Positions 1 through 64,000 of a stretch of 64,000 nucleotides of DNA are shown here, piece after piece. Numbering within the stretch: the stretch's first letter is position 1; each line of letters begins with the position of its first letter. Position numbers and translations under genes: made by a program. The DNA is taken from positions 1-64,000 of the forward strand of contig NZ_VLPL01000005.1 of NCBI RefSeq assembly GCF_007558725.1, given 5' to 3'. This DNA comes from Fluviicola chungangensis. Lineage in GTDB: Bacteria > Bacteroidota > Bacteroidia > Flavobacteriales_D > Crocinitomicaceae. Below the pieces are notes generated by a model. It was given only the letters and a program-made list of their open reading frames with translations. It searched no databases and was not told the DNA's origin.

Positions 1-174
1 AATCATCCACACAAATCTTTAGCGGGGCAAAGCCCCTGGTTGTTTAAGGGAAGTAATAGATTGGAAAAAGTAAAACAGAATAATTATATTTAATCATTGT
101 CTGAAAACGGGGAAGGTTACAATGAATCAAAATGAAATTCCAATTTTATTACCTTCATAAAATCTTTAAGGCAA

Positions 175-1230
175 CTATAAGTTAGCCTGTATAGCGCACA
201 GCTCTGGTTGTGCGCTATTTTTTTCTTTGAAAGTCGGATCAAAGAAGGTTTTGTTTCTGAATAAGATAAAACACAATTCTAATAATCTTCTCTCAATGGC
301 AATCAATGCCTTTTTCTTAATGCCCTGTTTCTGAACTATTCTTGTGTAAATTTCTTTGTATTTTTCATTACTTCTTACCGCTGCAATTGCAGGTAAATAC
401 ATCGCTTTTCTGATATGTTTGTTTCCCTTTTTTGATATTTTAGATAAACCTCTTATTGAGGTTCCTGATTGCTTTTCTTTTACGTCCAGTCCTGCATAAC
501 TAGCTAGTTGCTTTTTATTGCGGATTAATTCAAAACCATTGGTTTCAGCAAGTAGTATTACGGCAGTTAAACGTCCTATTCCTGGAACGCTAGTCATGTA
601 TTCAATTTCCTGATTAATGTCAGGATTTTTGAGAACCACCTGTTCAATATCTGCTTTGATTTCGGATTCTTGTTTATTGAGAAAATTGATTCGTTGTTTC
701 AATCGCTTAATGGTTCTTAACAGAGGGTATGCTTCTTTTTCTTCCGCGTGAAGCTGGTTCTTTATCGCAGATCTTTCAGATACAAGTTGATCTCGTTCAC
801 GGGTGAGCTGGCGCAACTTTTTGTAGGATTCTTTTGGTGGGTTCCAATCATCCAGTTTACGCTCTAACCCGAACCGAGCAATTGCTTCAGAACACGTTTT
901 ATCATTAACGCTTTTAATCGTTAAGGTCCGCATGAAGCTACTCATCTTGTTAGGCAGAATAATACTTAAAGAATGTCCCTTACTATGCAAGAAATATGCT
1001 AATTTCTCATGATAAACACCCGTTGCTTCCATGACAAACCGAATCGCAATGGACGAATCTAGTTTGTCATTCATAAACTGCAAGAGTTTCATAAATCCAG
1101 CCTCAGTATTCTTGAAAGAACATTGGAACAAAAGGTGTATATCCATTGATTCGGACATCTTTCCAAAAGTAACGTCCAAGGTTTTTAGTGAGACGTCAAT
1201 ACCTACGCTCTGCCTGATGATTTTCTCCAT
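175..1230 (-). CDS. IS110-family transposase (DEDD recombinase)
   Basis: Transposase of the IS110 group, which in characterised members cuts and joins DNA with a RuvC-like DEDD domain guided by a bridge RNA. The N-terminal domain shows GIDVS (first acidic residue) and MEATGVY (the conserved Glu region). The C-terminal Transposase_20 part shows SVPGIG and later SGTSIRGLSKISKKGNKHIRK, which carries the conserved serine. About 351 residues, normal for the family. I chose the ATG at 1230: the 21 extra codons possible upstream lie outside the family fold, and MEKIIRQSVGIDVS is a typical start. The gene appears intact. No terminal inverted repeats are expected in this family, so the element ends cannot be placed from one copy. 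Confidence 0.9.
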   Translation of the reverse strand: MEKIIRQSVGIDVSLKTLDVTFGKMSESMDIHLLFQCSFKNTEAGFMKLLQFMNDKLDSSIAIRFVMEATGVYHEKLAYFLHSKGHSLSIILPNKMSSFMRTLTIKSVNDKTCSEAIARFGLERKLDDWNPPKESYKKLRQLTRERDQLVSERSAIKNQLHAEEKEAYPLLRTIKRLKQRINFLNKQESEIKADIEQVVLKNPDINQEIEYMTSVPGIGRLTAVILLAETNGFELIRNKKQLASYAGLDVKEKQSGTSIRGLSKISKKGNKHIRKAMYLPAIAAVRSNEKYKEIYTRIVQKQGIKKKALIAIERRLLELCFILFRNKTFFDPTFKEKNSAQPELCAIQANL

Positions 1231-1440
1231 ATTGTTGTTTTTTATTTTACTCGCTCCGTGATTTCTTCTTTCACTTTTGTCTCCTGTTGACATTCAGAAT
1301 ATCGCGCATGATGCCGATTTCTTACATTCTTGTTCAAAGTCTGAGAAGAATAAAAAGAATGAGGTAATCTCTATACATCAGCATACTTCCTAAAGAGTTG
1401 CTTTGTGGTAAGCCACACTCTCATTCTTTTCACTTCGCTT
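1231..1440 (-). ncRNA. Possible bridge RNA region of the IS110 element
   Basis: Non-coding stretch directly upstream of the transposase start, the place where IS110 elements outside the IS1111 group encode their bridge RNA. A perfect 11-bp inverted repeat, AAAAGAATGAG at 1353-1363 and CTCATTCTTTT at 1420-1430, encloses about 56 bases. Inside it, TGTGG/CCACA at 1404-1408 and 1413-1417 form a small hairpin with a TAAG loop. This suggests a structured RNA. I cannot identify the guide loops or the exact ends. The rest, to 1533, shows nothing recognisable. Confidence 0.3.
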
Positions 1441-1533
1441 GCATCAAAATAATAAAATACAAACATAGGAGTGGTTAGGTTAGGTATGGCAGTAATACGA
1501 AGACTCGAATTACTGCCTGTTTTATTGAGTCAA

Positions 1534-1707
1534 TTATTCTAAACGAGTAATGACCAATTTATTCTCTTTCAATTCTATTTTGACTTCCTGACCTGGTAGA
1601 AACCCCATTTCAGACAACCATTTTCCTTTTAATAAGATTTCCGGAACAATCGTTTTATCATACTTCCGCATAATAAAACGCGGTTGGATTTTGATTTTTC
1701 TCTTCAT
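1534..1707 (-). CDS. SymE-like small protein (SpoVT/AbrB-type fold)
   Basis: A 57-residue protein. From residue 21 it reads VPEILLKGKWLSEMGF, then LPGQEVKIELKENKLVIT. This matches the SymE toxin pattern (a short strand, G-x-W-L, G-F-x-P-G, then a beta hairpin ending LVIT). In E. coli SymE is an SOS-induced toxin held down by an antisense RNA; relatives in other bacteria may have different roles. The start ATG at 1707 lies 2 bases after the stop of the tyrosine recombinase gene, so the two are probably co-transcribed. No antisense SymR-type promoter was recognised. It could also act as an AbrB-like DNA-binding partner of the recombinase. Confidence 0.7.
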   Translation of the reverse strand: MKRKIKIQPRFIMRKYDKTIVPEILLKGKWLSEMGFLPGQEVKIELKENKLVITRLE

Positions 1708-1709
1708 GA

Positions 1710-2963
1710 TTAGCTGATTTTGGTTAGTGATTTTTGGGGTAATTGTGAAAGTTTGTCTTTCAAAGCATTCATATCCTCGCTGACTTTCTTTTCTACGACC
1801 TTTGCATAAATTTGAGTGGTCCGAATATTTCTATGGCCAAGCATGGAACTTACGGTTTCAATAGGAACACCATTCGCGAGCGTTACAGTTGTAGCAAAGG
1901 TATGGCGAGCAATATGCGAGGTCAATTTCTTTTTGATGCCACAGATTTCTACTATTTCTTTCAGATACGAATTATAGCGTTGATTGCTATTTACCGGTAA
2001 CAGCTTGTTGTACTTTTTACAGTATTCGTGATCCTGGTATTTTTCAATTATTTCCAAAGGAATTGGAAGCAATGGAACGCTTTCTTTGGTTCCGGTCTTT
2101 TGGCGAGCAGTAGCGAGCCAAAAATTACCGTCTAATCCTTTCATTACCGCGTCATGGGTAAACTCGTAGACATCTGCATAGGCGAAGCCGGTGTAACAGC
2201 AGAAAACGAATACATCCCGAACTTCAATCAACCGATCGGAATGCAGTTTCTTTTTCATGATGAGGTATAATTCTTCCTGGTTTAGAATTTCTCTTTCCGG
2301 ATTGGTATATGAACACTTGAATTGATTGAATGGATTTGAAGGAATCCAATCTAAACCAACGGCCATGTTCATGATCTTTTTAAGGTTCTTGATGTATTTG
2401 TGTGCCGTATTTGATTGGATGAGCTCGACGGTTAAAAGGTAATGTTCGAACTCGGTGATAAATGCCAGGCGCAATTCCGGAAGTGGTTTGTCATTTACCT
2501 TATATTGCTTCTTCATGAAGTTTTCGACCTTGTTTCGAGTAATAACGTAACGCTCATAAGTCTTTTTTACAATTTGTTTCGCTGTTACTTTCTCGAGCAT
2601 TTTCAAATTATGATAATCGAAAGCTTCGAGGATAGATTTATAGGCTGGCAATTCTTCTTTTCCGAGAAACCGGTTTTTGATGATGACTGCAGTAATTCTA
2701 TTGGCCGTTGAGTGTGCTTTTAAAAACTCCTGGTTGATGAAGTTTACCGTTCTGTCAATGTAGCCGTTGATATAGGCTGCATCTTTTGATAGTGCTTTCA
2801 CTCGGCTTTTCTTGGCATCCCAATTTACAGCTTCAACGAAATGACGGGAAGAAATCTCTGCTTTTACGCCATCAACATAAATCCGGATGTAAACCGGTAG
2901 TTTCCCGTCTCTCGCTTTTTGCTGATTCAATCTTACCTTGATGGCTAATTTTTGATTGTTCAT
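1710..2963 (-). CDS. Tyrosine recombinase, Bacteroidota integrase type
   Basis: Site-specific recombinase of 417 residues. The N-terminal part (about 1-80) looks like the Arm-DNA-binding domain common in Bacteroidota integrases, followed by a SAM-like core-binding domain and a catalytic domain. Catalytic residues seen: Lys289 in RQKTGT, His350-x-x-Arg353, His377 in GHRN and nucleophile Tyr386. The first catalytic Arg is replaced by alanine (CYTGFAYADV, Ala261), comparable to IntDOT, which has Ser there. Start at 2963 gives MNNQKLAIKV, the usual start for the family; the 20 upstream codons look non-coding. It is transcribed away from the tRNA-Lys copy and followed by the SymE-like gene. It may integrate an element to the left of the window or be a remnant. 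Confidence 0.85.
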   Translation of the reverse strand: MNNQKLAIKVRLNQQKARDGKLPVYIRIYVDGVKAEISSRHFVEAVNWDAKKSRVKALSKDAAYINGYIDRTVNFINQEFLKAHSTANRITAVIIKNRFLGKEELPAYKSILEAFDYHNLKMLEKVTAKQIVKKTYERYVITRNKVENFMKKQYKVNDKPLPELRLAFITEFEHYLLTVELIQSNTAHKYIKNLKKIMNMAVGLDWIPSNPFNQFKCSYTNPEREILNQEELYLIMKKKLHSDRLIEVRDVFVFCCYTGFAYADVYEFTHDAVMKGLDGNFWLATARQKTGTKESVPLLPIPLEIIEKYQDHEYCKKYNKLLPVNSNQRYNSYLKEIVEICGIKKKLTSHIARHTFATTVTLANGVPIETVSSMLGHRNIRTTQIYAKVVEKKVSEDMNALKDKLSQLPQKSLTKIS

Positions 2964-3002
2964 GATAAATTCTTTAACGATTAGTTCAAGAATTCGCCTG
3001 AA

Positions 3003-3150
3003 AATAGGTGACAAGAAACACAAGATTTTACGACCTTTTCACCCGTTACACTTACCAAGTCAAATCCATGAAAGGCAGACCAATTAAGCGTTAGCGCAAT
3101 TTCTGTCACCTAATTAACGAAATAAAAATTGGTGACAGAATAGGTGACAA
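3003..3150. repeat. Cluster of GGTGACA repeats upstream of the recombinase
   Basis: GGTGACA occurs at 3007-3013, 3131-3137 and 3143-3149, and its complement TGTCACC at 3104-3110. The middle copies form a perfect 10-bp inverted repeat (TTCTGTCACC 3101-3110, GGTGACAGAA 3131-3140). Repeats of this kind next to an integrase gene are candidate arm-type or operator sites. This is inference; nothing in the sequence shows which protein binds. Confidence 0.4.
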
Positions 3151-3243
3151 AAAGTTTCAATTCAATTGAATTTATTTGTTTTTGTTACCAAGAGGGGGAA
3201 ATCGTGAAGTGCTTGTTATTCCTTAAATCTAGGGGGATTTAAC

Positions 3244-3272
3244 AAAAAAAGCTTTCCAAATTGGAAAGCTTT
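3244..3272 (-). terminator. Terminator of the left tRNA-Lys copy
   Basis: Stem AAAGCTTTCC (3248-3257) pairs with GGAAAGCTTT (3263-3272) and, read on the minus strand, runs into a T tract (3244-3250). It lies 12 bases past the tRNA 3' end, the place for an intrinsic terminator. Confidence 0.75.
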
Positions 3273-3284
3273 CTTGTTTTTCAG

Positions 3285-3357
3285 TGATCCCGCTGGGATT
3301 CGAACCCAGGACCCATACATTAAAAGTGTATTGCTCTACCAGCTGAGCTACGGAATC
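3285..3357 (-). tRNA. tRNA-Lys (UUU), left copy
   Basis: A complete cloverleaf of 73 bases on the minus strand: acceptor GATTCCG/CGGGATC, D stem GCTC/GAGC, anticodon stem ATACA/TGTAT with loop CTTTTAA (anticodon UUU), T stem CTGGG/CCCAG, discriminator A, CCA not encoded. It is identical to the copy at 10254-10326. No TAnnTTTG box is visible upstream (3358-3420), unlike the right copy, so this copy is probably the one separated from the native promoter by the island and may be silent or only read through. Confidence 0.9.
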
Positions 3358-3429
3358 TTTATCAGGCATTTATAACCAAAAGGCACACTCATTAAAAATT
3401 TGAGTGTAGAGGGGATATCGTACCTAACT

Positions 3430-3454
3430 GTCCCTTTAATCGTCCCTTGTCCCT
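3430..3454 (+). repeat. GTCCCT direct repeats, left end (candidate arm sites)
   Basis: GTCCCT at 3430-3435, 3442-3447 and 3449-3454, just upstream of the island integrase. The same hexamer recurs in the same orientation at the other island end, with the same 12-base spacing between the first two copies. This fits arm-type integrase binding sites; the assignment is inference. Confidence 0.5.
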
Positions 3455-3485
3455 AGCCAAAAATCAACAATCAAAATCCATAGTT

Positions 3486-4706
3486 ATGAAAATTGCAATT
3501 CGTCAGAAAGAGGGAATGAACTACCTGTACGCTGACATTTCCGTTTCAGGAATCAGAGTAAAAAGCACTCTTGGCATTTCTGTAAAACCCAATGAATTCA
3601 ACCCTAAAACGCAAACTGTGAAAGGTGGAGCAAACCACACAACCAATGTTCTAATCCAACAAATGAAAACGGAAATCATGGACTTGATACGATGTTTACA
3701 AAAGGACGGCGATTTGAACCGAGAAAACATCAAACAAGGTCTTGAAAAGCTTCGTAGTGGAACAACAGATGCGACCATCGAGAAAGCAAACGATTCCTTA
3801 GTTCTTTTTGCCACGGAACACATTCAAAGAACCCGTGAACTAAAGAAAGGTGCTACAATCAGACACATTGGAGTAACGCTTAACAAGTTGAAAGCTTTTG
3901 AAAAACACACGAAATCGACTTTGACTTTCGACAACGTTGACATGAAATTCTACGATTCGTTTGTGTCTTACTGTACAACGATAGAAAAGTTGTCGGTTAA
4001 CACCATAGGTTCACACGTCAAGAACGTTAAAATGTGGATGAATTCGGCTTTACTGGATGGCTTACATACGAACACCGTACACCAACACAGAGCATTCAAG
4101 AAAGTAACAGAGGAATCCGATACCATCTACTTGAACGAGAGCGACATTAAGCGACTAATCGACAAAGACCTACCGTCCGAGCGTTTGGAACAGGTACGTG
4201 ATTTGTTTGTGTTGGCTTGCTACACGGGAGTTAGGATTCAGGACTACAAGAAGTTGAACCGCTTCCATTTGGTGAATGATGGTACAATGTTCAAGATACG
4301 AACGGAGAAGACAGGTGCGGAAGTTATTATCCCTCTTCATGTGGAGGCTAAGAAAATACTAATGCGTTACAACGGAACACCAAAGGTAATTTCCAACCAA
4401 AAGTTCAACAACTACTTAAAGGAACTGTGTCGTTTTGTCGGTATTGACGAATTAGTACAAATAACCAGAACAGTAGCGGGTAAAAGAACCACCTCAATTT
4501 GTCCGAAACACGAATTAGTTTCATCGCACACAGCGAGAAGGAGTTTCGCTACGAATGCCTACAAAGCAGGAGTTCCAACACTTGCAATCATGGCAATTAC
4601 AGGACACACAACAGAGAAGGTGTTTTTAAGATATGTTCGAGTGAGTAAGGAGGAACACGCAAGTTTGGTTAGTCAACATGGTTTCTTTAAAGGAAACGTC
4701 GCTTAA
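3486..4706 (+). CDS. Island integrase (tyrosine recombinase)
   Basis: A 406-residue tyrosine recombinase with a beta-rich arm-binding N terminus, a SAM-like core-binding domain and a catalytic domain. Catalytic set complete: Arg250 in TGVRIQDY, Lys in EKTGAEV, His348-x-x-Arg351 in SHTARRSF, His in TGHTTEKV, and Tyr383. It sits 128 bases from the left tRNA-Lys copy and reads into the island, the classical place for the enzyme that integrates and excises a tRNA-targeted island. Start at the ATG 3486 (MKIAIRQKEG); a TTG 39 bases upstream would give a longer form but falls inside the GTCCCT repeats. It keeps the first Arg that the neighbouring recombinase at 1710-2963 has lost, so the two are not recent duplicates. 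Confidence 0.92.
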   Translation: MKIAIRQKEGMNYLYADISVSGIRVKSTLGISVKPNEFNPKTQTVKGGANHTTNVLIQQMKTEIMDLIRCLQKDGDLNRENIKQGLEKLRSGTTDATIEKANDSLVLFATEHIQRTRELKKGATIRHIGVTLNKLKAFEKHTKSTLTFDNVDMKFYDSFVSYCTTIEKLSVNTIGSHVKNVKMWMNSALLDGLHTNTVHQHRAFKKVTEESDTIYLNESDIKRLIDKDLPSERLEQVRDLFVLACYTGVRIQDYKKLNRFHLVNDGTMFKIRTEKTGAEVIIPLHVEAKKILMRYNGTPKVISNQKFNNYLKELCRFVGIDELVQITRTVAGKRTTSICPKHELVSSHTARRSFATNAYKAGVPTLAIMAITGHTTEKVFLRYVRVSKEEHASLVSQHGFFKGNVA

Positions 4707-4748
4707 ATTAAAACTTTGGGTATATTGGAAATCAAAAAAATACCCACT

Positions 4749-5030
4749 ATGGAAAGAGAAGAAAGACACGCACGTATAGTAGAGTTTCTAAATTCATTGA
4801 AGAACACAGAAGGTAATCCGGCATTTAAGCTGAAAACCTACAAGAAACTACGAGATCGTGGTGTACTTGAAAAAACACTTGACTACCAAGAAGTATGTGA
4901 AATGACGCCGCTAATTTGTGAGGCATTTGGAATAATGAGTGGTTCGGCAGGAGATATTGACTTTTACCGTTTGTTTCAATCCTATTTGCTTGACAAAGAT
5001 AAACGCGAACAAATAAATCAAATTATCTAA
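4749..5030 (+). CDS. Hypothetical island protein
   Basis: A 93-residue charged, mostly helical-looking protein with no signal peptide or membrane segment. I do not recognise the family. The start at ATG 4749 (MEREERHAR) is preferred; a TTG at 4716 would add 11 residues. It lies 42 bases after the integrase and points the same way, so it may share its transcript and could be an excision or regulatory partner; there is no motif to support that. Its last 8 bases overlap the end of the convergent XRE gene. Confidence 0.6.
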   Translation: MEREERHARIVEFLNSLKNTEGNPAFKLKTYKKLRDRGVLEKTLDYQEVCEMTPLICEAFGIMSGSAGDIDFYRLFQSYLLDKDKREQINQII

Positions 5031-5223
5031 ACTGGTTTAAATCAGTACCAAAGTAGTCAGCCAATTTACAAAGCGTGGTAAACGAAATATCACGCTTTCC
5101 TTGTTCTATTCTACCAAGGTGAATTCCCGTGTCGTTGTACACATCTTCCTGTGTTAAGCCTTTCTCATTCCTCAACTCTTTAACCCGTTTCGCAAGGGTC
5201 AACAATAATTCATGTTTGTTCAT
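5023..5223 (-). CDS. XRE-family helix-turn-helix regulator
   Basis: A 66-residue protein that is essentially one HTH_3 domain: LTQEDVYNDTGIHLGRIEQG is the helix-turn-helix, followed by ISFTTLCKLADYFGTDL. Such single-domain Cro/C1-like proteins usually repress promoters on the same element. It is divergent from the exported-protein pair (5302-6140) and convergent with 4749-5030. The repeated ATGACCGAA around its start codon is a plausible operator, so it may control both itself and the genes to the right. Confidence 0.85.
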   Translation of the reverse strand: MNKHELLLTLAKRVKELRNEKGLTQEDVYNDTGIHLGRIEQGKRDISFTTLCKLADYFGTDLNQFR

Positions 5224-5266
5224 GACCGAAAAGTCAGTAACACACGTTATATTTGTAATGACCGAA
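5222..5266. promoter_or_regulatory. Divergent control region with ATGACCGAA repeats
   Basis: ATGACCGAA occurs at 5222-5230 (overlapping the XRE start codon) and at 5258-5266. Between them, TATATTTG at 5248-5255 matches the Bacteroidota -7 box for rightward transcription toward 5302; no clear TTG lies 19 bases upstream. The two repeats flank the box as repressor sites would. Confidence 0.4.
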
Positions 5267-5301
5267 CGGTAAGTATATTTTATTCACTTAAACCCAAGAA
5301 C

Positions 5302-5700
5302 ATGAAATTTCTAATCATTTCCATGCTTTCAACTGGCTTCCTCTTTTCCTTTGCCAAGTTGAACGAACCAAAAATTCCCAACATTAAAGTAAGCTACCAT
5401 CCGATTTCAACGACAAAACTTGATATCGAAACAGATGAGGCTATTGAAACCTGGAAAACCAATAACTCTTGTACGTTCGAATCAAATTCAAAGAGCCAAA
5501 TGTTTTCCTTCAAGGAGGTCAACGAAACCAAGAAAGTTGTAAGATCCTATTCGTACCCAATTGTCAGCTTCCAAACCGATGATGAAACCTATCAATTTAA
5601 AATCAGAACCGACGTAGGAACTGCAAACTACATTGTTTGGAAAGACAAACGCATGGTTGTGATTGAAGCAGGGGATTGGAATTGGCTAATATCTAAATAG
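5302..5700 (+). CDS. Small exported protein
   Basis: A 132-residue protein starting with a signal peptide (MKFLIISMLSTGFLFSFA). The start at ATG 5302 is chosen because it begins exactly with the signal sequence. The mature part is beta-rich with no cysteine pair or motif I recognise. It is followed 8 bases later by a second small exported or anchored protein, so the two form an operon, possibly acting together in the envelope. Function unknown. Confidence 0.65.
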   Translation: MKFLIISMLSTGFLFSFAKLNEPKIPNIKVSYHPISTTKLDIETDEAIETWKTNNSCTFESNSKSQMFSFKEVNETKKVVRSYSYPIVSFQTDDETYQFKIRTDVGTANYIVWKDKRMVVIEAGDWNWLISK

Positions 5701-5708
5701 TAAGTATT

Positions 5709-6140
5709 ATGAAAACACTGGCTTGGATTTTTTCTATCGCTATCGTCATAACTGGTTTGGTCTTAGTCTTGAACAACCCAAAAAGTATGAACCTTTCTCA
5801 CACCAACATTAATTCTAAAACAATAGAACTAAAGATTGATAACTTTCCAGATTTTGTAATGGATGGCACAAGTCTTACTCGTCCAGACAACGATTACACG
5901 ATTGAGGAAATTGACGAAGAGATATTTGACTATCTCATTTCCAACACAGAGGATGAAACTACATGCATCGTTAAATACAACACCCACTATGTAGATAACT
6001 ATGGGAAAAATCAGGTGTCAGATTGGGAAGAATTTAGACCCATAGATTTGACGGAATTAAGAAAATTTGAAAACGTCGATTACTGGGTCGCATCAACTGG
6101 AGGAATTGTCAGATTAAAATATGGTGACGACCGCAGATGA
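5709..6140 (+). CDS. Small membrane-anchored or exported protein
   Basis: A 143-residue protein with one N-terminal hydrophobic segment (residues 4-21, WIFSIAIVITGLVLVL), an uncleaved anchor or a signal peptide. The rest is acidic and soluble-looking. I do not recognise the family. It is translated 8 bases after the exported protein at 5302-5700, in the same transcript and under the same probable XRE control. Confidence 0.65.
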   Translation: MKTLAWIFSIAIVITGLVLVLNNPKSMNLSHTNINSKTIELKIDNFPDFVMDGTSLTRPDNDYTIEEIDEEIFDYLISNTEDETTCIVKYNTHYVDNYGKNQVSDWEEFRPIDLTELRKFENVDYWVASTGGIVRLKYGDDRR

Positions 6141-6176
6141 TTTGAAAATCTCAAATCAACGCCATAAAATTGTGGC

Positions 6177-6461
6177 ATGGAAAAAGAGAAAATCATCGCT
6201 CTAATAGCGGAGGATATAAAGCACAATCAGTTGTTGAATGGATTGGACAGTATTGGGTTGTGGGATCACGATCGTTACATTTTGGAATTAGATATTTTAA
6301 TTGCCGACCTTATGGGGTACAAGCACGGAATGATTCCCGATTCTTGGTTTGACGTTTACCACAAAACGATGCTTTCCATTCCTCACAACCTTACATCGAA
6401 AGAAGCCCATACACGAGCAATAATCCTCTACAACGACCTACTTCAAGTTCAGCCAAAGTAG
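6177..6461 (+). CDS. Hypothetical cytoplasmic island protein
   Basis: A 94-residue, helix-rich protein without signal peptide or membrane segment; no family recognised. The start ATG at 6177 is 36 bases after the preceding gene, so it may still belong to that operon. The 280 bases after it (6462-6741) contain no convincing gene; a 72-codon frame at 6479-6697 there lacks any protein-like pattern. Confidence 0.55.
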   Translation: MEKEKIIALIAEDIKHNQLLNGLDSIGLWDHDRYILELDILIADLMGYKHGMIPDSWFDVYHKTMLSIPHNLTSKEAHTRAIILYNDLLQVQPK

Positions 6462-6741
6462 TTCTATACACGGAGTTTTTGCCACCCGAAATCGTGCCCT
6501 TTTTTGTCGTTTTGTCAGAAGGTAGAAATCACAATCCTTTAAATTCAATAATAATTAAGACCCGTCGCCTTTCCCTACGAATAATCAGTAACCACCAACG
6601 AAAAATAATACCACAAACTTCTTTAGGGAAAAACCTGTTACTATTGTGTCAGTACTACATTACAACGGTACAACGTTCTTTGACATATTGGCGATAATCA
6701 AACAAACCCTAGGGGTTACTTGTAACATCAATAAATTAAAG

Positions 6742-7098
6742 ATGAACATATTAGGTAGAGAATTTCTCAACAATACCGATGGTGGCTTGCAAATATTTCG
6801 CAAGTACCTCGAACATACATTTGTAGTGAGCGAACCAACGACAGTAGGTGAAAGAAAATTTACAGTTGCTTGGAATGAACGCTACGGTAATTATGCAATT
6901 TATGTTAGTTGCTTATCCAATGGAAAATGGGAAACAACCGATCGGCTGAATGCTATATGGTTTGTAAAAGAAAAATTTGGTCTTACAGAAGAAGAGACCT
7001 ACACAAAAATTAATCGGGAGATGAATCTAGGTATTCTACAAGAAGAACAACCAAAAGTGGTTGTACCAACGAAACGTCCTCCAATTACATTTAGTTAA
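6742..7098 (+). CDS. Small protein coupled to the replication gene
   Basis: A 118-residue protein of unknown family with a central mixed alpha/beta part (KFTVAWNERYGNYAIYVSC) and a proline-rich tail. The stop (7096-7098) is one base before the start of the DUF3987-type gene, so translation is coupled. In Bacteroidota mobile elements, DUF3987-like proteins are often preceded by a primase-type or zinc-finger partner; this protein holds that place but shows no CHC2 or Toprim signature. Start at ATG 6742; an upstream GTG at 6646 would add 32 residues. Confidence 0.6.
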   Translation: MNILGREFLNNTDGGLQIFRKYLEHTFVVSEPTTVGERKFTVAWNERYGNYAIYVSCLSNGKWETTDRLNAIWFVKEKFGLTEEETYTKINREMNLGILQEEQPKVVVPTKRPPITFS

Positions 7099-7099
7099 A

Positions 7100-8434
7100 A
7101 TGAAAAACATTGAAAATCATAACAATTGTAAAATGACAGAAAATGTTTTAATAGAAGACGACAACATCGACATTTCGACAAGTCGTCAAAACACCGAGGA
7201 TGATCAATCCCTAAACTTCAAATCTTTGCCATTGATGTTGCAAAATGTTTGCTCGTCCTTTGATGACCAGTACAAGGAAATGATGTTACTGAGTGCTATC
7301 ACAGTAATTAGTAGTGTTATGCCTAACGTATATGGCACTTATGACAAACAACGTGTATACCCTAATTTATTCCTTTATGTTCTTGGTAAGGCAGGTTCTG
7401 GAAAAGGGAATTTAGTATGGTCAAGAAGGCTTCTATCCGTTATTGAGCAGAGTAAACCAGAGGCAAAAACTGGTGGTTTGCTTCAAAGGTTAATTGAAGA
7501 CCCGAAAGCATTGCAAATACCTGATAAAATAATCATTCCAGCCAACAACTCTTCTGCGGGGTTTATCAAGATCCTCAATGAACGGGGAGGTAAAGGACTG
7601 TTATTTGAAACTGAAGGTGATACAATTGCCAACGTTTTCAAATCAGATTACGGTGATTATTCAGAAATGCTAAGAAAAGCATTCCATCATGAACCCATCA
7701 CTTCTTACCGCAAAACAGATAATGTTCTTGTGGATCTAGAAGAACCAAAAATATCGGTAGTGATTTCTAGTACTCCGAATCAGTTAAAAAGAGTCATTTC
7801 CAATGCGGAAAATGGTTTGTTCAGCCGATTCATGTACGTTCTTACTGAACCGATTGAAGAGTTCCTAGATGTATTTGCTAGTGGTGAACAGGACAGAACC
7901 CAACAGTTTCAAGATGTAGCGAAGGAGTTATCGAAATTGTACCAAACACTTTTACGAAGCGAAGGTATTCGATTCTCTTACACATTAGAGCAAGGAAAGG
8001 AGTTCTTAAACTTCTTTGGGAAGAATAAATCTCTTCTTACCAATCTTTTTCATGAAGACCTTGATGGCTCGGTTAATCGAATGGGGTTAATAACCTTTCG
8101 AATTTCGATGATACTTACCGTGTTGAGAAACATGGATTCTCTCGAAACGGACAAGTTAGTATGTGGCGACGAAGATTTCCATACCTCTTTGAAATTGGCA
8201 GAAAAACTATTGTTGAATGCCAACAAGGTAATGGAAATACTACCGTACCAAACAGAAGATGAGTTGAGTGGAAAGAAGCTACAAATTTTCCAATTGCTTC
8301 CAGACGAATTCACAACGTCAGAAGCCAAGGAAATGGGTAGTCGATTTGGTATGTCCGATCGTACTACTGACCGCTTCTTGAAAACTGCTTGCTTTGAAAA
8401 GACAGCACACGGCGCTTACAAAAAGGTAGCGTAA
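7100..8434 (+). CDS. DUF3987-family P-loop protein (probable replication helicase)
   Basis: A 444-residue protein of the DUF3987 kind found on plasmids, integrated elements and phages of Bacteroidota, generally considered a helicase or primase-helicase of the element. Walker A is GKAGSGKGN at residues 96-104; an acidic strand with GLLFETEGD follows, and ISVVISSTPNQL precedes the arginine-bearing FSRFMYV. The C terminus resembles a winged helix (TSEAKEMGSRFGMSDRTTDR). Start at ATG 7100, one base after the preceding stop; a frame opening at 7061 would overlap that gene. It is the only replication-type gene in the island, so the excised form may replicate or prime with it. No primase active site is visible. 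Confidence 0.75.
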   Translation: MKNIENHNNCKMTENVLIEDDNIDISTSRQNTEDDQSLNFKSLPLMLQNVCSSFDDQYKEMMLLSAITVISSVMPNVYGTYDKQRVYPNLFLYVLGKAGSGKGNLVWSRRLLSVIEQSKPEAKTGGLLQRLIEDPKALQIPDKIIIPANNSSAGFIKILNERGGKGLLFETEGDTIANVFKSDYGDYSEMLRKAFHHEPITSYRKTDNVLVDLEEPKISVVISSTPNQLKRVISNAENGLFSRFMYVLTEPIEEFLDVFASGEQDRTQQFQDVAKELSKLYQTLLRSEGIRFSYTLEQGKEFLNFFGKNKSLLTNLFHEDLDGSVNRMGLITFRISMILTVLRNMDSLETDKLVCGDEDFHTSLKLAEKLLLNANKVMEILPYQTEDELSGKKLQIFQLLPDEFTTSEAKEMGSRFGMSDRTTDRFLKTACFEKTAHGAYKKVA

Positions 8435-8465
8435 CAAAGATTCATCGCCAATTGTCAAGAATAGG

Positions 8466-8495
8466 AAATGCCTCGGTTTAACGACTGGGGCATTT
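8466..8495 (+). terminator. Terminator after the DUF3987-type gene
   Basis: AAATGCCTC (8466-8474) pairs, with one G-T pair, with GGGGCATTT (8487-8495), followed by TTGTG. It lies 31 bases after the stop codon. The T tract is short, so it may be weak. Confidence 0.5.
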
Positions 8496-8500
8496 TTGTG

Positions 8501-8857
8501 TCTAGTTGTCGGAATGTCGTTTTGACGATTTGACGTTTTTGTAATTCTCCCAACCTCCGTCCGTTCCTGTAATCTTACAAACAAATTGAATCTGTTAAGG
8601 AACTACGACTGCGGTTGTGAGAATGATGCAAAGGGAGACACTCTGCTCAAATTTTGTACGAACTATTACATTGATATTCCCCCTCCCCAAAAGTACGAGA
8701 GATTGGCAGTTTTTGTAGTGTTTTGTTTTTGCTATTCTACCCCCGCACGGATAGGCTAATCTGCAAACTTCCCCCATCCCAAATTTTGGCGGGTTTTGTT
8801 TGTCTGTCAGACCATGTGAGTTTGACCATACCCCCATTTATACCAAAAACTAACATC
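8501..8857. other. Gene-free stretch with spaced C runs; possible origin
   Basis: No convincing gene on either strand. CCCCC occurs four times in otherwise AT-rich DNA, starting at 8679, 8740, 8771 and 8831, spaced 61, 31 and 60 bases. TTTGACG is repeated at 8521-8527 and 8529-8535. Lying just behind the replication-type gene, this could be an origin or other protein-binding region. No relaxase nick site or iteron set is recognisable. Confidence 0.25.
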
Positions 8858-9049
8858 ATGAAAACACAACTAGTTTATGCGGAGATTTTAGATTTCATTA
8901 CTCCAACTATGCGAGAAGACCCACTTGTACAAATTGTTTCGGACACAGGCGTATTCATCGTTACCACCGTTGAAAATTCAAAGCAATATCCATTGGATTT
9001 CTATCCTGTAAGTACAGAGGCTATGGAAGCTTACAATTTGAAACAGTAG
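8858..9049 (+). CDS. Hypothetical small protein
   Basis: A 63-residue acidic protein (MKTQLVYAEILDF start) with no family I recognise, no signal peptide and no membrane segment. The ATG at 8858 is chosen over an upstream start at 8723, whose translation through the C-run region looks non-coding. It ends 9 bases before the end of the convergent protease gene, in the accessory part of the island. Confidence 0.5.
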   Translation: MKTQLVYAEILDFITPTMREDPLVQIVSDTGVFIVTTVENSKQYPLDFYPVSTEAMEAYNLKQ

Positions 9050-9058
9050 GATATATTA

Positions 9059-9823
9059 TCAATTTGGAAAATAGTTAGTTGCCAACGATTCAAACACGTA
9101 ATTACACTTTTCTTCGATTGTTTCAAATGTGTTAAACTTCGAATAGTTCATGTTAAGGTTATAAGACCCATTGTAAAAAAGCACCACGTCAAATAACGGA
9201 TCCATTACCAAAAATCTCGCAACTTGAAACCGAATAACCTCTCCTAGCACAGTTTCAACATCTTTGATTCTCATTGTTGTACTAGGACTGCTCTTGTTGA
9301 ATGCAACAAATGCACTATATATCTCTCGTTTTTTGATGATTTCTTCATACAACAAATTATTATCCGCAATAATATCCGAATTATTGAGAGCATATAATGA
9401 TGCCATAAACGATTTGTATGGTGCTGTTTTATTTAGGGTTTTACCAATTTCTAAAGCAACATGCATTCCAAAACAAGTAGCTAAATGCAAATGCAATTTG
9501 TTCTTCGTCTTGAGGTTAATCAGCATTAAGCAAGCCTCTAACTCTTTCCAACTTATTGTGTCCCCATTGGATAAAACCATACTTGTTTTATCGGTCGCCC
9601 CATGTGCTTCAATATGGAGAATTACTTCATCATCATCTTGAACCTCGTTTTCAATAGTTTTCAGTACATCCAACAAATCAATCTTCGAATTAATCGTTGT
9701 AAGTGAATGCAATAAATCAGGTGCATAAAATTGACAGTACTTAGAAATCGTATCATTGTACAACTCCGTCCCTGTTTGGCGTTCATTAGTAAGACTTTCA
9801 AGAACGTAAATTCGTGTTATCAT
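9059..9823 (-). CDS. Caspase/CHAT-like cysteine protease, putative defence effector
   Basis: A 254-residue protein with the two signatures of clan CD peptidases: VILHIEAHGATD (His74-Gly75) at the end of one hydrophobic strand, and LHLHLATCFGMH (Cys117) at the end of the next, with the SNGDTISWKELE segment between them as in caspase-like and CHAT domains. These would be the His/Cys catalytic pair. No signal peptide, so cytoplasmic. The region after residue 130 is unassigned. It starts 3 bases after the stop of the small membrane protein gene upstream (9827-10114), so the pair forms an operon next to the right att site. Caspase-like proteases act in known bacterial suicide systems (gasdermin-linked proteases, CHAT proteases of type III CRISPR), but I know no described system with this exact pair. 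Substrate unknown. Confidence 0.65.
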   Translation of the reverse strand: MITRIYVLESLTNERQTGTELYNDTISKYCQFYAPDLLHSLTTINSKIDLLDVLKTIENEVQDDDEVILHIEAHGATDKTSMVLSNGDTISWKELEACLMLINLKTKNKLHLHLATCFGMHVALEIGKTLNKTAPYKSFMASLYALNNSDIIADNNLLYEEIIKKREIYSAFVAFNKSSPSTTMRIKDVETVLGEVIRFQVARFLVMDPLFDVVLFYNGSYNLNMNYSKFNTFETIEEKCNYVFESLATNYFPN

Positions 9824-9826
9824 AAT

Positions 9827-10114
9827 TCATTTCTTTTGTTTCGTGAAATAGTGTTCAAAGTACTTACGAACGTCAACATCTTTACTGGCATTGCGAACAT
9901 CAACCTCAAAAAAGAACTGCGCCATCATCGCGAAGAACCATAGTACATAGTTTTCCCAATCACATTGCAATTTTGGAGTAGTAACAATTTTGTAAAGCCA
10001 ATACCATCCATAGACATTATAGCCATAAATAAATAATTTTCTAAGAAAGTTAAACGCTTTGTTTAGTAGAAAGATTAGGGTTTCTTTAAAGTTTCTTTTG
10101 GGTGTTGCGTGCAT
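9827..10114 (-). CDS. Small two-helix membrane protein paired with the protease
   Basis: A 95-residue basic protein, very rich in aromatic residues. Two hydrophobic segments can be seen: residues about 27-44 (YGYNVYGWYWLYKIV) and 54-70 (NYVLWFFAMMAQFFFEV). The N terminus (KRNFK) and C terminus (TKQKK) are positively charged, which fits both ends in the cytoplasm. It is the first gene of an operon with the caspase-like protease. Possible roles are a membrane effector released or activated by the protease, an anchor for it, or a sensor. Start at ATG 10114. The GTCCCT repeats at 10155-10172 lie just upstream, so integrase binding could touch its promoter. Confidence 0.6.
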   Translation of the reverse strand: MHATPKRNFKETLIFLLNKAFNFLRKLFIYGYNVYGWYWLYKIVTTPKLQCDWENYVLWFFAMMAQFFFEVDVRNASKDVDVRKYFEHYFTKQKK

Positions 10115-10154
10115 AAGTAGTAAATAATGATTGTCCTACAAATATCACATTTCT

Positions 10155-10172
10155 GTCCCTTATTTCGTCCCT
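10155..10172 (+). repeat. GTCCCT direct repeats, right end (candidate arm sites)
   Basis: GTCCCT at 10155-10160 and 10167-10172, with the same orientation and the same 12-base spacing as at the left end. The surrounding bases also agree (TGTCCCTT-n-TCGTCCCT in both). Confidence 0.5.
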
Positions 10173-10216
10173 ACTTGAAAAACGAGAATAGACCAAACCA
10201 CCACAAACCTATGTAA

Positions 10217-10248
10217 AACAAAAAAGTCCAACCTTTCGATTGAACTTT
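10217..10248 (-). terminator. Terminator of the right tRNA-Lys copy
   Basis: On the minus strand AAAGTTCAA (10240-10248) pairs with TTGGACTTT (10223-10231, one G-T pair) and is followed by T residues down to 10218. It lies a few bases past the tRNA 3' end, inside the island, so the island supplies a new terminator for the tRNA. Confidence 0.65.
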
Positions 10249-10253
10249 ACTTG

Positions 10254-10326
10254 TGATCCCGCTGGGATTCGAACCCAGGACCCATACATTAAAAGTGTAT
10301 TGCTCTACCAGCTGAGCTACGGAATC
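10254..10326 (-). tRNA. tRNA-Lys (UUU), right copy with native promoter
   Basis: 73 bases, identical to the copy at 3285-3357, with full cloverleaf and UUU anticodon. A good Bacteroidota promoter lies upstream (10364-10394), so this is the copy expected to be expressed. Confidence 0.93.
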
Positions 10327-10363
10327 TTATTTTTTTTCGCTACACTCATTCGTGATTGCGGGT

Positions 10364-10394
10364 GCAAAGATAGATATCTTTTGTGTTTATGCAA
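10364..10394 (-). promoter_or_regulatory. Promoter of the right tRNA-Lys
   Basis: On the minus strand, TTG (10392-10394), 19 bases, then TATCTTTGC (10364-10372). This matches the Bacteroidota consensus TTG-N19-TAnnTTTG. Its end lies 38 bases before the tRNA 5' end. Confidence 0.75.
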
Positions 10395-10584
10395 GCCATT
10401 TGAACAAAAAAAAGCAAAATATTTGCTTCAACTCCGCTAAACCATTGAATCTAAGGCATCAATTAATTCTATTTTCCGTAACAATATTTTAATCGCTCTC
10501 TTTGTTTTAATCAAATTGATTCCTTTTTTCCAAAATGAAAACACCTATTTCAATTTGAATAACAATCTCTTTTTTTGGCACAAC

Positions 10585-10710
10585 TCATCCCTCTCCCCAA
10601 TCCAACGCCCGTAAAGGCTTTAACATTTCTTCACCGATCGCGGTATGAATTTCGAAAAGAGATGGACATTGACATGCTAAAACGTCGGTCGTGAGGAAAT
10701 CATAATCCAT
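10585..10710 (-). CDS. Possible 41-residue protein
   Basis: An ATG frame of 41 residues beginning MDYDFLTTDVLACQ and ending LRALDWGEG, with an in-frame stop just upstream, in a gene-free stretch of 489 bases (10327-10815). Composition is protein-like (two close cysteines, mixed codons) but no family is recognised. It could be a remnant of a longer gene. Apart from the tRNA promoter I see nothing else in this stretch. Confidence 0.2.
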   Translation of the reverse strand: MDYDFLTTDVLACQCPSLFEIHTAIGEEMLKPLRALDWGEG

Positions 10711-10815
10711 ATAGGTCACTCAGCACGGAAAACGATTTGAAATGTCAGTACAAACGAACAAACCTCAAAAAATTGGTACAAACTGGAGTTGAACAGCACA
10801 TTAAAAACAAACGTC

Positions 10816-11268
10816 ATGGAAAAGCGCCCATTTTTCGGATTACGCATTCAGGTACTGGATGACAATCCATTTTACACTACCTTGTATAAGCTTCAGCTGG
10901 AACGTGAATTGCTCACCGCTTATGCAATGCATCAAAACCATTTCAAAATCAGTACGTACACCGATTCCAAAGCATTTTTGTCCGATTTGCCCGGTATCCA
11001 TTCCATCGTATTCCTGGATTACAACTTGGGAACCAACTTCACCGGCTTGGATATTATGGATAAAATCAAGAAGAAAACATCTTTGGCAAAAGTTTACATT
11101 GTCACCGATGAAAATAATTCATACATCTTACGCGCTTGCCTGGATGCAGGAGCAGATGGGATCATTTTTAAGAACAATGAACTGATGGAGCTCTCCCTGA
11201 TGGTGATCAGACAAACATTGAACAGCAGTGATTTTCCCTACCAGTTAAATATTCCCCGGAACAATTAA
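10816..11268 (+). CDS. Single-domain response regulator
   Basis: A 150-residue protein that is one receiver domain: acidic pair Asp15-Asp16 (VLDDNPF), phosphoacceptor Asp68 (VFLDYNLG), Thr97 (IVTDEN) and Lys119 (GIIFKN). There is no output domain, so it probably acts by protein contact or phosphotransfer. No histidine kinase lies nearby. Start at ATG 10816 (MEKRPFFGLR); a TTG 27 bases upstream is less likely. It stands alone on its transcript. Confidence 0.85.
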   Translation: MEKRPFFGLRIQVLDDNPFYTTLYKLQLERELLTAYAMHQNHFKISTYTDSKAFLSDLPGIHSIVFLDYNLGTNFTGLDIMDKIKKKTSLAKVYIVTDENNSYILRACLDAGADGIIFKNNELMELSLMVIRQTLNSSDFPYQLNIPRNN

Positions 11269-11371
11269 GGGGAATTCACCTCATTTAAGTAAACAGGTAC
11301 AACCATTCAGGTTTTTGACAAAATCAGCGGTTCCAAAAGGATTAGATTCGCTTTAACTCTAATCTCAGTTT

Positions 11372-11878
11372 ATGAAAACGCTTTTATCTCTCAGTTTAGT
11401 TGTCTGCATGTGTTTCTTTTCAGCATCCGGCTTCGGCGAAACAGACACGCTTTTAATTCAAAACAATATTCCTGAATGGGTAAAACCCGTCCTGGAAAAA
11501 TCGGAAATGGCCCAGAAACATCAAATTCTCACTGATTTCAACCCCTTTTATTTTGAAGCCGATTTTACGGGAGACGGACAAGTGGATATTGCTTTTTTCG
11601 TGGAAAACAAGATCGACAAAACCAAAGGAGTAATGATTATCAACAACGTAAAAAACCTGGTATATGTCATCGGCTGCGGGACAGCTACCGACATGGGAAC
11701 TTCCTTTTCCTGGACAAAACGCTGGTTCATCTACCGGAACAAATACATTATGAATGATGGAAACAAAAAGAAAATCAGTTTGAAACTTCCGGCCATTCAA
11801 TTGATCCGAAGCGAAACCAATAGCCTGGTGATTTACTGGACCGGGAAGAAATACAAAACCTTCCTTCAGCAGTCTTAA
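11372..11878 (+). CDS. Small secreted protein
   Basis: A 168-residue protein with a signal peptide (MKTLLSLSLVVCMCFFSASG). The mature part contains EADFTGDGQVDIAFFVENK, which resembles one FG-GAP/VCBS calcium-binding motif (D-x-x-x-D-G-x-x-D), often seen in proteins that report on or bind external substrates. Otherwise no family is recognised. It is a single gene convergent with the thioesterase, separated by an inverted repeat. Confidence 0.65.
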   Translation: MKTLLSLSLVVCMCFFSASGFGETDTLLIQNNIPEWVKPVLEKSEMAQKHQILTDFNPFYFEADFTGDGQVDIAFFVENKIDKTKGVMIINNVKNLVYVIGCGTATDMGTSFSWTKRWFIYRNKYIMNDGNKKKISLKLPAIQLIRSETNSLVIYWTGKKYKTFLQQS

Positions 11879-11904
11879 AAGCCACTTAAAAGTTCAACGG
11901 GTCC

Positions 11905-11940
11905 AAAAAGTTCAATTTGACCATCTCGAATTGAACTTAC
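11905..11940. terminator. Bidirectional terminator
   Basis: A perfect 10-bp inverted repeat, AAGTTCAATT (11908-11917) and AATTGAACTT (11929-11938), between two convergent genes. The T tract is clear only for the minus strand (complement of AAAAA at 11905-11909). Confidence 0.65.
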
Positions 11941-12416
11941 TAAAACAAATCCTTCAAATGCGGCCCCATCTCCACCTCGATATCTTTGCGCAATTCTATC
12001 AGACGCTTGGCATATTGCTGCAATTGCATTTCGCGCTCACTGTTCGGAATCCACTGATTGGTTGGCTTGGGATTTCCCTCTTCGTCTACGGAAACAAATA
12101 CGATCACGCAATGTGTCGTCTTTTCGTATTTCGCTTCACTCATTTTGCGCGAGAATACATCCACTCCGATGTGGATACTGGTTTTTCCAGTATAAATCAC
12201 CCGTGCCTGGATCTTGACCAGGCTCCCGATGTGGATCGGCTTAAAAAAGCGGATCCCTCCAACGTAAACGGTTACGCAGTACCCTTCTGACCAGGTTGAA
12301 GCACACGCGTAGGCCGCCTGGTCAATCCATTTCATCACGGCCCCGCCATGAACTTTTCCTCCGAAATTCACATCCGTAGGTTCACTAACGAATTGAAACG
12401 TAATCTTATCTTGCAT
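11940..12416 (-). CDS. Acyl-CoA thioesterase, hotdog fold
   Basis: A 158-residue single hotdog domain of the YciA/BFIT kind: NFGGKVHGGAVMKWIDQAAY carries the central helix with the catalytic Asp, and VYVGGIRFFKPIHIGSLVKI is the following sheet. Such enzymes hydrolyse acyl-CoA esters in the cytoplasm and often help clear or recycle CoA. The chain length cannot be read from sequence. Start at ATG 12416. CAAAAATA at 12481-12488 could be a -7 box on its strand, 65 bases upstream. Confidence 0.85.
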   Translation of the reverse strand: MQDKITFQFVSEPTDVNFGGKVHGGAVMKWIDQAAYACASTWSEGYCVTVYVGGIRFFKPIHIGSLVKIQARVIYTGKTSIHIGVDVFSRKMSEAKYEKTTHCVIVFVSVDEEGNPKPTNQWIPNSEREMQLQQYAKRLIELRKDIEVEMGPHLKDLF

Positions 12417-12586
12417 GGAAACGAAAATAATGAATAGTTTGTTTTAATTGAATTATCAATTGATTTTGTTTTTTTTTGAACAAAAATACAACCTTTTGAT
12501 TTTTTTTCCGTTCAAATCATACTGAAAACTAATAGTCCGAGAATAATTCGATTTAGCAAAATCGACATATTCGCAAACGAGCGTAT

Positions 12587-12594
12587 TAAATTTG
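12587..12594 (+). promoter_or_regulatory. Candidate -7 box for the giant surface-protein gene
   Basis: TAAATTTG fits TAnnTTTG and lies 60 bases before the ATG at 12655. No TTG is found at the expected distance upstream. Confidence 0.3.
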
Positions 12595-12654
12595 TTAAAA
12601 AAAGAACTATCTTCGGCTGGTAGAAACTAATACACTTCCTGTTACCTTGACTAA

Positions 12655-15600
12655 ATGTATATGAAAAAACTACTTATTTTCCTATCATTCTCCATGATAG
12701 CTCTTACGAATTGGTCTCAGATCTCCAACGCCTGTTTCAGTTCAAGAAATGACATTTCATTTAACAAACCCTATTCAGGAAGCCGCGGTATTGTCAAAGG
12801 TGATTTTGACAGTGACGGAATTCTCGACGTTGTTCTGAGTAACTACATAAGCGGAACAAGTAAACGGTTTTCCTTTCTAAAAGGACTGGGTGACGGGAAA
12901 TTCGCGGCTGCGGTTTCATTTGGAAATTCTGGTAATCTGCCCCAGGATATCCGAAGTGCGGATTTCAACAATGACGGAAAACTGGATATCGCCTTAACCA
13001 ATCAAACCGGAATTTATATCTATCACGGCCAGGGAAATGGGGTTTTTGACAGTATAACGACCCTCACTTTTACAAATGTAAAATACATTGCTGTCGGGGA
13101 CTTTAATGAAGATGGTGCAATGGATATTGTGGGCGCCACGGGTCCACCAAGCTCTCAATTTACTTTATTCACAGGAACATTAGGTAATCCAACCTTATTT
13201 GGTTCTGCAGCATTTACAATCTCGAATCCCATCGTTAATATGGAGGTCGCCGATATGGATGGCGACAACCACCTGGATGTTGTTTCTTATACGAGCATCA
13301 GTACCGTTCATATTTCCAAAAATAACAACGGGAGTTTAGGTAACTTTTTCTCCGGCACCGCTATTTCCTCGTCTGGTTCCGGTGGAACCGATCTGACACT
13401 ATGCGATATCGATAACGACGGTGACAATGATGTAATCACTACGAATAAAACCAGTAACAATATTTCCGTATTAAAAAACAACGGTTCAGGAGTACTGTCA
13501 TCAGCAATAGTATATGCCACAGAATCAGGACCTGATGGAATCGATAATTTTGATATCAACCAGGACGGCTTCAAAGACATTGTCGTTGCAAACTTCAGTG
13601 CGAGTACAATATCCATTTTTTATGGCAGTAGCGGCGGTGCTTTAAGTTTATATCAAACGACACAAGCTGCCGGAAATCCAAAAGCATTGGTCATTGGACA
13701 TTTCAATTCGGACAGTTATCCTGACATTGTCTCTGCACAGAATAATGGAACTTATATTAATTCATTTATAGGTAATTCCACCAATAATTATTTACAAACC
13801 AACCTGTTTGATGTTGGAGCGAGTCCAAGTTCTTCTTTCGCCGGAGATTTTAATAATGACGGAAATCAGGATGTTGCATTAACTTATTCAGGGTCAGGTA
13901 CCGCTCAGATTTATCTGGGGAATGGTGCAGGAAACTTCACTGCAGGCGCTACTTTAACAACAGGAACCACACCTGTTTATATAACCGGTGCAGATCTGGA
14001 CAATTCAGGTTCGATGGATCTTGTGGTCGTAAATAACGGAAGTAACAACATTAGCGTATTTTATGGAACCGGTAGCGGTACGTTTTCTGCGGGAACAAAT
14101 TATTCGGTAGGAACAACTCCTGTACAAGCCAAGATCGGAAACCTGAACGGAGATGCTTTAGCAGATATCGTTGTCACAAATTCAGGAAGTGCCAATTTTT
14201 CAGTCTTAACTGCAAGCAGCGCGACGTCCTTTAATTCTGCCGTAAACAATACCACCAATACAACCCCATATGCCATAGCCATCATGGACTACGATCTGGA
14301 TGGTATAAACGATATCATTATTGGTCACAATGCGGCGAGTAGTTCCCTTCTTTTACGATTCAAAGGAAGTGGTACAGGTACCTTTATATCCGGTGGGAAT
14401 ATTGGGGTCGCCAATGCATATTACAACCTTGTTACGTGTTTGGAAGCAGCTGATTTGGACGGAAACGGCTTAAGTGATCTGATCGTCGGAAGAAGCGGAG
14501 TGGTCGGAAAAATCTTTAATCCAGCTGCTACAACCGGCTCAGCTTCTACAAACGAAACAACCATTATCAATAATGCACTCGGATCCGGTGCGGTTGTAGG
14601 GCTTAAAATCGTAGACGTTAACAACGATGGCAAATTAGACGTCCTGGCAGTTTATAACAATAGCACACCAACCGTTGTAGGTACATTGGTTGCAAGTGTG
14701 GCTACTGCTTTCGGAACAAATTCCGGTTATGTACTAACTCCCCCTACTGTCGGATTTGCATCAGAATTAGATGGAGCCGGTTTAGCCGCAGCAGATTTCA
14801 ACAACGATGGAAGAGTCGATGCAGTCGTTCCAAATAAGGCTTCGAACAGTTTTACCTTACATTTAAATACGACACCTGTAATCACTGCGGGCGGACCAAC
14901 TACTTTTTGCAGCGGAAACTCTGTTACACTGAATTCCACTCCAGCCACCTATTGGTATGAATGGGATCCGAACAATGAAACCACACAAGCGATTTCCGCT
15001 ACTGCAACCGGACCATATTATGTAGTGACCTCTTCTTCATGGAGTGATTGGTGTCAGGCGAAATCAGATACGATTACTGTTACGGTTACTCCTGGCCCAA
15101 CAGCACCTACGATTACTCCAGGCGGATCAACCACCTTTTGTAGCGGAGGAAACGTGGTATTAACTTCTTCCCAGACAACAGGAAATCAATGGTACAAAGA
15201 CGGTGTGCTTATTACAGGGGCTACCAACCAAAATTATACAGCAACAACTGCCGGAATTTATACCGTTACTTATACAAGTGGTGGATGTACTTCTCCGCAA
15301 TCAAGTGGAATTACGGTAACTGCAAGTGAAACTCCGATAATCACCGCAGGCGGACCAACCACTTTCTGTACAGGAGGATCTGTGGTTCTAACATCCAGCG
15401 TTACAACAAATATTTTGTGGTCGAATGGAGCAACTACGCCGTCTATTACAGTAACAACTTCCGGAAATTATTCGGTTCAAAATAATGTTGGAGGTTGCCC
15501 TACTTTAACATCAAATACAATTACGGTAACAGTTGCTGCATCATTAAGTACCCCGACCATTTCACCGGCAGGACCGGTAACACTTTGCCCGAGCGGAACT

Positions 15601-18600
15601 GTCACACTCACTTCGTCTTCTGCAACCAACAACGTATGGTCCACCGGTGCAACTACGCAATCCATTACAGTTAATACTGCGGGGTCTTATTTTGTTCATT
15701 TGGATAACGGATCCTGTACTTCAGCAAATTCAACGGCTGTTACCGTTACAAACGGCTCAGCTCCTGCTGCTCCTACAATCACTCCAGGCGGTCCGACGAC
15801 CTTCTGTGCAGGCGGATCTGTTACTCTCACTTCCAGTGCCGGAAATTCTTACTTGTGGTCAACCGGAGCTACCACTCCGTCTATCAACGTGACTACTTCA
15901 GGTTCATACACAGTTCAAGTGACTAATGCGGCAGGATGTCAAAGTACGGCAAGTGCCCCAACAGTGGTTACTGTGAATGCATTGCCTGCCGCTCCGACAA
16001 TCACTCCAGGCGGTCCGACGACCTTCTGTGCAGGCGGATCTGTTACTCTCACTTCCAGTGCCGGAAATTCTTACTTGTGGTCGACCGGAGCTACCACTCC
16101 GTCTATCAATGTGACAACCGCAGGTTCCTATACCGTGCAAGTGACCAATGCGGCAGGATGTCAAAGTACGGCAAGTACTCCAACAGTGATTACGGTGAAT
16201 ACCGCTCCAAGTGCTCCAACCATCACTCCAGGCGGTTCAACGACCTTCTGTTCAGGCGGATCAGTAACACTTACTTCCAGTGCCGGAAATTCTTACTTGT
16301 GGTCGACCGGAGCTACCACTCCGTCTATCAACGTGACTACTTCAGGTTCGTATACCGTACAAGTGACCAATGCAGCAGGATGTCAAAGTACGGCAAGTGT
16401 CCCAACAGTGGTTACAGTGAATGCATTGCCTGCCGCTCCGACAATCACTCCTGGCGGTTCAACTACCTTCTGTGCTGGCGGATCTGTTACCCTTACTTCC
16501 AGTGCCGGAAATTCTTACTTGTGGTCGACCGGAGCTATCACTCCGTCTATCAATGTGACTACTTCAGGTTCATACACAGTTCAAGTGACTAATGCGGCAG
16601 GATGTCAAAGTACGGCAAGTGCCCCAACAGTGGTTACAGTGAATGCATTGCCTGCCGCTCCGACAATCACTCCAGGCGGTCCGACGACCTTCTGTGCTGG
16701 CGGATCTGTTACCCTTACTTCCAGTGCCGGAAATTCTTACTTATGGTCGACCGGAGCCACCACTCCGTCTATCAATGTGACTACTTCAGGTTCGTATACC
16801 GTGCAAGTGACCAATGCGGCAGGATGTCAAAGTACGGCAAGTACTCCAACAGTGGTTACGGTGAATACCGCTCCAAGTGCTCCAACCATCACCCCAGGCG
16901 GTTCAACTGCTATTTGTGCAGGCGGATCAGTAACACTTACTTCCAGTGCCGGAAACTCTTACTTGTGGTCAACCGGAGCTACCACTCCGTCTATCAATGT
17001 GACAACCGCAGGTTCATATACAGTTCAAGTGACTGATGCAGCAGGATGTCAAAGTACGACAAGTGCCCCAACAGTGGTTACAGTGAATGCATTGCCTGCC
17101 GCTCCGACAATCACTCCAGGCGGTTCAACTACCTTCTGTTCAGGCGGATCTGTTACCCTCACTTCCAGTGCCGGAAATTCTTACTTGTGGTCAACCGGAG
17201 CTACCACTCCGTCTATCAACGTCACTACTTCAGGTTCATATACAGTTCAAGTCACTAATGCGGCAGGATGTCAAAGTACGGCAAGTGCTCCAACAGTGGT
17301 TACAGTGAATGCATTGCCTGTCGCTCCGACAATCACTCCAGGCGGTCCGACTACCTTCTGTGCTGGTGGATCGGTTACCCTCACTTCCAGTGCCGGAAAT
17401 TCTTACTTATGGTCGACCGGAGCTACCACTCCGTCTATCAATGTGACTACTTCAGGTTCATACACAGTTCAAGTGACTAATGCGGCAGGATGTCAAAGTA
17501 CAGCAAGTGCCCCAACAGTGGTTACGGTGAATACCGCTCCAAGTGCTCCAACCATCACTCCAGGCGGTTCAACGACCTTCTGTTCAGGCGGATCAGTAAC
17601 ACTTACTTCCAGTGCCGGAAATTCTTACTTGTGGTCGACCGGAGCTACCACTCCGTCTATCAACGTGACTACTTCAGGTTCGTATACCGTACAAGTGACC
17701 AATGCAGCAGGATGTCAAAGTACGGCAAGTGCCCCAACAGTGGTTACAGTGAATGCATTGCCTGCCGCTCCGACAATCACTCCTGGCGGTTCAACTACCT
17801 TCTGTGCTGGCGGATCTGTTACCCTTACTTCCAGTGCCGGAAATTCTTACTTGTGGTCGACCGGAGCTATCACTCCGTCTATCAACGTCACTACTTCAGG
17901 TTCATACACAGTTCAAGTGACTAATGCGGCAGGATGTCAAAGTACGGCAAGTGCCCCAACAGTGGTTACAGTGAATGCATTGCCTGCCGCTCCGACAATC
18001 ACTCCAGGCGGTCCGACGACCTTCTGTGCTGGCGGATCTGTTACCCTTACTTCCAGTGCCGGAAATTCTTACTTATGGTCGACCGGAGCTACCACTCCGT
18101 CTATCAATGTGACAACCGCAGGTTCCTATACCGTGCAAGTGACCAATGCGGCAGGATGTCAAAGTACGGCAAGTGCCCCAACAGTGGTTACGGTGAATGC
18201 ATTACCGGCAACTCCGACAATCACTGCCGGTGGGTCTACAAATATTTGTATGGGGCACACTGTTACATTGACCTCCAGTACAGGAACTTCATACTTATGG
18301 TCAACGGGTGAAACAACTCAGTCTATTACTGTCGGAACTTCCGGATCTTATACTGTACAGGTAACGAATGCTGCAGGATGTTTAAGCAATCCTAGCGCTC
18401 CTACAACTGTTACAGTAAATGTTACAGTTGCTACCCCATCCATTTTAACCAGCGGACCAACAACCTTCTGTGAAGGCGGTTCGGTTACACTGACTTGTTC
18501 TACAGGATTCTTCTTCCTATGGTCAAATGGTGTAACCACCCAATCAATTAACGTGGATACTTCCGGTACATTTACTGTACAAAGACTGAATTTCTCCGGG

Positions 18601-21600
18601 TGTCAAAGTAACCCAAGTGCACCGGTTACTGTAACTGTAAACCCACTCCCAGCTGCTCCAGTGATCACTGCCGGAGGACCAACAACATTTTGCGCAGGTG
18701 GATCCGTGACATTGACTTCCAGTGCCGGAGCATCTTATTTATGGTCAACAGGAGAAACAACTCCTTCTATCGATGTAACGACTGCGGGGGCATATTCGGT
18801 TCAAATAACGGATGTAAACGGGTGTCAAAGTGATGCCAGTGCTGCAACAAACATTACTGTAAATCCAAATCCTTCAATACCTGTTATTACAGCGAGTGGT
18901 CCAACAACATTCTGTGACGGTGGATCTGTGGTCCTAACCTCTTCTTCTGCAAGTGGGAATCTGTGGTCGACAGGAGAAACAACACAGTCCATTACAGTGA
19001 CAACATCAGGCTCTTACTCTGTGGATGTAACCAATGGTTTTGGTTGTACGACTTCGTCTGCAACAACGAATGTGACTGTGAATCCGAACCCGCCCATACC
19101 AATTATAACAGCTGGTGGCCCAACGACATTCTGTGATGGCAGTTCTGTTATATTGACCTCTTCTGCTTTAAGCGGTAATACCTGGTCAACAAGCGAAACA
19201 ACACAATCGATTACAGTAACTGCTCCGGGTTCTTATTCCGTAACTGAAACAAACGGATTTGGCTGTTCGAGTTCTTCGATCCCAACAAGTATTACTGTGA
19301 ACCCAATCCCTGCAATTCCAACTATTACAGCCGGTGGGTCAACTACTTTCTGTGACGGTGGTTCAGTGGTACTGACTTCTTCTGCTGCCAGCGGAAACCT
19401 TTGGTCAACGGGAGAGACAACGCAGTCTATTACCGTTACCACAAGCGGCTCATATACCGTAGAAGAAATCCAAGCCGGATGTTCTTCCGGACCATCTGCC
19501 AGTGAAACAATCACTGTAAATCCGAATCCTTCGGTTCCGACAATTACTCCTGCAAGTTCGACAACGTTCTGTGACGGAGGATCAGTAGTCTTGACTTCTT
19601 CTGCTTCAACCGGAAATATGTGGTCTACAGGCGAAACTACCCAATCGATTACAGTAACCGTCTCAGGATCTTATTCTGTTGATGTTACCAATGGTTTCGG
19701 TTGTACCACTTCATCTGGGTCTCCAACGATAGTAACCGTTAACCCGATTCCACCGGTTCCGTCCATTACAGCCGGAGGACCAACTACATTCTGTTCAGGT
19801 AACGCTGTTGTGCTGACTTCTTCTGCTTCAACCGGAAATGTGTGGTCTACAGGGGAAACTACCCAGTCAATTACGGTATCGACTTCAGGTTCTTATACAG
19901 TTGAGCAAATCTTGCTAGGATGCTCTTCCGGCTCTTCTATTCAAACAGACATCTTAGTCAACCCTACTCCTGCAACTCCAACGATTACAGCGGGTGGTCC
20001 AACTACTTTCTGTACAGGTGGTTCAGTTGTATTAACTTCAACAGCAGGAACAGCTTATTTGTGGTCAACAGGGGAAACAACTCAATCTATTACGGTAACA
20101 GCTTCCGGTTCTTACTCCGTAACGATTATTGACGGACCGTGTTCTTCAGCTTCTTCGAATGTCATTAGTGTTACGGTGAATCCGATTCCTGTTGCTCCAA
20201 CTATTACTGCAGGTGGGCCGACCACTTTCTGTACCGGAGGATCCGTTGTATTGACCTCTTCGTCAAGTACCGGAAATATGTGGTCCACTGGAGCTACAAC
20301 TCAATCAATCACAGTTTCTTCCAGTGGAACTTACACCGTTAATTTAACTGTATTGGGATGTACAAGCCCGAACGCAAGTCAAACAATTACAGTGAATCCT
20401 ATTCCGGCTGCACCAAGTGTAACGGCAGGAGGCCCAACTACATTTTGTGCCGGTAGTTCCGTTGTTTTAACTTCTTCTGCCAGTTCTGGAAATACCTGGT
20501 CCACAACAGAAACAACGCAATCCATTACGGTAACTGCCAGTGGTTCATACACAGTTACCCAGACCTTATTGGGTTGTACATCTCCGGCTTCGGCTCCCGT
20601 TAACGTCATCGTAAACACCATTCCGTCTGTTCCAACGATTACTGCCAGCGGACCAACAACCTTCTGTGCAGGAGGATCGGTTACATTGACCTCATCTTCT
20701 GCCACGAATAACTTCTGGTCTAACGGAGCGACAACACAGTCTATTACGGTAAGTTCTTCCGGAACATTCCTGGTACAGGTAATTACGAACGGATGTAGCT
20801 CAGGAACTTCTGCACCGAAAACAGTAACGGTCAATCCATTACCACCTGCCCCAACTATTGTTACGGGAACAACCGAATCCATTTGTGCCGGTTCTTCCGT
20901 TACATTAACGTCCTCATCAACTGGTGGCAATGTTTGGTCAACCGGTGCTACAACACAATCAATTACCGTTTCTACGGCCGGTTCCTATTATGTAACCGTA
21001 ACAGATGGTAACGGATGTACTTCTCCGGCTTCTCCTACAACTGTTGTAACGGTGAATCCGCTTCCGGCTGCACCGGTTATCAGTGCAAACGGACCAACTA
21101 CTTTCTGTTCGGGAGGTTCTGTGGTGCTTACTTCGTCCTATAGCTCGAATAACTTGTGGTCAAGCGGATCAACTGCAAACTCAATCACGATAAGCAGTAA
21201 CGGAACATACACTGTTACCCATACAGATGCAAACGGATGTGTTTCTCCTACCTCGGCTCCTGTAACCATCACTGTGAATTCCATTCCTGCAGCACCTGTT
21301 ATTACTGCCAGCGGACCAACTTCATTCTGTACAGGAGGATCAGTTATCCTAACGTCTTCACAGGCAACCGGAAACTCGTGGTCTACAGCGGCAATGACAC
21401 AAAGCATCACCGTCACAACAGCCGGTGTTTACAGTGTGATCTATATTGATGGAAACGGATGTGCGTCCTCTTCTTCCGCTCCGGTAGTGGTGAACGTCTT
21501 CTCGAATCCTCCAGCTCCTTCCATTTCTGCCGGCGGGGCAACAACGATCTGCCAGGGATCTTTTGTGACTTTGACCTCTTCTTATACGAGTGGAAATACT

Positions 21601-22650
21601 TGGTCAACAGGAGGAGTTACTCAGAATATCAATGCAACAACGAGTGGGGCTTACACGGTAACATATACCAATGCAAACGGATGTTCCACCACAAGTGCTC
21701 CGATGAACGTCACAGTTATTCCGGTATCCTCGATCCCAACTATATCTGCCTCCGGATCAACAACGATTTGTGATGGCTCAAGTGTTACATTGACTTCTTC
21801 TGATCCGAACAGTACCTGGTCGACCGGTGCGACGACACAATCAATTGCAGTGACTACATCCGGTTCCTATTGGGTGGTTGGAAACCAAACAGGTTGTCCT
21901 TCACAGCCTTCTGCTCCTGTCGTTGTGAATGTAAATCCATCACCGGCCGCACCGGTTATTACCCCAAGCGGACCAACAACTATTTGTGAAGGTGAAGAAT
22001 TATTCCTGTTTACTTCGGGAAGTGGAACAAATACCTGGTCAACCGGTTATATCGGACAAGTATTGGAGGTAACAGCTTCAGGAAACTATTGGGTGACCGT
22101 TCAAAACGTTTACGGTTGTACCGCTTCTTCAACAGTGGTTCCGGTAGTTGTAAATGAAAATCCTGTAGTGACAATTAATCCGTTTAATCCGTTGTGTTCT
22201 TACGCTTCACCATTCACCATGTCAAATGGTTTGCCTGCAGGAGGTACTTACACCGGAACGGGAATCACTACCAATATCTTCTACCCTGCTTCAGCGGGTG
22301 TCGGGTCTTCAATTGTAACCTATACATACGTGGATGTGAACGATTGTTCTTCTTTTGCTCAAACAACTATTGAAGTGAACGACTGTGCAGGGATTGATGA
22401 AAAAGAGAAATCTTATTTCTCGCTATTCCCGAATCCGAATAACGGGCAATTCCAGGTTCTTTCCAGCGGAACTCCGATGGATCATATCATCATCTATGAT
22501 GCCCAGGGAAAAATGGTCTTCAATGAATCTTATCCGGGAATCTTTACCCTTGAATTTGATTTGAATGCCTGGTCAAACGGGGTTTATTATATCGAAATTA
22601 ACAGTGATCAGGAAATCCAGGAACGGATTCCTTTGATCATTAACCATTAA
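12655..22650 (+). CDS. Giant T9SS surface protein with FG-GAP and Ig-like repeats
   Basis: A 3331-residue protein. A signal peptide follows the start (MKKLLIFLSFSMIALTNWSQ; the ATG at 12661 is an equally good start). Residues about 45-735 hold some 14 FG-GAP/VCBS calcium motifs of the form D-x-N-x-D-G-x-x-D, probably a beta propeller. From about 740 to 3160 there are some 33 Ig-like/PKD-like modules of about 74 residues, each with TTFC near the start and a second conserved Cys, so one disulphide per module is likely. The C terminus (about 3250-3331, FSLFPNPNNGQFQV...) is a type A T9SS sorting domain. Expected to be an exported, cell-surface adhesin-like protein. Eleven modules are nearly identical at the DNA level (15772-18213). 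The frame is intact over its whole length. Confidence 0.93.
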   Translation: MYMKKLLIFLSFSMIALTNWSQISNACFSSRNDISFNKPYSGSRGIVKGDFDSDGILDVVLSNYISGTSKRFSFLKGLGDGKFAAAVSFGNSGNLPQDIRSADFNNDGKLDIALTNQTGIYIYHGQGNGVFDSITTLTFTNVKYIAVGDFNEDGAMDIVGATGPPSSQFTLFTGTLGNPTLFGSAAFTISNPIVNMEVADMDGDNHLDVVSYTSISTVHISKNNNGSLGNFFSGTAISSSGSGGTDLTLCDIDNDGDNDVITTNKTSNNISVLKNNGSGVLSSAIVYATESGPDGIDNFDINQDGFKDIVVANFSASTISIFYGSSGGALSLYQTTQAAGNPKALVIGHFNSDSYPDIVSAQNNGTYINSFIGNSTNNYLQTNLFDVGASPSSSFAGDFNNDGNQDVALTYSGSGTAQIYLGNGAGNFTAGATLTTGTTPVYITGADLDNSGSMDLVVVNNGSNNISVFYGTGSGTFSAGTNYSVGTTPVQAKIGNLNGDALADIVVTNSGSANFSVLTASSATSFNSAVNNTTNTTPYAIAIMDYDLDGINDIIIGHNAASSSLLLRFKGSGTGTFISGGNIGVANAYYNLVTCLEAADLDGNGLSDLIVGRSGVVGKIFNPAATTGSASTNETTIINNALGSGAVVGLKIVDVNNDGKLDVLAVYNNSTPTVVGTLVASVATAFGTNSGYVLTPPTVGFASELDGAGLAAADFNNDGRVDAVVPNKASNSFTLHLNTTPVITAGGPTTFCSGNSVTLNSTPATYWYEWDPNNETTQAISATATGPYYVVTSSSWSDWCQAKSDTITVTVTPGPTAPTITPGGSTTFCSGGNVVLTSSQTTGNQWYKDGVLITGATNQNYTATTAGIYTVTYTSGGCTSPQSSGITVTASETPIITAGGPTTFCTGGSVVLTSSVTTNILWSNGATTPSITVTTSGNYSVQNNVGGCPTLTSNTITVTVAASLSTPTISPAGPVTLCPSGTVTLTSSSATNNVWSTGATTQSITVNTAGSYFVHLDNGSCTSANSTAVTVTNGSAPAAPTITPGGPTTFCAGGSVTLTSSAGNSYLWSTGATTPSINVTTSGSYTVQVTNAAGCQSTASAPTVVTVNALPAAPTITPGGPTTFCAGGSVTLTSSAGNSYLWSTGATTPSINVTTAGSYTVQVTNAAGCQSTASTPTVITVNTAPSAPTITPGGSTTFCSGGSVTLTSSAGNSYLWSTGATTPSINVTTSGSYTVQVTNAAGCQSTASVPTVVTVNALPAAPTITPGGSTTFCAGGSVTLTSSAGNSYLWSTGAITPSINVTTSGSYTVQVTNAAGCQSTASAPTVVTVNALPAAPTITPGGPTTFCAGGSVTLTSSAGNSYLWSTGATTPSINVTTSGSYTVQVTNAAGCQSTASTPTVVTVNTAPSAPTITPGGSTAICAGGSVTLTSSAGNSYLWSTGATTPSINVTTAGSYTVQVTDAAGCQSTTSAPTVVTVNALPAAPTITPGGSTTFCSGGSVTLTSSAGNSYLWSTGATTPSINVTTSGSYTVQVTNAAGCQSTASAPTVVTVNALPVAPTITPGGPTTFCAGGSVTLTSSAGNSYLWSTGATTPSINVTTSGSYTVQVTNAAGCQSTASAPTVVTVNTAPSAPTITPGGSTTFCSGGSVTLTSSAGNSYLWSTGATTPSINVTTSGSYTVQVTNAAGCQSTASAPTVVTVNALPAAPTITPGGSTTFCAGGSVTLTSSAGNSYLWSTGAITPSINVTTSGSYTVQVTNAAGCQSTASAPTVVTVNALPAAPTITPGGPTTFCAGGSVTLTSSAGNSYLWSTGATTPSINVTTAGSYTVQVTNAAGCQSTASAPTVVTVNALPATPTITAGGSTNICMGHTVTLTSSTGTSYLWSTGETTQSITVGTSGSYTVQVTNAAGCLSNPSAPTTVTVNVTVATPSILTSGPTTFCEGGSVTLTCSTGFFFLWSNGVTTQSINVDTSGTFTVQRLNFSGCQSNPSAPVTVTVNPLPAAPVITAGGPTTFCAGGSVTLTSSAGASYLWSTGETTPSIDVTTAGAYSVQITDVNGCQSDASAATNITVNPNPSIPVITASGPTTFCDGGSVVLTSSSASGNLWSTGETTQSITVTTSGSYSVDVTNGFGCTTSSATTNVTVNPNPPIPIITAGGPTTFCDGSSVILTSSALSGNTWSTSETTQSITVTAPGSYSVTETNGFGCSSSSIPTSITVNPIPAIPTITAGGSTTFCDGGSVVLTSSAASGNLWSTGETTQSITVTTSGSYTVEEIQAGCSSGPSASETITVNPNPSVPTITPASSTTFCDGGSVVLTSSASTGNMWSTGETTQSITVTVSGSYSVDVTNGFGCTTSSGSPTIVTVNPIPPVPSITAGGPTTFCSGNAVVLTSSASTGNVWSTGETTQSITVSTSGSYTVEQILLGCSSGSSIQTDILVNPTPATPTITAGGPTTFCTGGSVVLTSTAGTAYLWSTGETTQSITVTASGSYSVTIIDGPCSSASSNVISVTVNPIPVAPTITAGGPTTFCTGGSVVLTSSSSTGNMWSTGATTQSITVSSSGTYTVNLTVLGCTSPNASQTITVNPIPAAPSVTAGGPTTFCAGSSVVLTSSASSGNTWSTTETTQSITVTASGSYTVTQTLLGCTSPASAPVNVIVNTIPSVPTITASGPTTFCAGGSVTLTSSSATNNFWSNGATTQSITVSSSGTFLVQVITNGCSSGTSAPKTVTVNPLPPAPTIVTGTTESICAGSSVTLTSSSTGGNVWSTGATTQSITVSTAGSYYVTVTDGNGCTSPASPTTVVTVNPLPAAPVISANGPTTFCSGGSVVLTSSYSSNNLWSSGSTANSITISSNGTYTVTHTDANGCVSPTSAPVTITVNSIPAAPVITASGPTSFCTGGSVILTSSQATGNSWSTAAMTQSITVTTAGVYSVIYIDGNGCASSSSAPVVVNVFSNPPAPSISAGGATTICQGSFVTLTSSYTSGNTWSTGGVTQNINATTSGAYTVTYTNANGCSTTSAPMNVTVIPVSSIPTISASGSTTICDGSSVTLTSSDPNSTWSTGATTQSIAVTTSGSYWVVGNQTGCPSQPSAPVVVNVNPSPAAPVITPSGPTTICEGEELFLFTSGSGTNTWSTGYIGQVLEVTASGNYWVTVQNVYGCTASSTVVPVVVNENPVVTINPFNPLCSYASPFTMSNGLPAGGTYTGTGITTNIFYPASAGVGSSIVTYTYVDVNDCSSFAQTTIEVNDCAGIDEKEKSYFSLFPNPNNGQFQVLSSGTPMDHIIIYDAQGKMVFNESYPGIFTLEFDLNAWSNGVYYIEINSDQEIQERIPLIINH
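15772..18213 (+). repeat. Eleven near-identical 222-bp tandem repeats
   Basis: Units start near 15772 and recur every 222 bases (74 codons) to 18213, coding Ig-like modules 5-15. Within them the three-unit block at about 16197-16881 recurs at about 17529-18213, 1332 bases (six units) away, sharing even the rare variant GAITPS and differing by only a few bases. The modules on either side are clearly more diverged. Confidence 0.9.
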
Positions 22651-22658
22651 AAAAACGG

Positions 22659-22692
22659 AAATCCCGGCTTCACACCACGAACGCCGGGATTT
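22659..22692 (+). terminator. Terminator of the giant gene
   Basis: AAATCCCGGC (22659-22668) pairs with GCCGGGATTT (22683-22692), followed by TTTG; it starts 9 bases after the stop codon. Confidence 0.8.
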
Positions 22693-22703
22693 TTGTTAAC
22701 AAC

Positions 22704-22711
22704 TATTTTTG
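22704..22711 (+). promoter_or_regulatory. Candidate -7 box
   Basis: TATTTTTG matches TAnnTTTG, 56 bases before the ATG at 22768. No TTG at the usual distance. Confidence 0.3.
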
Positions 22712-22767
22712 TTACGTATTTCAGTGGAACCAATTATTAAAGATATTTGAATTCCAGAATCAAACGC

Positions 22768-25068
22768 ATGAAATACGTTTACACGCTTTTAATCTCATTG
22801 GTATGCCTTACATCCTTTAGTCAGGGAACAAATGACCTGACAGCAGAAGATCGCGCATACCTTTTCCATATCGTCAAGAAAAGTCCCATTCTCGATAACA
22901 GCATCGGACGATACTTCGAATATTCGGGACCACTTGTCCGTTTAATGAACAAAGAGTTGAACTACGATTCTATTGAGAGTTACATCATCAATAATCCGAA
23001 TGCACTTTTCATCCGGAAAGGAGAAATTGAAAAGTCCCCGAAAGGGATCATAGCTGAAGCAGCAAACAAAATGGCCTTGTGGGAACTGAATAAGGTTTTA
23101 CTGGCATCCCGTCAATCGGAAAACGATTTGGAACGCTACAGAACACAATACAATCAATTTGAAACACTTCTGAAATCAAAACTTCCTGCCTCTGCCCTGA
23201 AATCAGAAAATGGAAATACCGAAATTCAAAAGAAAATTCTTGCTGTCCTCAATCCAAGTCTGAGTTTTGACGACAAAGCAGCCATGCTGGCCACTTTCCA
23301 TTTCCTTTCGGTGGAAGACCAGTTGGTAACGCTTGAAGCAATGAATTATGCAACCAATGCGTATGTGGAAAAAAGAGCTTATGGGATTTTTTTACAACTA
23401 GGAGGAACAGCAACGACTTTCAAAAATATCCTCATCGCCGCAGGAGATGGTTCGGAAACTTCGGGCCTCCTGAATGAACGGGAAAAAGATGAGAACGGTA
23501 GATGGAATAAAGGACTTCCGAAAGCGATCGGATTATTTCCTTACGAAGCCAAGATCATTGACCCTTCCAAAAGAAATAAAACAGCATTGGAACCGGTTCG
23601 CATGCCTGTAATCGATTTTGAAACTGTTGGAGAAAACAAGTTGACACAGCTTCATTTTGATGTATGGGGATACAATTCAAAAAAACAAACAACCGTGGTC
23701 ATTGAACGAAACGGCCTGTCATATCACTTATTCGGTTCAAACGATACGCGTTTTCTTTCCCCGGATTCCACCTACAGCAACGGAAAGACTTTTCAAGCGG
23801 TCATTAATGAACTGGAAAAAGATAAGATTGCCAAACTTTGGGATAAAATCTACGGTAAAAAAGGATACGATTACGAAATCGAGACTGCAAAAAGGAAAAA
23901 AGACGAAACCGAGAAAAAAATCAACGAGGACGAGCACAAATACTCCAACATGACCCAAGGAACAATTACAACGAGTTCACGGGTTCCGGGTTCTGTGAAA
24001 AGAGCCAAGAAAAAAGCCCTGAAGAAAACAACCGGCGGAGAATTCAATGCACAACCGAAGACAGATTCGGATAAAAAAGCACGCAAGAAAGAACAGGAAG
24101 GAATCATTTACCTTTATGGAGAATATGAACGTTACAAAAAAATAATTGCCGAACTGGAAATCGAAAAGAAAGCTGCAATCGACTTATTGGCTATTTACCA
24201 AAGACGATTGGACAACTATAAATCCGCAATGGGCTATCATTGGGTTGATTTTACCGAAAAAGATGGACTCTACACCTTCTCCGATTCTTCCACTTTCGAT
24301 TTGTATACGCAGGAATTCACTTTTAAGGCCGATACCTTAAAGACACCTTTCGAAGTACGTTTGATTGCAATCCCTGACGGACCGCTTTCTGACAATGCTG
24401 ACGAAGTGATGCTTCATGTAAACCTGGCGGATTCAAAACCGGGATTCGATGCACGTGTCCAGTTGAATTTGTTAGACCAGTTCGAATCCAATAAATGGAA
24501 CCTGGATAATCCCCTATTCCACGCATCCGACAGCGTTTCGATACGGCAGTTCTTTGAGGCCCTTTTAGACAAAAAGCTCCCGTTCGAAGTCATCAGCCGC
24601 GGACAGGGAGTTGGAAAATGGAACGGCACCAGCGTCGTAAGATCTGCCGATAGAACGGAATGGAATTCATACCAGGGCGGAACAGACGAAGAACGATTAA
24701 GATCTAAAATGGACTCTTCCAACCTGCGTTTACGCTCAACTCAGGTTAATATCTTTTTAAATCGCGGAATTTTACTGGAAATCAACACCTTTACCGATCC
24801 GGTGAAGACCAATTTAAAAGCAGCGAACGAATCCATTCAAAACGAACTGAACAAATATCATTTAAGTGGAAATGATTACTTATCTGCCCTGCGCACTGCA
24901 ACAGTCATCCAAAAACTTAAAACGGAACTGAATGTGCTTGCAGGAACTTATTTGAGCAGAGAAGATGCCAAAATTGTTATTGACAGATTGAATAAACAAT
25001 TAGAAGGAGTAAAAGTAAGCTGTGGACCTACTTCATTCAAGTGGCAGGAATTACTAAATATCAAGTAA
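22768..25068 (+). CDS. Large secreted protein of unknown function
   Basis: A 766-residue protein with a signal peptide (MKYVYTLLISLVCLTSFSQG). The start ATG 22768 is chosen because it begins with this signal; a TTG 21 bases upstream is not needed. Middle residues about 370-480 are highly charged (many Lys and Glu) with predicted coiled-coil character, including KRAKKKALKK. The flanking parts are mixed alpha/beta. There is no T9SS tail and no known catalytic motif, so it is probably periplasmic. It follows the giant gene in the same direction but behind a terminator, so it is likely a separate unit. Function not recognised. Confidence 0.7.
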   Translation: MKYVYTLLISLVCLTSFSQGTNDLTAEDRAYLFHIVKKSPILDNSIGRYFEYSGPLVRLMNKELNYDSIESYIINNPNALFIRKGEIEKSPKGIIAEAANKMALWELNKVLLASRQSENDLERYRTQYNQFETLLKSKLPASALKSENGNTEIQKKILAVLNPSLSFDDKAAMLATFHFLSVEDQLVTLEAMNYATNAYVEKRAYGIFLQLGGTATTFKNILIAAGDGSETSGLLNEREKDENGRWNKGLPKAIGLFPYEAKIIDPSKRNKTALEPVRMPVIDFETVGENKLTQLHFDVWGYNSKKQTTVVIERNGLSYHLFGSNDTRFLSPDSTYSNGKTFQAVINELEKDKIAKLWDKIYGKKGYDYEIETAKRKKDETEKKINEDEHKYSNMTQGTITTSSRVPGSVKRAKKKALKKTTGGEFNAQPKTDSDKKARKKEQEGIIYLYGEYERYKKIIAELEIEKKAAIDLLAIYQRRLDNYKSAMGYHWVDFTEKDGLYTFSDSSTFDLYTQEFTFKADTLKTPFEVRLIAIPDGPLSDNADEVMLHVNLADSKPGFDARVQLNLLDQFESNKWNLDNPLFHASDSVSIRQFFEALLDKKLPFEVISRGQGVGKWNGTSVVRSADRTEWNSYQGGTDEERLRSKMDSSNLRLRSTQVNIFLNRGILLEINTFTDPVKTNLKAANESIQNELNKYHLSGNDYLSALRTATVIQKLKTELNVLAGTYLSREDAKIVIDRLNKQLEGVKVSCGPTSFKWQELLNIK

Positions 25069-25116
25069 AGTAGTGATAAAGTCCGGACGAATTAGTTCAT
25101 TGCAATCCCGATTCCA

Positions 25117-26556
25117 TCAGTTTTGACTCTCAACCAGCTCTTCCATCAGATTCACGGTATACAATTGTTCACTTGCCCGTGTAACAGCGGTATAAAGCCA
25201 GCGTAAAAACGAAAAATCAACCTGCTCAAACTCCAGGTAGCCATGGTCTACAAACACTACCGACCATTGACCTCCCTGTGATTTGTGACACGTCACCGCA
25301 TAGGCAAACTTGATCTGAAGTGCGTTGAAATAAGGAGATTTCATGATTTCCCGGTAGCGCTTCTGCTTGTTATGTTCGTGCATAAAGTCCTTCTCTATTT
25401 CAAAGAACAGGTTTTTCAGGAAACCGCGATCCAGATTCGGCTGTTCCATTGTTAGTGTTTCCATGAAAGCAATGGTTTCAAATCGGTCCAGGTCCGGATA
25501 ATCGATCAGGGAAACTTCCAGGTGGGCAAAACGCACCCCGTAAACTTCCTCTATTCGCCGAATTCGGTGTACTTTCAGGAGCTCCCCGTTTGCAATAAAT
25601 CCGGCAGAACTCAATGGGTCCAGCCAAAAGTAGTTGTTCTTAACCACCATCAGCAAATCGCCACCGCATAGCTCCTCTTCCATCATTAAAATACGGCTCC
25701 GGATATGCTGGTTGTACAAATTAGCACGTTTATTTGAGCGTGTAACGATCATGACTTCGTCTCCTCCGAAATTGCTGTATGCCGATTCGATTTTCTCGAT
25801 CAATTCATCACCCGGTACTGCTTGTACATCCGGAAAGGAATGCAAATCCAGTTGCGGAATGGTCTCTTCCTTCTGTGCCTGGCGTATCCGTGTTGCGTTC
25901 TCCAGGATTCCAGAATCCGTTCGCTGTCTGACCACCGAAGTTAGTCCGTAAGCAGTAAAATGAACCAACGGAAAATGCTGATCAAGATAAACAGTACTTA
26001 AAGCCGGGCTTTCATCCGAACCGACCGGTGGAAGCTGGCCTTCATCCCCCAACAGGATCAGTTTACAGTTTTCTCCACTCAGAGCATATTGGAAAACGTC
26101 TTCCAGCAAATTGCGGGAAACACTTCCGTCGGTCTGCAGCGAATAATCTCCGATCATAGAAGCCTCATCAATAATAAAGATGGTATTCTTCGATTTGTTC
26201 GGTGCCAATTGCAATTTCACGGTTCCATCCGGTCCCGTTCCGGTAAAATAGATCCGTTTATGAATAGTCGTGGCAAGCATTTTAGACCGAAATGAAAGGA
26301 CTTTGGCAGCTCTTCCGGTTGGTGCCATCAATACGGTCTTGCGTTTTAACACATGCAGAGCCTGGATATAAGCTCCCAGAATACTTGTCTTCCCTGTCCC
26401 GGCATACCCTTTCAAAATAAAGCAGGCAGGATTCTCCTCATCAAACGTAAAACCCGAAAGTTGTCGAATCAACAATTCCTGCTCTTCGTTGGGTGTATGC
26501 CCAAAAAAAGAACGGATTAAACGATAACACTCTTCCTGAATAGACAACGGATCCAT
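25117..26556 (-). CDS. RecD-like superfamily 1B DNA helicase
   Basis: A 479-residue ATP-dependent DNA helicase. Motifs in order: Walker A GYAGTGKTS (about 50), APTGRAAKVL (motif Ia), IIDEASM (Walker B, about 130), GDEGQLPPVG (motif III), then the UvrD_C_2 part CHKSQGGQWSVVFVD and YTAVTRASEQLY (motifs V and VI). Shorter than RecD, without its N-terminal domain; this form resembles the stand-alone Dda/RecD2-type helicases widespread in Bacteroidota. Likely role in repair or replication restart. Single gene; the repeat array begins right behind its start. Confidence 0.88.
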   Translation of the reverse strand: MDPLSIQEECYRLIRSFFGHTPNEEQELLIRQLSGFTFDEENPACFILKGYAGTGKTSILGAYIQALHVLKRKTVLMAPTGRAAKVLSFRSKMLATTIHKRIYFTGTGPDGTVKLQLAPNKSKNTIFIIDEASMIGDYSLQTDGSVSRNLLEDVFQYALSGENCKLILLGDEGQLPPVGSDESPALSTVYLDQHFPLVHFTAYGLTSVVRQRTDSGILENATRIRQAQKEETIPQLDLHSFPDVQAVPGDELIEKIESAYSNFGGDEVMIVTRSNKRANLYNQHIRSRILMMEEELCGGDLLMVVKNNYFWLDPLSSAGFIANGELLKVHRIRRIEEVYGVRFAHLEVSLIDYPDLDRFETIAFMETLTMEQPNLDRGFLKNLFFEIEKDFMHEHNKQKRYREIMKSPYFNALQIKFAYAVTCHKSQGGQWSVVFVDHGYLEFEQVDFSFLRWLYTAVTRASEQLYTVNLMEELVESQN

Positions 26557-26579
26557 AGACTAAAATTACCCATAATTTC

Positions 26580-27240
26580 CACGCAAGCCTCCCAGATCAC
26601 ACAGATAGTTGATTCCCTCCGGGTGAACATCTAAAAACAACCATTACTTTCAACCAGAAAATCCGCGAAATCTATTAATCTGCGTGCAATAAAAAACACA
26701 TCCCATGCAATCAAGCTCTTTCCAACTCCCACACAATAATTTAAAATAAAAACAACCATCGCTCCAATCAGGAAATCTGCGAGATCTATTAATCTGCGTG
26801 CAATAAAAACACCCCCCATGCAATCAAGCTCTTTACCAACTCATTCAGGATAATCTAAAATAAAAAATCAATAGTAAGTATCAGGGAAAACTAACATCAC
26901 ACACAATTCGCACGCTGATCTCACAGATCACGCAGATAGTTGATTCCCTCCGGGTGAACATCTAAAAACAACCATTACTTTCAACCAAGAAATCTGCGAG
27001 ATCTATTAATCTGCGCGTAATAAAAACACACCCCATGCAATCAAGCTCTCTTTATTAACTCACACACAATAATTTAAAATAAAAACAACCATCGCCCCAA
27101 CCAGGAAATCTGCGAGATCTATTAATCTGCGTGCAATAAAAACACAACTCAGGCAATCAAGCTCTTTACCAACTCATACACAATAATTTAAAACAAAAAA
27201 TCTAAAAAATCAATAGTAGGTATTTTCTTTTTTGTCCTTA
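26580..27240. repeat. Left part of GxxExxY-associated repeat array
   Basis: Gene-free 694-base stretch filled by repeats. The core TCTATTAATCTGCG occurs here at about 26671, 26785, 27002 and 27118. CAGATCACGCAGAT-type segments (from about 26593 and 26925) are the approximate reverse complement of the ATCTGCGAGATCT part, so each full unit has inverted arms about 26 bases long. Spacing of cores alternates about 115 and 217 bases. The segment 26868-27180 is nearly the same as 27840-28153 on the other side of the gene. Open frames read through the array are by-products. Confidence 0.85.
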
Positions 27241-27250
27241 GCTTCAGTCT

Positions 27251-27628
27251 ATGACAGAAAACGAAATATCATACAAAATCAGAGGGGCTATCTTCGAAAT
27301 TTACAATACCGTTGGTCCGGGATTACTGGAAAGTGTATATGAAGCAGCTTTATACTATGAGCTTAAAAAAGATGGATTAAAAGTTGAACGCCAAATTGAA
27401 GTTCCATTTTTATATAAAGATGTAAGACTAGATGTAGCATATAGACTTGATTTAATTGTAGAGGACAAGGTGATTATTGAGCTTAAATCAGTAACTGATT
27501 TTTCTGCTCTTCATTTTAAGCAGTTGACTACCTATCTCAGACTGACGAATCTAAAACTTGGACTTTTGGTTAATTTCAACACCTCCAACATGCGTGAAGG
27601 CATTGCCCGAATAGTAAATAACTTATGA
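27251..27628 (+). CDS. GxxExxY protein (PD-(D/E)XK nuclease-like)
   Basis: A 125-residue protein of the GxxExxY family: G24-L-L-E27-S-V-Y30 is the naming motif, and Asp67 in YRLDLIV with Glu77-x-Lys79 in VIIELKSV form the PD-(D/E)XK nuclease core. The full length is present and the frame is intact. No cellular role is firmly established for the family; a DNA nuclease is implied by the fold. It is embedded in a repeat array whose empty units look like copies without the gene, which points to a mobile or selfish function. Start at ATG 27251. No clean TAnnTTTG box directly upstream. Confidence 0.85.
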   Translation: MTENEISYKIRGAIFEIYNTVGPGLLESVYEAALYYELKKDGLKVERQIEVPFLYKDVRLDVAYRLDLIVEDKVIIELKSVTDFSALHFKQLTTYLRLTNLKLGLLVNFNTSNMREGIARIVNNL

Positions 27629-27639
27629 AGCAAACTATT

Positions 27640-28153
27640 AGCACAAAATAACATCACTTACAATTTTCACGCTAGCTCTCCAGATCACGCAGATAGTTGA
27701 TTCCCTCCGGGCGAAAATCTAAAAACAACCATCACTCTAATCAGAAAATCCGCGAGATCTATTAATCTGCGTGCAATTAAAACGCACCCCATGCAATCAA
27801 GCTCTTTACCAACTCATTCAGGATAATCTAAAATAAAAAATCAATAGTAAGTACAGGGAAAACTAACATCACACACAATTCGCACGCTGATCTCACAGAT
27901 CACGCAGATAGTTGATTCCCTCCGGGCGAAAATCTAAAAACAACCATTACTTTCAACCAAGAAATCTGCGAGATCTATTAATCTGCGTGCAATAAAAAAT
28001 ACATCTCAGGCAATCAAGCTCTCTTTATTAACTCCCACACAATAATTTAAAATAAAAACAACCATCGCTCCAACCAGGAAATCTGCGAGATCTATTAATC
28101 TGCGTGCAATAAAAACACAACTCAGGCAATCAAGCTCTTTACCAACTCATACA
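27640..28153. repeat. Right part of GxxExxY-associated repeat array
   Basis: Gene-free 617-base stretch (27629-28245). Cores TCTATTAATCTGCG at about 27758, 27974 and 28091. The unit at about 27680-27850 seems to be a fusion: its left arm is like the unit at 26593 but the DNA after the core matches that after 26785. 27840-28153 repeats 26868-27180. From 28154 to 28245 nothing is recognised. Confidence 0.85.
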
Positions 28154-28245
28154 TAAACCAAACAATCTTAGAATTTATTAATCCGTTGGCGAAAAACCGG
28201 ATCACTGAACAAGATAAACTCACTCCGAATTAGAGAACAACCCAA

Positions 28246-29028
28246 ATGAGTTTTCTTATATTTGTAGAAAACACGTTTGTGCAGTTAATACTCGAAATTA
28301 CGCAACAAAGCATTGCAGCCTTTCAATTCACCGGAAGTGAAATTCAGTTGTTGGAAAAAGCAAATTGTACGAAAAGAACAGATGTCGGCTATAAAGAAGT
28401 CCTGACACAGGTTATCGAAAAAATTGGTAATCTGGATCGCTTCGAAAACTTTTCCTGTTCTTATTTTTCTCAGGAATTTTGCCTGGTTCCGAATTCCCTG
28501 TTCGCAGCCTCTGTACCAGAAACATTACTGCAATACACCGTACATAAAACGATTTCGAAAAGTGACGTCGATTACAACCGCTTACCCGAATGGAGCGCGG
28601 TAATCATTTACCAGCTCCCGATGTGGGTTAAATCGGTTTTGATCCTGAAAGCTCCCCGAATTGTTATTCAGCATGAAATAGCACATGTACTGAGGCATTT
28701 GACCACGGGATCGCTCATTCCGTTGCGCAGTCACTTGGTTATTCACGAAGAACAATTTTCACTCGTGATCCGGAAAGACGGAAATATTGTACATACCAGT
28801 ATCCAGGAATACCAAAGTGAAGAAGATATTGTCTATCATTTGGCAACCGCATTTACCCAGCTTAAAATCGATTCGAAAAACGAATTATTCCTGCATGGTA
28901 CGGGAGACCAAATTGAAAGCACGCAAAAAAAACTGGAATCCCATTTAAAAACGATCGGGTTGTTTTCCCAGTCAAAAATAGAAATTCAACCGTCCACTCA
29001 CCTTCAATACCAGACATTGTGCGTATAG
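28246..29028 (+). CDS. DUF3822-family protein
   Basis: A 260-residue protein of a Bacteroidota family (DUF3822) thought to have an actin-like ATPase (ASKHA) fold. It regularly precedes rsmD and coaD, as here, but has no proven function. Cytoplasmic, no membrane segment. The stop overlaps the rsmD start by 10 bases, so the three genes form an operon. A TATATTTG box at 28257-28264 lies inside the first codons; if that is the real promoter, translation could start at the GTG at 28279, 11 codons later. Confidence 0.8.
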   Translation: MSFLIFVENTFVQLILEITQQSIAAFQFTGSEIQLLEKANCTKRTDVGYKEVLTQVIEKIGNLDRFENFSCSYFSQEFCLVPNSLFAASVPETLLQYTVHKTISKSDVDYNRLPEWSAVIIYQLPMWVKSVLILKAPRIVIQHEIAHVLRHLTTGSLIPLRSHLVIHEEQFSLVIRKDGNIVHTSIQEYQSEEDIVYHLATAFTQLKIDSKNELFLHGTGDQIESTQKKLESHLKTIGLFSQSKIEIQPSTHLQYQTLCV

Positions 29029-29555
29029 TAAGAGGCATTTACAAAGCAAGAAGGTTCAGTCCGCCCAAAAGCTTTCCTTCAAGACCCACAACGGACTTTG
29101 CAAAAGAAGGAATCTTCAATGTACTGGAAAACAGGTATAGCCTGGTCAATCTCAACATCCTGGATCTATGCGCCGGTACGGGAAATATTTCACTGGAATT
29201 CCTGTCACGCGAAGCAGGAAACATTACTTCCGTTGACAAACATCCTGTTTGCATCAAGTTCATGTACAAGCTGAAAAAAGAACTGGGAATCGGGGATGAA
29301 TGGCTCATTATCAAAAACGAAGTGCGAGGTTACCTGGACAATTGCAGCGATACCTTTGACCTGATCTTTGCAGATCCGCCGTACGATCTCACTTTTCACG
29401 ACAGCATTGTTCGCATCATACGCGAACGGAAACTCCTGAACGAAGGGGGCATCTGCCTGATCGAACACGGAAAACAAACCGATTTGAGCCAGGAAGAAGG
29501 ATATTTAGAAACCAGGAACTTTGGTAATGTTTACTTTAGTTTCTTTCAATTTTGA
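29019..29555 (+). CDS. rsmD: 16S rRNA (guanine-966-N2)-methyltransferase RsmD
   Basis: A 178-residue SAM-dependent methyltransferase that modifies G966 of 16S rRNA in the assembled small subunit. Motif I LDLCAGTGN (48-56), the acidic end of motif II (SVDKH), and the catalytic motif IV FADPPY (117-122) are all present; the start MRIVRGIYKARRF is typical. It uses a GTG start at 29019 that overlaps the end of the DUF3822 gene by 10 bases, so translation is probably coupled. coaD follows immediately. Confidence 0.93.
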   Translation: MRIVRGIYKARRFSPPKSFPSRPTTDFAKEGIFNVLENRYSLVNLNILDLCAGTGNISLEFLSREAGNITSVDKHPVCIKFMYKLKKELGIGDEWLIIKNEVRGYLDNCSDTFDLIFADPPYDLTFHDSIVRIIRERKLLNEGGICLIEHGKQTDLSQEEGYLETRNFGNVYFSFFQF

Positions 29556-29560
29556 ATGAC

Positions 29561-30022
29561 ATGAAAAAAAAGGCTTGCTTTCCGGGATCATTTGATCCTT
29601 TCACCAAAGGTCATGAAGATATTATCAGAAAAGGACTTGGTTTGTTTGACGAAATCGTGATCGCGGTAGGGGTCAATTCCAACAAGAATTATTTATTTCC
29701 CCTTGAAAAGCGATTAAGACACATCGAAAGTTGCTTTAAAGGCGAACAGAAGATCCGGGTGATTACCTATGAAAAACTGACCGTGGAAATGTGTAAAGAC
29801 GAAGGATGTTCTTACATTCTGCGCGGTTTGAGAGATGTAAAAGACTTCAATTACGAAGTTCCGATCGCATTGATGAACCGTTCCATGACCGAGATCGAAA
29901 CCGTATTTTTAATTCCCGATACTTCTCTTTTTGCAATCAATGCAACCATTATCCGGGAGATCTATAAAAATGGCGGGAAAATTGATAAGTATGTAACAAA
30001 TTTCGATCAGCTCGTTAATTAA
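29561..30022 (+). CDS. coaD: Pantetheine-phosphate adenylyltransferase CoaD
   Basis: A 153-residue enzyme that makes dephospho-CoA from 4'-phosphopantetheine and ATP, the penultimate CoA step. The nucleotidyltransferase motif is FPGSFDPFTKGHED (T-x-G-H form), with RGLRDVKDFNYE and the C-terminal nucleotide-binding helix region NATIIREIYKNGG. In most CoaD proteins the last motif reads ISSTxVRE; here it is INATIIRE, a mild departure. Start at ATG 29561, 5 bases after rsmD; a TTG 9 bases upstream overlaps rsmD. Confidence 0.93.
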   Translation: MKKKACFPGSFDPFTKGHEDIIRKGLGLFDEIVIAVGVNSNKNYLFPLEKRLRHIESCFKGEQKIRVITYEKLTVEMCKDEGCSYILRGLRDVKDFNYEVPIALMNRSMTEIETVFLIPDTSLFAINATIIREIYKNGGKIDKYVTNFDQLVN

Positions 30023-30024
30023 AC

Positions 30025-31452
30025 ATGAACAAATACAGCTTTTTTCTTTTTGTTGTCATTGCATTTTCTCAAATACAGGCACAAACACTTACCGAGATCA
30101 ACGGGTTTGCTCCGGCTTATGTAGGAAAAGAAATAGAAGTCTACCAGATTTCTGATTACATTACCATGAGGGAAGAACGCATTGCCTCGTCTACCGTTAA
30201 AGCCGACAGTACGTTCAGCCTGGTTTTCAATTTGGATGAAACACGAAAACTGATCCTGAAAGCGGATAACAACAAAGCCAACTTATTTGCCAATCCCTCT
30301 GCGAAATACAACGTGCTGTTCCCTGAAAAAAGCAAATACGATCCCTACAATCCTTCCGGAAACTTCGTGGAATTGGTTTTCTACGGTTTGGAGAAAGAGG
30401 ATATTAACTACAAAATTCTGGAATTCAACCGTTGGAATGACGAATTTATTGCCCGATACTACACCAAACACAATGCGGATTCAAAGTATTTTGTAGCACG
30501 ATTGGATACTTTTAAGATGGATGTTGAAAGATACTATAAATCCGATACAACAGATCGCTACTTTAACTACCACCGAAGATACACCATCGCGAAATTGGAT
30601 GATCTCCGCTTTCTTGGAAACAGGAACCAGTACGAAAAGTTTGATTTCTACATCCAGTCTACCCCGATCTACTATCAAAATGAAGCATACATGCAGTATA
30701 TTCTGCACTTTTATGAAAAACTGGTGCCGCGTATCAATGTTGAATTGAATAACCAGTATTACCTGGGAATACTAAAATCAAGCCCCACAGCTATCAGCAG
30801 AGCGCTTTCCAGAGAATACACCCTGTCCAAACAGTACAAACTGCGCGAATTGATTATGCTGAAAACACTTTCCGAATGTTATTACGATAAGGATTATCCT
30901 CAAACCAATATTTTAACGATCCTCGACAGTGTTTCCAAAAACGCAAAATATCCCGAAAATAAAATCATTGCCCAAAACCTGCGCTTTCGGTTAACGGAAT
31001 TGAGTCAGGGATCGAAAGCTCCCGATTTTCTTCTGAAGGACGACGGAAGCGATCTGACACTTCACAGTTTTCAAAAAAAATACCTGTACTTGTTCTTTGT
31101 AGATCCTTCCAGTTTGGACAATATGAAGCAACTAAATTTATTGAAACCGATCTACGAACGCTACAAAGACCAGATTCACTTTGTGATGGTTTATAAGGAC
31201 AAACCGGAAGTCGATGCAGCTAAACTGAAAAATGAACTGCCATGGAAAGTCATTTCAACCAGCGAAAGTAATTCCATTTTCAAGAACTACAATGTAGTGA
31301 ATTATCCCTATTACGTGCTGATCGATCCCTTCAGTTACGTGGTTAATGCACCGGCTCTGGGTCCGATTCCGAATGGTTCGTACGATACCATCGACAAAAT
31401 CTTCTTCATGATCCAAAAAGCACTTAAAGAAGGAAATGGATCAGATCGCTAA
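30025..31452 (+). CDS. Exported thioredoxin-like protein without CxxC
   Basis: A 475-residue protein with a signal peptide (MNKYSFFLFVVIAFSQIQAQ). The C-terminal third (from about 330, GSKAPDFLLKDDG) is a TlpA/AhpC-TSA type thioredoxin fold, but the active-site position reads FVDPSSLDNMKQL with no Cys-x-x-Cys. The N-terminal two thirds resemble the helical/beta region (DUF4369-like) of Bacteroidota periplasmic TlpA relatives. Without the cysteines it cannot be a normal thiol oxidoreductase; it may bind a partner or substrate. It starts 2 bases after coaD, so it is in the same operon. Confidence 0.75.
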   Translation: MNKYSFFLFVVIAFSQIQAQTLTEINGFAPAYVGKEIEVYQISDYITMREERIASSTVKADSTFSLVFNLDETRKLILKADNNKANLFANPSAKYNVLFPEKSKYDPYNPSGNFVELVFYGLEKEDINYKILEFNRWNDEFIARYYTKHNADSKYFVARLDTFKMDVERYYKSDTTDRYFNYHRRYTIAKLDDLRFLGNRNQYEKFDFYIQSTPIYYQNEAYMQYILHFYEKLVPRINVELNNQYYLGILKSSPTAISRALSREYTLSKQYKLRELIMLKTLSECYYDKDYPQTNILTILDSVSKNAKYPENKIIAQNLRFRLTELSQGSKAPDFLLKDDGSDLTLHSFQKKYLYLFFVDPSSLDNMKQLNLLKPIYERYKDQIHFVMVYKDKPEVDAAKLKNELPWKVISTSESNSIFKNYNVVNYPYYVLIDPFSYVVNAPALGPIPNGSYDTIDKIFFMIQKALKEGNGSDR

Positions 31453-31505
31453 ACAGGTACACTGTAATTCGCGAATTCAGATTATTTTTACAGAAAAATG
31501 AAAGA

Positions 31506-32090
31506 ATGCGTTACAATCTAAGTGAAGTAACAGCGATTATTCGCGATCGAAGAACTATTTACCCGGAACAATTCAGTACTCGAAAAATTCATAAAGAACA
31601 AATAGAACTGTTGCTGAACAATGCTATTTGGGCTCCTACACATGGAATGACACAACCGTGGAGGTTCATTGTTTTCCAGGATAATGCCTTAAACGACCTT
31701 TCCGAAGCATTGGGAAGTATTTATCTTTCAGAAATCCCGAAAGAAAAACAAGTAGACAGCAAATTGGGAAAACTGATGAGCAGACCAAAAATGGCAGGTG
31801 CTGTAATTGCCATTATCCTGAACAGGGAAGAAGATACACGTATCTCCGAAGAAGATGATTTTGCAGCTATTTCCTGTGCCGTTCAAAACATGCACTTAAC
31901 AGCTACAGCACAAGGAATAGGTGCTTTCTGGTCCACTCCCGGAATCATGAAATCCGAACGGTTCAATGAATTCCTGGAATTGGGAAAAGGGCAACGATGT
32001 GTCGGATTATTTTACCTCGGTTACCCGGCCATCGAATGGCCCAAAGGTCAGCGAAAACCCATTGAATACCTGACAGAGTGGAAACAATAA
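31506..32090 (+). CDS. Nitroreductase-family flavoprotein
   Basis: A 194-residue FMN-dependent NAD(P)H oxidoreductase of the YdjA-like nitroreductase group: RRTIYPEQF at the start, WAPTHGMTQPWRFIVF (the FMN-binding A-P-x-x-x-x-x-P-W segment), and AVQNMHLTATAQGIGAFWST. The natural substrate cannot be told. It follows the thioredoxin-like gene by 53 bases and could be read from the same transcript. Confidence 0.88.
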   Translation: MRYNLSEVTAIIRDRRTIYPEQFSTRKIHKEQIELLLNNAIWAPTHGMTQPWRFIVFQDNALNDLSEALGSIYLSEIPKEKQVDSKLGKLMSRPKMAGAVIAIILNREEDTRISEEDDFAAISCAVQNMHLTATAQGIGAFWSTPGIMKSERFNEFLELGKGQRCVGLFYLGYPAIEWPKGQRKPIEYLTEWKQ

Positions 32091-32165
32091 CTCAGATAAA
32101 TCTACGTTAAACTACCAACCGGTTAAAAATAAAACGCGTTATAAAAAGAAAAGAGAAAAAGTACA

Positions 32166-32936
32166 ATGCAGAAATTCCTATTAATCCTATTTATTTGTGC
32201 TTTTTCGATTGGTACTTTCGGGCAAAAACGAAAAAAGGAGCGTTTTCCATCTTATTTCGGAGTTGTTGCTTCACCGGTTATTCCAAACAACTTTATCGGG
32301 GCAGTACATTCTGAATTCCTGGACAGTTCGGGCACCATGTCAACCGACTTTCATAACAAATGGGGATTTACTTTCGGAGCCACCATCCGGATCGGGTTAT
32401 CTAAAAGTATCAGCCTCGAAACAGGAATTTCCCAGGTCAGAAGGATTTACGATGTAGGTGTTTCAATTCCCGATTCCAATATTTATGATAGTCAAAAACT
32501 CTCCTTTGTCAATTACGATATTCCCATCAATGCCCTTTTTTACGTTAGAATGACTGAAAAGTGGTATACCGATGCTTCTTTGGGTGTTTCTATCACACAT
32601 TATCCTTCGGATGTCCAGGATTCCATGCTCCCGGAGGCCAAAAAAGCCATTATCATCCAGGGAAGACGGACCGCCAGTACTTATTTTGCATTCAATGCCG
32701 GAGTCGGATTTGAATACAGAACCGAAAAAGCAGGGACATTCTTCCTGGGATTTGGTGCAAAAGTTCCCTTTAAACCACCTTTCTTTGGAGTTTCTATTCT
32801 CAGACAAAGCGGAACATCCCATCAATTATTTGGTTACAAACCAATTTCGGCAGGTTATTTCACGATTGATTTCAGGTATTTCATTCCGTCGTCCAAAAAG
32901 AAGAAAGATCCCGTCAACCAACCCATTATAGAATAA
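32166..32936 (+). CDS. Outer-membrane beta-barrel protein (PorT-like)
   Basis: A 256-residue protein with a signal peptide (MQKFLLILFICAFSIGTFGQ) and alternating amphipathic strands throughout (for example SISLETGISQVRRIYDVGVS and TFFLGFGAKVPF), ending in YFTIDFRYFIP. This is the pattern of the PorT/OmpA-like small barrels of Bacteroidota. Function unknown; the last residues are polar and lie outside the barrel. The stop is directly followed by the start of the cupin gene, so translation is coupled. Confidence 0.75.
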   Translation: MQKFLLILFICAFSIGTFGQKRKKERFPSYFGVVASPVIPNNFIGAVHSEFLDSSGTMSTDFHNKWGFTFGATIRIGLSKSISLETGISQVRRIYDVGVSIPDSNIYDSQKLSFVNYDIPINALFYVRMTEKWYTDASLGVSITHYPSDVQDSMLPEAKKAIIIQGRRTASTYFAFNAGVGFEYRTEKAGTFFLGFGAKVPFKPPFFGVSILRQSGTSHQLFGYKPISAGYFTIDFRYFIPSSKKKKDPVNQPIIE

Positions 32937-33419
32937 ATGGAACTTCCTCAAAGAGCAAAAGATCTGATTGAAACATTCCAGTTAAAAAGTCATCCGGAAG
33001 GTGGTTTTTACGTGGAAACCTATCGATCTGCAGAAACTGTCCCGGGGAAGGACCGAAACTTACTGACGAGCATTTATTTTTTAATTACCGGTGATAGCGT
33101 ATCGAAGTTTCACCGGATCCAGTCAGACGAGTGCTGGTATTTTCACGAAGGATCTCCCTTGCTGATTCACAGTTTGTTACCCGATGGGACGCACCAGATT
33201 ACCGAATTGGGGCTGGATTTAAGCCGACAGGAAGTTCCGTTCCATGTTGTTCCGGCCCGAACGATTTTCGGTTCCCGCCTGAAAGATGACACTGCTTATG
33301 CATTTGTTTCCTGTGCAGTAGCTCCTGGTTTTGATTTCCGGGATTTCGAATTATTTTCTTCAGAGGATTTAATTTCCCTGTATCCTGATCACCGATCCAT
33401 TATCACTAAACTGACGTAA
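32937..33419 (+). CDS. Cupin-family protein (DUF985)
   Basis: A 160-residue cupin of the DUF985 (Cupin_5) group: HPEGGFYVETYRS near the start, then SKFHRIQSDECWYFHEGSPL, which carries the cupin metal-ligand-type histidines, and PFHVVPARTIFGSRL. These small cytoplasmic proteins may bind sugars or act as epimerase-like enzymes; the reaction is not known. The ATG follows the stop of the preceding gene without a gap, and the CPBP gene begins right after its own stop. Confidence 0.85.
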   Translation: MELPQRAKDLIETFQLKSHPEGGFYVETYRSAETVPGKDRNLLTSIYFLITGDSVSKFHRIQSDECWYFHEGSPLLIHSLLPDGTHQITELGLDLSRQEVPFHVVPARTIFGSRLKDDTAYAFVSCAVAPGFDFRDFELFSSEDLISLYPDHRSIITKLT

Positions 33420-33968
33420 ATGTCGAAATGGAAAGTTTACTTATTGGGATTTGCGACCTTACTGATGGCTCCATTGGGCTGGCTTCTCTGCGGGATGCCC
33501 GAAATAAGTGATTTTTTACAACTGGAGCAGCTTACCGGTATTTGGACAGGAATCGGGGCGGAATACGGGATCGTATTCGGGATCTTTATGCTCATAGTGA
33601 CCAACACGGAAACAGCACGGAAAAGCTTTTCAGTTCAACACCAGCTCATCCGGTCCATGCAGCTAAATATTGCTGATATTCTCTTTTTATCGCTCTGTGC
33701 CGGATTCGGGGAAGAAATCCTGTTCAGGATCGCCATTCAGCAGTGGCTGCACCCGGTTTTGGCTTCCGTTGCTTTTGTTGCCATTCACGGTTACATCAAT
33801 CCCAAAGATTGGGAAACCACGAAATACGGGTTATTGGTCTGCCTGTTTATCACAGTTTTAAGCTATGCGATTTCCGGAGAACAGGGATTGTGGTTTTGCA
33901 TTGCCGCGCATGCAAGCTACGATTTTGTGCTCTTTTATTTCTGGGGAAGGGTTCAAGGTTCGATGTAA
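33420..33968 (+). CDS. CPBP-family intramembrane metalloprotease
   Basis: A 182-residue integral membrane protein with about five or six hydrophobic helices. The CPBP (Abi/CaaX protease) motifs are complete: Glu98-Glu99 with Arg103 (GEEILFR), His123 (FVAIHGY) and His164 with Asp168 (AAHASYDF). Family members cleave substrates within the membrane; in bacteria some process or give immunity to bacteriocin-like peptides. No such peptide gene is nearby. It starts directly after the cupin stop and overlaps the end of the convergent LRR gene by 16 bases. Confidence 0.85.
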   Translation: MSKWKVYLLGFATLLMAPLGWLLCGMPEISDFLQLEQLTGIWTGIGAEYGIVFGIFMLIVTNTETARKSFSVQHQLIRSMQLNIADILFLSLCAGFGEEILFRIAIQQWLHPVLASVAFVAIHGYINPKDWETTKYGLLVCLFITVLSYAISGEQGLWFCIAAHASYDFVLFYFWGRVQGSM

Positions 33969-34678
33969 ATCACCAACCGGTTCGTTTGTTGCGCTAAAAA
34001 ACAAACCGGGAACACGATTGATGGATCTGCCTTTATTTTCTCCAGCATTCTTAAACTACAGGCCGATTCGGGAATCCGGAGCATAGCACCGGCGTATTGC
34101 AGGTTCAATTCCCGCATTCCTCGCATGTATTGCATCGAATCCGGTAATTTATCCAGGTTATTGAAACTCAGGTCCATGAACTGGATGGACGATAAATACC
34201 CCAAATCTTCCGGGAGCTTCCTGATGGAATTGCGGTTAAGGTCCAATTGTTCTAACTTTTTCAGGCTTGCCAGGGAATCGGAAACGTATACCAGTTTGTT
34301 ATTCGACAAGAAAAGACGTTCCAGGTTTTGGAGCCGGCAAATGCAATCCGGAATCGAATCAATATCATTATACGCCAAACTGAGGACTTTCAGGTTCTTC
34401 AGGTTACAAATTGCTGTCGGGAAGCTCTTCATACGATTACGCCCCAGATAAAGCACCTCTAAATTCGAAAGATTGACGATCTCGCTGTCAATATCCGTAA
34501 TCTGGTTCCCGAAAAGAGAAATTTTCGTAATCGAAGAATCATAATACAATTCAAACGGAACCGCGGAAAGATGTTTGTGATTCATGAACACTTCTCTTCC
34601 TTTTGTGCGGGAAGCCGTTACAATTGAGCAAGCTGCCCCGGTAATTGCAACAATCAGGATGAAAAATACTTTCTGCAT
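33953..34678 (-). CDS. Leucine-rich-repeat lipoprotein
   Basis: A 241-residue protein. The ATG at 34678 gives a lipoprotein signal (MQKVFFILIVAITGAAC, lipobox GAAC with Cys17), so it should be lipid-anchored in the envelope. About seven LRRs of 23 residues follow, of the form LxxLxxLxLxxNxLxxxPxxI (for example NLEVLYLGRNRMKSFP and KLEQLDLNRNSIRKLP), the plant/bacterial-type LRR. Likely protein-protein binding; partner unknown. The frame could open 18 bases earlier but the lipobox spacing favours this start. Confidence 0.82.
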   Translation of the reverse strand: MQKVFFILIVAITGAACSIVTASRTKGREVFMNHKHLSAVPFELYYDSSITKISLFGNQITDIDSEIVNLSNLEVLYLGRNRMKSFPTAICNLKNLKVLSLAYNDIDSIPDCICRLQNLERLFLSNNKLVYVSDSLASLKKLEQLDLNRNSIRKLPEDLGYLSSIQFMDLSFNNLDKLPDSMQYMRGMRELNLQYAGAMLRIPESACSLRMLEKIKADPSIVFPVCFLAQQTNRLVIYIEP

Positions 34679-34774
34679 GACAACCCGAAAGTACAATAAT
34701 AAAACAGAAATTGCCCGATTAAACCAATTGGCATAATTTGTGTCTTACCAACAAGAATCATAAAATAGTTTCGT

Positions 34775-35212
34775 ATGAAAACACTTATTTTAGCAATGGC
34801 GCTCGTAGTTGGTGGAACAGCAATGGCTCAGCAACACGAAAAAAGAGAACGCAAACCGGCAGAAGAAAGAGCAAACAACTCTGCACAAAGAATGAAGACT
34901 AAACTGGGTCTGGACGATGAACAAACCGCCAAAATTCACGACATTAATTTAGGTATCGCTCAAAAAAACGATGCGATCCGAGACAATTCAGCTTTAACAA
35001 GGGAACAAAAAATGGCCCAGTTAAAGGAAACTCAAAACGCACGCAACGCACAGTACAAAGAAGTACTTACCAGCGATCAATATGCGAAATACGAAGCCTG
35101 GGAAAAAGAAAAACGCGAAAAAATGCAGGCAAAACGTGCTGAAAAGCAAGATGCAAAAGGTGGAAAAGGAAAACCTGCAGGACCACCTCCGGCAGACGAC
35201 GACGAATTGTAA
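34775..35212 (+). CDS. Periplasmic Spy/DUF4890-like charged protein
   Basis: A 145-residue protein with a signal peptide (MKTLILAMALVVGGTAMAQ). The mature part is helical and rich in Lys, Glu, Gln and Ala, with LGLDDEQTAKIHDINLG and REQKMAQLKETQNARNAQYKEVL, the two-helix pattern of small Spy/CpxP-like periplasmic proteins (DUF4890 in Bacteroidota). The tail is glycine/proline-rich and then acidic (PPPADDDEL). Possibly a chaperone or metal/stress-response protein. Single gene ended by a shared terminator. Confidence 0.75.
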   Translation: MKTLILAMALVVGGTAMAQQHEKRERKPAEERANNSAQRMKTKLGLDDEQTAKIHDINLGIAQKNDAIRDNSALTREQKMAQLKETQNARNAQYKEVLTSDQYAKYEAWEKEKREKMQAKRAEKQDAKGGKGKPAGPPPADDDEL

Positions 35213-35227
35213 TTATTAAAGACTTGA

Positions 35228-35276
35228 GACTATAGACAAATGACCAGAGACAAACCTGAGTCCTAAGTCTATAGTC
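35228..35276. terminator. Bidirectional terminator between convergent genes
   Basis: A perfect 10-bp inverted repeat, GACTATAGAC (35228-35237) and GTCTATAGTC (35267-35276), followed by TTTT. A second pair (AAAGACTT near 35218, AAGTCTTT near 35286) flanks it. Confidence 0.6.
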
Positions 35277-35291
35277 TTTTATCTTAAGTCT

Positions 35292-35822
35292 TTACTTCAA
35301 TCTGTCCGCAAACACCTTTTTGAATTTCTCGTACTTCGGTCTCACTACCGCCTGACAATAAGCATTACCCGGGTTCAGTTCTAAATAGTTTTGGTGGTAA
35401 TCCTCTGCCGGGAAATAATTCGAAATCGGGGAAATTTCAGTGACAATCGGGTTTTCCCAAACATGCTCCTCCGTTAATTTTGCTTTGTAAGCCAATGCTT
35501 TTTCCTTTTGTTCTGCATCGTGATAGAAAATCACGGACCGGTACTGCGTCCCGACATCGTTTCCCTGACGATTTAATTGTGTCGGATCATGTACAAACCA
35601 GAATACTTCCAGTAATTCATCAAATGATACAACAGAATCATCGTAAACAACGCGTGCTACTTCCGCATGCCCCGTCGTACCGGTACAAACTTGTTTATAC
35701 GTTGGCTCGTCCACATGTCCGCCTGCATAGCCTGAAGTAACAGAAACAATTCCTTTCAAATCTTTATAACATGCCTCGATGCACCAAAAACATCCCGCAC
35801 CCAATGTGGCTTCTTTTATCAT
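35292..35822 (-). CDS. msrA: Peptide-methionine (S)-S-oxide reductase MsrA
   Basis: A 176-residue enzyme that reduces methionine-S-sulfoxide in proteins and as free amino acid. The active-site motif GCFWC has the catalytic Cys11 and Cys14; GYAGGHVDEPTYKQVCTGTTGHAE and YRSVIFYH are typical. A C-terminal Cys (AYCQAV) can serve as the resolving residue. No MsrB is fused or adjacent. A TATTTTTG box (35836-35843, minus strand) lies 13 bases upstream of the start. Confidence 0.95.
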   Translation of the reverse strand: MIKEATLGAGCFWCIEACYKDLKGIVSVTSGYAGGHVDEPTYKQVCTGTTGHAEVARVVYDDSVVSFDELLEVFWFVHDPTQLNRQGNDVGTQYRSVIFYHDAEQKEKALAYKAKLTEEHVWENPIVTEISPISNYFPAEDYHQNYLELNPGNAYCQAVVRPKYEKFKKVFADRLK

Positions 35823-35930
35823 TTGTTCTTTTTATCAAAAATAAGAAAAAGCACAGCTTTTGAAGACTAAATTATGACAAACGTCAGTGCGAAAATAATT
35901 TAGGAGAAACGACAGTTTTTAAAATCCGGA

Positions 35931-37133
35931 TTGCCCTTTCAACCAAAAGAGTTTGCTTATTTTTACCCTATCTTGAAAACGTATAGTTCCAACTTTTGGA
36001 AGCTAAGCTTCTCCATGCTTCTTTTTACAACGAGTTACAACCTAGTGATTCCGGAGATGAATGCATTTTTAACAGACTTGGGAGCTCCCGGTTTAAAAGG
36101 ATTAATCATTGGTTTATTTACGATTTCTGCAGGAGTTTCCAGGCCATTTTCAGGAAAACTTTCGGATATTATCGGCCGCAAAAAAGTCATGTTGATCGGA
36201 TTGCTGATTTCACTGGCAGTTTGCTCCCTTTATCCTTTCGCATTTGCTGCCTGGTTTCTTCTCTTGCTTCGCTTTCTGCATGGATTCAGCGTGGGCTTCT
36301 ATCCTACCGGGGCAACCGCATTGATTACCGACATTCTTCCGGAAGACAGACGGGGTTTTGGAATGGGACTTTGGGGAACCTTCATTTCAATCGGGATGGG
36401 AATCGGGCAAGGATTATCCAGCTTCCTTGTTGAAACGGGGAACCGGAATGCCTTGTTTTTTACAGCAGCCTTGTTTACAGCCCTGTCTTACATATTGTTT
36501 TTTAACGTCAAAGAAACATTGGCCAAAACAGCGCCGTTCCAGTGGAGTAATTTGCGTATTCAACCCGATGAGATCATTGAGCCCAGTGTGATCCCTGTTG
36601 CTATCGTGATGTTCCTTTCCGCCATGTGTTCCGGGATCATTCTTGTATTGTCTCCCGACATTTCAGACCATTTGCACATCGGAAACAAAGGTGCCTTTTT
36701 TATTTTTTATGTCCTGGCTACCATCCTGATCCGTCTGGTCACCGGGAAAGTTTCCGATACTTACGGTAGAAGAGAAACACTTGCAGTTGGAATGGTTATT
36801 CTGTGTACTTCGATGGTCCTAATCGGTATGTCGAAGACAGAAACGTGGTATTACATTTCATCCGTCGTTTTCGGGATCGCTACCGGAATTATTTCGCCGA
36901 CGATTTTTGCCTGGACAGCCGATCTTTCGGAAAAGAACAGGCGTGGCCGCGGAACGGGAACCATGTTTATCGCACTGGAATTCGGCATTTTGAGCGGCGC
37001 GTTAGCGACTAATTTATGGTATCAAAACAATCTGAAATCGATCTGGAATGTATTCTTATTTGGTGCAGGAATGGCATTTCTATGTATTGCTTACCTGGTA
37101 TGGCATTTGATTACCATCAAATCCAGGCACTAA
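35931..37133 (+). CDS. Major facilitator superfamily transporter
   Basis: A 400-residue MFS permease with about 12 membrane helices. The signature between helices 2 and 3 reads FSGKLSDIIGRKKVM, and its repeat in the second half VTGKVSDTYGRRETL. It resembles the drug/multi-substrate exporters of Bacteroidota; substrate unknown. No ATG lies at the right place: the first ATG (36015) would cut into helix 1, so a TTG at 35931, or 35973, is the probable start. The last 4 bases overlap the end of the convergent NlpC/P60 gene. Confidence 0.85.
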   Translation: MPFQPKEFAYFYPILKTYSSNFWKLSFSMLLFTTSYNLVIPEMNAFLTDLGAPGLKGLIIGLFTISAGVSRPFSGKLSDIIGRKKVMLIGLLISLAVCSLYPFAFAAWFLLLLRFLHGFSVGFYPTGATALITDILPEDRRGFGMGLWGTFISIGMGIGQGLSSFLVETGNRNALFFTAALFTALSYILFFNVKETLAKTAPFQWSNLRIQPDEIIEPSVIPVAIVMFLSAMCSGIILVLSPDISDHLHIGNKGAFFIFYVLATILIRLVTGKVSDTYGRRETLAVGMVILCTSMVLIGMSKTETWYYISSVVFGIATGIISPTIFAWTADLSEKNRRGRGTGTMFIALEFGILSGALATNLWYQNNLKSIWNVFLFGAGMAFLCIAYLVWHLITIKSRH

Positions 37134-37726
37134 TTCTTAGGTGTGATCCCTCCGTAATCCAAACGCTTTGATTTTAAATAACGTGGAACATAATAACCAC
37201 TATTATTGAACGTATCAATAATGACACCTCTTGAAGTGGAACTGTGAATAAACTTGATGATTCCTTCCTTCACTTCGACCACCATTGCAACGTGTCCCAC
37301 ACCAGACGAACGGGTATTTCTGCCTTTAAAGAACATCAGGTCTCCCGGCTGCAATTCGGACAACTTGACTGTTTTTCCAAATTCGGCAATTCCGGGACTA
37401 GAGCGGGATAAACGCATTCCGAAGTTCCCCATAACATAGTATATGAAACCGCTGCAATCAAAACCGGATGGCGTTGATCCTGCATAGTGGTATGGTGTTC
37501 CTAAAAATTTCTTGGCAAATTGAATAATCTCTTCTACCTGCTTATTGATTTTGGGAGCCGAATCGCCGGAAGTGATTGCCTGTGAGGCAGATGTGTTGCC
37601 TTTCTTCGATAGGGTGTCAGGTGACACCTGACTCTTTTGAGGTAAAGAACCTGTAGCTGTTTGCGCCTGAATCGCGTTACTCATTAGAATGACAGCTATC
37701 GAAAATATGTAAGTTTTTAAGGACAT
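37130..37726 (-). CDS. NlpC/P60 cysteine peptidase (cell-wall hydrolase)
   Basis: A 198-residue exported protein: signal peptide (MSLKTYIFSIAVILMSNAIQAQ), a polar linker to about 60, and a C-terminal C40 domain. The catalytic residues are Cys91 (FDCSGF), His145 (VGHVAMVV) and His161 (KFIHSS). Such enzymes cut gamma-D-Glu-diaminopimelate bonds in peptidoglycan stem peptides. It has its own good promoter (37743-37771) and is divergent from the MerR gene. Confidence 0.92.
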   Translation of the reverse strand: MSLKTYIFSIAVILMSNAIQAQTATGSLPQKSQVSPDTLSKKGNTSASQAITSGDSAPKINKQVEEIIQFAKKFLGTPYHYAGSTPSGFDCSGFIYYVMGNFGMRLSRSSPGIAEFGKTVKLSELQPGDLMFFKGRNTRSSGVGHVAMVVEVKEGIIKFIHSSTSRGVIIDTFNNSGYYVPRYLKSKRLDYGGITPKN

Positions 37727-37742
37727 AATATTTCTGACGGTG

Positions 37743-37771
37743 CAAAATTATCATTATTTTCACAGAATCAA
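37743..37771 (-). promoter_or_regulatory. Promoter of the NlpC/P60 gene
   Basis: On the minus strand TTG (37769-37771), 18 bases, then TAATTTTG (37743-37750) followed by C: a near-consensus Bacteroidota promoter ending 16 bases before the start codon. Confidence 0.65.
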
Positions 37772-37776
37772 AATGA

Positions 37777-38124
37777 TTGGTCTTGAGTAAATTAGAAAAT
37801 ATTGTATTAACCAAGTTGTATTACTCCATCGGAGAGGTTGCTGCCATATTTGAAGTAAACACCTCACTGATAAGGTTTTGGGAAAAAGAATTCACCGTCA
37901 TTCAACCCAAGAAAAACAAAAAGGGAAACCGCTTATTTACAGTAAAGGACATCGAGCATTTTAACAAGATTTACCAACTCGTAAAAGAACAGGGATACAC
38001 CCTCGACGGAGCCAAAAAGGCTTTAAAATCAGGAGAAAAGACCCTTGCTGATGCAAACCAGCATGAAGTATTGATCGATAAACTAGAGAAGATTAAATCC
38101 AAATTGCTGGAATTGAAGAAATAA
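37777..38124 (+). CDS. MerR-family transcriptional regulator
   Basis: A 115-residue protein with an N-terminal MerR helix-turn-helix (YYSIGEVAAIFEVNTSLIRFWEKEF), wing residues, and a short C-terminal helix (LIDKLEKIKSKLLELKK) for dimerisation; there is no effector domain. This short form is common in Bacteroidota beside cell-wall genes. The start is uncertain: no ATG precedes the domain in frame, so TTG at 37777 or 37783 is probably used. It is divergent from the NlpC/P60 gene and could regulate it. Confidence 0.82.
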   Translation: MVLSKLENIVLTKLYYSIGEVAAIFEVNTSLIRFWEKEFTVIQPKKNKKGNRLFTVKDIEHFNKIYQLVKEQGYTLDGAKKALKSGEKTLADANQHEVLIDKLEKIKSKLLELKK

Positions 38125-38180
38125 GAAAAAGCACTGCTTTTGATAACAAATCTGCGGTAGCAGATTCCTAAAATTAGCAT

Positions 38181-38204
38181 GGATGCAATGCCTTGCGTCC
38201 CTAC
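38181..38204. repeat. Small dispersed palindrome
   Basis: GGATGCAA and TTGCGTCC with a 4-base loop, then CTAC. It resembles the widespread GTAGGGATGC/GCATCCCTAC palindromes; a second degenerate copy is at 51551-51573. Just before it, 38122-38145 matches 35840-35863 in 23 of 24 bases. Confidence 0.45.
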
Positions 38205-38209
38205 GGGAT

Positions 38210-39295
38210 TTAATTTTTATAATAACATTGGTACAAATAATTAAATGCTGCCTTGATATCATTCTCATCAATCAAATGGTTCCACGAGCATTCACCGATT
38301 TTGTTTAAAAAACAGGTTCGCACCCCTAGCTGATCATTTTTTTTATCGTTTTTCATCAATTCAAGCATAATACTGACCCCCGTCAGCAAATCCTCCGGAC
38401 ATGGATACAAAGCCATCATCACCTGAACAATTTCATTCAATTCTTCCGTTTCCAGTGTTCCCTTCTGATTGGATAAAAAGGCTTCCGCGATGATTCCCAG
38501 TGCAATACAATTACCGTGCGACATTGGGTTCAGGTCCAAATAATACCCTTCAATTGCATGACCGATTGTGTGGCCAAAATTCAAGGACTTGCGTTTTCCT
38601 TTTTCTATCGGATCTTCATTCACAATATTCGCCTTTACGGCAATCGATTTTTCAAGGATCATTTTGACGTTTTCCTCCGAAAACAATTCCCCCTGGCTAC
38701 TCGATATCAACCGGTCCCATTCCTTTCTATCCGCAATCAACGCGTGTTTCAACACTTCTGCAAATCCGCTTTTCCATTCTTCCTCTGGTAATGTTTCCAA
38801 AAAGCGCTGATCTACGTAAACAGCAACCGGATTGTAAAACGTTCCGATCTGGTTCTTAAAGCTTCCCAAATCAATCCCTGTTTTTCCTCCGATAGCGGCA
38901 TCTACCATTCCCATTAAAGAAGTAGGAATATGAATACAGGGCAGCCCTCTTTTATATATGGAAGCGATGAAACCTCCCATATCGCTGACCACTCCTCCTC
39001 CAAGCGTGATCACCAAGTCCGATCGGACAATTTCATAATCCGAAAGTGCCTCCAAAACCTGGAAACATACTTCCATGACTTTATTCTCTTCTCCGGTAGG
39101 CAACAAAATCACTTCCGCATCTTCAAGAGTTGGAAAAGCAGTCAATAGGTATTCCAAACAAAAATCGTGTGTATTCTCATCCACCACGATCACTTTCCGC
39201 ACATCTCTGTACGATTCCTGAAGCAATACGGGAAAAGAAGAAAGTTCCAGATTACCTACTTCTACGCTATAAGAATTACATTTTATTTTTTTCAA
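38210..39295 (-). CDS. aroB: 3-Dehydroquinate synthase AroB
   Basis: A 361-residue enzyme converting DAHP to 3-dehydroquinate, step two of the shikimate pathway, NAD- and metal-dependent. Seen: VITLGGGVVSDMGGFIAS (NAD-binding glycine-rich part), HIPTSLMGMVDAAIGGKTGID, and metal-ligand histidines in SLNFGHTIGHAIEG and MSHGNCIALG. Full length. Divergent from proline dehydrogenase. A TATTTTTG box (39343-39350, minus strand) lies 47 bases before the start. Confidence 0.95.
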   Translation of the reverse strand: MKKIKCNSYSVEVGNLELSSFPVLLQESYRDVRKVIVVDENTHDFCLEYLLTAFPTLEDAEVILLPTGEENKVMEVCFQVLEALSDYEIVRSDLVITLGGGVVSDMGGFIASIYKRGLPCIHIPTSLMGMVDAAIGGKTGIDLGSFKNQIGTFYNPVAVYVDQRFLETLPEEEWKSGFAEVLKHALIADRKEWDRLISSSQGELFSEENVKMILEKSIAVKANIVNEDPIEKGKRKSLNFGHTIGHAIEGYYLDLNPMSHGNCIALGIIAEAFLSNQKGTLETEELNEIVQVMMALYPCPEDLLTGVSIMLELMKNDKKNDQLGVRTCFLNKIGECSWNHLIDENDIKAAFNYLYQCYYKN

Positions 39296-39362
39296 AGTCC
39301 TAATTTCAATGATGTAACAAATAAATTCAGATTAAAGGTGAACAAAAATACTCGAAAGCGAT

Positions 39363-39370
39363 TAATTTTG
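39363..39370 (+). promoter_or_regulatory. -7 box of proline dehydrogenase, nearly touching the ATG
   Basis: TAATTTTG fits TAnnTTTG and ends 4 bases before the ATG at 39375, so transcription would begin at about the start codon (leaderless mRNA). No TTG is visible 19 bases upstream. Confidence 0.4.
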
Positions 39371-39374
39371 CCCT

Positions 39375-40550
39375 ATGATATCTTTTAATAACACAGAAAT
39401 TGCGTTCAAACATAAGTCCAATAAGGACCTGAAACGTGCTCATTTTCTTTTTTCTGTTATGGCAAGCCCATTTCTTGTAAAATCCGGGAAAGGATTGACA
39501 CGCTTTGGTTTGAATGTCGGTCTTCCGATCAAAGGCATGATCAAATCAACCATCTTTGCACAATTCTGTGGAGGAGAAACCATTGAGGAATGTACTTCAA
39601 CAATCAATACCATGTGGAAGCACCATGTGGGAACGATCTTGGATTATTCGGTGGAAGGAAAGACCAGTGCAGAGGATTTCGAATACACGACAAAAGAGAT
39701 CATTGCGACCATTCACAAAGCAAAAGGCAATCCGGGAATTCCATTCGCCGTATTTAAAGTGACCGGGATTTCACGCTTCGGTTTACTGGAACTGACCAAT
39801 ACCGGAATCGATCATATTTCCGAAAGTGAATTGAAGGAATATCATGAAACGGTAGAACGCGTTAACCGTATCTGTAAAGAAGCATTTGAAGCCGATGTGC
39901 CGGTATTCATCGATGCGGAAGAAAGTTGGATCCAGGACGTGATTGACCGGGTTACACACGAAATGATGCTGAAATACAACAAGGAACGTGCAATTGTCTT
40001 TAATACGGTCCAAATGTACCGTCACGACCGTTTGGAGTTTCTGAAAGAAAGCATTGCATGGGCAAAAGCTCAAAACATTCATTACGGAGTGAAACTGGTC
40101 CGTGGTGCCTATATGGAAAAAGAACGAAAAAGAGCCGCTGAAAATAACTACCCTTCCCCTATTCAACCGGATAAAAACACGTGTGATGCGGATTACAACA
40201 AGGCATTGGAATTCTTAACGGAACCGGAGATTTTTTCTCAAATGGCCTTGTGCGCAGGAACTCATAACGAAGACTCATCGGCGTATCTTGCCAATTTGAT
40301 TGAACAAAAAGGAATTGATAAAACAGATAAGCGCATTTACTTTGCTCAGTTATTGGGAATGAGTGACCACATTTCTTATACATTGGCTTCACAAGGATTC
40401 AATGTTGCCAAATACGTTCCATACGGCCCAGTGAAAGAAGTGATCCCTTATCTTTTCAGAAGGGCCGACGAAAACACCTCCGTAAAAGGACAAACCGGCA
40501 GAGAATTGAAATTGATTAAAGAAGAGATTAAAAGAAGAAAGGGAGCCTGA
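39375..40550 (+). CDS. Proline dehydrogenase
   Basis: A 391-residue FAD-dependent enzyme oxidising proline to pyrroline-5-carboxylate. The TIM-barrel motifs are present: GVKLVRGAYMEKERKRA, CAGTHNEDS, FAQLLGMSDHIS and the C-terminal YVPYGPVKEVIPYLFRRADEN. There is no fused P5C dehydrogenase, unlike PutA. This stand-alone form is usual for Bacteroidota. Start ATG 39375. The gene ends in a clear terminator. Confidence 0.93.
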   Translation: MISFNNTEIAFKHKSNKDLKRAHFLFSVMASPFLVKSGKGLTRFGLNVGLPIKGMIKSTIFAQFCGGETIEECTSTINTMWKHHVGTILDYSVEGKTSAEDFEYTTKEIIATIHKAKGNPGIPFAVFKVTGISRFGLLELTNTGIDHISESELKEYHETVERVNRICKEAFEADVPVFIDAEESWIQDVIDRVTHEMMLKYNKERAIVFNTVQMYRHDRLEFLKESIAWAKAQNIHYGVKLVRGAYMEKERKRAAENNYPSPIQPDKNTCDADYNKALEFLTEPEIFSQMALCAGTHNEDSSAYLANLIEQKGIDKTDKRIYFAQLLGMSDHISYTLASQGFNVAKYVPYGPVKEVIPYLFRRADENTSVKGQTGRELKLIKEEIKRRKGA

Positions 40551-40566
40551 TTGGACTCCCTTTCTT
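40538..40566 (+). terminator. Terminator of proline dehydrogenase
   Basis: AAAGGGAG (40538-40545) pairs with CTCCCTTT (40556-40563), followed by CTT; the stop codon is inside the loop. Confidence 0.75.
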
Positions 40567-40625
40567 ACTGGGTTTGAATTTTATTAATAACAAATCATCG
40601 AATTTGTTAAGCGACAGCAAAGGAA

Positions 40626-43478
40626 TTAACGCAGTAAATTCACGTGCCCCAATTGCTCTCTTTTTTCATCACTTGATGAAGTCTTGTACGTAATTTTCCA
40701 TGAATACATTCCCTCTTTACAAGCAATTCCTTTATATGTACCATCCCAACCTTCCAGTGTATCATTCGTTTTAAAAACGGATTCACCCCATCTGTTGAAG
40801 ATTTCTAATTCGTATTGGTTTTTATCTACTCCCGAAGTAACAATCGGAAGGAAAACAGGATTAAATTGATTTCCATCCGGCGTAAATGAATTCGGTGCAT
40901 ACAAAATTACACCTTTTTCCATTAATATCACCTTCGTAATGGAATCTACACACCCATGTTCTGAAATAGCGACCAATGTTACCGCGAAATTTTGTTCAGG
41001 TTCCACCACAAAAGTGTGGGTCGGATTAAAATCATTTGAGATCTCTGTTCCGTCACCAAAATTCCAGATATACTGAGTTGCACCCGTTGATAAGTTTACC
41101 AGGTCAGACTCCGGAGAAATTACGGAAATCACTCCCGGATTGGCGGTAAATGCCGCATGCGGGTTAGGATATACACAAATAAAACTCGGATAAGTTTGCG
41201 ACCAGACACAGCCCAAAGCGGTAGTAGAAGTAACCGTAACGTCATAACATCCCTGGTTTTCATACAAGTTGGTCACCGTATCATTTATACTGGACAAGGT
41301 GTTCCCGTCTCCGAATGACCATTGGGTATTCACACTCGGTGTCCCGGTGGAATTATTAAAGATCATTGCCGTAAAAGGCTCACAAGCCGGTCCTGAAGCC
41401 GGTGCAATCGCAATTGCAATCGGTTCTTCGATGGCAACAACAACCTCGTCCGTATTCTCACAACCCACAGCAGAAGTACCGGTAACCGTGTACGTCAATG
41501 TACTTGCCGGTGAAAAGGACACATTATCTGTAATTCCATTATCCCAAACATACGTACTTGCACCGGAACCTGCCAAAACGGTAGATGCTCCTTCACAAAT
41601 AATCTGGTCTGGTCCCGCATTCACATTCGGCAACGTATTCACTGTTAAGATCACTGTATCCAGACCGAAACAATTCGAGGCATCATATCCGTGCAAAACA
41701 ATCGTGTAAGTTCCAACATTGGGAACATATGCCTGTCCATCGGTAATTCCATTGTCCCATGTGTACGTTGTTGCCGTACCTGTTCCGGTAAATGTAACGG
41801 GAGTATTTTCACAAACTGTTACATCCGGTCCTGCCGAAACGACCGGTGCAGGAAGGAAGGTAACCATTAAGGAGTCTTTATTCATACACCCGTTTGCATC
41901 CGTTCCTGTTACAATGTATTTTCCGTCAACAGTCGGTATAAAAGGTGTTCCGTTCACAGCTCCGTTATCCCAGGTGTAAGAAATAGCACCGGAACCGTTC
42001 AAGGTCATTGGAACGTATGGACAAAGCTGCTGATCCACTCCTGCTTCTACAGGAGGAAGGTCATAAACGGTAATATTTCTTACGCGGGTGTGCGTACATC
42101 CGTCTGCATTGGTCGCAACTAAAGTAATCGTATACGTTCCTGCTGTTTGATAACTATGTGTCGGGTTGGCGCTTGTTTCCAGCGGTGTCCCGTCTCCAAA
42201 ATCCCAGGAATAGGTCATACTTTGGTTTATCAGGTCCGTAGAAGTATTTACCACTGTAACAGGCGACAACATACACGTATTTGGAACGGTAAAATCAGCA
42301 GTAGGAATCGATTTCACCGTCACTTGCTGAATGATCGTATCCCTGCACCCCGCCGTTTCATAGGAAACCAGTCTCACATCATAAACACCAGGTGTCGTAT
42401 ACGTATGATTCGGGTTGGTTTGAGTGGAAGTGGTATTATCACCGAAATTCCAGAGATTCGCCACAATCGCATTGTTGTTTACAGTAGAAGTATTCGTAAA
42501 CTGTACGTTTAATTGCCCGCAATTTTGTGTGTAGGTGTAATTCGGTTCTACGATTGTAGGTTCCAAAGGTGCTTCTATGATAACCGAACAAGATCCTGCA
42601 TTAGTCAGGGTTGTCAGTTCACAGGAATAAATACTTCCTGGTGCCGGATTCGGGATGGTAATAGAAGGAGTCGTTGCTCCATTGCTCCATAAATAACTGC
42701 TGAAACCAGTTGGAGCTGTTATGGTAGCATTATTGTTTCCCATACAATATTCAACAGTCAATTTCAGTGGCTGGCAACTCATGGTAACGTAAGCGTATCC
42801 GAAATGAGCACCTTGTGAGCAGTCCTGCGTTACAAATTCAACCTGAATGGTCTGACCGATAAATGCCGATAAGTCTAATGCGGCAGTCGACCAGGGTAAC
42901 CAAGACACACCATTACAAGTTTGAAAATTCTGACCAGGTTGATCTGAATATACATCATAGACACCGCAAGGTCCTCCAATCTGGTTTCCTGCTACATCCC
43001 TTATTGTAATTTTCAATCTTGGTTGTGTATATTCAGTGTGACTAGGTCCAATCTCTAAAACCGCAGCGTACTTATAAATCAACAAGGCATTATCTATTGT
43101 TACTGGCATCGAATAAGTCAGGGCTTCCGCCATGGAATTGCTATTAGCATCCCCTAATCTTGCAACAACAAAAGATCCGGGAGGCAATATTGATAATCCA
43201 CCACATGTATAAGGATCAGTTCCAGGCGTTGACACTATTGTATGTCTGCCCATAACTGTTCCATTTACCTGGAATGGATCCCAAACAGCAGGAATTACCG
43301 GAGTCGTCGCTTCATTTGCTGGTGAAATCATTGATCCTGTATACCCAGTCCAGTTATTAAATCCTCCCTGGGAGAAATTTGCATTGGGACAAGCCGGTTG
43401 CATTTGAGAATAGGCAGCACCGGTCATAAGTATTAGACTGAATAACATCAATCCAACTAAATTCTTCTTCACAATCAT
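40626..43478 (-). CDS. PKD-repeat protein with gliding-type T9SS C-terminal domain
   Basis: A 950-residue exported protein: signal peptide to about residue 25 (LVGLMLFSLILMTGAAYSQ), a beta-sandwich-like N-terminal region (to about 245), then PKD domains (NLWNFGDNTTSTQTNPNHTY and TYSWDFGDGTPLETS at two points, WNFGDGTEISNDFNPTHTF near the end) mixed with Ig-like modules of the DANGC type. The last about 85 residues (YAPNSFTPDGNQFNPVF, then ELEIFNRWGESVF and WDGTYKG) form the gliding motility-associated (CHU_C, type B) sorting domain. Expected to be secreted by T9SS and attached to the cell surface or released. Substrate unknown. Confidence 0.92.
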   Translation of the reverse strand: MIVKKNLVGLMLFSLILMTGAAYSQMQPACPNANFSQGGFNNWTGYTGSMISPANEATTPVIPAVWDPFQVNGTVMGRHTIVSTPGTDPYTCGGLSILPPGSFVVARLGDANSNSMAEALTYSMPVTIDNALLIYKYAAVLEIGPSHTEYTQPRLKITIRDVAGNQIGGPCGVYDVYSDQPGQNFQTCNGVSWLPWSTAALDLSAFIGQTIQVEFVTQDCSQGAHFGYAYVTMSCQPLKLTVEYCMGNNNATITAPTGFSSYLWSNGATTPSITIPNPAPGSIYSCELTTLTNAGSCSVIIEAPLEPTIVEPNYTYTQNCGQLNVQFTNTSTVNNNAIVANLWNFGDNTTSTQTNPNHTYTTPGVYDVRLVSYETAGCRDTIIQQVTVKSIPTADFTVPNTCMLSPVTVVNTSTDLINQSMTYSWDFGDGTPLETSANPTHSYQTAGTYTITLVATNADGCTHTRVRNITVYDLPPVEAGVDQQLCPYVPMTLNGSGAISYTWDNGAVNGTPFIPTVDGKYIVTGTDANGCMNKDSLMVTFLPAPVVSAGPDVTVCENTPVTFTGTGTATTYTWDNGITDGQAYVPNVGTYTIVLHGYDASNCFGLDTVILTVNTLPNVNAGPDQIICEGASTVLAGSGASTYVWDNGITDNVSFSPASTLTYTVTGTSAVGCENTDEVVVAIEEPIAIAIAPASGPACEPFTAMIFNNSTGTPSVNTQWSFGDGNTLSSINDTVTNLYENQGCYDVTVTSTTALGCVWSQTYPSFICVYPNPHAAFTANPGVISVISPESDLVNLSTGATQYIWNFGDGTEISNDFNPTHTFVVEPEQNFAVTLVAISEHGCVDSITKVILMEKGVILYAPNSFTPDGNQFNPVFLPIVTSGVDKNQYELEIFNRWGESVFKTNDTLEGWDGTYKGIACKEGMYSWKITYKTSSSDEKREQLGHVNLLR

Positions 43479-43502
43479 TTAATAAATCATTAATTGATAC
43501 AA

Positions 43503-43510
43503 CAAAGTTA
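43503..43510 (-). promoter_or_regulatory. -7 box of the PKD-repeat gene
   Basis: TAACTTTG on the minus strand fits TAnnTTTG and lies 24 bases before the start codon at 43478. No clear TTG element upstream. Confidence 0.4.
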
Positions 43511-43689
43511 CGGAAGAATGAAGGGATAGTTGCCTGTAAATAAAATTCATTTTGTTAAAAATAACAGGTATTGAAGGAATCTTAAAGATATTTACAAAGA
43601 ATGTAAGAAAACTTTAGTTTTACCACACCTGTATCTGATCGGTTGATGTGATTTGCATAAACAGGATATGTTACGTCGCTATTATTTAT

Positions 43690-44580
43690 TTATAAATAGC
43701 TGTGTTTTTCTTTCAGATAGCGAAGTGTTTGTTCTTCCAATGAATTTTCTTCCGGTTGGTAATTATACTCCCATTCGGCAACCGGAGGCATGCTCATCAG
43801 GATAGATTCCGTTCTTCCGCCCGAATACAAACCGAATTTAGTTCCCCTGTCAAATGCCAGGTTAAACTCCGCATAACGCCCACGACGGTAATTCATCCAC
43901 TGTTTCTCAGACTCGGTAAAAGTTTTGTTTCTTCCCAAATCGGCCTGTTCTTCGTAAAGGAACGGAAAGCTTTCTCCTAAATCGACACAGAAACGGAATA
44001 ATTGCTCTTTGTTCAGCTGGAAATGGTTATTCAAATGGTCAAAGAAAATCCCTCCTACTCCGCGGGTTTCAGACCTATGGGGTAAATAAAAATAGTCATC
44101 TGCCCATTCCTTAAATTTCGGGTAGAAGGATTCATCGTACTTATTACAGACCGCTCTCAATTTTCGATGAAACGAAACAGCCTGTTCGTGGATGACATAA
44201 TGCGGAGTCAAATCTATTCCGCCGCCAAACCAGTGAATTCCATTATCCAGTTCAAAGTAACGCACATTCATATGAATGATTGGTACGTGCGGGTTATTCG
44301 GATGTAATACAATGGAAACCCCGGTCGCGTAAAAGTGATTTCCTTCCAGTTTCAACTGAGTCCTCATTTCTTCCGATACTGGTCCGTACACTTCGGAAAA
44401 AGCCACTCCACCCTTTTCAATCACGGAACCCTTTCGAATGGTACGTGTTTTACCACCGCCTCCTTCCGTGCGTTCCCATGCATCTTCCGAGAATTTCCCG
44501 CTTCCGTCAACACGCTCCAACTCATTGCAGATAAAAAGCTGCAATGCACGAAACTCCTGTCCAATTGTCTCCTTATTCAT
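43690..44580 (-). CDS. hemF: Coproporphyrinogen III oxidase, oxygen-dependent (HemF)
   Basis: A 296-residue enzyme that oxidatively decarboxylates coproporphyrinogen III to protoporphyrinogen IX with O2, in heme synthesis. Seen: ERTEGGGGKTRTIRKGSVIEKGGV, ATGVSIVLHPNNPHVP, HMNVRYFE, GGGIDLTPHY, then DDYFYLPHRSETRGVGGIFFD and FNLAFDRGTKFGL, all family hallmarks. Full length. The start at ATG 44580 gives MNKETIGQEFRALQ; one at 44592 is possible. Either way it overlaps the end of the LysM gene, so the two are co-transcribed. Confidence 0.95.
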   Translation of the reverse strand: MNKETIGQEFRALQLFICNELERVDGSGKFSEDAWERTEGGGGKTRTIRKGSVIEKGGVAFSEVYGPVSEEMRTQLKLEGNHFYATGVSIVLHPNNPHVPIIHMNVRYFELDNGIHWFGGGIDLTPHYVIHEQAVSFHRKLRAVCNKYDESFYPKFKEWADDYFYLPHRSETRGVGGIFFDHLNNHFQLNKEQLFRFCVDLGESFPFLYEEQADLGRNKTFTESEKQWMNYRRGRYAEFNLAFDRGTKFGLYSGGRTESILMSMPPVAEWEYNYQPEENSLEEQTLRYLKEKHSYL

Positions 44581-46366
44581 AGAAAACTCCAACCCGAATT
44601 AATTCATAGTCCTCGTGTCTCAAAATAAAACACGACTGATTTTCATATCCTCCACCTGGAGCAGCTGTTTTCAGATTAAATGCATTAATTACTTCACCCG
44701 GTACTTCTTCTTTCATCAGTAAAGTCCTTGTAAAATAATAAAAGACATCAAATCCATGGGCTCCGGCTTTATTCATGTCTGCCCTGTATTTCTTGCGGTA
44801 CAACCGAAGTAAGGTTTGTGTGTCGGGCAACGAATAGTTTAAATCACTGGAAGAAGCCCAGGTGATCTTGTATTTCGTTTTGTAATATCCTGAAATGTCG
44901 TCAAAACCGCCCCATTCTTTCACTCCGAGAACAGTGACATCGGCATTCGGGGATTTTCCCACTGCTTTATGGAGGTTATTGATAAAACTGATCACATTTC
45001 CTTTATCACGCGAAGGGAAAACCACCACTGATTCACCGCTTTTGCGAATAAATGTCGTGAAGTCACTTAGCTTTGCTTCGATGAGTTTGATATTTCCGTT
45101 CTTCTTTGAAAGTTCGATGAACCGTTTCCTGTAAGCATCAAATAATTCCTGGTCTTTTGAATTTCCCGGGTTGATTAAAACAACTTGGGCAGTCTTAAAT
45201 TGATCAATCGTATATTTTGCCAATATCTCCTGCTGGGTCATATCTGTTGTAACCGAAGCGTAGATATACGGATTGCTCTTCAGCAAGGAACTGTTGCATG
45301 CCGAAGGACATATCATGCGAATTTTTTGCTGTCCGCACCATCTTCCTACAACATCTGCGCTTTGCGGGACCAATGGCCCGAAAATCAGATCCATTCCCTT
45401 CATTTCGGCGGTATTCAGGACTTTCATAATTCCAATGGAGTCCAATGGAATGTCAATAACTTTGATCGTTGCATCGAATCCCAGTTTTTCCAGGGAATCA
45501 GCAGCCAGTTCCACTCCCATATAAAACTCGGTAGCCAGGTTTTTAAGTGCGGAGTTTCCGGATTTATCATTCAACCCGAAACTAAGCAATACTGCAATGT
45601 TGTATTTTGCTTTTGATTTAAAGATCAGTTCTTCGTCTACTTTTCGAACCTCTTCCTGAGGTTTAACTTCGCGGATCGGAACCTGTTTCACATTTTCCTT
45701 TTTCAAAGGGATTCTCAAGATATCTCCGGTCTTGATATTCGTTGATTTCAGGTTATTGAACTTTTGAAGTTCATTCACCGGGACCATAAAGCGTTTGGAA
45801 ATGGTATAAAGCGTTTCACCTGCTTTGACCTCGTAAACCAAAACGGTGTCTGTAAATGTAACTGACGGAACCGACACCGCAGGTTTCTCTACCTGCTTGG
45901 GAGGAACTGTTTCAGCATTCGGAGCAATAATCACTTTCAGTACCTGTCCTATTTTCAATCCCTTATCAATTCCGGGATTGTATTTCAACAAATCATCTAC
46001 GGAAGAATTATATTTCTTAGCGATGGAAAACGCTGTTTCTCCTTTTTCAACCGTGTGCTCACGCACGATAGTCCCACTCTGAACTTTCATATCTGCTCCG
46101 CCAAGCGGGATCAAATAACGAAAACCTTCTTTTACTCCTTTTTCAATCCCGGGATTTGCTGCAACGATATCTTCTACCGGAACATTGTACGTGGTATGAA
46201 TTCCCCACAGCGTATTTCCAGCCTGGGCAATATGAACCGCATATTTCTTTCCGTTGGAATATTCGTATACCCAATCTTTTGAATCAATCTGCGCAAAGAT
46301 CCCTTTTGAAAAGGTCAGCACACAGATTAAGAGCAAGCACCGCTTGTGAAAATTAAAGTACTTCAT
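44573..46366 (-). CDS. LysM-domain protein with periplasmic binding fold
   Basis: A 597-residue exported protein: signal peptide, three LysM domains (about 40-90, 103-150 and 178-222, each like GETLYTISKRFMVPVNELQKFN) that bind peptidoglycan, and a C-terminal type 1 periplasmic-binding-protein domain (from about 255, NIAVLLSFGLNDKS) with GPLVPQSADVV. In Bacteroidota this fusion commonly lies next to guaA. It probably binds a ligand at the cell wall; no ABC transporter genes are near, so it may be a structural or sensory protein. Overlaps hemF by 8 bases. Confidence 0.85.
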   Translation of the reverse strand: MKYFNFHKRCLLLICVLTFSKGIFAQIDSKDWVYEYSNGKKYAVHIAQAGNTLWGIHTTYNVPVEDIVAANPGIEKGVKEGFRYLIPLGGADMKVQSGTIVREHTVEKGETAFSIAKKYNSSVDDLLKYNPGIDKGLKIGQVLKVIIAPNAETVPPKQVEKPAVSVPSVTFTDTVLVYEVKAGETLYTISKRFMVPVNELQKFNNLKSTNIKTGDILRIPLKKENVKQVPIREVKPQEEVRKVDEELIFKSKAKYNIAVLLSFGLNDKSGNSALKNLATEFYMGVELAADSLEKLGFDATIKVIDIPLDSIGIMKVLNTAEMKGMDLIFGPLVPQSADVVGRWCGQQKIRMICPSACNSSLLKSNPYIYASVTTDMTQQEILAKYTIDQFKTAQVVLINPGNSKDQELFDAYRKRFIELSKKNGNIKLIEAKLSDFTTFIRKSGESVVVFPSRDKGNVISFINNLHKAVGKSPNADVTVLGVKEWGGFDDISGYYKTKYKITWASSSDLNYSLPDTQTLLRLYRKKYRADMNKAGAHGFDVFYYFTRTLLMKEEVPGEVINAFNLKTAAPGGGYENQSCFILRHEDYELIRVGVFYE

Positions 46367-46410
46367 AGCTTAAAAATAATGGTTTTTTCTAACCAAGAGT
46401 TATGCCAGTA

Positions 46411-47943
46411 TCATTCCCATTCAATGGTTGCCGGCGGTTTGGAACTGATATCGTACGTTACCCGGTTAATTCCTTTCACCTGGTTAATGATTTTATTGGA
46501 GATCAACGCAAGGAATTCATAAGGTAAATGGCACCAGTCTGCAGTCATTCCGTCTGTTGAACTTACCGCCCGGAGCGCCACTGCATTTTCGTATGTTCTT
46601 TCGTCTCCCATCACCCCAACCGATTGGATCGGTAAGAAAATAGCTCCCGCCTGCCATACGTCATTGTATAGCCCATGCTCTTTCAATCCGTCGATGAAGA
46701 TGGCATCCACTTCCTGCAAGATCCGTACTTTCTCTGCGGTGACCTCACCCAAAATGCGAATTCCAAGACCCGGCCCGGGGAAAGGATGTCTATTTAAAAT
46801 AGTTGCAGGTAAATCCAGCGATTTTCCGACCCGTCTTACTTCATCTTTGAATAACAATCTCAAAGGTTCAACAACCTGCAATTTCATATAATCAGGTAAA
46901 CCACCCACGTTGTGGTGCGATTTGATTGTTTGCGACGGACCGCCATTCACCGAAACCGATTCGATCACATCCGGATAAATGGTTCCTTGTCCAAGCCATT
47001 TGGCATCTGTCACCAATTTCGATTCGGCGTCAAATACGTCAACGAATACCTTTCCAATCGCTTTACGCTTTAACTCCGGATCTGTTAACCCTGCCAATGC
47101 GGAATAAAAATCAGCAGATGCATCCACTCCTTTGACGTTTAAACCCAATCCTTTATAACTTTCCAAAACGGAAGTGAACTCATTTTTACGCAATAATCCA
47201 TTATCTACAAAAATGCAATGCAGGTTTTCACCGATTGCCTTATGCAGTAACATGGCTGCTACAGAAGAATCAACTCCTCCCGAGAGCCCAAGAATGACCT
47301 TATCGTTCCCCAATTTTGACCTTAACTCCTCCACCGTACTTTCCACAAAAGAATCCGGTGTCCAGTTTTGAGAACAGCCACAAATATCCACGATGAAATT
47401 TTTCAACAGGATTGCCCCTTCCAGGGAATGATATACTTCCGGATGGAACTGGATCCCATAAGTTGTTTCGCCTTTAATGGCATATCCTGCTACATGAACA
47501 TCTTTTGTTGAAGCAATGATTTGATAGGAATCCGGAACGTTTTTAATCGTGTCACCGTGACTCATCCAAACTTGCGAACCGGTCGACATTCCAGTCATCA
47601 ATTCGTTTGAATTGTCTACGAAAGATAAATTCGCACGCCCATATTCACGGATGGTTGAAGGAAGCACTTCTCCTCCGAAATGATGGGCCATATATTGTGC
47701 TCCGAAACAGACTCCCAACAAGGGAAATTTCCCTTTAATCACACTTAAATCCGGTTTTGGAGATTCAGGGTCTCTTGTCGAAAAAGGACTTCCTGACAAA
47801 ATCACACCTTTCACATGCGCATCCAATTCAGGGATTTTATTCCATGGATGGATTTCACAATAAACATTCAATTCACGTACTCGGCGCGCAATCAACTGCG
47901 TGTATTGGGAGCCAAAATCAAGGATAAGGATCATTTCTTGCAT
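46411..47943 (-). CDS. guaA: GMP synthase (glutamine-hydrolysing) GuaA
   Basis: A 510-residue enzyme making GMP from XMP, glutamine and ATP. The class I glutamine amidotransferase domain has Cys79 (LGVCFGAQY) and FHPEV; the ATP pyrophosphatase domain has the P-loop [12 protein letters not shown]; the dimer domain ends KPPATIEWE. Start at ATG 47943 gives [13 protein letters not shown], matching relatives. A longer frame upstream is not used: the -7 box at 47949-47956 lies 5 bases before this ATG, so the mRNA is nearly leaderless. Confidence 0.96.
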
Positions 47944-47948
47944 GCCCG

Positions 47949-47956
47949 CAAAGATA
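47949..47956 (-). promoter_or_regulatory. -7 box of guaA
   Basis: TATCTTTG on the minus strand (followed by C, as in the tRNA-Lys promoter) ends 5 bases before the guaA ATG. No TTG is visible 19 bases upstream. Confidence 0.45.
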
Positions 47957-48112
47957 AGGCATATTCGTGACATGGATACCGACATTTGGAATTTGTTTCC
48001 AAAAATCAACTGACAACTGAAACCCAATCAGGACAATCTGTCAGTTTAACAACTTTTGGAATAATTTATGACGGAGAGCAGGCATTAATCTAAGAAGCAT
48101 CGGGAATTTCAT

Positions 48113-48120
48113 TATTTTTG
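48113..48120 (+). promoter_or_regulatory. Candidate -7 box of secA
   Basis: TATTTTTG fits TAnnTTTG, 22 bases before the secA ATG. The -33 element is not clear. Confidence 0.35.
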
Positions 48121-48142
48121 GCTTCGATTTATAATAAACACC

Positions 48143-51100
48143 ATGTTAGGAGGAATTTTAAAGAAAATCTTAGGCGACAAGTCAGCTACTGACCAAAAAA
48201 AATACCAGCCTGTTATTCAACAAGTTGGAGCGATATTTAACACATTACAAAATGAGTCTGACGACGCTTTACGTGGTAGAACAGCTAAGTTCAAACAAAA
48301 AGTTCAGGACGCTATTAAAGAGTTGGAAGCAGAAATTGCCGACTTAACTCATAAAGCGAATGATATCCATATGCCTTTGCACCAAAAAGAAGCGATCTAT
48401 GAAAGCATCGATGCCAAGGAAAAAGAGGTGAATGTCATTATTGAAAAGGTGCTGGAAGAAATTCTTCCCGAAGCCTTTGCGGTAGTCAAAGAAACGGCAA
48501 GACGCTGGGCAGAAAACGGTCAGCTGACAGTTACAGCTACAGAGCTTGACAAAACACTTGCCACCCGAAAAGACGGAATCACCATCGAAGGAGACAAAGC
48601 AATCTGGAGCAACAAATGGACTGCTGCAGGAGCTTCCGTGGAATGGGTCATGGTTCACTACGACGTTCAGCTGATGGGTGGAGCCGTGCTGCACAGAGGA
48701 AATATTGCCGAAATGCAAACTGGTGAAGGTAAAACCCTTGTTGCAACACTTCCCGTATACTTAAATGCCTTATCAGGAAAAGGAGTTCACGTGGTAACTG
48801 TGAATGACTACCTGGCAAAACGTGACTCCGAATGGATGGGACCTTTGTACCAATTCCACGGTTTGACGGTAGATTGCATCGACAAACACCAACCGAACTC
48901 GGAAGCCCGCAGAGAAGCTTATATGGCTGACATTACCTTCGGAACGAATAACGAATTCGGTTTCGACTATCTGCGCGACAACATGGCGAGCGCTGTGGAG
49001 GACCTGGTACAACGCAAGCATCACTTTGCAATTGTTGATGAGGTCGATTCGGTATTGATTGATGATGCACGTACTCCGTTGATTATTTCCGGTCCTACAC
49101 CAAAAGGCGATCAACATGAATTTTACGAATTAAAACCACGCGTGGAATTGATCGTTGAAGCTCAGCGCAAATATGTAAACCAGGCATTGGCTGATGCAAA
49201 GCGCCTGCTGACTGTCATCAATGGCGGAACAGTGGAAGGAATGGACCAAAAAACGGCATTGGAGCAAGGAGGAATTGCATTGCTTCGTGCACACAGAGGT
49301 TTACCTAAAAATAAAGCATTGCATAAGTTCCTGTCCGAACCGGGTATCAAGTCTCACTTGCAAAAAGTTGAGAACCAATACATGGCGGAACAAGGAAAAC
49401 AGATGAAGAAAATTGACGTCGAGTTATTCTTTGTGATCGATGAAAAACAAAATACGGTTGAATTAACTGAAAAAGGAATTGACCTGATCTCCGGAAATGA
49501 GGACCGTAATTTCTTCGTGATGCCGGACATTTCTTCTGAAATTGCCCAATTACAAAAATTAAATCTTCCGAAAGAAGAATTTGCAGATAAAAAAGAAGTT
49601 CTGATCCGTGATTACACCGTGAAATCAGAGCGGATCCATTCAGTTTCCCAATTGTTGAAAGCATATACCCTTTTCGAAAAAGAAGTGGAATATGTGATCA
49701 TGGACGGAAAGATCAAGATCGTGGATGAATCAACCGGTCGGATCATGGAAGGTCGCCGATATTCGGACGGATTGCACCAGGCGATCGAAGCAAAGGAAAA
49801 TGTAACGGTTGAAGCTGCAACACAAACGTATGCAACCGTTACCCTTCAGAACTACTTCCGTATGTACCACAAATTGGCAGGTATGACGGGTACTGCTGAA
49901 ACAGAAGCAAAAGAATTCTGGGACATTTACAAACTGGATGTGGTGGTGATTCCTACAAACCGCCCGATTTCGCGCAAGGACGACAACGATTTGGTTTTCA
50001 AAACTGCCCGTGAGAAATATGCCGCGGTGATTGAAGAAGTCAACAAACTGGTTCAGGCCGGAAGACCTGTATTGGTTGGTACGACCACAGTTGAGATTTC
50101 CGAATTATTAAGCCGGATGCTGAAGATGCGCAATATTTCTCACCAGGTATTGAACGCGAAATACCACCAAAAAGAGGCGGAGATCGTAGCACATGCAGGT
50201 GAAGCAGGAGCCGTGACGATTGCAACAAACATGGCGGGTCGTGGTACCGATATCAAATTGGGAGAAGGAGTAAAAGAAGCCGGAGGTCTGGCGATCATCG
50301 GTACTGAAAGACACGATTCCCGTCGTGTGGACAGACAGTTACGCGGTCGTGCCGGACGTCAGGGAGATCCCGGATCCTCTACGTTCTTTGTTTCATTGGA
50401 AGATGATTTGATGCGTAAGTTCGGTTCTGAGCGTATTGCAAAAATCATGGACCGTCTCGGTTTGAAAGAAGGGGAAGTCATTCAGCACAGCATGGTTTCG
50501 AGATCCATCGAACGCGCTCAGAAAAAAGTAGAAGAAAACAACTTTGGTGTTCGTAAACGTCTATTGGAATACGATGACGTGATGAACGCACAACGTAAGG
50601 CTATTTATAAAAAACGCCGCAATGCCTTATTCGGAGATCGTTTGAGCGTGGATGTGTCCAATATGTTCTACGACGTGATCGAAGGATTGGTAAGTGCTCA
50701 CCAGGGAGGTTCTTTCGAGGCATTCAATGTCGATATGATCCGCATTATCGGAATCGATTCCCCGGTTTCAGAAGCGCAATTCAAATCGGCAAAATACGAT
50801 GACTTGGTAAACGACCTGTATGATGGCGTAATGGAGCATTACAACCGCAAAAATGCACGATTGGCTGAAATTTCCATGCCGCAGATCAAGCATGTGTTCG
50901 AAACAATGTCCCAATATCAAAACATCCAGTTCATCATCACGGACGGTGTGAAAACCATGCCATTGGTCGTGAGCCTGAAAGAAGCATACGAATCCAACGG
51001 AGCATCCGTTCCAAATGCACTGGAGCGCAACATTGTATTGGGAATGATCGACAACGAGTGGAAAGAACACTTACGTGAAATGGATGATTTGCGTTCTTCC

Positions 51101-51493
51101 GTTCAGCAAGCGGTTTACGAACAAAAAGATCCGTTGCTGATTTACAAACTGGAATCCTTTGAATTGTTCAAAGCAATGAACGCACGTTTGAGCAATGAAA
51201 CCGTTGAATTCCTTGTGAAAGCAGATGTTCCGAGAGATCAGCTGGATGACATTCAGACAACAAACAGGGAAGTTGCTCAAAATAATTACGAAAAGGCGCA
51301 CATCGAGTCGACTTCATCGAGCACAGAAATGCCCCGTTTCAGCGGAAGCGAAGGATACGATGAGGCAATGCGCAATTCAGCACCGCAACGCGAGAAACAA
51401 CAACCGATCGTTTCGACGGAACCAAAAATCGGACGAAATGATCCTTGTCCTTGCGGGAGCGGCAAGAAATACAAACAATGTCACGGAAAATAA
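48143..51493 (+). CDS. secA: Preprotein translocase ATPase SecA
   Basis: A 1116-residue motor that drives proteins through SecYEG. Walker A MQTGEGKT at about 191-198, [11 protein letters not shown] (Walker B) at about 300, the [15 protein letters not shown] and [16 protein letters not shown] segments, [17 protein letters not shown] and [16 protein letters not shown] helicase motifs. The C terminus ends in the zinc-binding [15 protein letters not shown], which binds SecB or ribosomes. It is longer than E. coli SecA (901), as is normal in Bacteroidota, with extra residues in the first half. Own promoter and terminator. Confidence 0.97.
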
Positions 51494-51498
51494 AATAC

Positions 51499-51526
51499 AA
51501 GGCGGTTCGAAAGAGTCGCCTTTTTT
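51499..51526 (+). terminator. Terminator of secA
   Basis: AAGGCG (51499-51504) pairs with CGCCTT (51517-51522), followed by a run of T to 51526. Confidence 0.8.
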
Positions 51527-51550
51527 GCAGAAATGTGATTTATAAAAATG

Positions 51551-51573
51551 GTAGAAATGCATCGCATCCCTAC
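51551..51573. repeat. Small dispersed palindrome, second copy
   Basis: GTAGAAATGC, then ATC, then GCATCCCTAC: a 10-bp inverted repeat with two mismatches, related to the one at 38181-38204. Confidence 0.4.
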
Positions 51574-51590
51574 AATTTATCAATAAACCA

Positions 51591-51598
51591 TATATTTG
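51591..51598 (+). promoter_or_regulatory. -7 box ahead of the DUF2520 gene
   Basis: TATATTTG fits TAnnTTTG and ends 4 bases before the ATG at 51603; the spacing would give a leaderless mRNA. Confidence 0.4.
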
Positions 51599-51602
51599 AA
51601 TT

Positions 51603-52364
51603 ATGAACCAAAAATTAAAAATTGGAATTGTAGGCATGGGAAATGTGGGAATTCATTTCCTTCAGCGCCTGATCGAATTGGGACACACTCATCTGACGGT
51701 TTATTCCCGTTCGGGGAACAATTTACCTGCATCTATGAATGCAAAGGATGTTCAATTCACCAATGATTTTAAGGAATTTATCGATTTTGATATTGTCTTT
51801 TGCGCGGTAAATGACAACACGATGGTGGAAATGGTCCGGCTCGTTTCGAAATATGCCCCGGTTGTTTCGGTTTCCGGAACGGTCAACCTGAACCACTTAA
51901 AAACCAAATATCCTATCGGGACTTTCTACCCGCTTCAAAGTTTTAAAGCAGATCAAAGCATTCTCTGGAAAGGTTTACCGCTTTTTATTGAGGCTGCAGA
52001 CCCGAAATTTAAGGCTTTTTTAATGCAGCTTGGCCACGAATTCAGCGAAAATGCCATTGAACTATCGGAAGACAAACGTCAGTATCTGCACGTAGCCGCT
52101 GTATTTGCAAATAATTTCACCAATCACATCATTGACCTGGCAGCGCATTATTGTGAAGAGCATGGCATTCAATTTGACTGGCTGAAACCTTTGATCAATC
52201 AAACAATGGAAAAGATCCAATCGAATAATCCGCATGATATTTTAACCGGTCCGGCTGTACGCAACGATCAGAGTACTATTCAGAAACACCTTGAATTACT
52301 GAAACCGGATCAAAAAACCATTTACCAGACATTAACGAAAAGCATTATCAAACACTACAAATAA
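51603..52364 (+). CDS. DUF2520 protein, NADP-dehydrogenase-like
   Basis: A 253-residue protein with an N-terminal Rossmann domain (KIGIVGMGNVGIHFLQRL, glycine motif G-x-G-x-x-G) of the ProC/F420-dependent NADP oxidoreductase type, and a C-terminal DUF2520 helical domain (HVAAVFANNFTNHI). It may be a reductase or dehydrogenase; the substrate is unknown. In Bacteroidota this gene typically stands before a KdsC-like phosphatase, as here: the next ATG is 1 base after its stop. Confidence 0.85.
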   Translation: MNQKLKIGIVGMGNVGIHFLQRLIELGHTHLTVYSRSGNNLPASMNAKDVQFTNDFKEFIDFDIVFCAVNDNTMVEMVRLVSKYAPVVSVSGTVNLNHLKTKYPIGTFYPLQSFKADQSILWKGLPLFIEAADPKFKAFLMQLGHEFSENAIELSEDKRQYLHVAAVFANNFTNHIIDLAAHYCEEHGIQFDWLKPLINQTMEKIQSNNPHDILTGPAVRNDQSTIQKHLELLKPDQKTIYQTLTKSIIKHYK

Positions 52365-52365
52365 G

Positions 52366-52884
52366 ATGATTAGCTACAAAGAGCGCTTAAACGGTATTTC
52401 CACATTTATTTTTGATATTGACGGTGTTTTGACAGATGGAACAGTCTATCCTTACCACGGGGAATTATTGCGCGGTTTGAATTCAAAAGACGGGTATGCA
52501 ATCCAATACGCGGTGAAGAAAGGATACAAAGTGTTCATCATTACCGGCGGAAATTCAGAAGATGTAAAAATGAGCCTGATCCATTTGGGAGTGACGGAAG
52601 TTCATTTGCGTTCCTCTCACAAAGTCCAGGTTTATGAACAGCTGAAAGAAAAACACGGACTTGAAGATCAGCAAGTCTTATATATGGGAGATGATCTTCC
52701 TGATTACCAGGTCATGCAGGTGGTTGGAATGGCTGCCTGTCCGCAGGACGCCGCCATTGAGATCAAACACATTTCGCACTACCAATCACCTTATTTCGGG
52801 GGAAAAGGATGTGTTCGCGATATGATCGAACAGACATTGCGGGTACAAGGCAACTGGTTCCACGAAGAAGCGTTTGTGTGGTGA
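52366..52884 (+). CDS. kdsC: KdsC-like HAD phosphatase
   Basis: A 172-residue HAD-superfamily C0 phosphatase: motif I FDIDGVLTDG (nucleophile Asp17, Asp19), motif II FIITGGNSE, Lys in SSHKVQ, and motif III YMGDDLPDYQVM. This is the pattern of 3-deoxy-D-manno-octulosonate-8-phosphate phosphatase, which makes KDO for lipopolysaccharide. Specificity is inferred from family; no other kds gene is in the window. Translationally coupled with the DUF2520 gene. Confidence 0.85.
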   Translation: MISYKERLNGISTFIFDIDGVLTDGTVYPYHGELLRGLNSKDGYAIQYAVKKGYKVFIITGGNSEDVKMSLIHLGVTEVHLRSSHKVQVYEQLKEKHGLEDQQVLYMGDDLPDYQVMQVVGMAACPQDAAIEIKHISHYQSPYFGGKGCVRDMIEQTLRVQGNWFHEEAFVW

Positions 52885-52911
52885 TGAAGCCACAAATTCG
52901 TGGCATCATTT
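52882..52911. terminator. Hairpin between convergent genes
   Basis: GCCAC and GTGGC around AAATTC, extended by TGATG/CATCA with a 2-base bulge, then TT. It starts in the stop codon of the KdsC-like gene and can serve both strands. Confidence 0.5.
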
Positions 52912-52913
52912 CA

Positions 52914-55900
52914 CTAGTATTTAAGCCCCGATTTAATGAATCGATGAGTCGTATTGGAATTTGACAAGCGAATGTAATATGTTCCTGCCTCCAGCTCTTT
53001 CAACAAAACAACCTGCGTTTGCGATGTAATCTGCCCTTTTTGGATTTCTTTACCACTGACATCTATAATTACAAACTCTGCCGGCTCACTGCTTTTACTT
53101 ACTACATACAATACATCAGCAACAGGATTCGGGTAGATCTCAAATAATTGATCGTTCTCTTCTATTCCAAGGTTTGTAAGTTCATAGACTGCACTGCTTG
53201 CCACACAACCATACTGATCCGTATATTCAACTGTATAATTACCATTTTGAGTCGGGACAAAACTATTTCCAACAGCATTGCTGATCAATATTCCATCCAA
53301 ATACCACTGATTTCCGCTGTTCATGGAAGAATAAAGTGTATTATTTGAAAAACTGATCGTTGGATCAATATCTCCAGCAGTAACTACTTCAATTTCATCT
53401 GTCCGCTCACATCCGAAATTATCAAGTGCTTCCAATGTGTAAGTTCCATCAGCGACAATAGTTATTGAAGCATTCGTACTACCGGTTGACCAGCTGAAAT
53501 CTGAAAAGTTCGTGCTGTCCGTTAAGTAAAGCTCTAATGAACCGCCTTTACAAATATGGGTGTCTGGTCCAAGATCAAACACCGACTGCTGCAATTGATA
53601 GCTGCTACTTACCCCATCATTTGGCTGATAAGAATCCAATCCGCTATTTGGCAATTCGGTTCTCGCACTCACTATGTACAGTTGCCCGAACACATGTGGA
53701 ATTCCTGCAATTGCCAAATCTTCCAGAGTATCACCGCTTGCAATAATTCCTGTCCAATTCGGAACAGATAGTATTGTTCCATCAACTATCAATTCAAATT
53801 CCAGTGAAAGAATCGGTTGCGTACCGAAATTCTTCACATCTACGATAATGAATGTCGAATCACAAATATGATTGTAATGAACTTCCAGGATCCCCGCATC
53901 ACGGAAGTTTTCAACCTCCAAAGTATCCGAATAGGAACTGCAACCTGATGAATCTGTCAAAACAGCGTAATAAGAACCCAGATTTGTCCAGTTCAATACC
54001 GTATCCATTTCCCCGGGAATCAGCGTATTATTGAAATACCAAGCAGTTGTTTCTAAAGAAGTTGAGGCCGTAAGTATAAATTCGGACTGCGTCAAAAACA
54101 CCGGAACAGGAGTAGAAAACTCCACCTCAATGGTATCCGAACTAACGCAGCCGGAACTATATGTTCCCGTTACGAAGTAAGTTCCACCTGATGTAACCTC
54201 GATACTTTGCCCGATTTCCAAAGTGCTCCAAGTTATATTCGAAAAAGGTCCGTTTTGTGGTGTCAATGTTACCGTATCGTGTGCACAGGCAACTAGATCC
54301 TCCCCGAGGTCAATGGACATATTCTGAAAATTGCTGGTATAGATAAAACCTGAAGAATCATTTGCGAACAATTGGTCTGTCACTAAGTTTGGAAGTAATG
54401 TATGTGTTTTCACCAGGTAAGTCTGCCCGTTTGTTTGCTCAAATGCCCCTATCTGGATCCAATCTACAGTATCTCCGGGATATAGGGTACCGTTCCACTC
54501 AGCAGTTTGTCCAGAAAGAACTCCATCAACTGTAAAATTAAGTTCGAAGGAATTGATCGTATCCAGGCAATAGTTGAATACTCTCGCAAACACTCTGGCA
54601 CTATCACAATCGCTTTCTACTTTTGTCTGAATGCTACCGATGTTAATCGGATCAAAATTTCCTTCATCAGCACCTACGGTAGGGTGTGCGCGCAACTCTC
54701 CATCAATATCTGTAGGAACTGACGGCGAAGCAATTGCAATTCCCATTGCCAACTGCGGATTTAGGACATGTAAATCCCGTTTTGAATAGAATAAGGGGTT
54801 AATCGAAACCGAATTGGTATTCCAGTTCCCGGGCCATCCCGGAGCAGTGGACATCGGAATATTATATTGTCCCGTGCGGTAATAATTATTGTTATCAAAC
54901 TCTGAAAAAACAGTTGTATTCCAGTCAGAAGGGAAGTAAAAAAAGGCCTCCAGCGTATCCGCCTGTATGATATTGTTCTTAAATCGGATATTATGAGAAG
55001 GAGAGAATGGTCGAATCTCAACGGCCGCCCGGCAATATTTATCGTCCAGCGCCCAAGGAACGGAGTATATGTGAATGGTGTTGTATTGAAAGTCTACATA
55101 ATTGTTAGTATAAGTCTCCAATGCTATTGTTCCTTGTCCACCACCTCCGGTTCCAATTCCATACCCACAACCTACAGAAATAAAATTATTATAGACTTTT
55201 ACCCGATATGCAGGTGTTCCGTTCATACAGCTTACATGCATTGCTTCTTCTCCATAACGTCCTTCAATACGGTTATTCATAATTTCTACTACTCCACCGC
55301 ACAGCGTAGCTACTAAAGCGTTTGTGCCTATTGTAAGTCCGTCAGACAAAACAATGGTATCATTGGTGAAATAATTATTCTTGATCTCCACAGAGTCCTG
55401 GATAGAATAAACCTTTAGTGCCCTTTCTCTGAAATTGAAAAAACGGTTGTTTTGAACACTAACATTCTCATTCGTGTTTGTACTATAAGGGTCGCCTTCA
55501 ATATCGATGCAGCTATACATTGATTTAAACACACAGTTATGAATTTTAATATTGGATGATCTCTCAAAGGTGACTCCTTTACCAAGTAAATTAACTGGAG
55601 AACGGAAAACACAATTTTCAATGGTAATGTGATCAGCCATGTCAAAATACATCGAATTGTAAGGATTAGTCCATCCCGAGTATGATGTACGAGAAAATGT
55701 CATGTAACGGAAAACCAAGTGTTTTGCCCGCCACGTATCAATCATCCATAAAGGGGAGTTTGATGTATTCGTATAATTCATTTCAACGGAAGTAGAATCC
55801 AGTGTTTCAGATTGAAACGTTACCGTATTGGTTGAGGACAATCCATTCATGGCATTCCCGTCGAAATCAAGGAACTCATTGTAAATTCCCGCACGGATAT

Positions 55901-57638
55901 TAAAAACTACCGGACCACAAACGCCACGCTGGATCAGAGCCGAAACACAGGAATTGATTGTCGGATAATCCGGGTTAACACCACCAACAGTATATGAACC
56001 TTGCATCATGGTGTAAACAGGAGTATTGGTATAACTGTCATTTGATGGGACAGCATCAACCTGTCCGTTCGGCATGGTAGTCGAAGCAACAAAATTATAC
56101 GTGCTGCTCGGTGCAAAAAAGAAATTGGAGAGTGTCACAAACGCACTGTCTCCGGGAAGAACAGAACCTGTCCAGTTTACAACAGGCTGTGTTACTCCAT
56201 TGACACTCCAGTTAACCGCTACTGAAGTCATTGGAATTTCGCCGTAGTTTCTTACTGCAGCTACTAAAGGAACAGTTGCTGAGCAAATTTGTGTTGGAAT
56301 GTTCATTAACTTGACCACACCGGCTTCATTGTCCGGGTTATCGAATTCATCCGCACCAATGTCCGGAGTTGCAAAACGATTATTTCCATCCAAATCTTTC
56401 CCAATATTCAAATCCAGGGCATTATTACTTGCTTCAATATCTGCAAAAATGTGCAGGTTGCCGGTTCCCGCTCCTATAAAATTGGTGATCGACTGAAACG
56501 AATGGTCGTCATAAGGAGTCATTGTCTGCCAGTGAGCCAAATCGGTGTAAGAGATCGTTCTCCAGATCAGGCGCGTTGTTGATGTAGAATAATAAATATT
56601 GTAATCTGCTGTTACATTACCGTTCTCAAAATAAGCGGCATATCCGGTCGATGTGCTCTGAGCAATGTTATTGGCATAACTCAAATTACAATTTTTCGCA
56701 TAGAATACTCCCCCAACACCTGATGAACTCAAACCTGAGACGAGCGTATTGTGAAATACATAAACATTCGGACAATTAAATACATACAAGGCATTACTTG
56801 TTGCTGTTCCGGTAAGCATATTCCCGAAAACAATGAGGGAATCCGTACTTGTGAGCTGATTAATTATATCTACGCCTCCGTTCGAGACGTTATTATTGAC
56901 GAACCGGCTTTTTCCATCGAAATACTCAATATCCATGGAACCCACAAACGTATTATTGAGCACCCTAAATTGAGACGAATACCTGAATTTCATAGAATAA
57001 AGCGAACCGCTTCCCTGGTTGTATTCGATAACTGTTCCGCCTTCCAGTGCAGTGGAATTCAATCCTGTCAATCCAATATTCGTATAACCGCCCTGGATCT
57101 TATTATACCCAATATAATTCGCCGTATCAATGGTATTGGGTGAATGTATAACATTGTATTCTTCGGAAGAACTAATTCGCCCGATTAGCCTGCAGTGCTC
57201 CACACGGTTATTGTGCGCACCGTTTTCAAAGATCACGGTGCGGCATCCCTGTGAGGAAGAAAGGTCACGAGCTAAAGTCAAATGACGAATGGTGATGAAA
57301 TCCGCTCCATTTAATCGGCAAACGTAGTTATCTGCCAATATGGTATTATTAAACTCCCAGCGTACAAGTGAAGAATCAAGTGATTCACTTTGAAAGATTA
57401 TCCTGTTTGTTTGAGAAGCTCCTGCTATTTGATCAATTATAACATGTTCAGCATATATCCCATCACGGATATTGAATGTGACCGGTCCGCTTACTCCCTG
57501 CGCATTCAGTGCATTAACTGCCGCAGTAATTGTACTGTAGCTTGGAGAACTTCCCCCGATAGTATACGTTCCGCTTAATTGAGCATGTCCAATTCCCGCA
57601 AGAAGAAAAAAAGTAAAGGTCGTCAGGCAAAATTTCAT
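52914..57638 (-). CDS. Beta-helix T9SS surface protein
   Basis: A 1574-residue exported protein: signal peptide (MKFCLTTFTFFLLAGIGHAQ), then two right-handed parallel beta-helix regions (about 20-430 and 545-1000), each opening with the same kind of block, GTYTIGGSSPSYSTITAAV and GSYTVGGVNPDYPTINSCV, and containing many N-N-x-F/I turns. CARDB-like/Ig-like modules (NYGEIPMTSVAVNWSVNG) and C-D-S modules follow. The end (EIYPNPVADVLYVV) is a type A T9SS sorting domain. Beta-helix surface proteins often bind or cleave polysaccharide; no catalytic residues can be named. The paired blocks suggest an internal duplication. Confidence 0.9.
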   Translation of the reverse strand: MKFCLTTFTFFLLAGIGHAQLSGTYTIGGSSPSYSTITAAVNALNAQGVSGPVTFNIRDGIYAEHVIIDQIAGASQTNRIIFQSESLDSSLVRWEFNNTILADNYVCRLNGADFITIRHLTLARDLSSSQGCRTVIFENGAHNNRVEHCRLIGRISSSEEYNVIHSPNTIDTANYIGYNKIQGGYTNIGLTGLNSTALEGGTVIEYNQGSGSLYSMKFRYSSQFRVLNNTFVGSMDIEYFDGKSRFVNNNVSNGGVDIINQLTSTDSLIVFGNMLTGTATSNALYVFNCPNVYVFHNTLVSGLSSSGVGGVFYAKNCNLSYANNIAQSTSTGYAAYFENGNVTADYNIYYSTSTTRLIWRTISYTDLAHWQTMTPYDDHSFQSITNFIGAGTGNLHIFADIEASNNALDLNIGKDLDGNNRFATPDIGADEFDNPDNEAGVVKLMNIPTQICSATVPLVAAVRNYGEIPMTSVAVNWSVNGVTQPVVNWTGSVLPGDSAFVTLSNFFFAPSSTYNFVASTTMPNGQVDAVPSNDSYTNTPVYTMMQGSYTVGGVNPDYPTINSCVSALIQRGVCGPVVFNIRAGIYNEFLDFDGNAMNGLSSTNTVTFQSETLDSTSVEMNYTNTSNSPLWMIDTWRAKHLVFRYMTFSRTSYSGWTNPYNSMYFDMADHITIENCVFRSPVNLLGKGVTFERSSNIKIHNCVFKSMYSCIDIEGDPYSTNTNENVSVQNNRFFNFRERALKVYSIQDSVEIKNNYFTNDTIVLSDGLTIGTNALVATLCGGVVEIMNNRIEGRYGEEAMHVSCMNGTPAYRVKVYNNFISVGCGYGIGTGGGGQGTIALETYTNNYVDFQYNTIHIYSVPWALDDKYCRAAVEIRPFSPSHNIRFKNNIIQADTLEAFFYFPSDWNTTVFSEFDNNNYYRTGQYNIPMSTAPGWPGNWNTNSVSINPLFYSKRDLHVLNPQLAMGIAIASPSVPTDIDGELRAHPTVGADEGNFDPINIGSIQTKVESDCDSARVFARVFNYCLDTINSFELNFTVDGVLSGQTAEWNGTLYPGDTVDWIQIGAFEQTNGQTYLVKTHTLLPNLVTDQLFANDSSGFIYTSNFQNMSIDLGEDLVACAHDTVTLTPQNGPFSNITWSTLEIGQSIEVTSGGTYFVTGTYSSGCVSSDTIEVEFSTPVPVFLTQSEFILTASTSLETTAWYFNNTLIPGEMDTVLNWTNLGSYYAVLTDSSGCSSYSDTLEVENFRDAGILEVHYNHICDSTFIIVDVKNFGTQPILSLEFELIVDGTILSVPNWTGIIASGDTLEDLAIAGIPHVFGQLYIVSARTELPNSGLDSYQPNDGVSSSYQLQQSVFDLGPDTHICKGGSLELYLTDSTNFSDFSWSTGSTNASITIVADGTYTLEALDNFGCERTDEIEVVTAGDIDPTISFSNNTLYSSMNSGNQWYLDGILISNAVGNSFVPTQNGNYTVEYTDQYGCVASSAVYELTNLGIEENDQLFEIYPNPVADVLYVVSKSSEPAEFVIIDVSGKEIQKGQITSQTQVVLLKELEAGTYYIRLSNSNTTHRFIKSGLKY

Positions 57639-57805
57639 ATAACAGCATTAGTCCAAACAGCAGCATTTGATGACAACCGTCATTTGACCAATACAAATGA
57701 GACCCAGGTGAAATTAAAAATGCTATTCAGTAGTTTGATGAAGCAAATTTAGCACTTTTAATTGGCTCTGACAAAGACTCTAACGAATTTATATACTTAT
57801 TTCTT

Positions 57806-58753
57806 CTATCTTTCCTTGCGTTCTTCCCGCTTCTCTTTCCGTTCTTCTTTTTTCTTTTCTTTCTCCCACTTTTTTTCAGCTTTCTTTTTTTGTTCGTTTA
57901 CAATTTCCATGTACCCGGAAGCAAAGATCACGGTTGGGATCCGTTTCATTTTTCCTGCATCCAAGTAACCGCTCAACATCAAATGAAAAGGAACCCGGTC
58001 TTTGTCACCGATCACCTTAAAAATCGTCGCAAGCGGATGCTTCATTTTCAGGTTTAACGGAAGTTTGAGAACTTGTGAGGACTGAGGACGAATGGAGACA
58101 TCCATCGGGAACTTTCCTTTGGAGGCCAGGTCATTTCCGATCGTGATCCGGTATTGCAGATCGTGCAGGTCCAGGGACAGATTCTTTCCTTCGTTAATGA
58201 TCCCTAAAAAAAGCTGCGCCTGGATATCCTTTTTGAACAGTTTCACCTTTTTCTCCGTTTTAATGACCTTAAATTTGGGTGGAACCGGTACCTCGATCTT
58301 TTTACTTTTAATAAATGGTACTTTGAGACCCGAATAGACGATCGTTGCTTCAATCGTAATACCGGTTGAGTCCTGGTCCTGCAGGCTTAGAATCTTGTTT
58401 CGCGTGTGACTGATCGGGATATTTACCGAGAATCTCACGGAATCGGTATCTCCGCTTTCCTGCCGCAATCCAACATATTGGCTGGTAGATATCAACTTTG
58501 TTCCCCCCAACGACAAATCGCAGACAATGCTGTCAATATTCATTGGGTAAGGTGCTTTATTCACTACGATGGTGTTGACTTCAACAAAAGCCGTATCCTG
58601 GTGGATATTTGCTTTTATCAGTGTTATTTCCGTGACTTCGGGAATCAGGAGATTGAGCATTTTTTGTTTTTGAATCAAGAGATAAATGAGATACCCCCCT
58701 ATTCCCAGGCACACAATCAGGATTACAGGCCACAGTCGAATTTTTAGCGTCAT
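57806..58753 (-). CDS. Membrane-anchored LEA14/WHy-like protein
   Basis: A 315-residue protein with one N-terminal transmembrane helix (WPVILIVCLGIGGYLIYLLI) and two beta-sandwich-like domains with LEA14/WHy character (VTEITLIKANIHQDTAFVEV). The last about 30 residues are almost only Lys, Glu and Arg (KKKAEKKWEKEKKKEERKE...). This tail matches the kind of tail in the upstream neighbour. The start overlaps the neighbour's stop by 4 bases, so the pair is an operon. Function unknown; possibly envelope lipid transport or scaffolding (inference). Confidence 0.65.
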   Translation of the reverse strand: MTLKIRLWPVILIVCLGIGGYLIYLLIQKQKMLNLLIPEVTEITLIKANIHQDTAFVEVNTIVVNKAPYPMNIDSIVCDLSLGGTKLISTSQYVGLRQESGDTDSVRFSVNIPISHTRNKILSLQDQDSTGITIEATIVYSGLKVPFIKSKKIEVPVPPKFKVIKTEKKVKLFKKDIQAQLFLGIINEGKNLSLDLHDLQYRITIGNDLASKGKFPMDVSIRPQSSQVLKLPLNLKMKHPLATIFKVIGDKDRVPFHLMLSGYLDAGKMKRIPTVIFASGYMEIVNEQKKKAEKKWEKEKKKEERKEKREERKER

Positions 58754-60027
58754 AAGTTCTTTTTTCGTTCATTTTTACGTTGTTCCCTTTTTTCCTTCCG
58801 GGCTTCCCTCTTTTCTTTACGAGCTTCCTTTTTCTCCGGATTTCCACCGAAAATCTTTTCCAGAAATGTTTTCTTTCCGCCTTCATTCAACCTGTTAATA
58901 TTGATGGAATTATCCACTGATGGCTTCAAAGCATGCAAAAAAGCATTCCGCAGGACATAGCTTATTGCACGCCAGGTATTCAGATGGACCTTATCAAAAC
59001 TACCTCCAAACTGGACCTTACTAGCAAGCTGTTCTTTTTTTTGGTTTTGAAGGACTTCCGCAGCACTTGCCACCAATGTTTCCCAAAGAATTTGCTTGAA
59101 ATCCCCTTCTTCCTTATTCCACTGTACAATATCCAAATCTTTCATAAATGGTTTTACATATCCGCCGAACTGTCCTTCTTTGGCTGCAAATTCGCCATAC
59201 AAGCTGAAATTTCCTTTTTTGACATCAAAGTTCCCGTACTCGCGAAGCATGTCATTGAGCAACACCAGGTTCAATCCTTTCATGGAAGTATTCATATCGA
59301 AGGTCGGTTTTTTCGCCAGGCCATCGAATTTTGCATTCAGTGCAAACTTTCCTTCATACGCTTCGGCTGAAGCCGTAAGCGATGCCGGAAGCAGTTCTTT
59401 GCTATCTGTTACGTTGGTGAGATTGGTTGCTGTAATATTGATATTCCTCATTGCGATATCCAGCTTAGGGCGTGCTTCCAAGTCCCGGAAATGGATTTCT
59501 CCGTTGTGAATGTCGAACCGGTTGATCGTTACGGGCATCAAATCATCAACCAATTGTGCGAAATCTGCTGTATCGGCTTTTACATCTTCTCCTTTGTGCC
59601 GGTCTTTGACAAAATTGACAACCGGTTGTTCCACACTGATCTCCCCGACAATGGCTCCATGAAAAATCGCTCGCCATTCGATAGACAAATCAATCGAAGG
59701 TGATTTGAAAAACGGAATGGTATCTTTTTCCCCGATTTTCCCGGTTTTCTCCACTTTTTTCAGGATGCGGATATCCCTGATCTCATATGCCCCACGGTAT
59801 AAATGGATATCGATATCCTCTACATGTCCGTAGTATTCTTCGAGATTTTCCAATTTCCCATTAACATATTTCAATACGATGTAGGGTAAAATAAGCCTGA
59901 AAATAACCAGTACTGAAATGATGGAGAGCCAAATGATGCGGCGTTTTCTTTTGCGTTTTTTACGTTCTTCCGGGGTCATCGCCTGCTTGCGTTCTTTCCG
60001 GCTCAATCGTGTTTGCTTCTTTTCCAT
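58750..60027 (-). CDS. AsmA/DUF748-like membrane protein
   Basis: A 425-residue protein: a basic N terminus (RLSRKERKQAMTPEERKKRK), one transmembrane helix (IIWLSIISVLVIFRLILPYIV), then a long periplasmic beta-rich part with DIHLYRGAYEIRDIRILK, PVTINRFDIHNGEIHFRDL and KGLNLVLLNDMLREYG, the pattern of AsmA/DUF748 proteins. These are thought to bridge the envelope for lipid movement. The C terminus is a Lys/Arg/Glu tail. The ATG at 60027 is chosen over a TTG at 60063. Operon with 57806-58753. Confidence 0.75.
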   Translation of the reverse strand: MEKKQTRLSRKERKQAMTPEERKKRKRKRRIIWLSIISVLVIFRLILPYIVLKYVNGKLENLEEYYGHVEDIDIHLYRGAYEIRDIRILKKVEKTGKIGEKDTIPFFKSPSIDLSIEWRAIFHGAIVGEISVEQPVVNFVKDRHKGEDVKADTADFAQLVDDLMPVTINRFDIHNGEIHFRDLEARPKLDIAMRNINITATNLTNVTDSKELLPASLTASAEAYEGKFALNAKFDGLAKKPTFDMNTSMKGLNLVLLNDMLREYGNFDVKKGNFSLYGEFAAKEGQFGGYVKPFMKDLDIVQWNKEEGDFKQILWETLVASAAEVLQNQKKEQLASKVQFGGSFDKVHLNTWRAISYVLRNAFLHALKPSVDNSININRLNEGGKKTFLEKIFGGNPEKKEARKEKREARKEKREQRKNERKKNL

Positions 60028-60232
60028 GGCAATTACTTTAAATTGTGATGGTAATCGGTACAAACCCGGCTAGTAAAAGAGAGTGGTTTCGTTTACTTAA
60101 GAAGAGAAAAGATAATTAAAAGCAGTGAATAGTTTTTGACACAAAAAGTTAATTTTCCTAAATGAAGTTTTTTTAATCCGGCCAATCCGAATGAGCAACG
60201 GTGTTACCGGAATTTATTCAGGAACCGCAGAA

Positions 60233-60610
60233 TCAATCGGCAAAGGTGAAACGAACCTTGCCCTGAGAATGAAATTCGAGTACCCAATCGTAGTTTGCAC
60301 CGACAATCCAGGCAAAGGGCGAAAGCTCCGCAATTTTTTGCCGGCATTTGATCGCCTGACTGAAGGTAGTTTTGACCGCCGGCAATCTTCCTTCATTCCA
60401 AAAAATAAAGCAGTCGTTCAGTTTTAGGCCCTTCAAATCCTTCGGGCCTGAGATTACCTTGTGATCCGGGTATTTTTCCCAATTGATCTCAATAACTGCA
60501 AAACTGAAAGCTTCGAGGAAACGGTTAAAAGCTCTGATCGTTCGTTCTTCATCGTATACCTCCTTTTCCTTACCCAATGCCTCTACGCACGCGTTAAAAA
60601 ACTTATCCAT
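60233..60610 (-). CDS. Hypothetical small protein
   Basis: A 125-residue soluble protein with mixed helices and strands, rich in aromatic residues (WEKYPDHKV, FIFWNEGRLPAV, SPFAWIVGANYDWVLEF). No signal peptide or membrane segment; no family recognised. It stands alone between unrelated genes. An immunity protein or small enzyme is possible but unsupported. Confidence 0.6.
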   Translation of the reverse strand: MDKFFNACVEALGKEKEVYDEERTIRAFNRFLEAFSFAVIEINWEKYPDHKVISGPKDLKGLKLNDCFIFWNEGRLPAVKTTFSQAIKCRQKIAELSPFAWIVGANYDWVLEFHSQGKVRFTFAD

Positions 60611-60766
60611 GACTTCCCTTTTTAATGATTCCTGTTTACCGGTTTTATATAAAGATAAAAAATCAGTAGCGGGAATTTTTCTTTTTAAGAAAGATTGGAA
60701 ATTGGTAAATGTATACCTGTACAGGTTAAGAAACCCACGACAGTTTGAAGCTCTGAAATTGAATTC

Positions 60767-62233
60767 TTACCACTTCACCAGCTTCTTTAAATGCCAAATA
60801 CCGTTGGACCGGTAACGCAAGATGTACGTTCCCTTTTGCCAGGATGCAGTTTCGATCGAAGATACCGGTACAGCAGAAGTAAATACCTCTTTTCCGGTTA
60901 AATCAAGAACTTCCACAGTTTCCAAAGAACCCGTACTTTGAATCTGAATGGATTCCGTAAACGGATTCGGATAAATAGAAATATCGGGATTGTTGTCCGG
61001 ATCTTCCACCTTTAAAATGCTGTAAATAGTTGGTTCAGCATTGGAAGGAAACGCATTATCATTCCCCAATTTCACGATAAACATGGAAGTCCCCCCGGTA
61101 CTGAAACCCGGATCCGAATGATAACCTACCAGGACAGCGTACCCGTCACTGGTTTGGATAATCTGGTTCATTTGATCCTGTCCTAAGGCGTTATAACCTG
61201 CACCGTAACCATCCCAGTAAAAAAACTGGCTAAACCGGTTAATAACGAAATCCTCTCCTCCCGCATACGAATATTGAGGATGATTTCCTTGTGTTACTAC
61301 AAAATATTTATTTCCGGGTGAAGCCGTATAATTCACAAAACCTACATAGCGGCTCGGATACTGCATATAGGTGTCATCATTCGAGAGATATCCTCCGGTG
61401 AGCGTTAGGAAAACATGGTAATTATCCGTATCTGTCTGTCCTGTCTTCGTACTTTCACCCACACATTTCAGTTCGTTGGAAACCAGTTGAACATCGTTTA
61501 AAACATACATCCCGTCGCTTCCCGTTAAGGTATCCCAAATCAAAGAACCATTGATATGATAATACCCGATATACGCTTTTGATAGCAATGAATCTGCTAG
61601 ATAACCGGTCCCAACAACCGCAAATGTGCTATCCGTTACCATAACTCCTTTGTTGAAATAATCCTCTCCGACACCACCTTGTTGGTGATTCCAGATTTCA
61701 TTTCCATCTTTGTCAATCCGCATGAAGTACTGATCGGGAGTTTGTTCCGGATTCGCATCCGATTCACCCAGCATGATAATACTCGTATCCGGTAACAAAA
61801 GCGCATCGTGGAATCGTTCCCAGCCGCCATTGTCATACCACTTCTCCCATTGCTGATTTCCAGCCAAATCCGTAAATACGACGTAGCCGTCAAAACCTCC
61901 GGTCCCATTACTGGAAGAAGTTCCTACTATGTAGTATCCGAAATTCGGAACGAACAGAACCCTTCTTCCTTCCTCAAACTCCGCTCCACCATATTCTTTC
62001 GACCAAACATGGAAACCTTGTTTATCCAATTTCAATAAAAAGGCCTGGGAAGGAGCATCTTCAAAACTGGAAGAAGATCCCGTAATGATGTAACTGCTGT
62101 CGGGCAACTGTGCCACACCTTCTGCCTTATCGTATCCGCTGCCGCCGAAAACATGGTAAAAAGCAATTTGTGCTTTGGACTCCAGCGAACAAATAAGCAC
62201 AACCAAAACCAGGAAAAATCTTAAAATACCCAT
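60767..62233 (-). CDS. T9SS protein with propeller-like repeats
   Basis: A 488-residue exported protein: signal peptide (MGILRFFLVLVVLICSLESKA), then about six repeats of about 55 residues with the pattern D-S-x-Y-I-I-T-G ... L-D-K-x-G ... W (for example GVAQLPDSSYIITGSSSS and YFMRIDKDGNEIW), the kind of delta-60/beta-propeller repeat seen in Bacteroidota, and a type A T9SS sorting domain (DISIYPNPFTESIQI). It overlaps the beta-barrel gene by 13 bases, so the two are in one operon. Probable cell-surface protein. Confidence 0.85.
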   Translation of the reverse strand: MGILRFFLVLVVLICSLESKAQIAFYHVFGGSGYDKAEGVAQLPDSSYIITGSSSSFEDAPSQAFLLKLDKQGFHVWSKEYGGAEFEEGRRVLFVPNFGYYIVGTSSSNGTGGFDGYVVFTDLAGNQQWEKWYDNGGWERFHDALLLPDTSIIMLGESDANPEQTPDQYFMRIDKDGNEIWNHQQGGVGEDYFNKGVMVTDSTFAVVGTGYLADSLLSKAYIGYYHINGSLIWDTLTGSDGMYVLNDVQLVSNELKCVGESTKTGQTDTDNYHVFLTLTGGYLSNDDTYMQYPSRYVGFVNYTASPGNKYFVVTQGNHPQYSYAGGEDFVINRFSQFFYWDGYGAGYNALGQDQMNQIIQTSDGYAVLVGYHSDPGFSTGGTSMFIVKLGNDNAFPSNAEPTIYSILKVEDPDNNPDISIYPNPFTESIQIQSTGSLETVEVLDLTGKEVFTSAVPVSSIETASWQKGTYILRYRSNGIWHLKKLVKW

Positions 62234-63450
62234 GACAAACGAATTAATGCAGACTGACCATATCCTTTTTTAGATACCAGACCATACAGGTCATCCGTAC
62301 CCAGTTGAATTCCTACTTTATTTCCATGATATCCCAACATCAATCCGCCGCGCACGATGGATGAGCCTCCGAAAGCAACGTTTGCAGATGCAGAAACACG
62401 CGGTACAAACCGATAAAATAACCCTGCGAAGCCCGTTGGAACAATTCCAATGGTCGGATAAAAACGGATTCCGAAGAAACTCTGCAATTTTTTTGGTGAG
62501 GTCAAATCAACCAATTTCATAATCTGAATGTAAGCGGGTACCATTACCCAGCGTTTCACTTCCTTCTTTTCTATATTCAATGAATCGAGCAGCGAGAAAT
62601 TATCTCCAAAAAGGTTCCCGCTATTCTTGATCTGATCGAGGGTAAACCCACTGAAACGGTAAGTTGAATCCGGTGAATATTGACTTTGCGGTTCAAACAT
62701 ATATGCCGCTCCGAGGTTTTGAACCGTGAACTGGAAAGTCGCGGAATCTTTCAGCCACGGAACTTTCAGGTAAAAATCAAAGTCAATTGCAAAACCAAGT
62801 CCTTTGCTCCATGCTTTACCCGTTGAATAGGTCATGTCCCCGTTCAAACGAAGACTCACCGAATCCAGGTTTGCATCCTGAGAAAATTGTCCTTTCCTTA
62901 TGTAGCCACCCAACTGATTTTGAACATTCACCACATTCAGTGTCAGGGAACTTCCTGTTTTTTTATGATAAAACCCAAAACCTGCCTTTTGAAATTGCAT
63001 TCCCGAGACACGTGTTCCGGTTAAATTGGCCGTATCCACTCCCAGGTAACTATTCCCGTAAAATGTCATTTTAAAGGCATCTTTCGTATAATTTACATTT
63101 CCCACAAGGTAATAACCTCCTTTTACCAACCAGGAATATTTACCTGATTTAAATAGATTGGAGGCACCGGAAACATAGGTTATTTCACCGGAACCAAAAG
63201 CTCCGATTCGGTTATTTGCGTGAGTAGACCTAAGAGTACGGTCTTTCATATCGGAATCGATATACCCCCCAAAAGCCAATGTATTCACAAACTCTTTTTT
63301 CATGGAAGTTCCGGTAATATCCAAATTCCCGCTTACCAACAACCGGTTACTTTGTAAAAGACTGTCTTTGAAAACAGGAAACGTTGATTGAGCAACCAGT
63401 AGATTACCTGTTGTAAAGAAAGCTATTAGCGTGTAAAGGAATTTCTTCAT
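62221..63450 (-). CDS. Outer-membrane beta-barrel protein (DUF5723-like)
   Basis: A 409-residue protein with a signal peptide (MKKFLYTLIAFFTTGNLLVAQ) and amphipathic strands ending in the aromatic QSALIRLSWVF, as in DUF5723/type IX secretion-linked barrels. Segments such as LSVSGNLDITGT near the start and GYHGNKVGIQLGTDDLYGLV near the end fit an outer-membrane barrel. Linked by overlap to both neighbours: the upstream gene stops at 63450 and the next starts at 62233, so the three genes act together at the surface. Confidence 0.7.
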   Translation of the reverse strand: MKKFLYTLIAFFTTGNLLVAQSTFPVFKDSLLQSNRLLVSGNLDITGTSMKKEFVNTLAFGGYIDSDMKDRTLRSTHANNRIGAFGSGEITYVSGASNLFKSGKYSWLVKGGYYLVGNVNYTKDAFKMTFYGNSYLGVDTANLTGTRVSGMQFQKAGFGFYHKKTGSSLTLNVVNVQNQLGGYIRKGQFSQDANLDSVSLRLNGDMTYSTGKAWSKGLGFAIDFDFYLKVPWLKDSATFQFTVQNLGAAYMFEPQSQYSPDSTYRFSGFTLDQIKNSGNLFGDNFSLLDSLNIEKKEVKRWVMVPAYIQIMKLVDLTSPKKLQSFFGIRFYPTIGIVPTGFAGLFYRFVPRVSASANVAFGGSSIVRGGLMLGYHGNKVGIQLGTDDLYGLVSKKGYGQSALIRLSWVF

Positions 63451-64000
63451 TACAGGTGATTTTCAATAGTTAAATTCGCACCGAGCTTAAACTTAAAAAA
63501 GGCGTTTGCAGGAATCGGTACCTGGATATTATTCCCGTTTGCGTCGTAAGTATTTAGTTTTAACTTGATCATACAGTATTTGACTTGGCCGATATCATCA
63601 CAAACCGTTTCGGAAACAGGAAAATAGACCACACTTTTCTTTTGCATGATTCCATTAACGAGCGATCCGAAAACACTCGATTCAATAGTACTCGTTCCGG
63701 AAACCACTGCTACTGTCTGATAATTTGCATCCAGCAGGTATAATTCCAGGTTTCCGTCAAAAGGAAAGGCGTTCATGGCATTGATCCAAATCTGACCGGA
63801 TTTCACGTTCGTTTTGTTGGAGTTGTTGACCAAGCTCAGTGCAAACGTATCCTGGAAAATCAAATCCGTTAATCCAATATTCAAAGGGAACATTCCATTC
63901 AATTTGACTCTCAGAGGATGCGTATCGTAAATTTCGTCCCAACCTCCCGAGACATTCCCCCATGGATTCATTTGAAGCTGGAAACTCAATTCGTTTTTCG
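63450..64000 (-). CDS. Exported protein, N terminus cut by window end
   Basis: At least 183 residues, open to the window edge on the right, so the true start lies beyond 64000. The visible part is beta-rich, with FQDTFALSLVNNSNKTNVKSGQ, LELYLLDANYQTV and KYCMIKLKLNTYDANG, like the Ig-like strands of Bacteroidota envelope proteins. Its stop overlaps the barrel gene's start (63450). No family recognised. Confidence 0.6.
   Translation of the reverse strand, partial: KNELSFQLQMNPWGNVSGGWDEIYDTHPLRVKLNGMFPLNIGLTDLIFQDTFALSLVNNSNKTNVKSGQIWINAMNAFPFDGNLELYLLDANYQTVAVVSGTSTIESSVFGSLVNGIMQKKSVVYFPVSETVCDDIGQVKYCMIKLKLNTYDANGNNIQVPIPANAFFKFKLGANLTIENHL

What the first reader, a model, noticed from the sequence alone, without database searches (positions are those of the whole stretch)
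9059..10114. Two-gene caspase-like protease plus two-helix membrane protein operon, in the cargo position of a tRNA island
The protease shows a His74-Gly75 and Cys117 pair in hydrophobic-strand contexts (VILHIEAHG and LHLATCFG) as in clan CD peptidases. It is preceded, 3 bases away, by a 95-residue, aromatic-rich membrane protein with two likely helices. The operon lies at the end of the island opposite the integrase, where phage satellites and islands often carry defence genes. Known caspase-type bacterial immunity pairs a protease with a gasdermin or with a type III CRISPR signal; this small membrane partner fits neither. I infer an abortive-infection type system in which the protease acts on, or is controlled by, the membrane protein. 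I know of no published system with this pair.
Basis: partly seen in the sequence, partly recalled or inferred. Interest (0 to 1): 0.78.

Follow-up and report, generated by a model that had tools for sequence, protein, structure and literature searches.

The report
Caspase-like protease in mobile island
A small mobile DNA island in a bacterium carries a protein-cutting enzyme built like the caspases of animal cell death, next to a tiny, probably membrane-bound protein; both look like swappable cargo, and some relatives of the enzyme sit beside known anti-virus systems.

Summary
Both genes are real: a 254-aa protease (9059-9823, -) and, 3 nt upstream, a 95-aa protein (9827-10114, -). The protease model has a caspase fold (pLDDT 84; best solved match SAVED-CHAT, then CED-3, MALT1, caspase-8); His74 and Cys117 are kept in 31 of 31 aligned members, window included. 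No Pfam, NCBIfam or PADLOC model matches the window protein above cut-off. Relatives are rare but broad; 8 of 32 have restriction or phage-defence genes just upstream (Gabija, HsdS, RE_endonuc, Mrr, Fic, Juk-like). The pair fills the integrase-distal slot of a 7-kb island between identical tRNA-Lys copies; in two sister islands that slot holds other genes, and one carries a BamHI-type restriction system. A dedicated pair does not: the small protein occurs at five loci in four genomes where no protease was found, one remnant lacks just the protease, and no other protease locus held has the small protein's relative, although 4 of 28 have unrelated small membrane proteins. Best reading: a portable immune protease combined with an independent membrane module, probably for abortive infection. 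Defence and cleavage are not shown.

The parts
3284..3359 (-). tRNA-Lys copy (plus 2 nt), left end of island
   Evidence: 76 nt identical to the right copy
3430..3447 (+). left copy of GTCCCTTNNNTCGTCCCT, putative integrase arm site (inference)
   Evidence: exactly two in the window, 0.13 expected
3447..4706 (+). tyrosine recombinase (integrase) of the island; start uncertain
   Evidence: Phage_integrase, Arm-DNA-bind_5
5023..5223 (-). HTH_3 regulator of the island
7061..8434 (+). DUF3987 gene of the island backbone; start uncertain
   Evidence: DUF3987 E=7.6e-43
8858..9049 (+). 63-aa 'METQ' island gene, convergent to the protease; inner edge of the cargo slot
   Evidence: relatives in the G052, G058 and G049 islands; no Pfam or PADLOC match
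9059..9823 (-). caspase-fold cysteine protease, 254 aa; H74 and C117 predicted dyad
9827..10114 (-). 95-aa aromatic-rich protein with two likely membrane helices (limits uncertain)
10155..10172 (+). right copy of the putative integrase arm site (inference)
10253..10328 (-). tRNA-Lys copy (plus 2 nt), right end of island

Best explanation
The pair is defence cargo in the integrase-distal slot of a tRNA-Lys island. The protease belongs to an unnamed family of stand-alone caspase-fold cysteine proteases (His74/Cys117) that move between genomes and settle beside different sensing systems; on infection it is switched on and cuts host or partner proteins so that the cell stops or dies before the phage matures. 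The small two-helix protein is a separate module joined here to the protease in one transcription unit; its most likely role here is to hold the protease at the inner membrane or to be its substrate there. Shown: genes, predicted fold, conserved dyad, slot, gain and loss, neighbours. Inferred: activity, trigger, abortive infection, membrane location, any contact between the two proteins.
For: Predicted caspase fold, with SAVED-CHAT and caspases as best solved matches; His after strand 3 and Cys after strand 4, kept in 31 of 31; weak Peptidase_C13 match over that stretch. 8 of 32 relatives have a defence gene within 400 bp upstream on the same strand: GajB with GajA, HsdS twice, RE_endonuc twice (one also with DrmB further up), Mrr_cat, Fic, JukA-like. 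HsdS lies that near to 2 of 23 proteases, where by a hand estimate about 0.03 or less is expected from 34 HsdS loci in about 77 Mb. Sister island with a BamHI-type restriction system. 3-nt spacing on one strand.
Against: The small protein occurs without the protease at five loci, and the protease without it at 32. The nearest relatives do not share it: L009 sits between what look by eye like ribonucleotide reductase genes with no small membrane gene, L063 has an unrelated one. Small-membrane neighbours are only marginally enriched (p 0.06). Several relatives stand alone or among housekeeping genes. Fold matches are moderate (TM about 0.5) and the sequence profile finds no significant PDB relative (best E 0.27; SAVED-CHAT 0.49). 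Neighbour scans were selective. Promoter-like sites are no more frequent than chance.
Confidence: 0.5

Rival explanations
1. Two independent cargo genes that happen to share a transcript: the small membrane protein works alone (for example like a superinfection-exclusion protein, an analogy recalled) and the protease works alone, as a one-gene defence.
For: Small protein without evident partner in L082/L091, L083 and L084, followed by an overlapping one-helix ORF in L081, and in L085 inside what looks by eye like a type I restriction operon, between a protein with an Avs4-like N-terminus and a DUF3800 protein; protease absent between the two genes in G049; protease relatives without a partner gene close by, such as a Klebsiella plasmid copy.
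Against: 3-nt spacing and shared strand; unrelated small membrane genes beside 4 of 28 other proteases.
Confidence: 0.35
2. Toxin-antitoxin-like stabilisation of the island: one protein harms cells that lose the island and the other restrains it.
For: Two small co-directional genes at an element end; islands of this kind occupy the same site in a sister genome.
Against: Each family occurs without the other, unlike a stable toxin-antitoxin pair.
Confidence: 0.08
3. The protease serves the element itself, for example by cutting a repressor to induce excision.
For: It lies in an integrative element with an HTH gene.
Against: Sister islands with the same kind of integrase and HTH gene lack it; relatives lie outside such islands.
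Confidence: 0.07

Closest known systems
Type III CRISPR SAVED-CHAT protease (PDB 8tl0)
   Same: best solved fold match (Foldseek E 6.9e-7, TM about 0.5); caspase-type core
   Different: no SAVED domain matched; 254 aa only; 10-12% identity
Canu caspase-nuclease systems (PMC12799240; passages seen)
   Same: caspase-family protease in defence loci; theme of proteases acquired by unrelated immune systems
   Different: no Ig-like domain in the model, no nuclease match in the adjacent genes; neighbour is a small membrane-like protein
Bacterial gasdermin-protease pairs (recalled; mentioned in passages of PMC12799240)
   Same: caspase-like protease encoded beside a membrane-acting partner
   Different: partner of 95 aa, two likely helices, no Pfam match
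Borvo, listed with a CHAT protease domain (PMC10952713; one table passage seen)
   Same: protease of the caspase superclass in phage defence
   Different: no PADLOC model of that name among matches at E<=1
Peptidase C13 (legumain), Pfam PF01650
   Same: weak match over the His-Cys stretch, E 0.027
   Different: 14.4 bits against a cut-off of 22.8

Membership tests
Clan CD (caspase-like) cysteine peptidases | caspase fold with catalytic His after strand 3 and Cys after strand 4 | tested here: met
   model pLDDT 84, SAVED-CHAT and caspases top; H74 follows strand 66-72, C117 follows strand 110-115; distance between them not measured
Clan CD (caspase-like) cysteine peptidases | conserved His-Gly and Cys in relatives | tested here: met
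   H74 31/31, C117 31/31, G75 30/31
Clan CD (caspase-like) cysteine peptidases | proteolytic activity | not testable with these tools
   needs an assay
Peptidase C13 / CHAT (Pfam) | score over the curated cut-off | tested here: not met
   C13 14.4 bits against 22.8 for the window; CHAT only E 0.054 in one of 16 members
DUF6642 (Pfam) | match across the family | tested here: inconclusive
   one of 16 members at E 6.2e-5, not the window protein; which member was not shown
Canu | caspase with C-terminal Ig-like fold | tested here: not met
   after residue 189 helices or low confidence
Canu | pro-nuclease gene next to the caspase | tested here: not met
   the 95-aa protein and METQ have no family match
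Gasdermin-protease system | gasdermin gene beside the protease | tested here: not met
   no Pfam match for the 95-aa partner
Type III CRISPR protease (Craspase, SAVED-CHAT) | type III effector complex or SAVED/CARF domain with it | tested here: inconclusive
   no such domain matched in the 254 aa; window and genome were not searched for cas genes or arrays
Type IV Thoeris (recalled) | TIR gene in the operon | tested here: not met
   no TIR match among eight island proteins scanned; three short island ORFs not scanned
Borvo | match to the Borvo protein | tested here: inconclusive
   none named so at E<=1; that PADLOC holds such a model was not checked

The most novel reading that the evidence does not exclude
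An undescribed family of small caspase-fold proteases is a general-purpose immune module that unrelated systems (Gabija, restriction systems, Mrr, Fic, Juk-like) have each taken up, and in this island it has been wired to a tiny two-helix membrane protein as a minimal death switch: cleavage or recruitment of the membrane protein breaches the inner membrane.
Probability: 0.2. Interest if true: 0.82.

Novelty: new variant of a known kind. Interest (0 to 1): 0.58.

Why it matters
Caspase-type proteases in bacteria are a current route to the origin of regulated cell death. This family has no settled entry in Pfam, NCBIfam or PADLOC (one of 16 members matches DUF6642 at E 6e-5), yet some members lie beside quite different defence systems. 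It would then be a caspase counterpart of the repeatedly acquired trypsin-like proteases (PMC12799240, passages seen). If the membrane partner is its substrate or anchor, it would be a far smaller membrane executioner than gasdermin, testable with two point mutants.

Tried and rejected
Rejected as chance: L005-L007 (for L005 and L007 the hit lies inside ordinary enzymes; L006 is the same hit in a sister genome and was not opened); weak small-protein hits L071/L087, L073 and L086. Nothing found: protease relatives in the phage collection with three queries or, with the window sequence, in plasmids (other members do hit plasmids); small protein in plasmids, viral contigs or 394 other genomes of the phylum (E<=1e-4, at most 13 candidates scored per genome; searches likewise scored a capped number). 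A second viral scan gave only the same locus. The top viral fold match is an uncharacterised Myoviridae protein (E 1.3e-7), not followed. A SIR2-like reading by eye of the L051 neighbour has no HMM support. Papers: none held for DUF6642 or PDC-M04, none with caspase plus small transmembrane protein terms, none for superinfection exclusion with satellite cargo; some searches gave listings. That I found no such pair in print rests in one open library. One locus stands for 16 Klebsiella plasmid records, and one Rhizobium hit (H19) was not opened. Truncated L019 and broken L023 were left out of the 31 aligned. One search tested 28 of the protease loci (29 listed; L015, L019, L023, L052 not given, L022 stood for L064).

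Full report
What is there. The window holds a 254-aa ORF at 9059-9823 (-), preceded after 3 nt by a 95-aa ORF at 9827-10114 (-). They lie between two identical 76-nt tRNA-Lys copies, 3284-3359 and 10253-10328, opposite an integrase at 3447-4706. GTCCCTTNNNTCGTCCCT occurs exactly twice in 64 kb, just inside each tRNA copy (0.13 expected); I take these for integrase arm sites. The small gene starts about 40 bp inside the right one. The genome is in the family of Fluviicola and Lishizhenia: the contigs of G124 and G074, marked same family, have the lengths of the named records L008 and L022.

The island and its slot. In G052, same genus, the same flanking genes (by eye) and tRNA-Lys hold a sister island with the same kind of integrase, HTH, DUF3987-like and METQ genes; between METQ and tRNA-Lys it has a 227-aa protein with one hydrophobic helix, and near the integrase a BamHI-type endonuclease and a methylase (PADLOC REase_II E 5.5e-61, MTase_II E 1.2e-142). 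In G058 the sister island sits between two tRNA-Gln copies, with a 245-aa protein in the slot, weakly like endonuclease VII (E 0.0013, below cut-off). Neither slot protein matches PADLOC. In G049 the small gene and METQ lie 11 bp apart next to a tRNA-Arg with an arm-site copy, and no integrase was seen by eye in the roughly 15 kb of genes listed. Against the window, the tRNA and most of the small gene (67% over 416 columns) and METQ (86% over 179) align and the protease is missing between them. Which state is older is unknown. So the end slot is a real cargo slot, and the protease comes or goes on its own.

The protease. The AlphaFold2 model from 16 sequences has pLDDT 84 and pTM 0.80, with pLDDT under 50 only at 206-231. 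Foldseek against the PDB puts SAVED-CHAT first (E 6.9e-7, TM about 0.5), then CED-3, MALT1 and caspase-8; in the viral library an uncharacterised Myoviridae protein is first, and caspase-domain proteins of giant viruses follow. By sequence profile no PDB chain is significant (best E 0.27; SAVED-CHAT 0.49). His74 follows strand 66-72 and Cys117 strand 110-115, the caspase order (recalled). H74, N103 and C117 are kept in 31 of 31 members, G75 in 30. Pfam gives the window protein only Peptidase_C13 at 14.4 bits against 22.8; over 16 members PADLOC's best E is 0.044 and NCBIfam's 0.0086, and one member matched DUF6642 at E 6.2e-5.

Spread. Counting the window there are 33 loci: 16 from one scan of 84,980 species genomes (three of them, L008, L013 and L022, are the real relatives), one viral contig, 8 further Bacteroidota genomes (9 of 395 with the window's own), two further Pseudomonadota genomes (3 of 398 with the starting one), a second copy in one genome and four plasmid records standing for 20. 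The family is rare. In a tree the window groups with L063 (Fluviicola) and L009 (Saprospiraceae) at 100/99, on long branches that the program warns about.

Company of the protease. By HMM, 8 of 32 other loci have a restriction or defence gene within 400 bp upstream on the same strand: GajB with GajA (L024, E below 1e-230), HsdS (L063, with a small gene between; L059, overlapping), RE_endonuc, which I recall from type III enzymes (L052; L055, there a short ORF, with DrmB further up), Mrr_cat (L012), Fic (L011) and JukA-like (L058, E 2e-8). L036 has annotated CBASS genes about 1.8 kb away on the other strand; L035 has a TRADD-associated 2TM domain protein downstream. I scanned chosen neighbours only, and several relatives stand alone or among housekeeping genes, among them L009, one of the two nearest. 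As a check, 22 protease-bearing genomes of about 77 Mb hold 55 Methylase_S matches, by my merging 34 loci; by a hand estimate about 0.03 or fewer of their 23 proteases should lie this near one, and 2 do. The test was chosen after seeing the data.

The small protein. Relatives: two in G049, one each in G133, G064 and G138 (the last at E 3.2e-4 but with the full motif). Six sequences share Y..YG.YW.YK and WE....W.FAM....FF. None of those four genomes gives a protease match (0 of 6 searched, with G052 and G058), though the same profile finds the window's; some are drafts. G124, G079 and G074, which have the protease, are not among the 88 genomes with even weak small-protein matches. In G138 the small gene lies in what looks by eye like a type I restriction operon, between a protein with an Avs4-like N-terminus (E 1.3e-50) and a DUF3800 protein matching PADLOC candidate PDC-M04A (E 2.3e-82), so it too can keep defence company. 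Its membrane nature is likely from two aromatic hydrophobic stretches but is not firmly shown.

Are they a pair? For: spacing of 3 nt; unrelated small membrane genes beside 4 of 28 other proteases (L063 with one helix; L017, L014, L021 with two) against 5 of 124 control genes in the same loci, p 0.06. Against: each family occurs without the other, and the protease alone is absent in G049. I judge the combination a recent assembly of two modules; whether they now work together is open.

Mechanism. By analogy with Canu, in which a caspase activates a pro-nuclease (PMC12799240, passages seen), and with CHAT proteases in defence (PMC10952713, one table passage seen), the protease is most likely an immune protease triggered on infection; that the membrane protein is its anchor or substrate I put at about one in three. 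Everything beyond fold, conservation and neighbourhood is inference.

Noticed in passing
window 8858-9049: 63-aa METQ gene, also found at the inner edge of the slot in the G052, G058 and G049 islands, with no family match; role unknown.
   Followed up: partly
L091 9414-11696 and L065 1193-3833: The same two genes (about 245 and 500 aa, unknown) lie beside the island remnant in G049 and some 1.8 kb from a protease relative in another genome, so they may be mobile cargo too (by eye).
   Followed up: no
L034 (NZ_CP125735.1) and 15 other Klebsiella plasmid records: Protease relatives of about 50% identity to the Erwinia one; 14 of the 16 plasmids are 109-138 kb, two about 400 kb. The one opened is IncFIB and recalls a phage-plasmid in size and genes (impression).
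   Followed up: partly
L093 11615-13508: BamHI-type endonuclease and a methylase in the sister island of the same genus: the island family carries restriction genes.
   Followed up: yes
window 12655-22650: A 3331-aa ORF with many near-identical repeats (WSTGATTPSI type), about 2.3 kb outside the island; a relative lies at the same place in G052.
   Followed up: no
L023 2151-6288: An apparently broken protease relative (63-aa ORF) lies downstream of a 1243-aa protein with a PIN-TPR-GreABC domain.
   Followed up: partly
window 175-1293 and 1710-3023: A transposase-like gene and a second integrase-like gene (by eye) left of the left tRNA-Lys suggest another element there.
   Followed up: no
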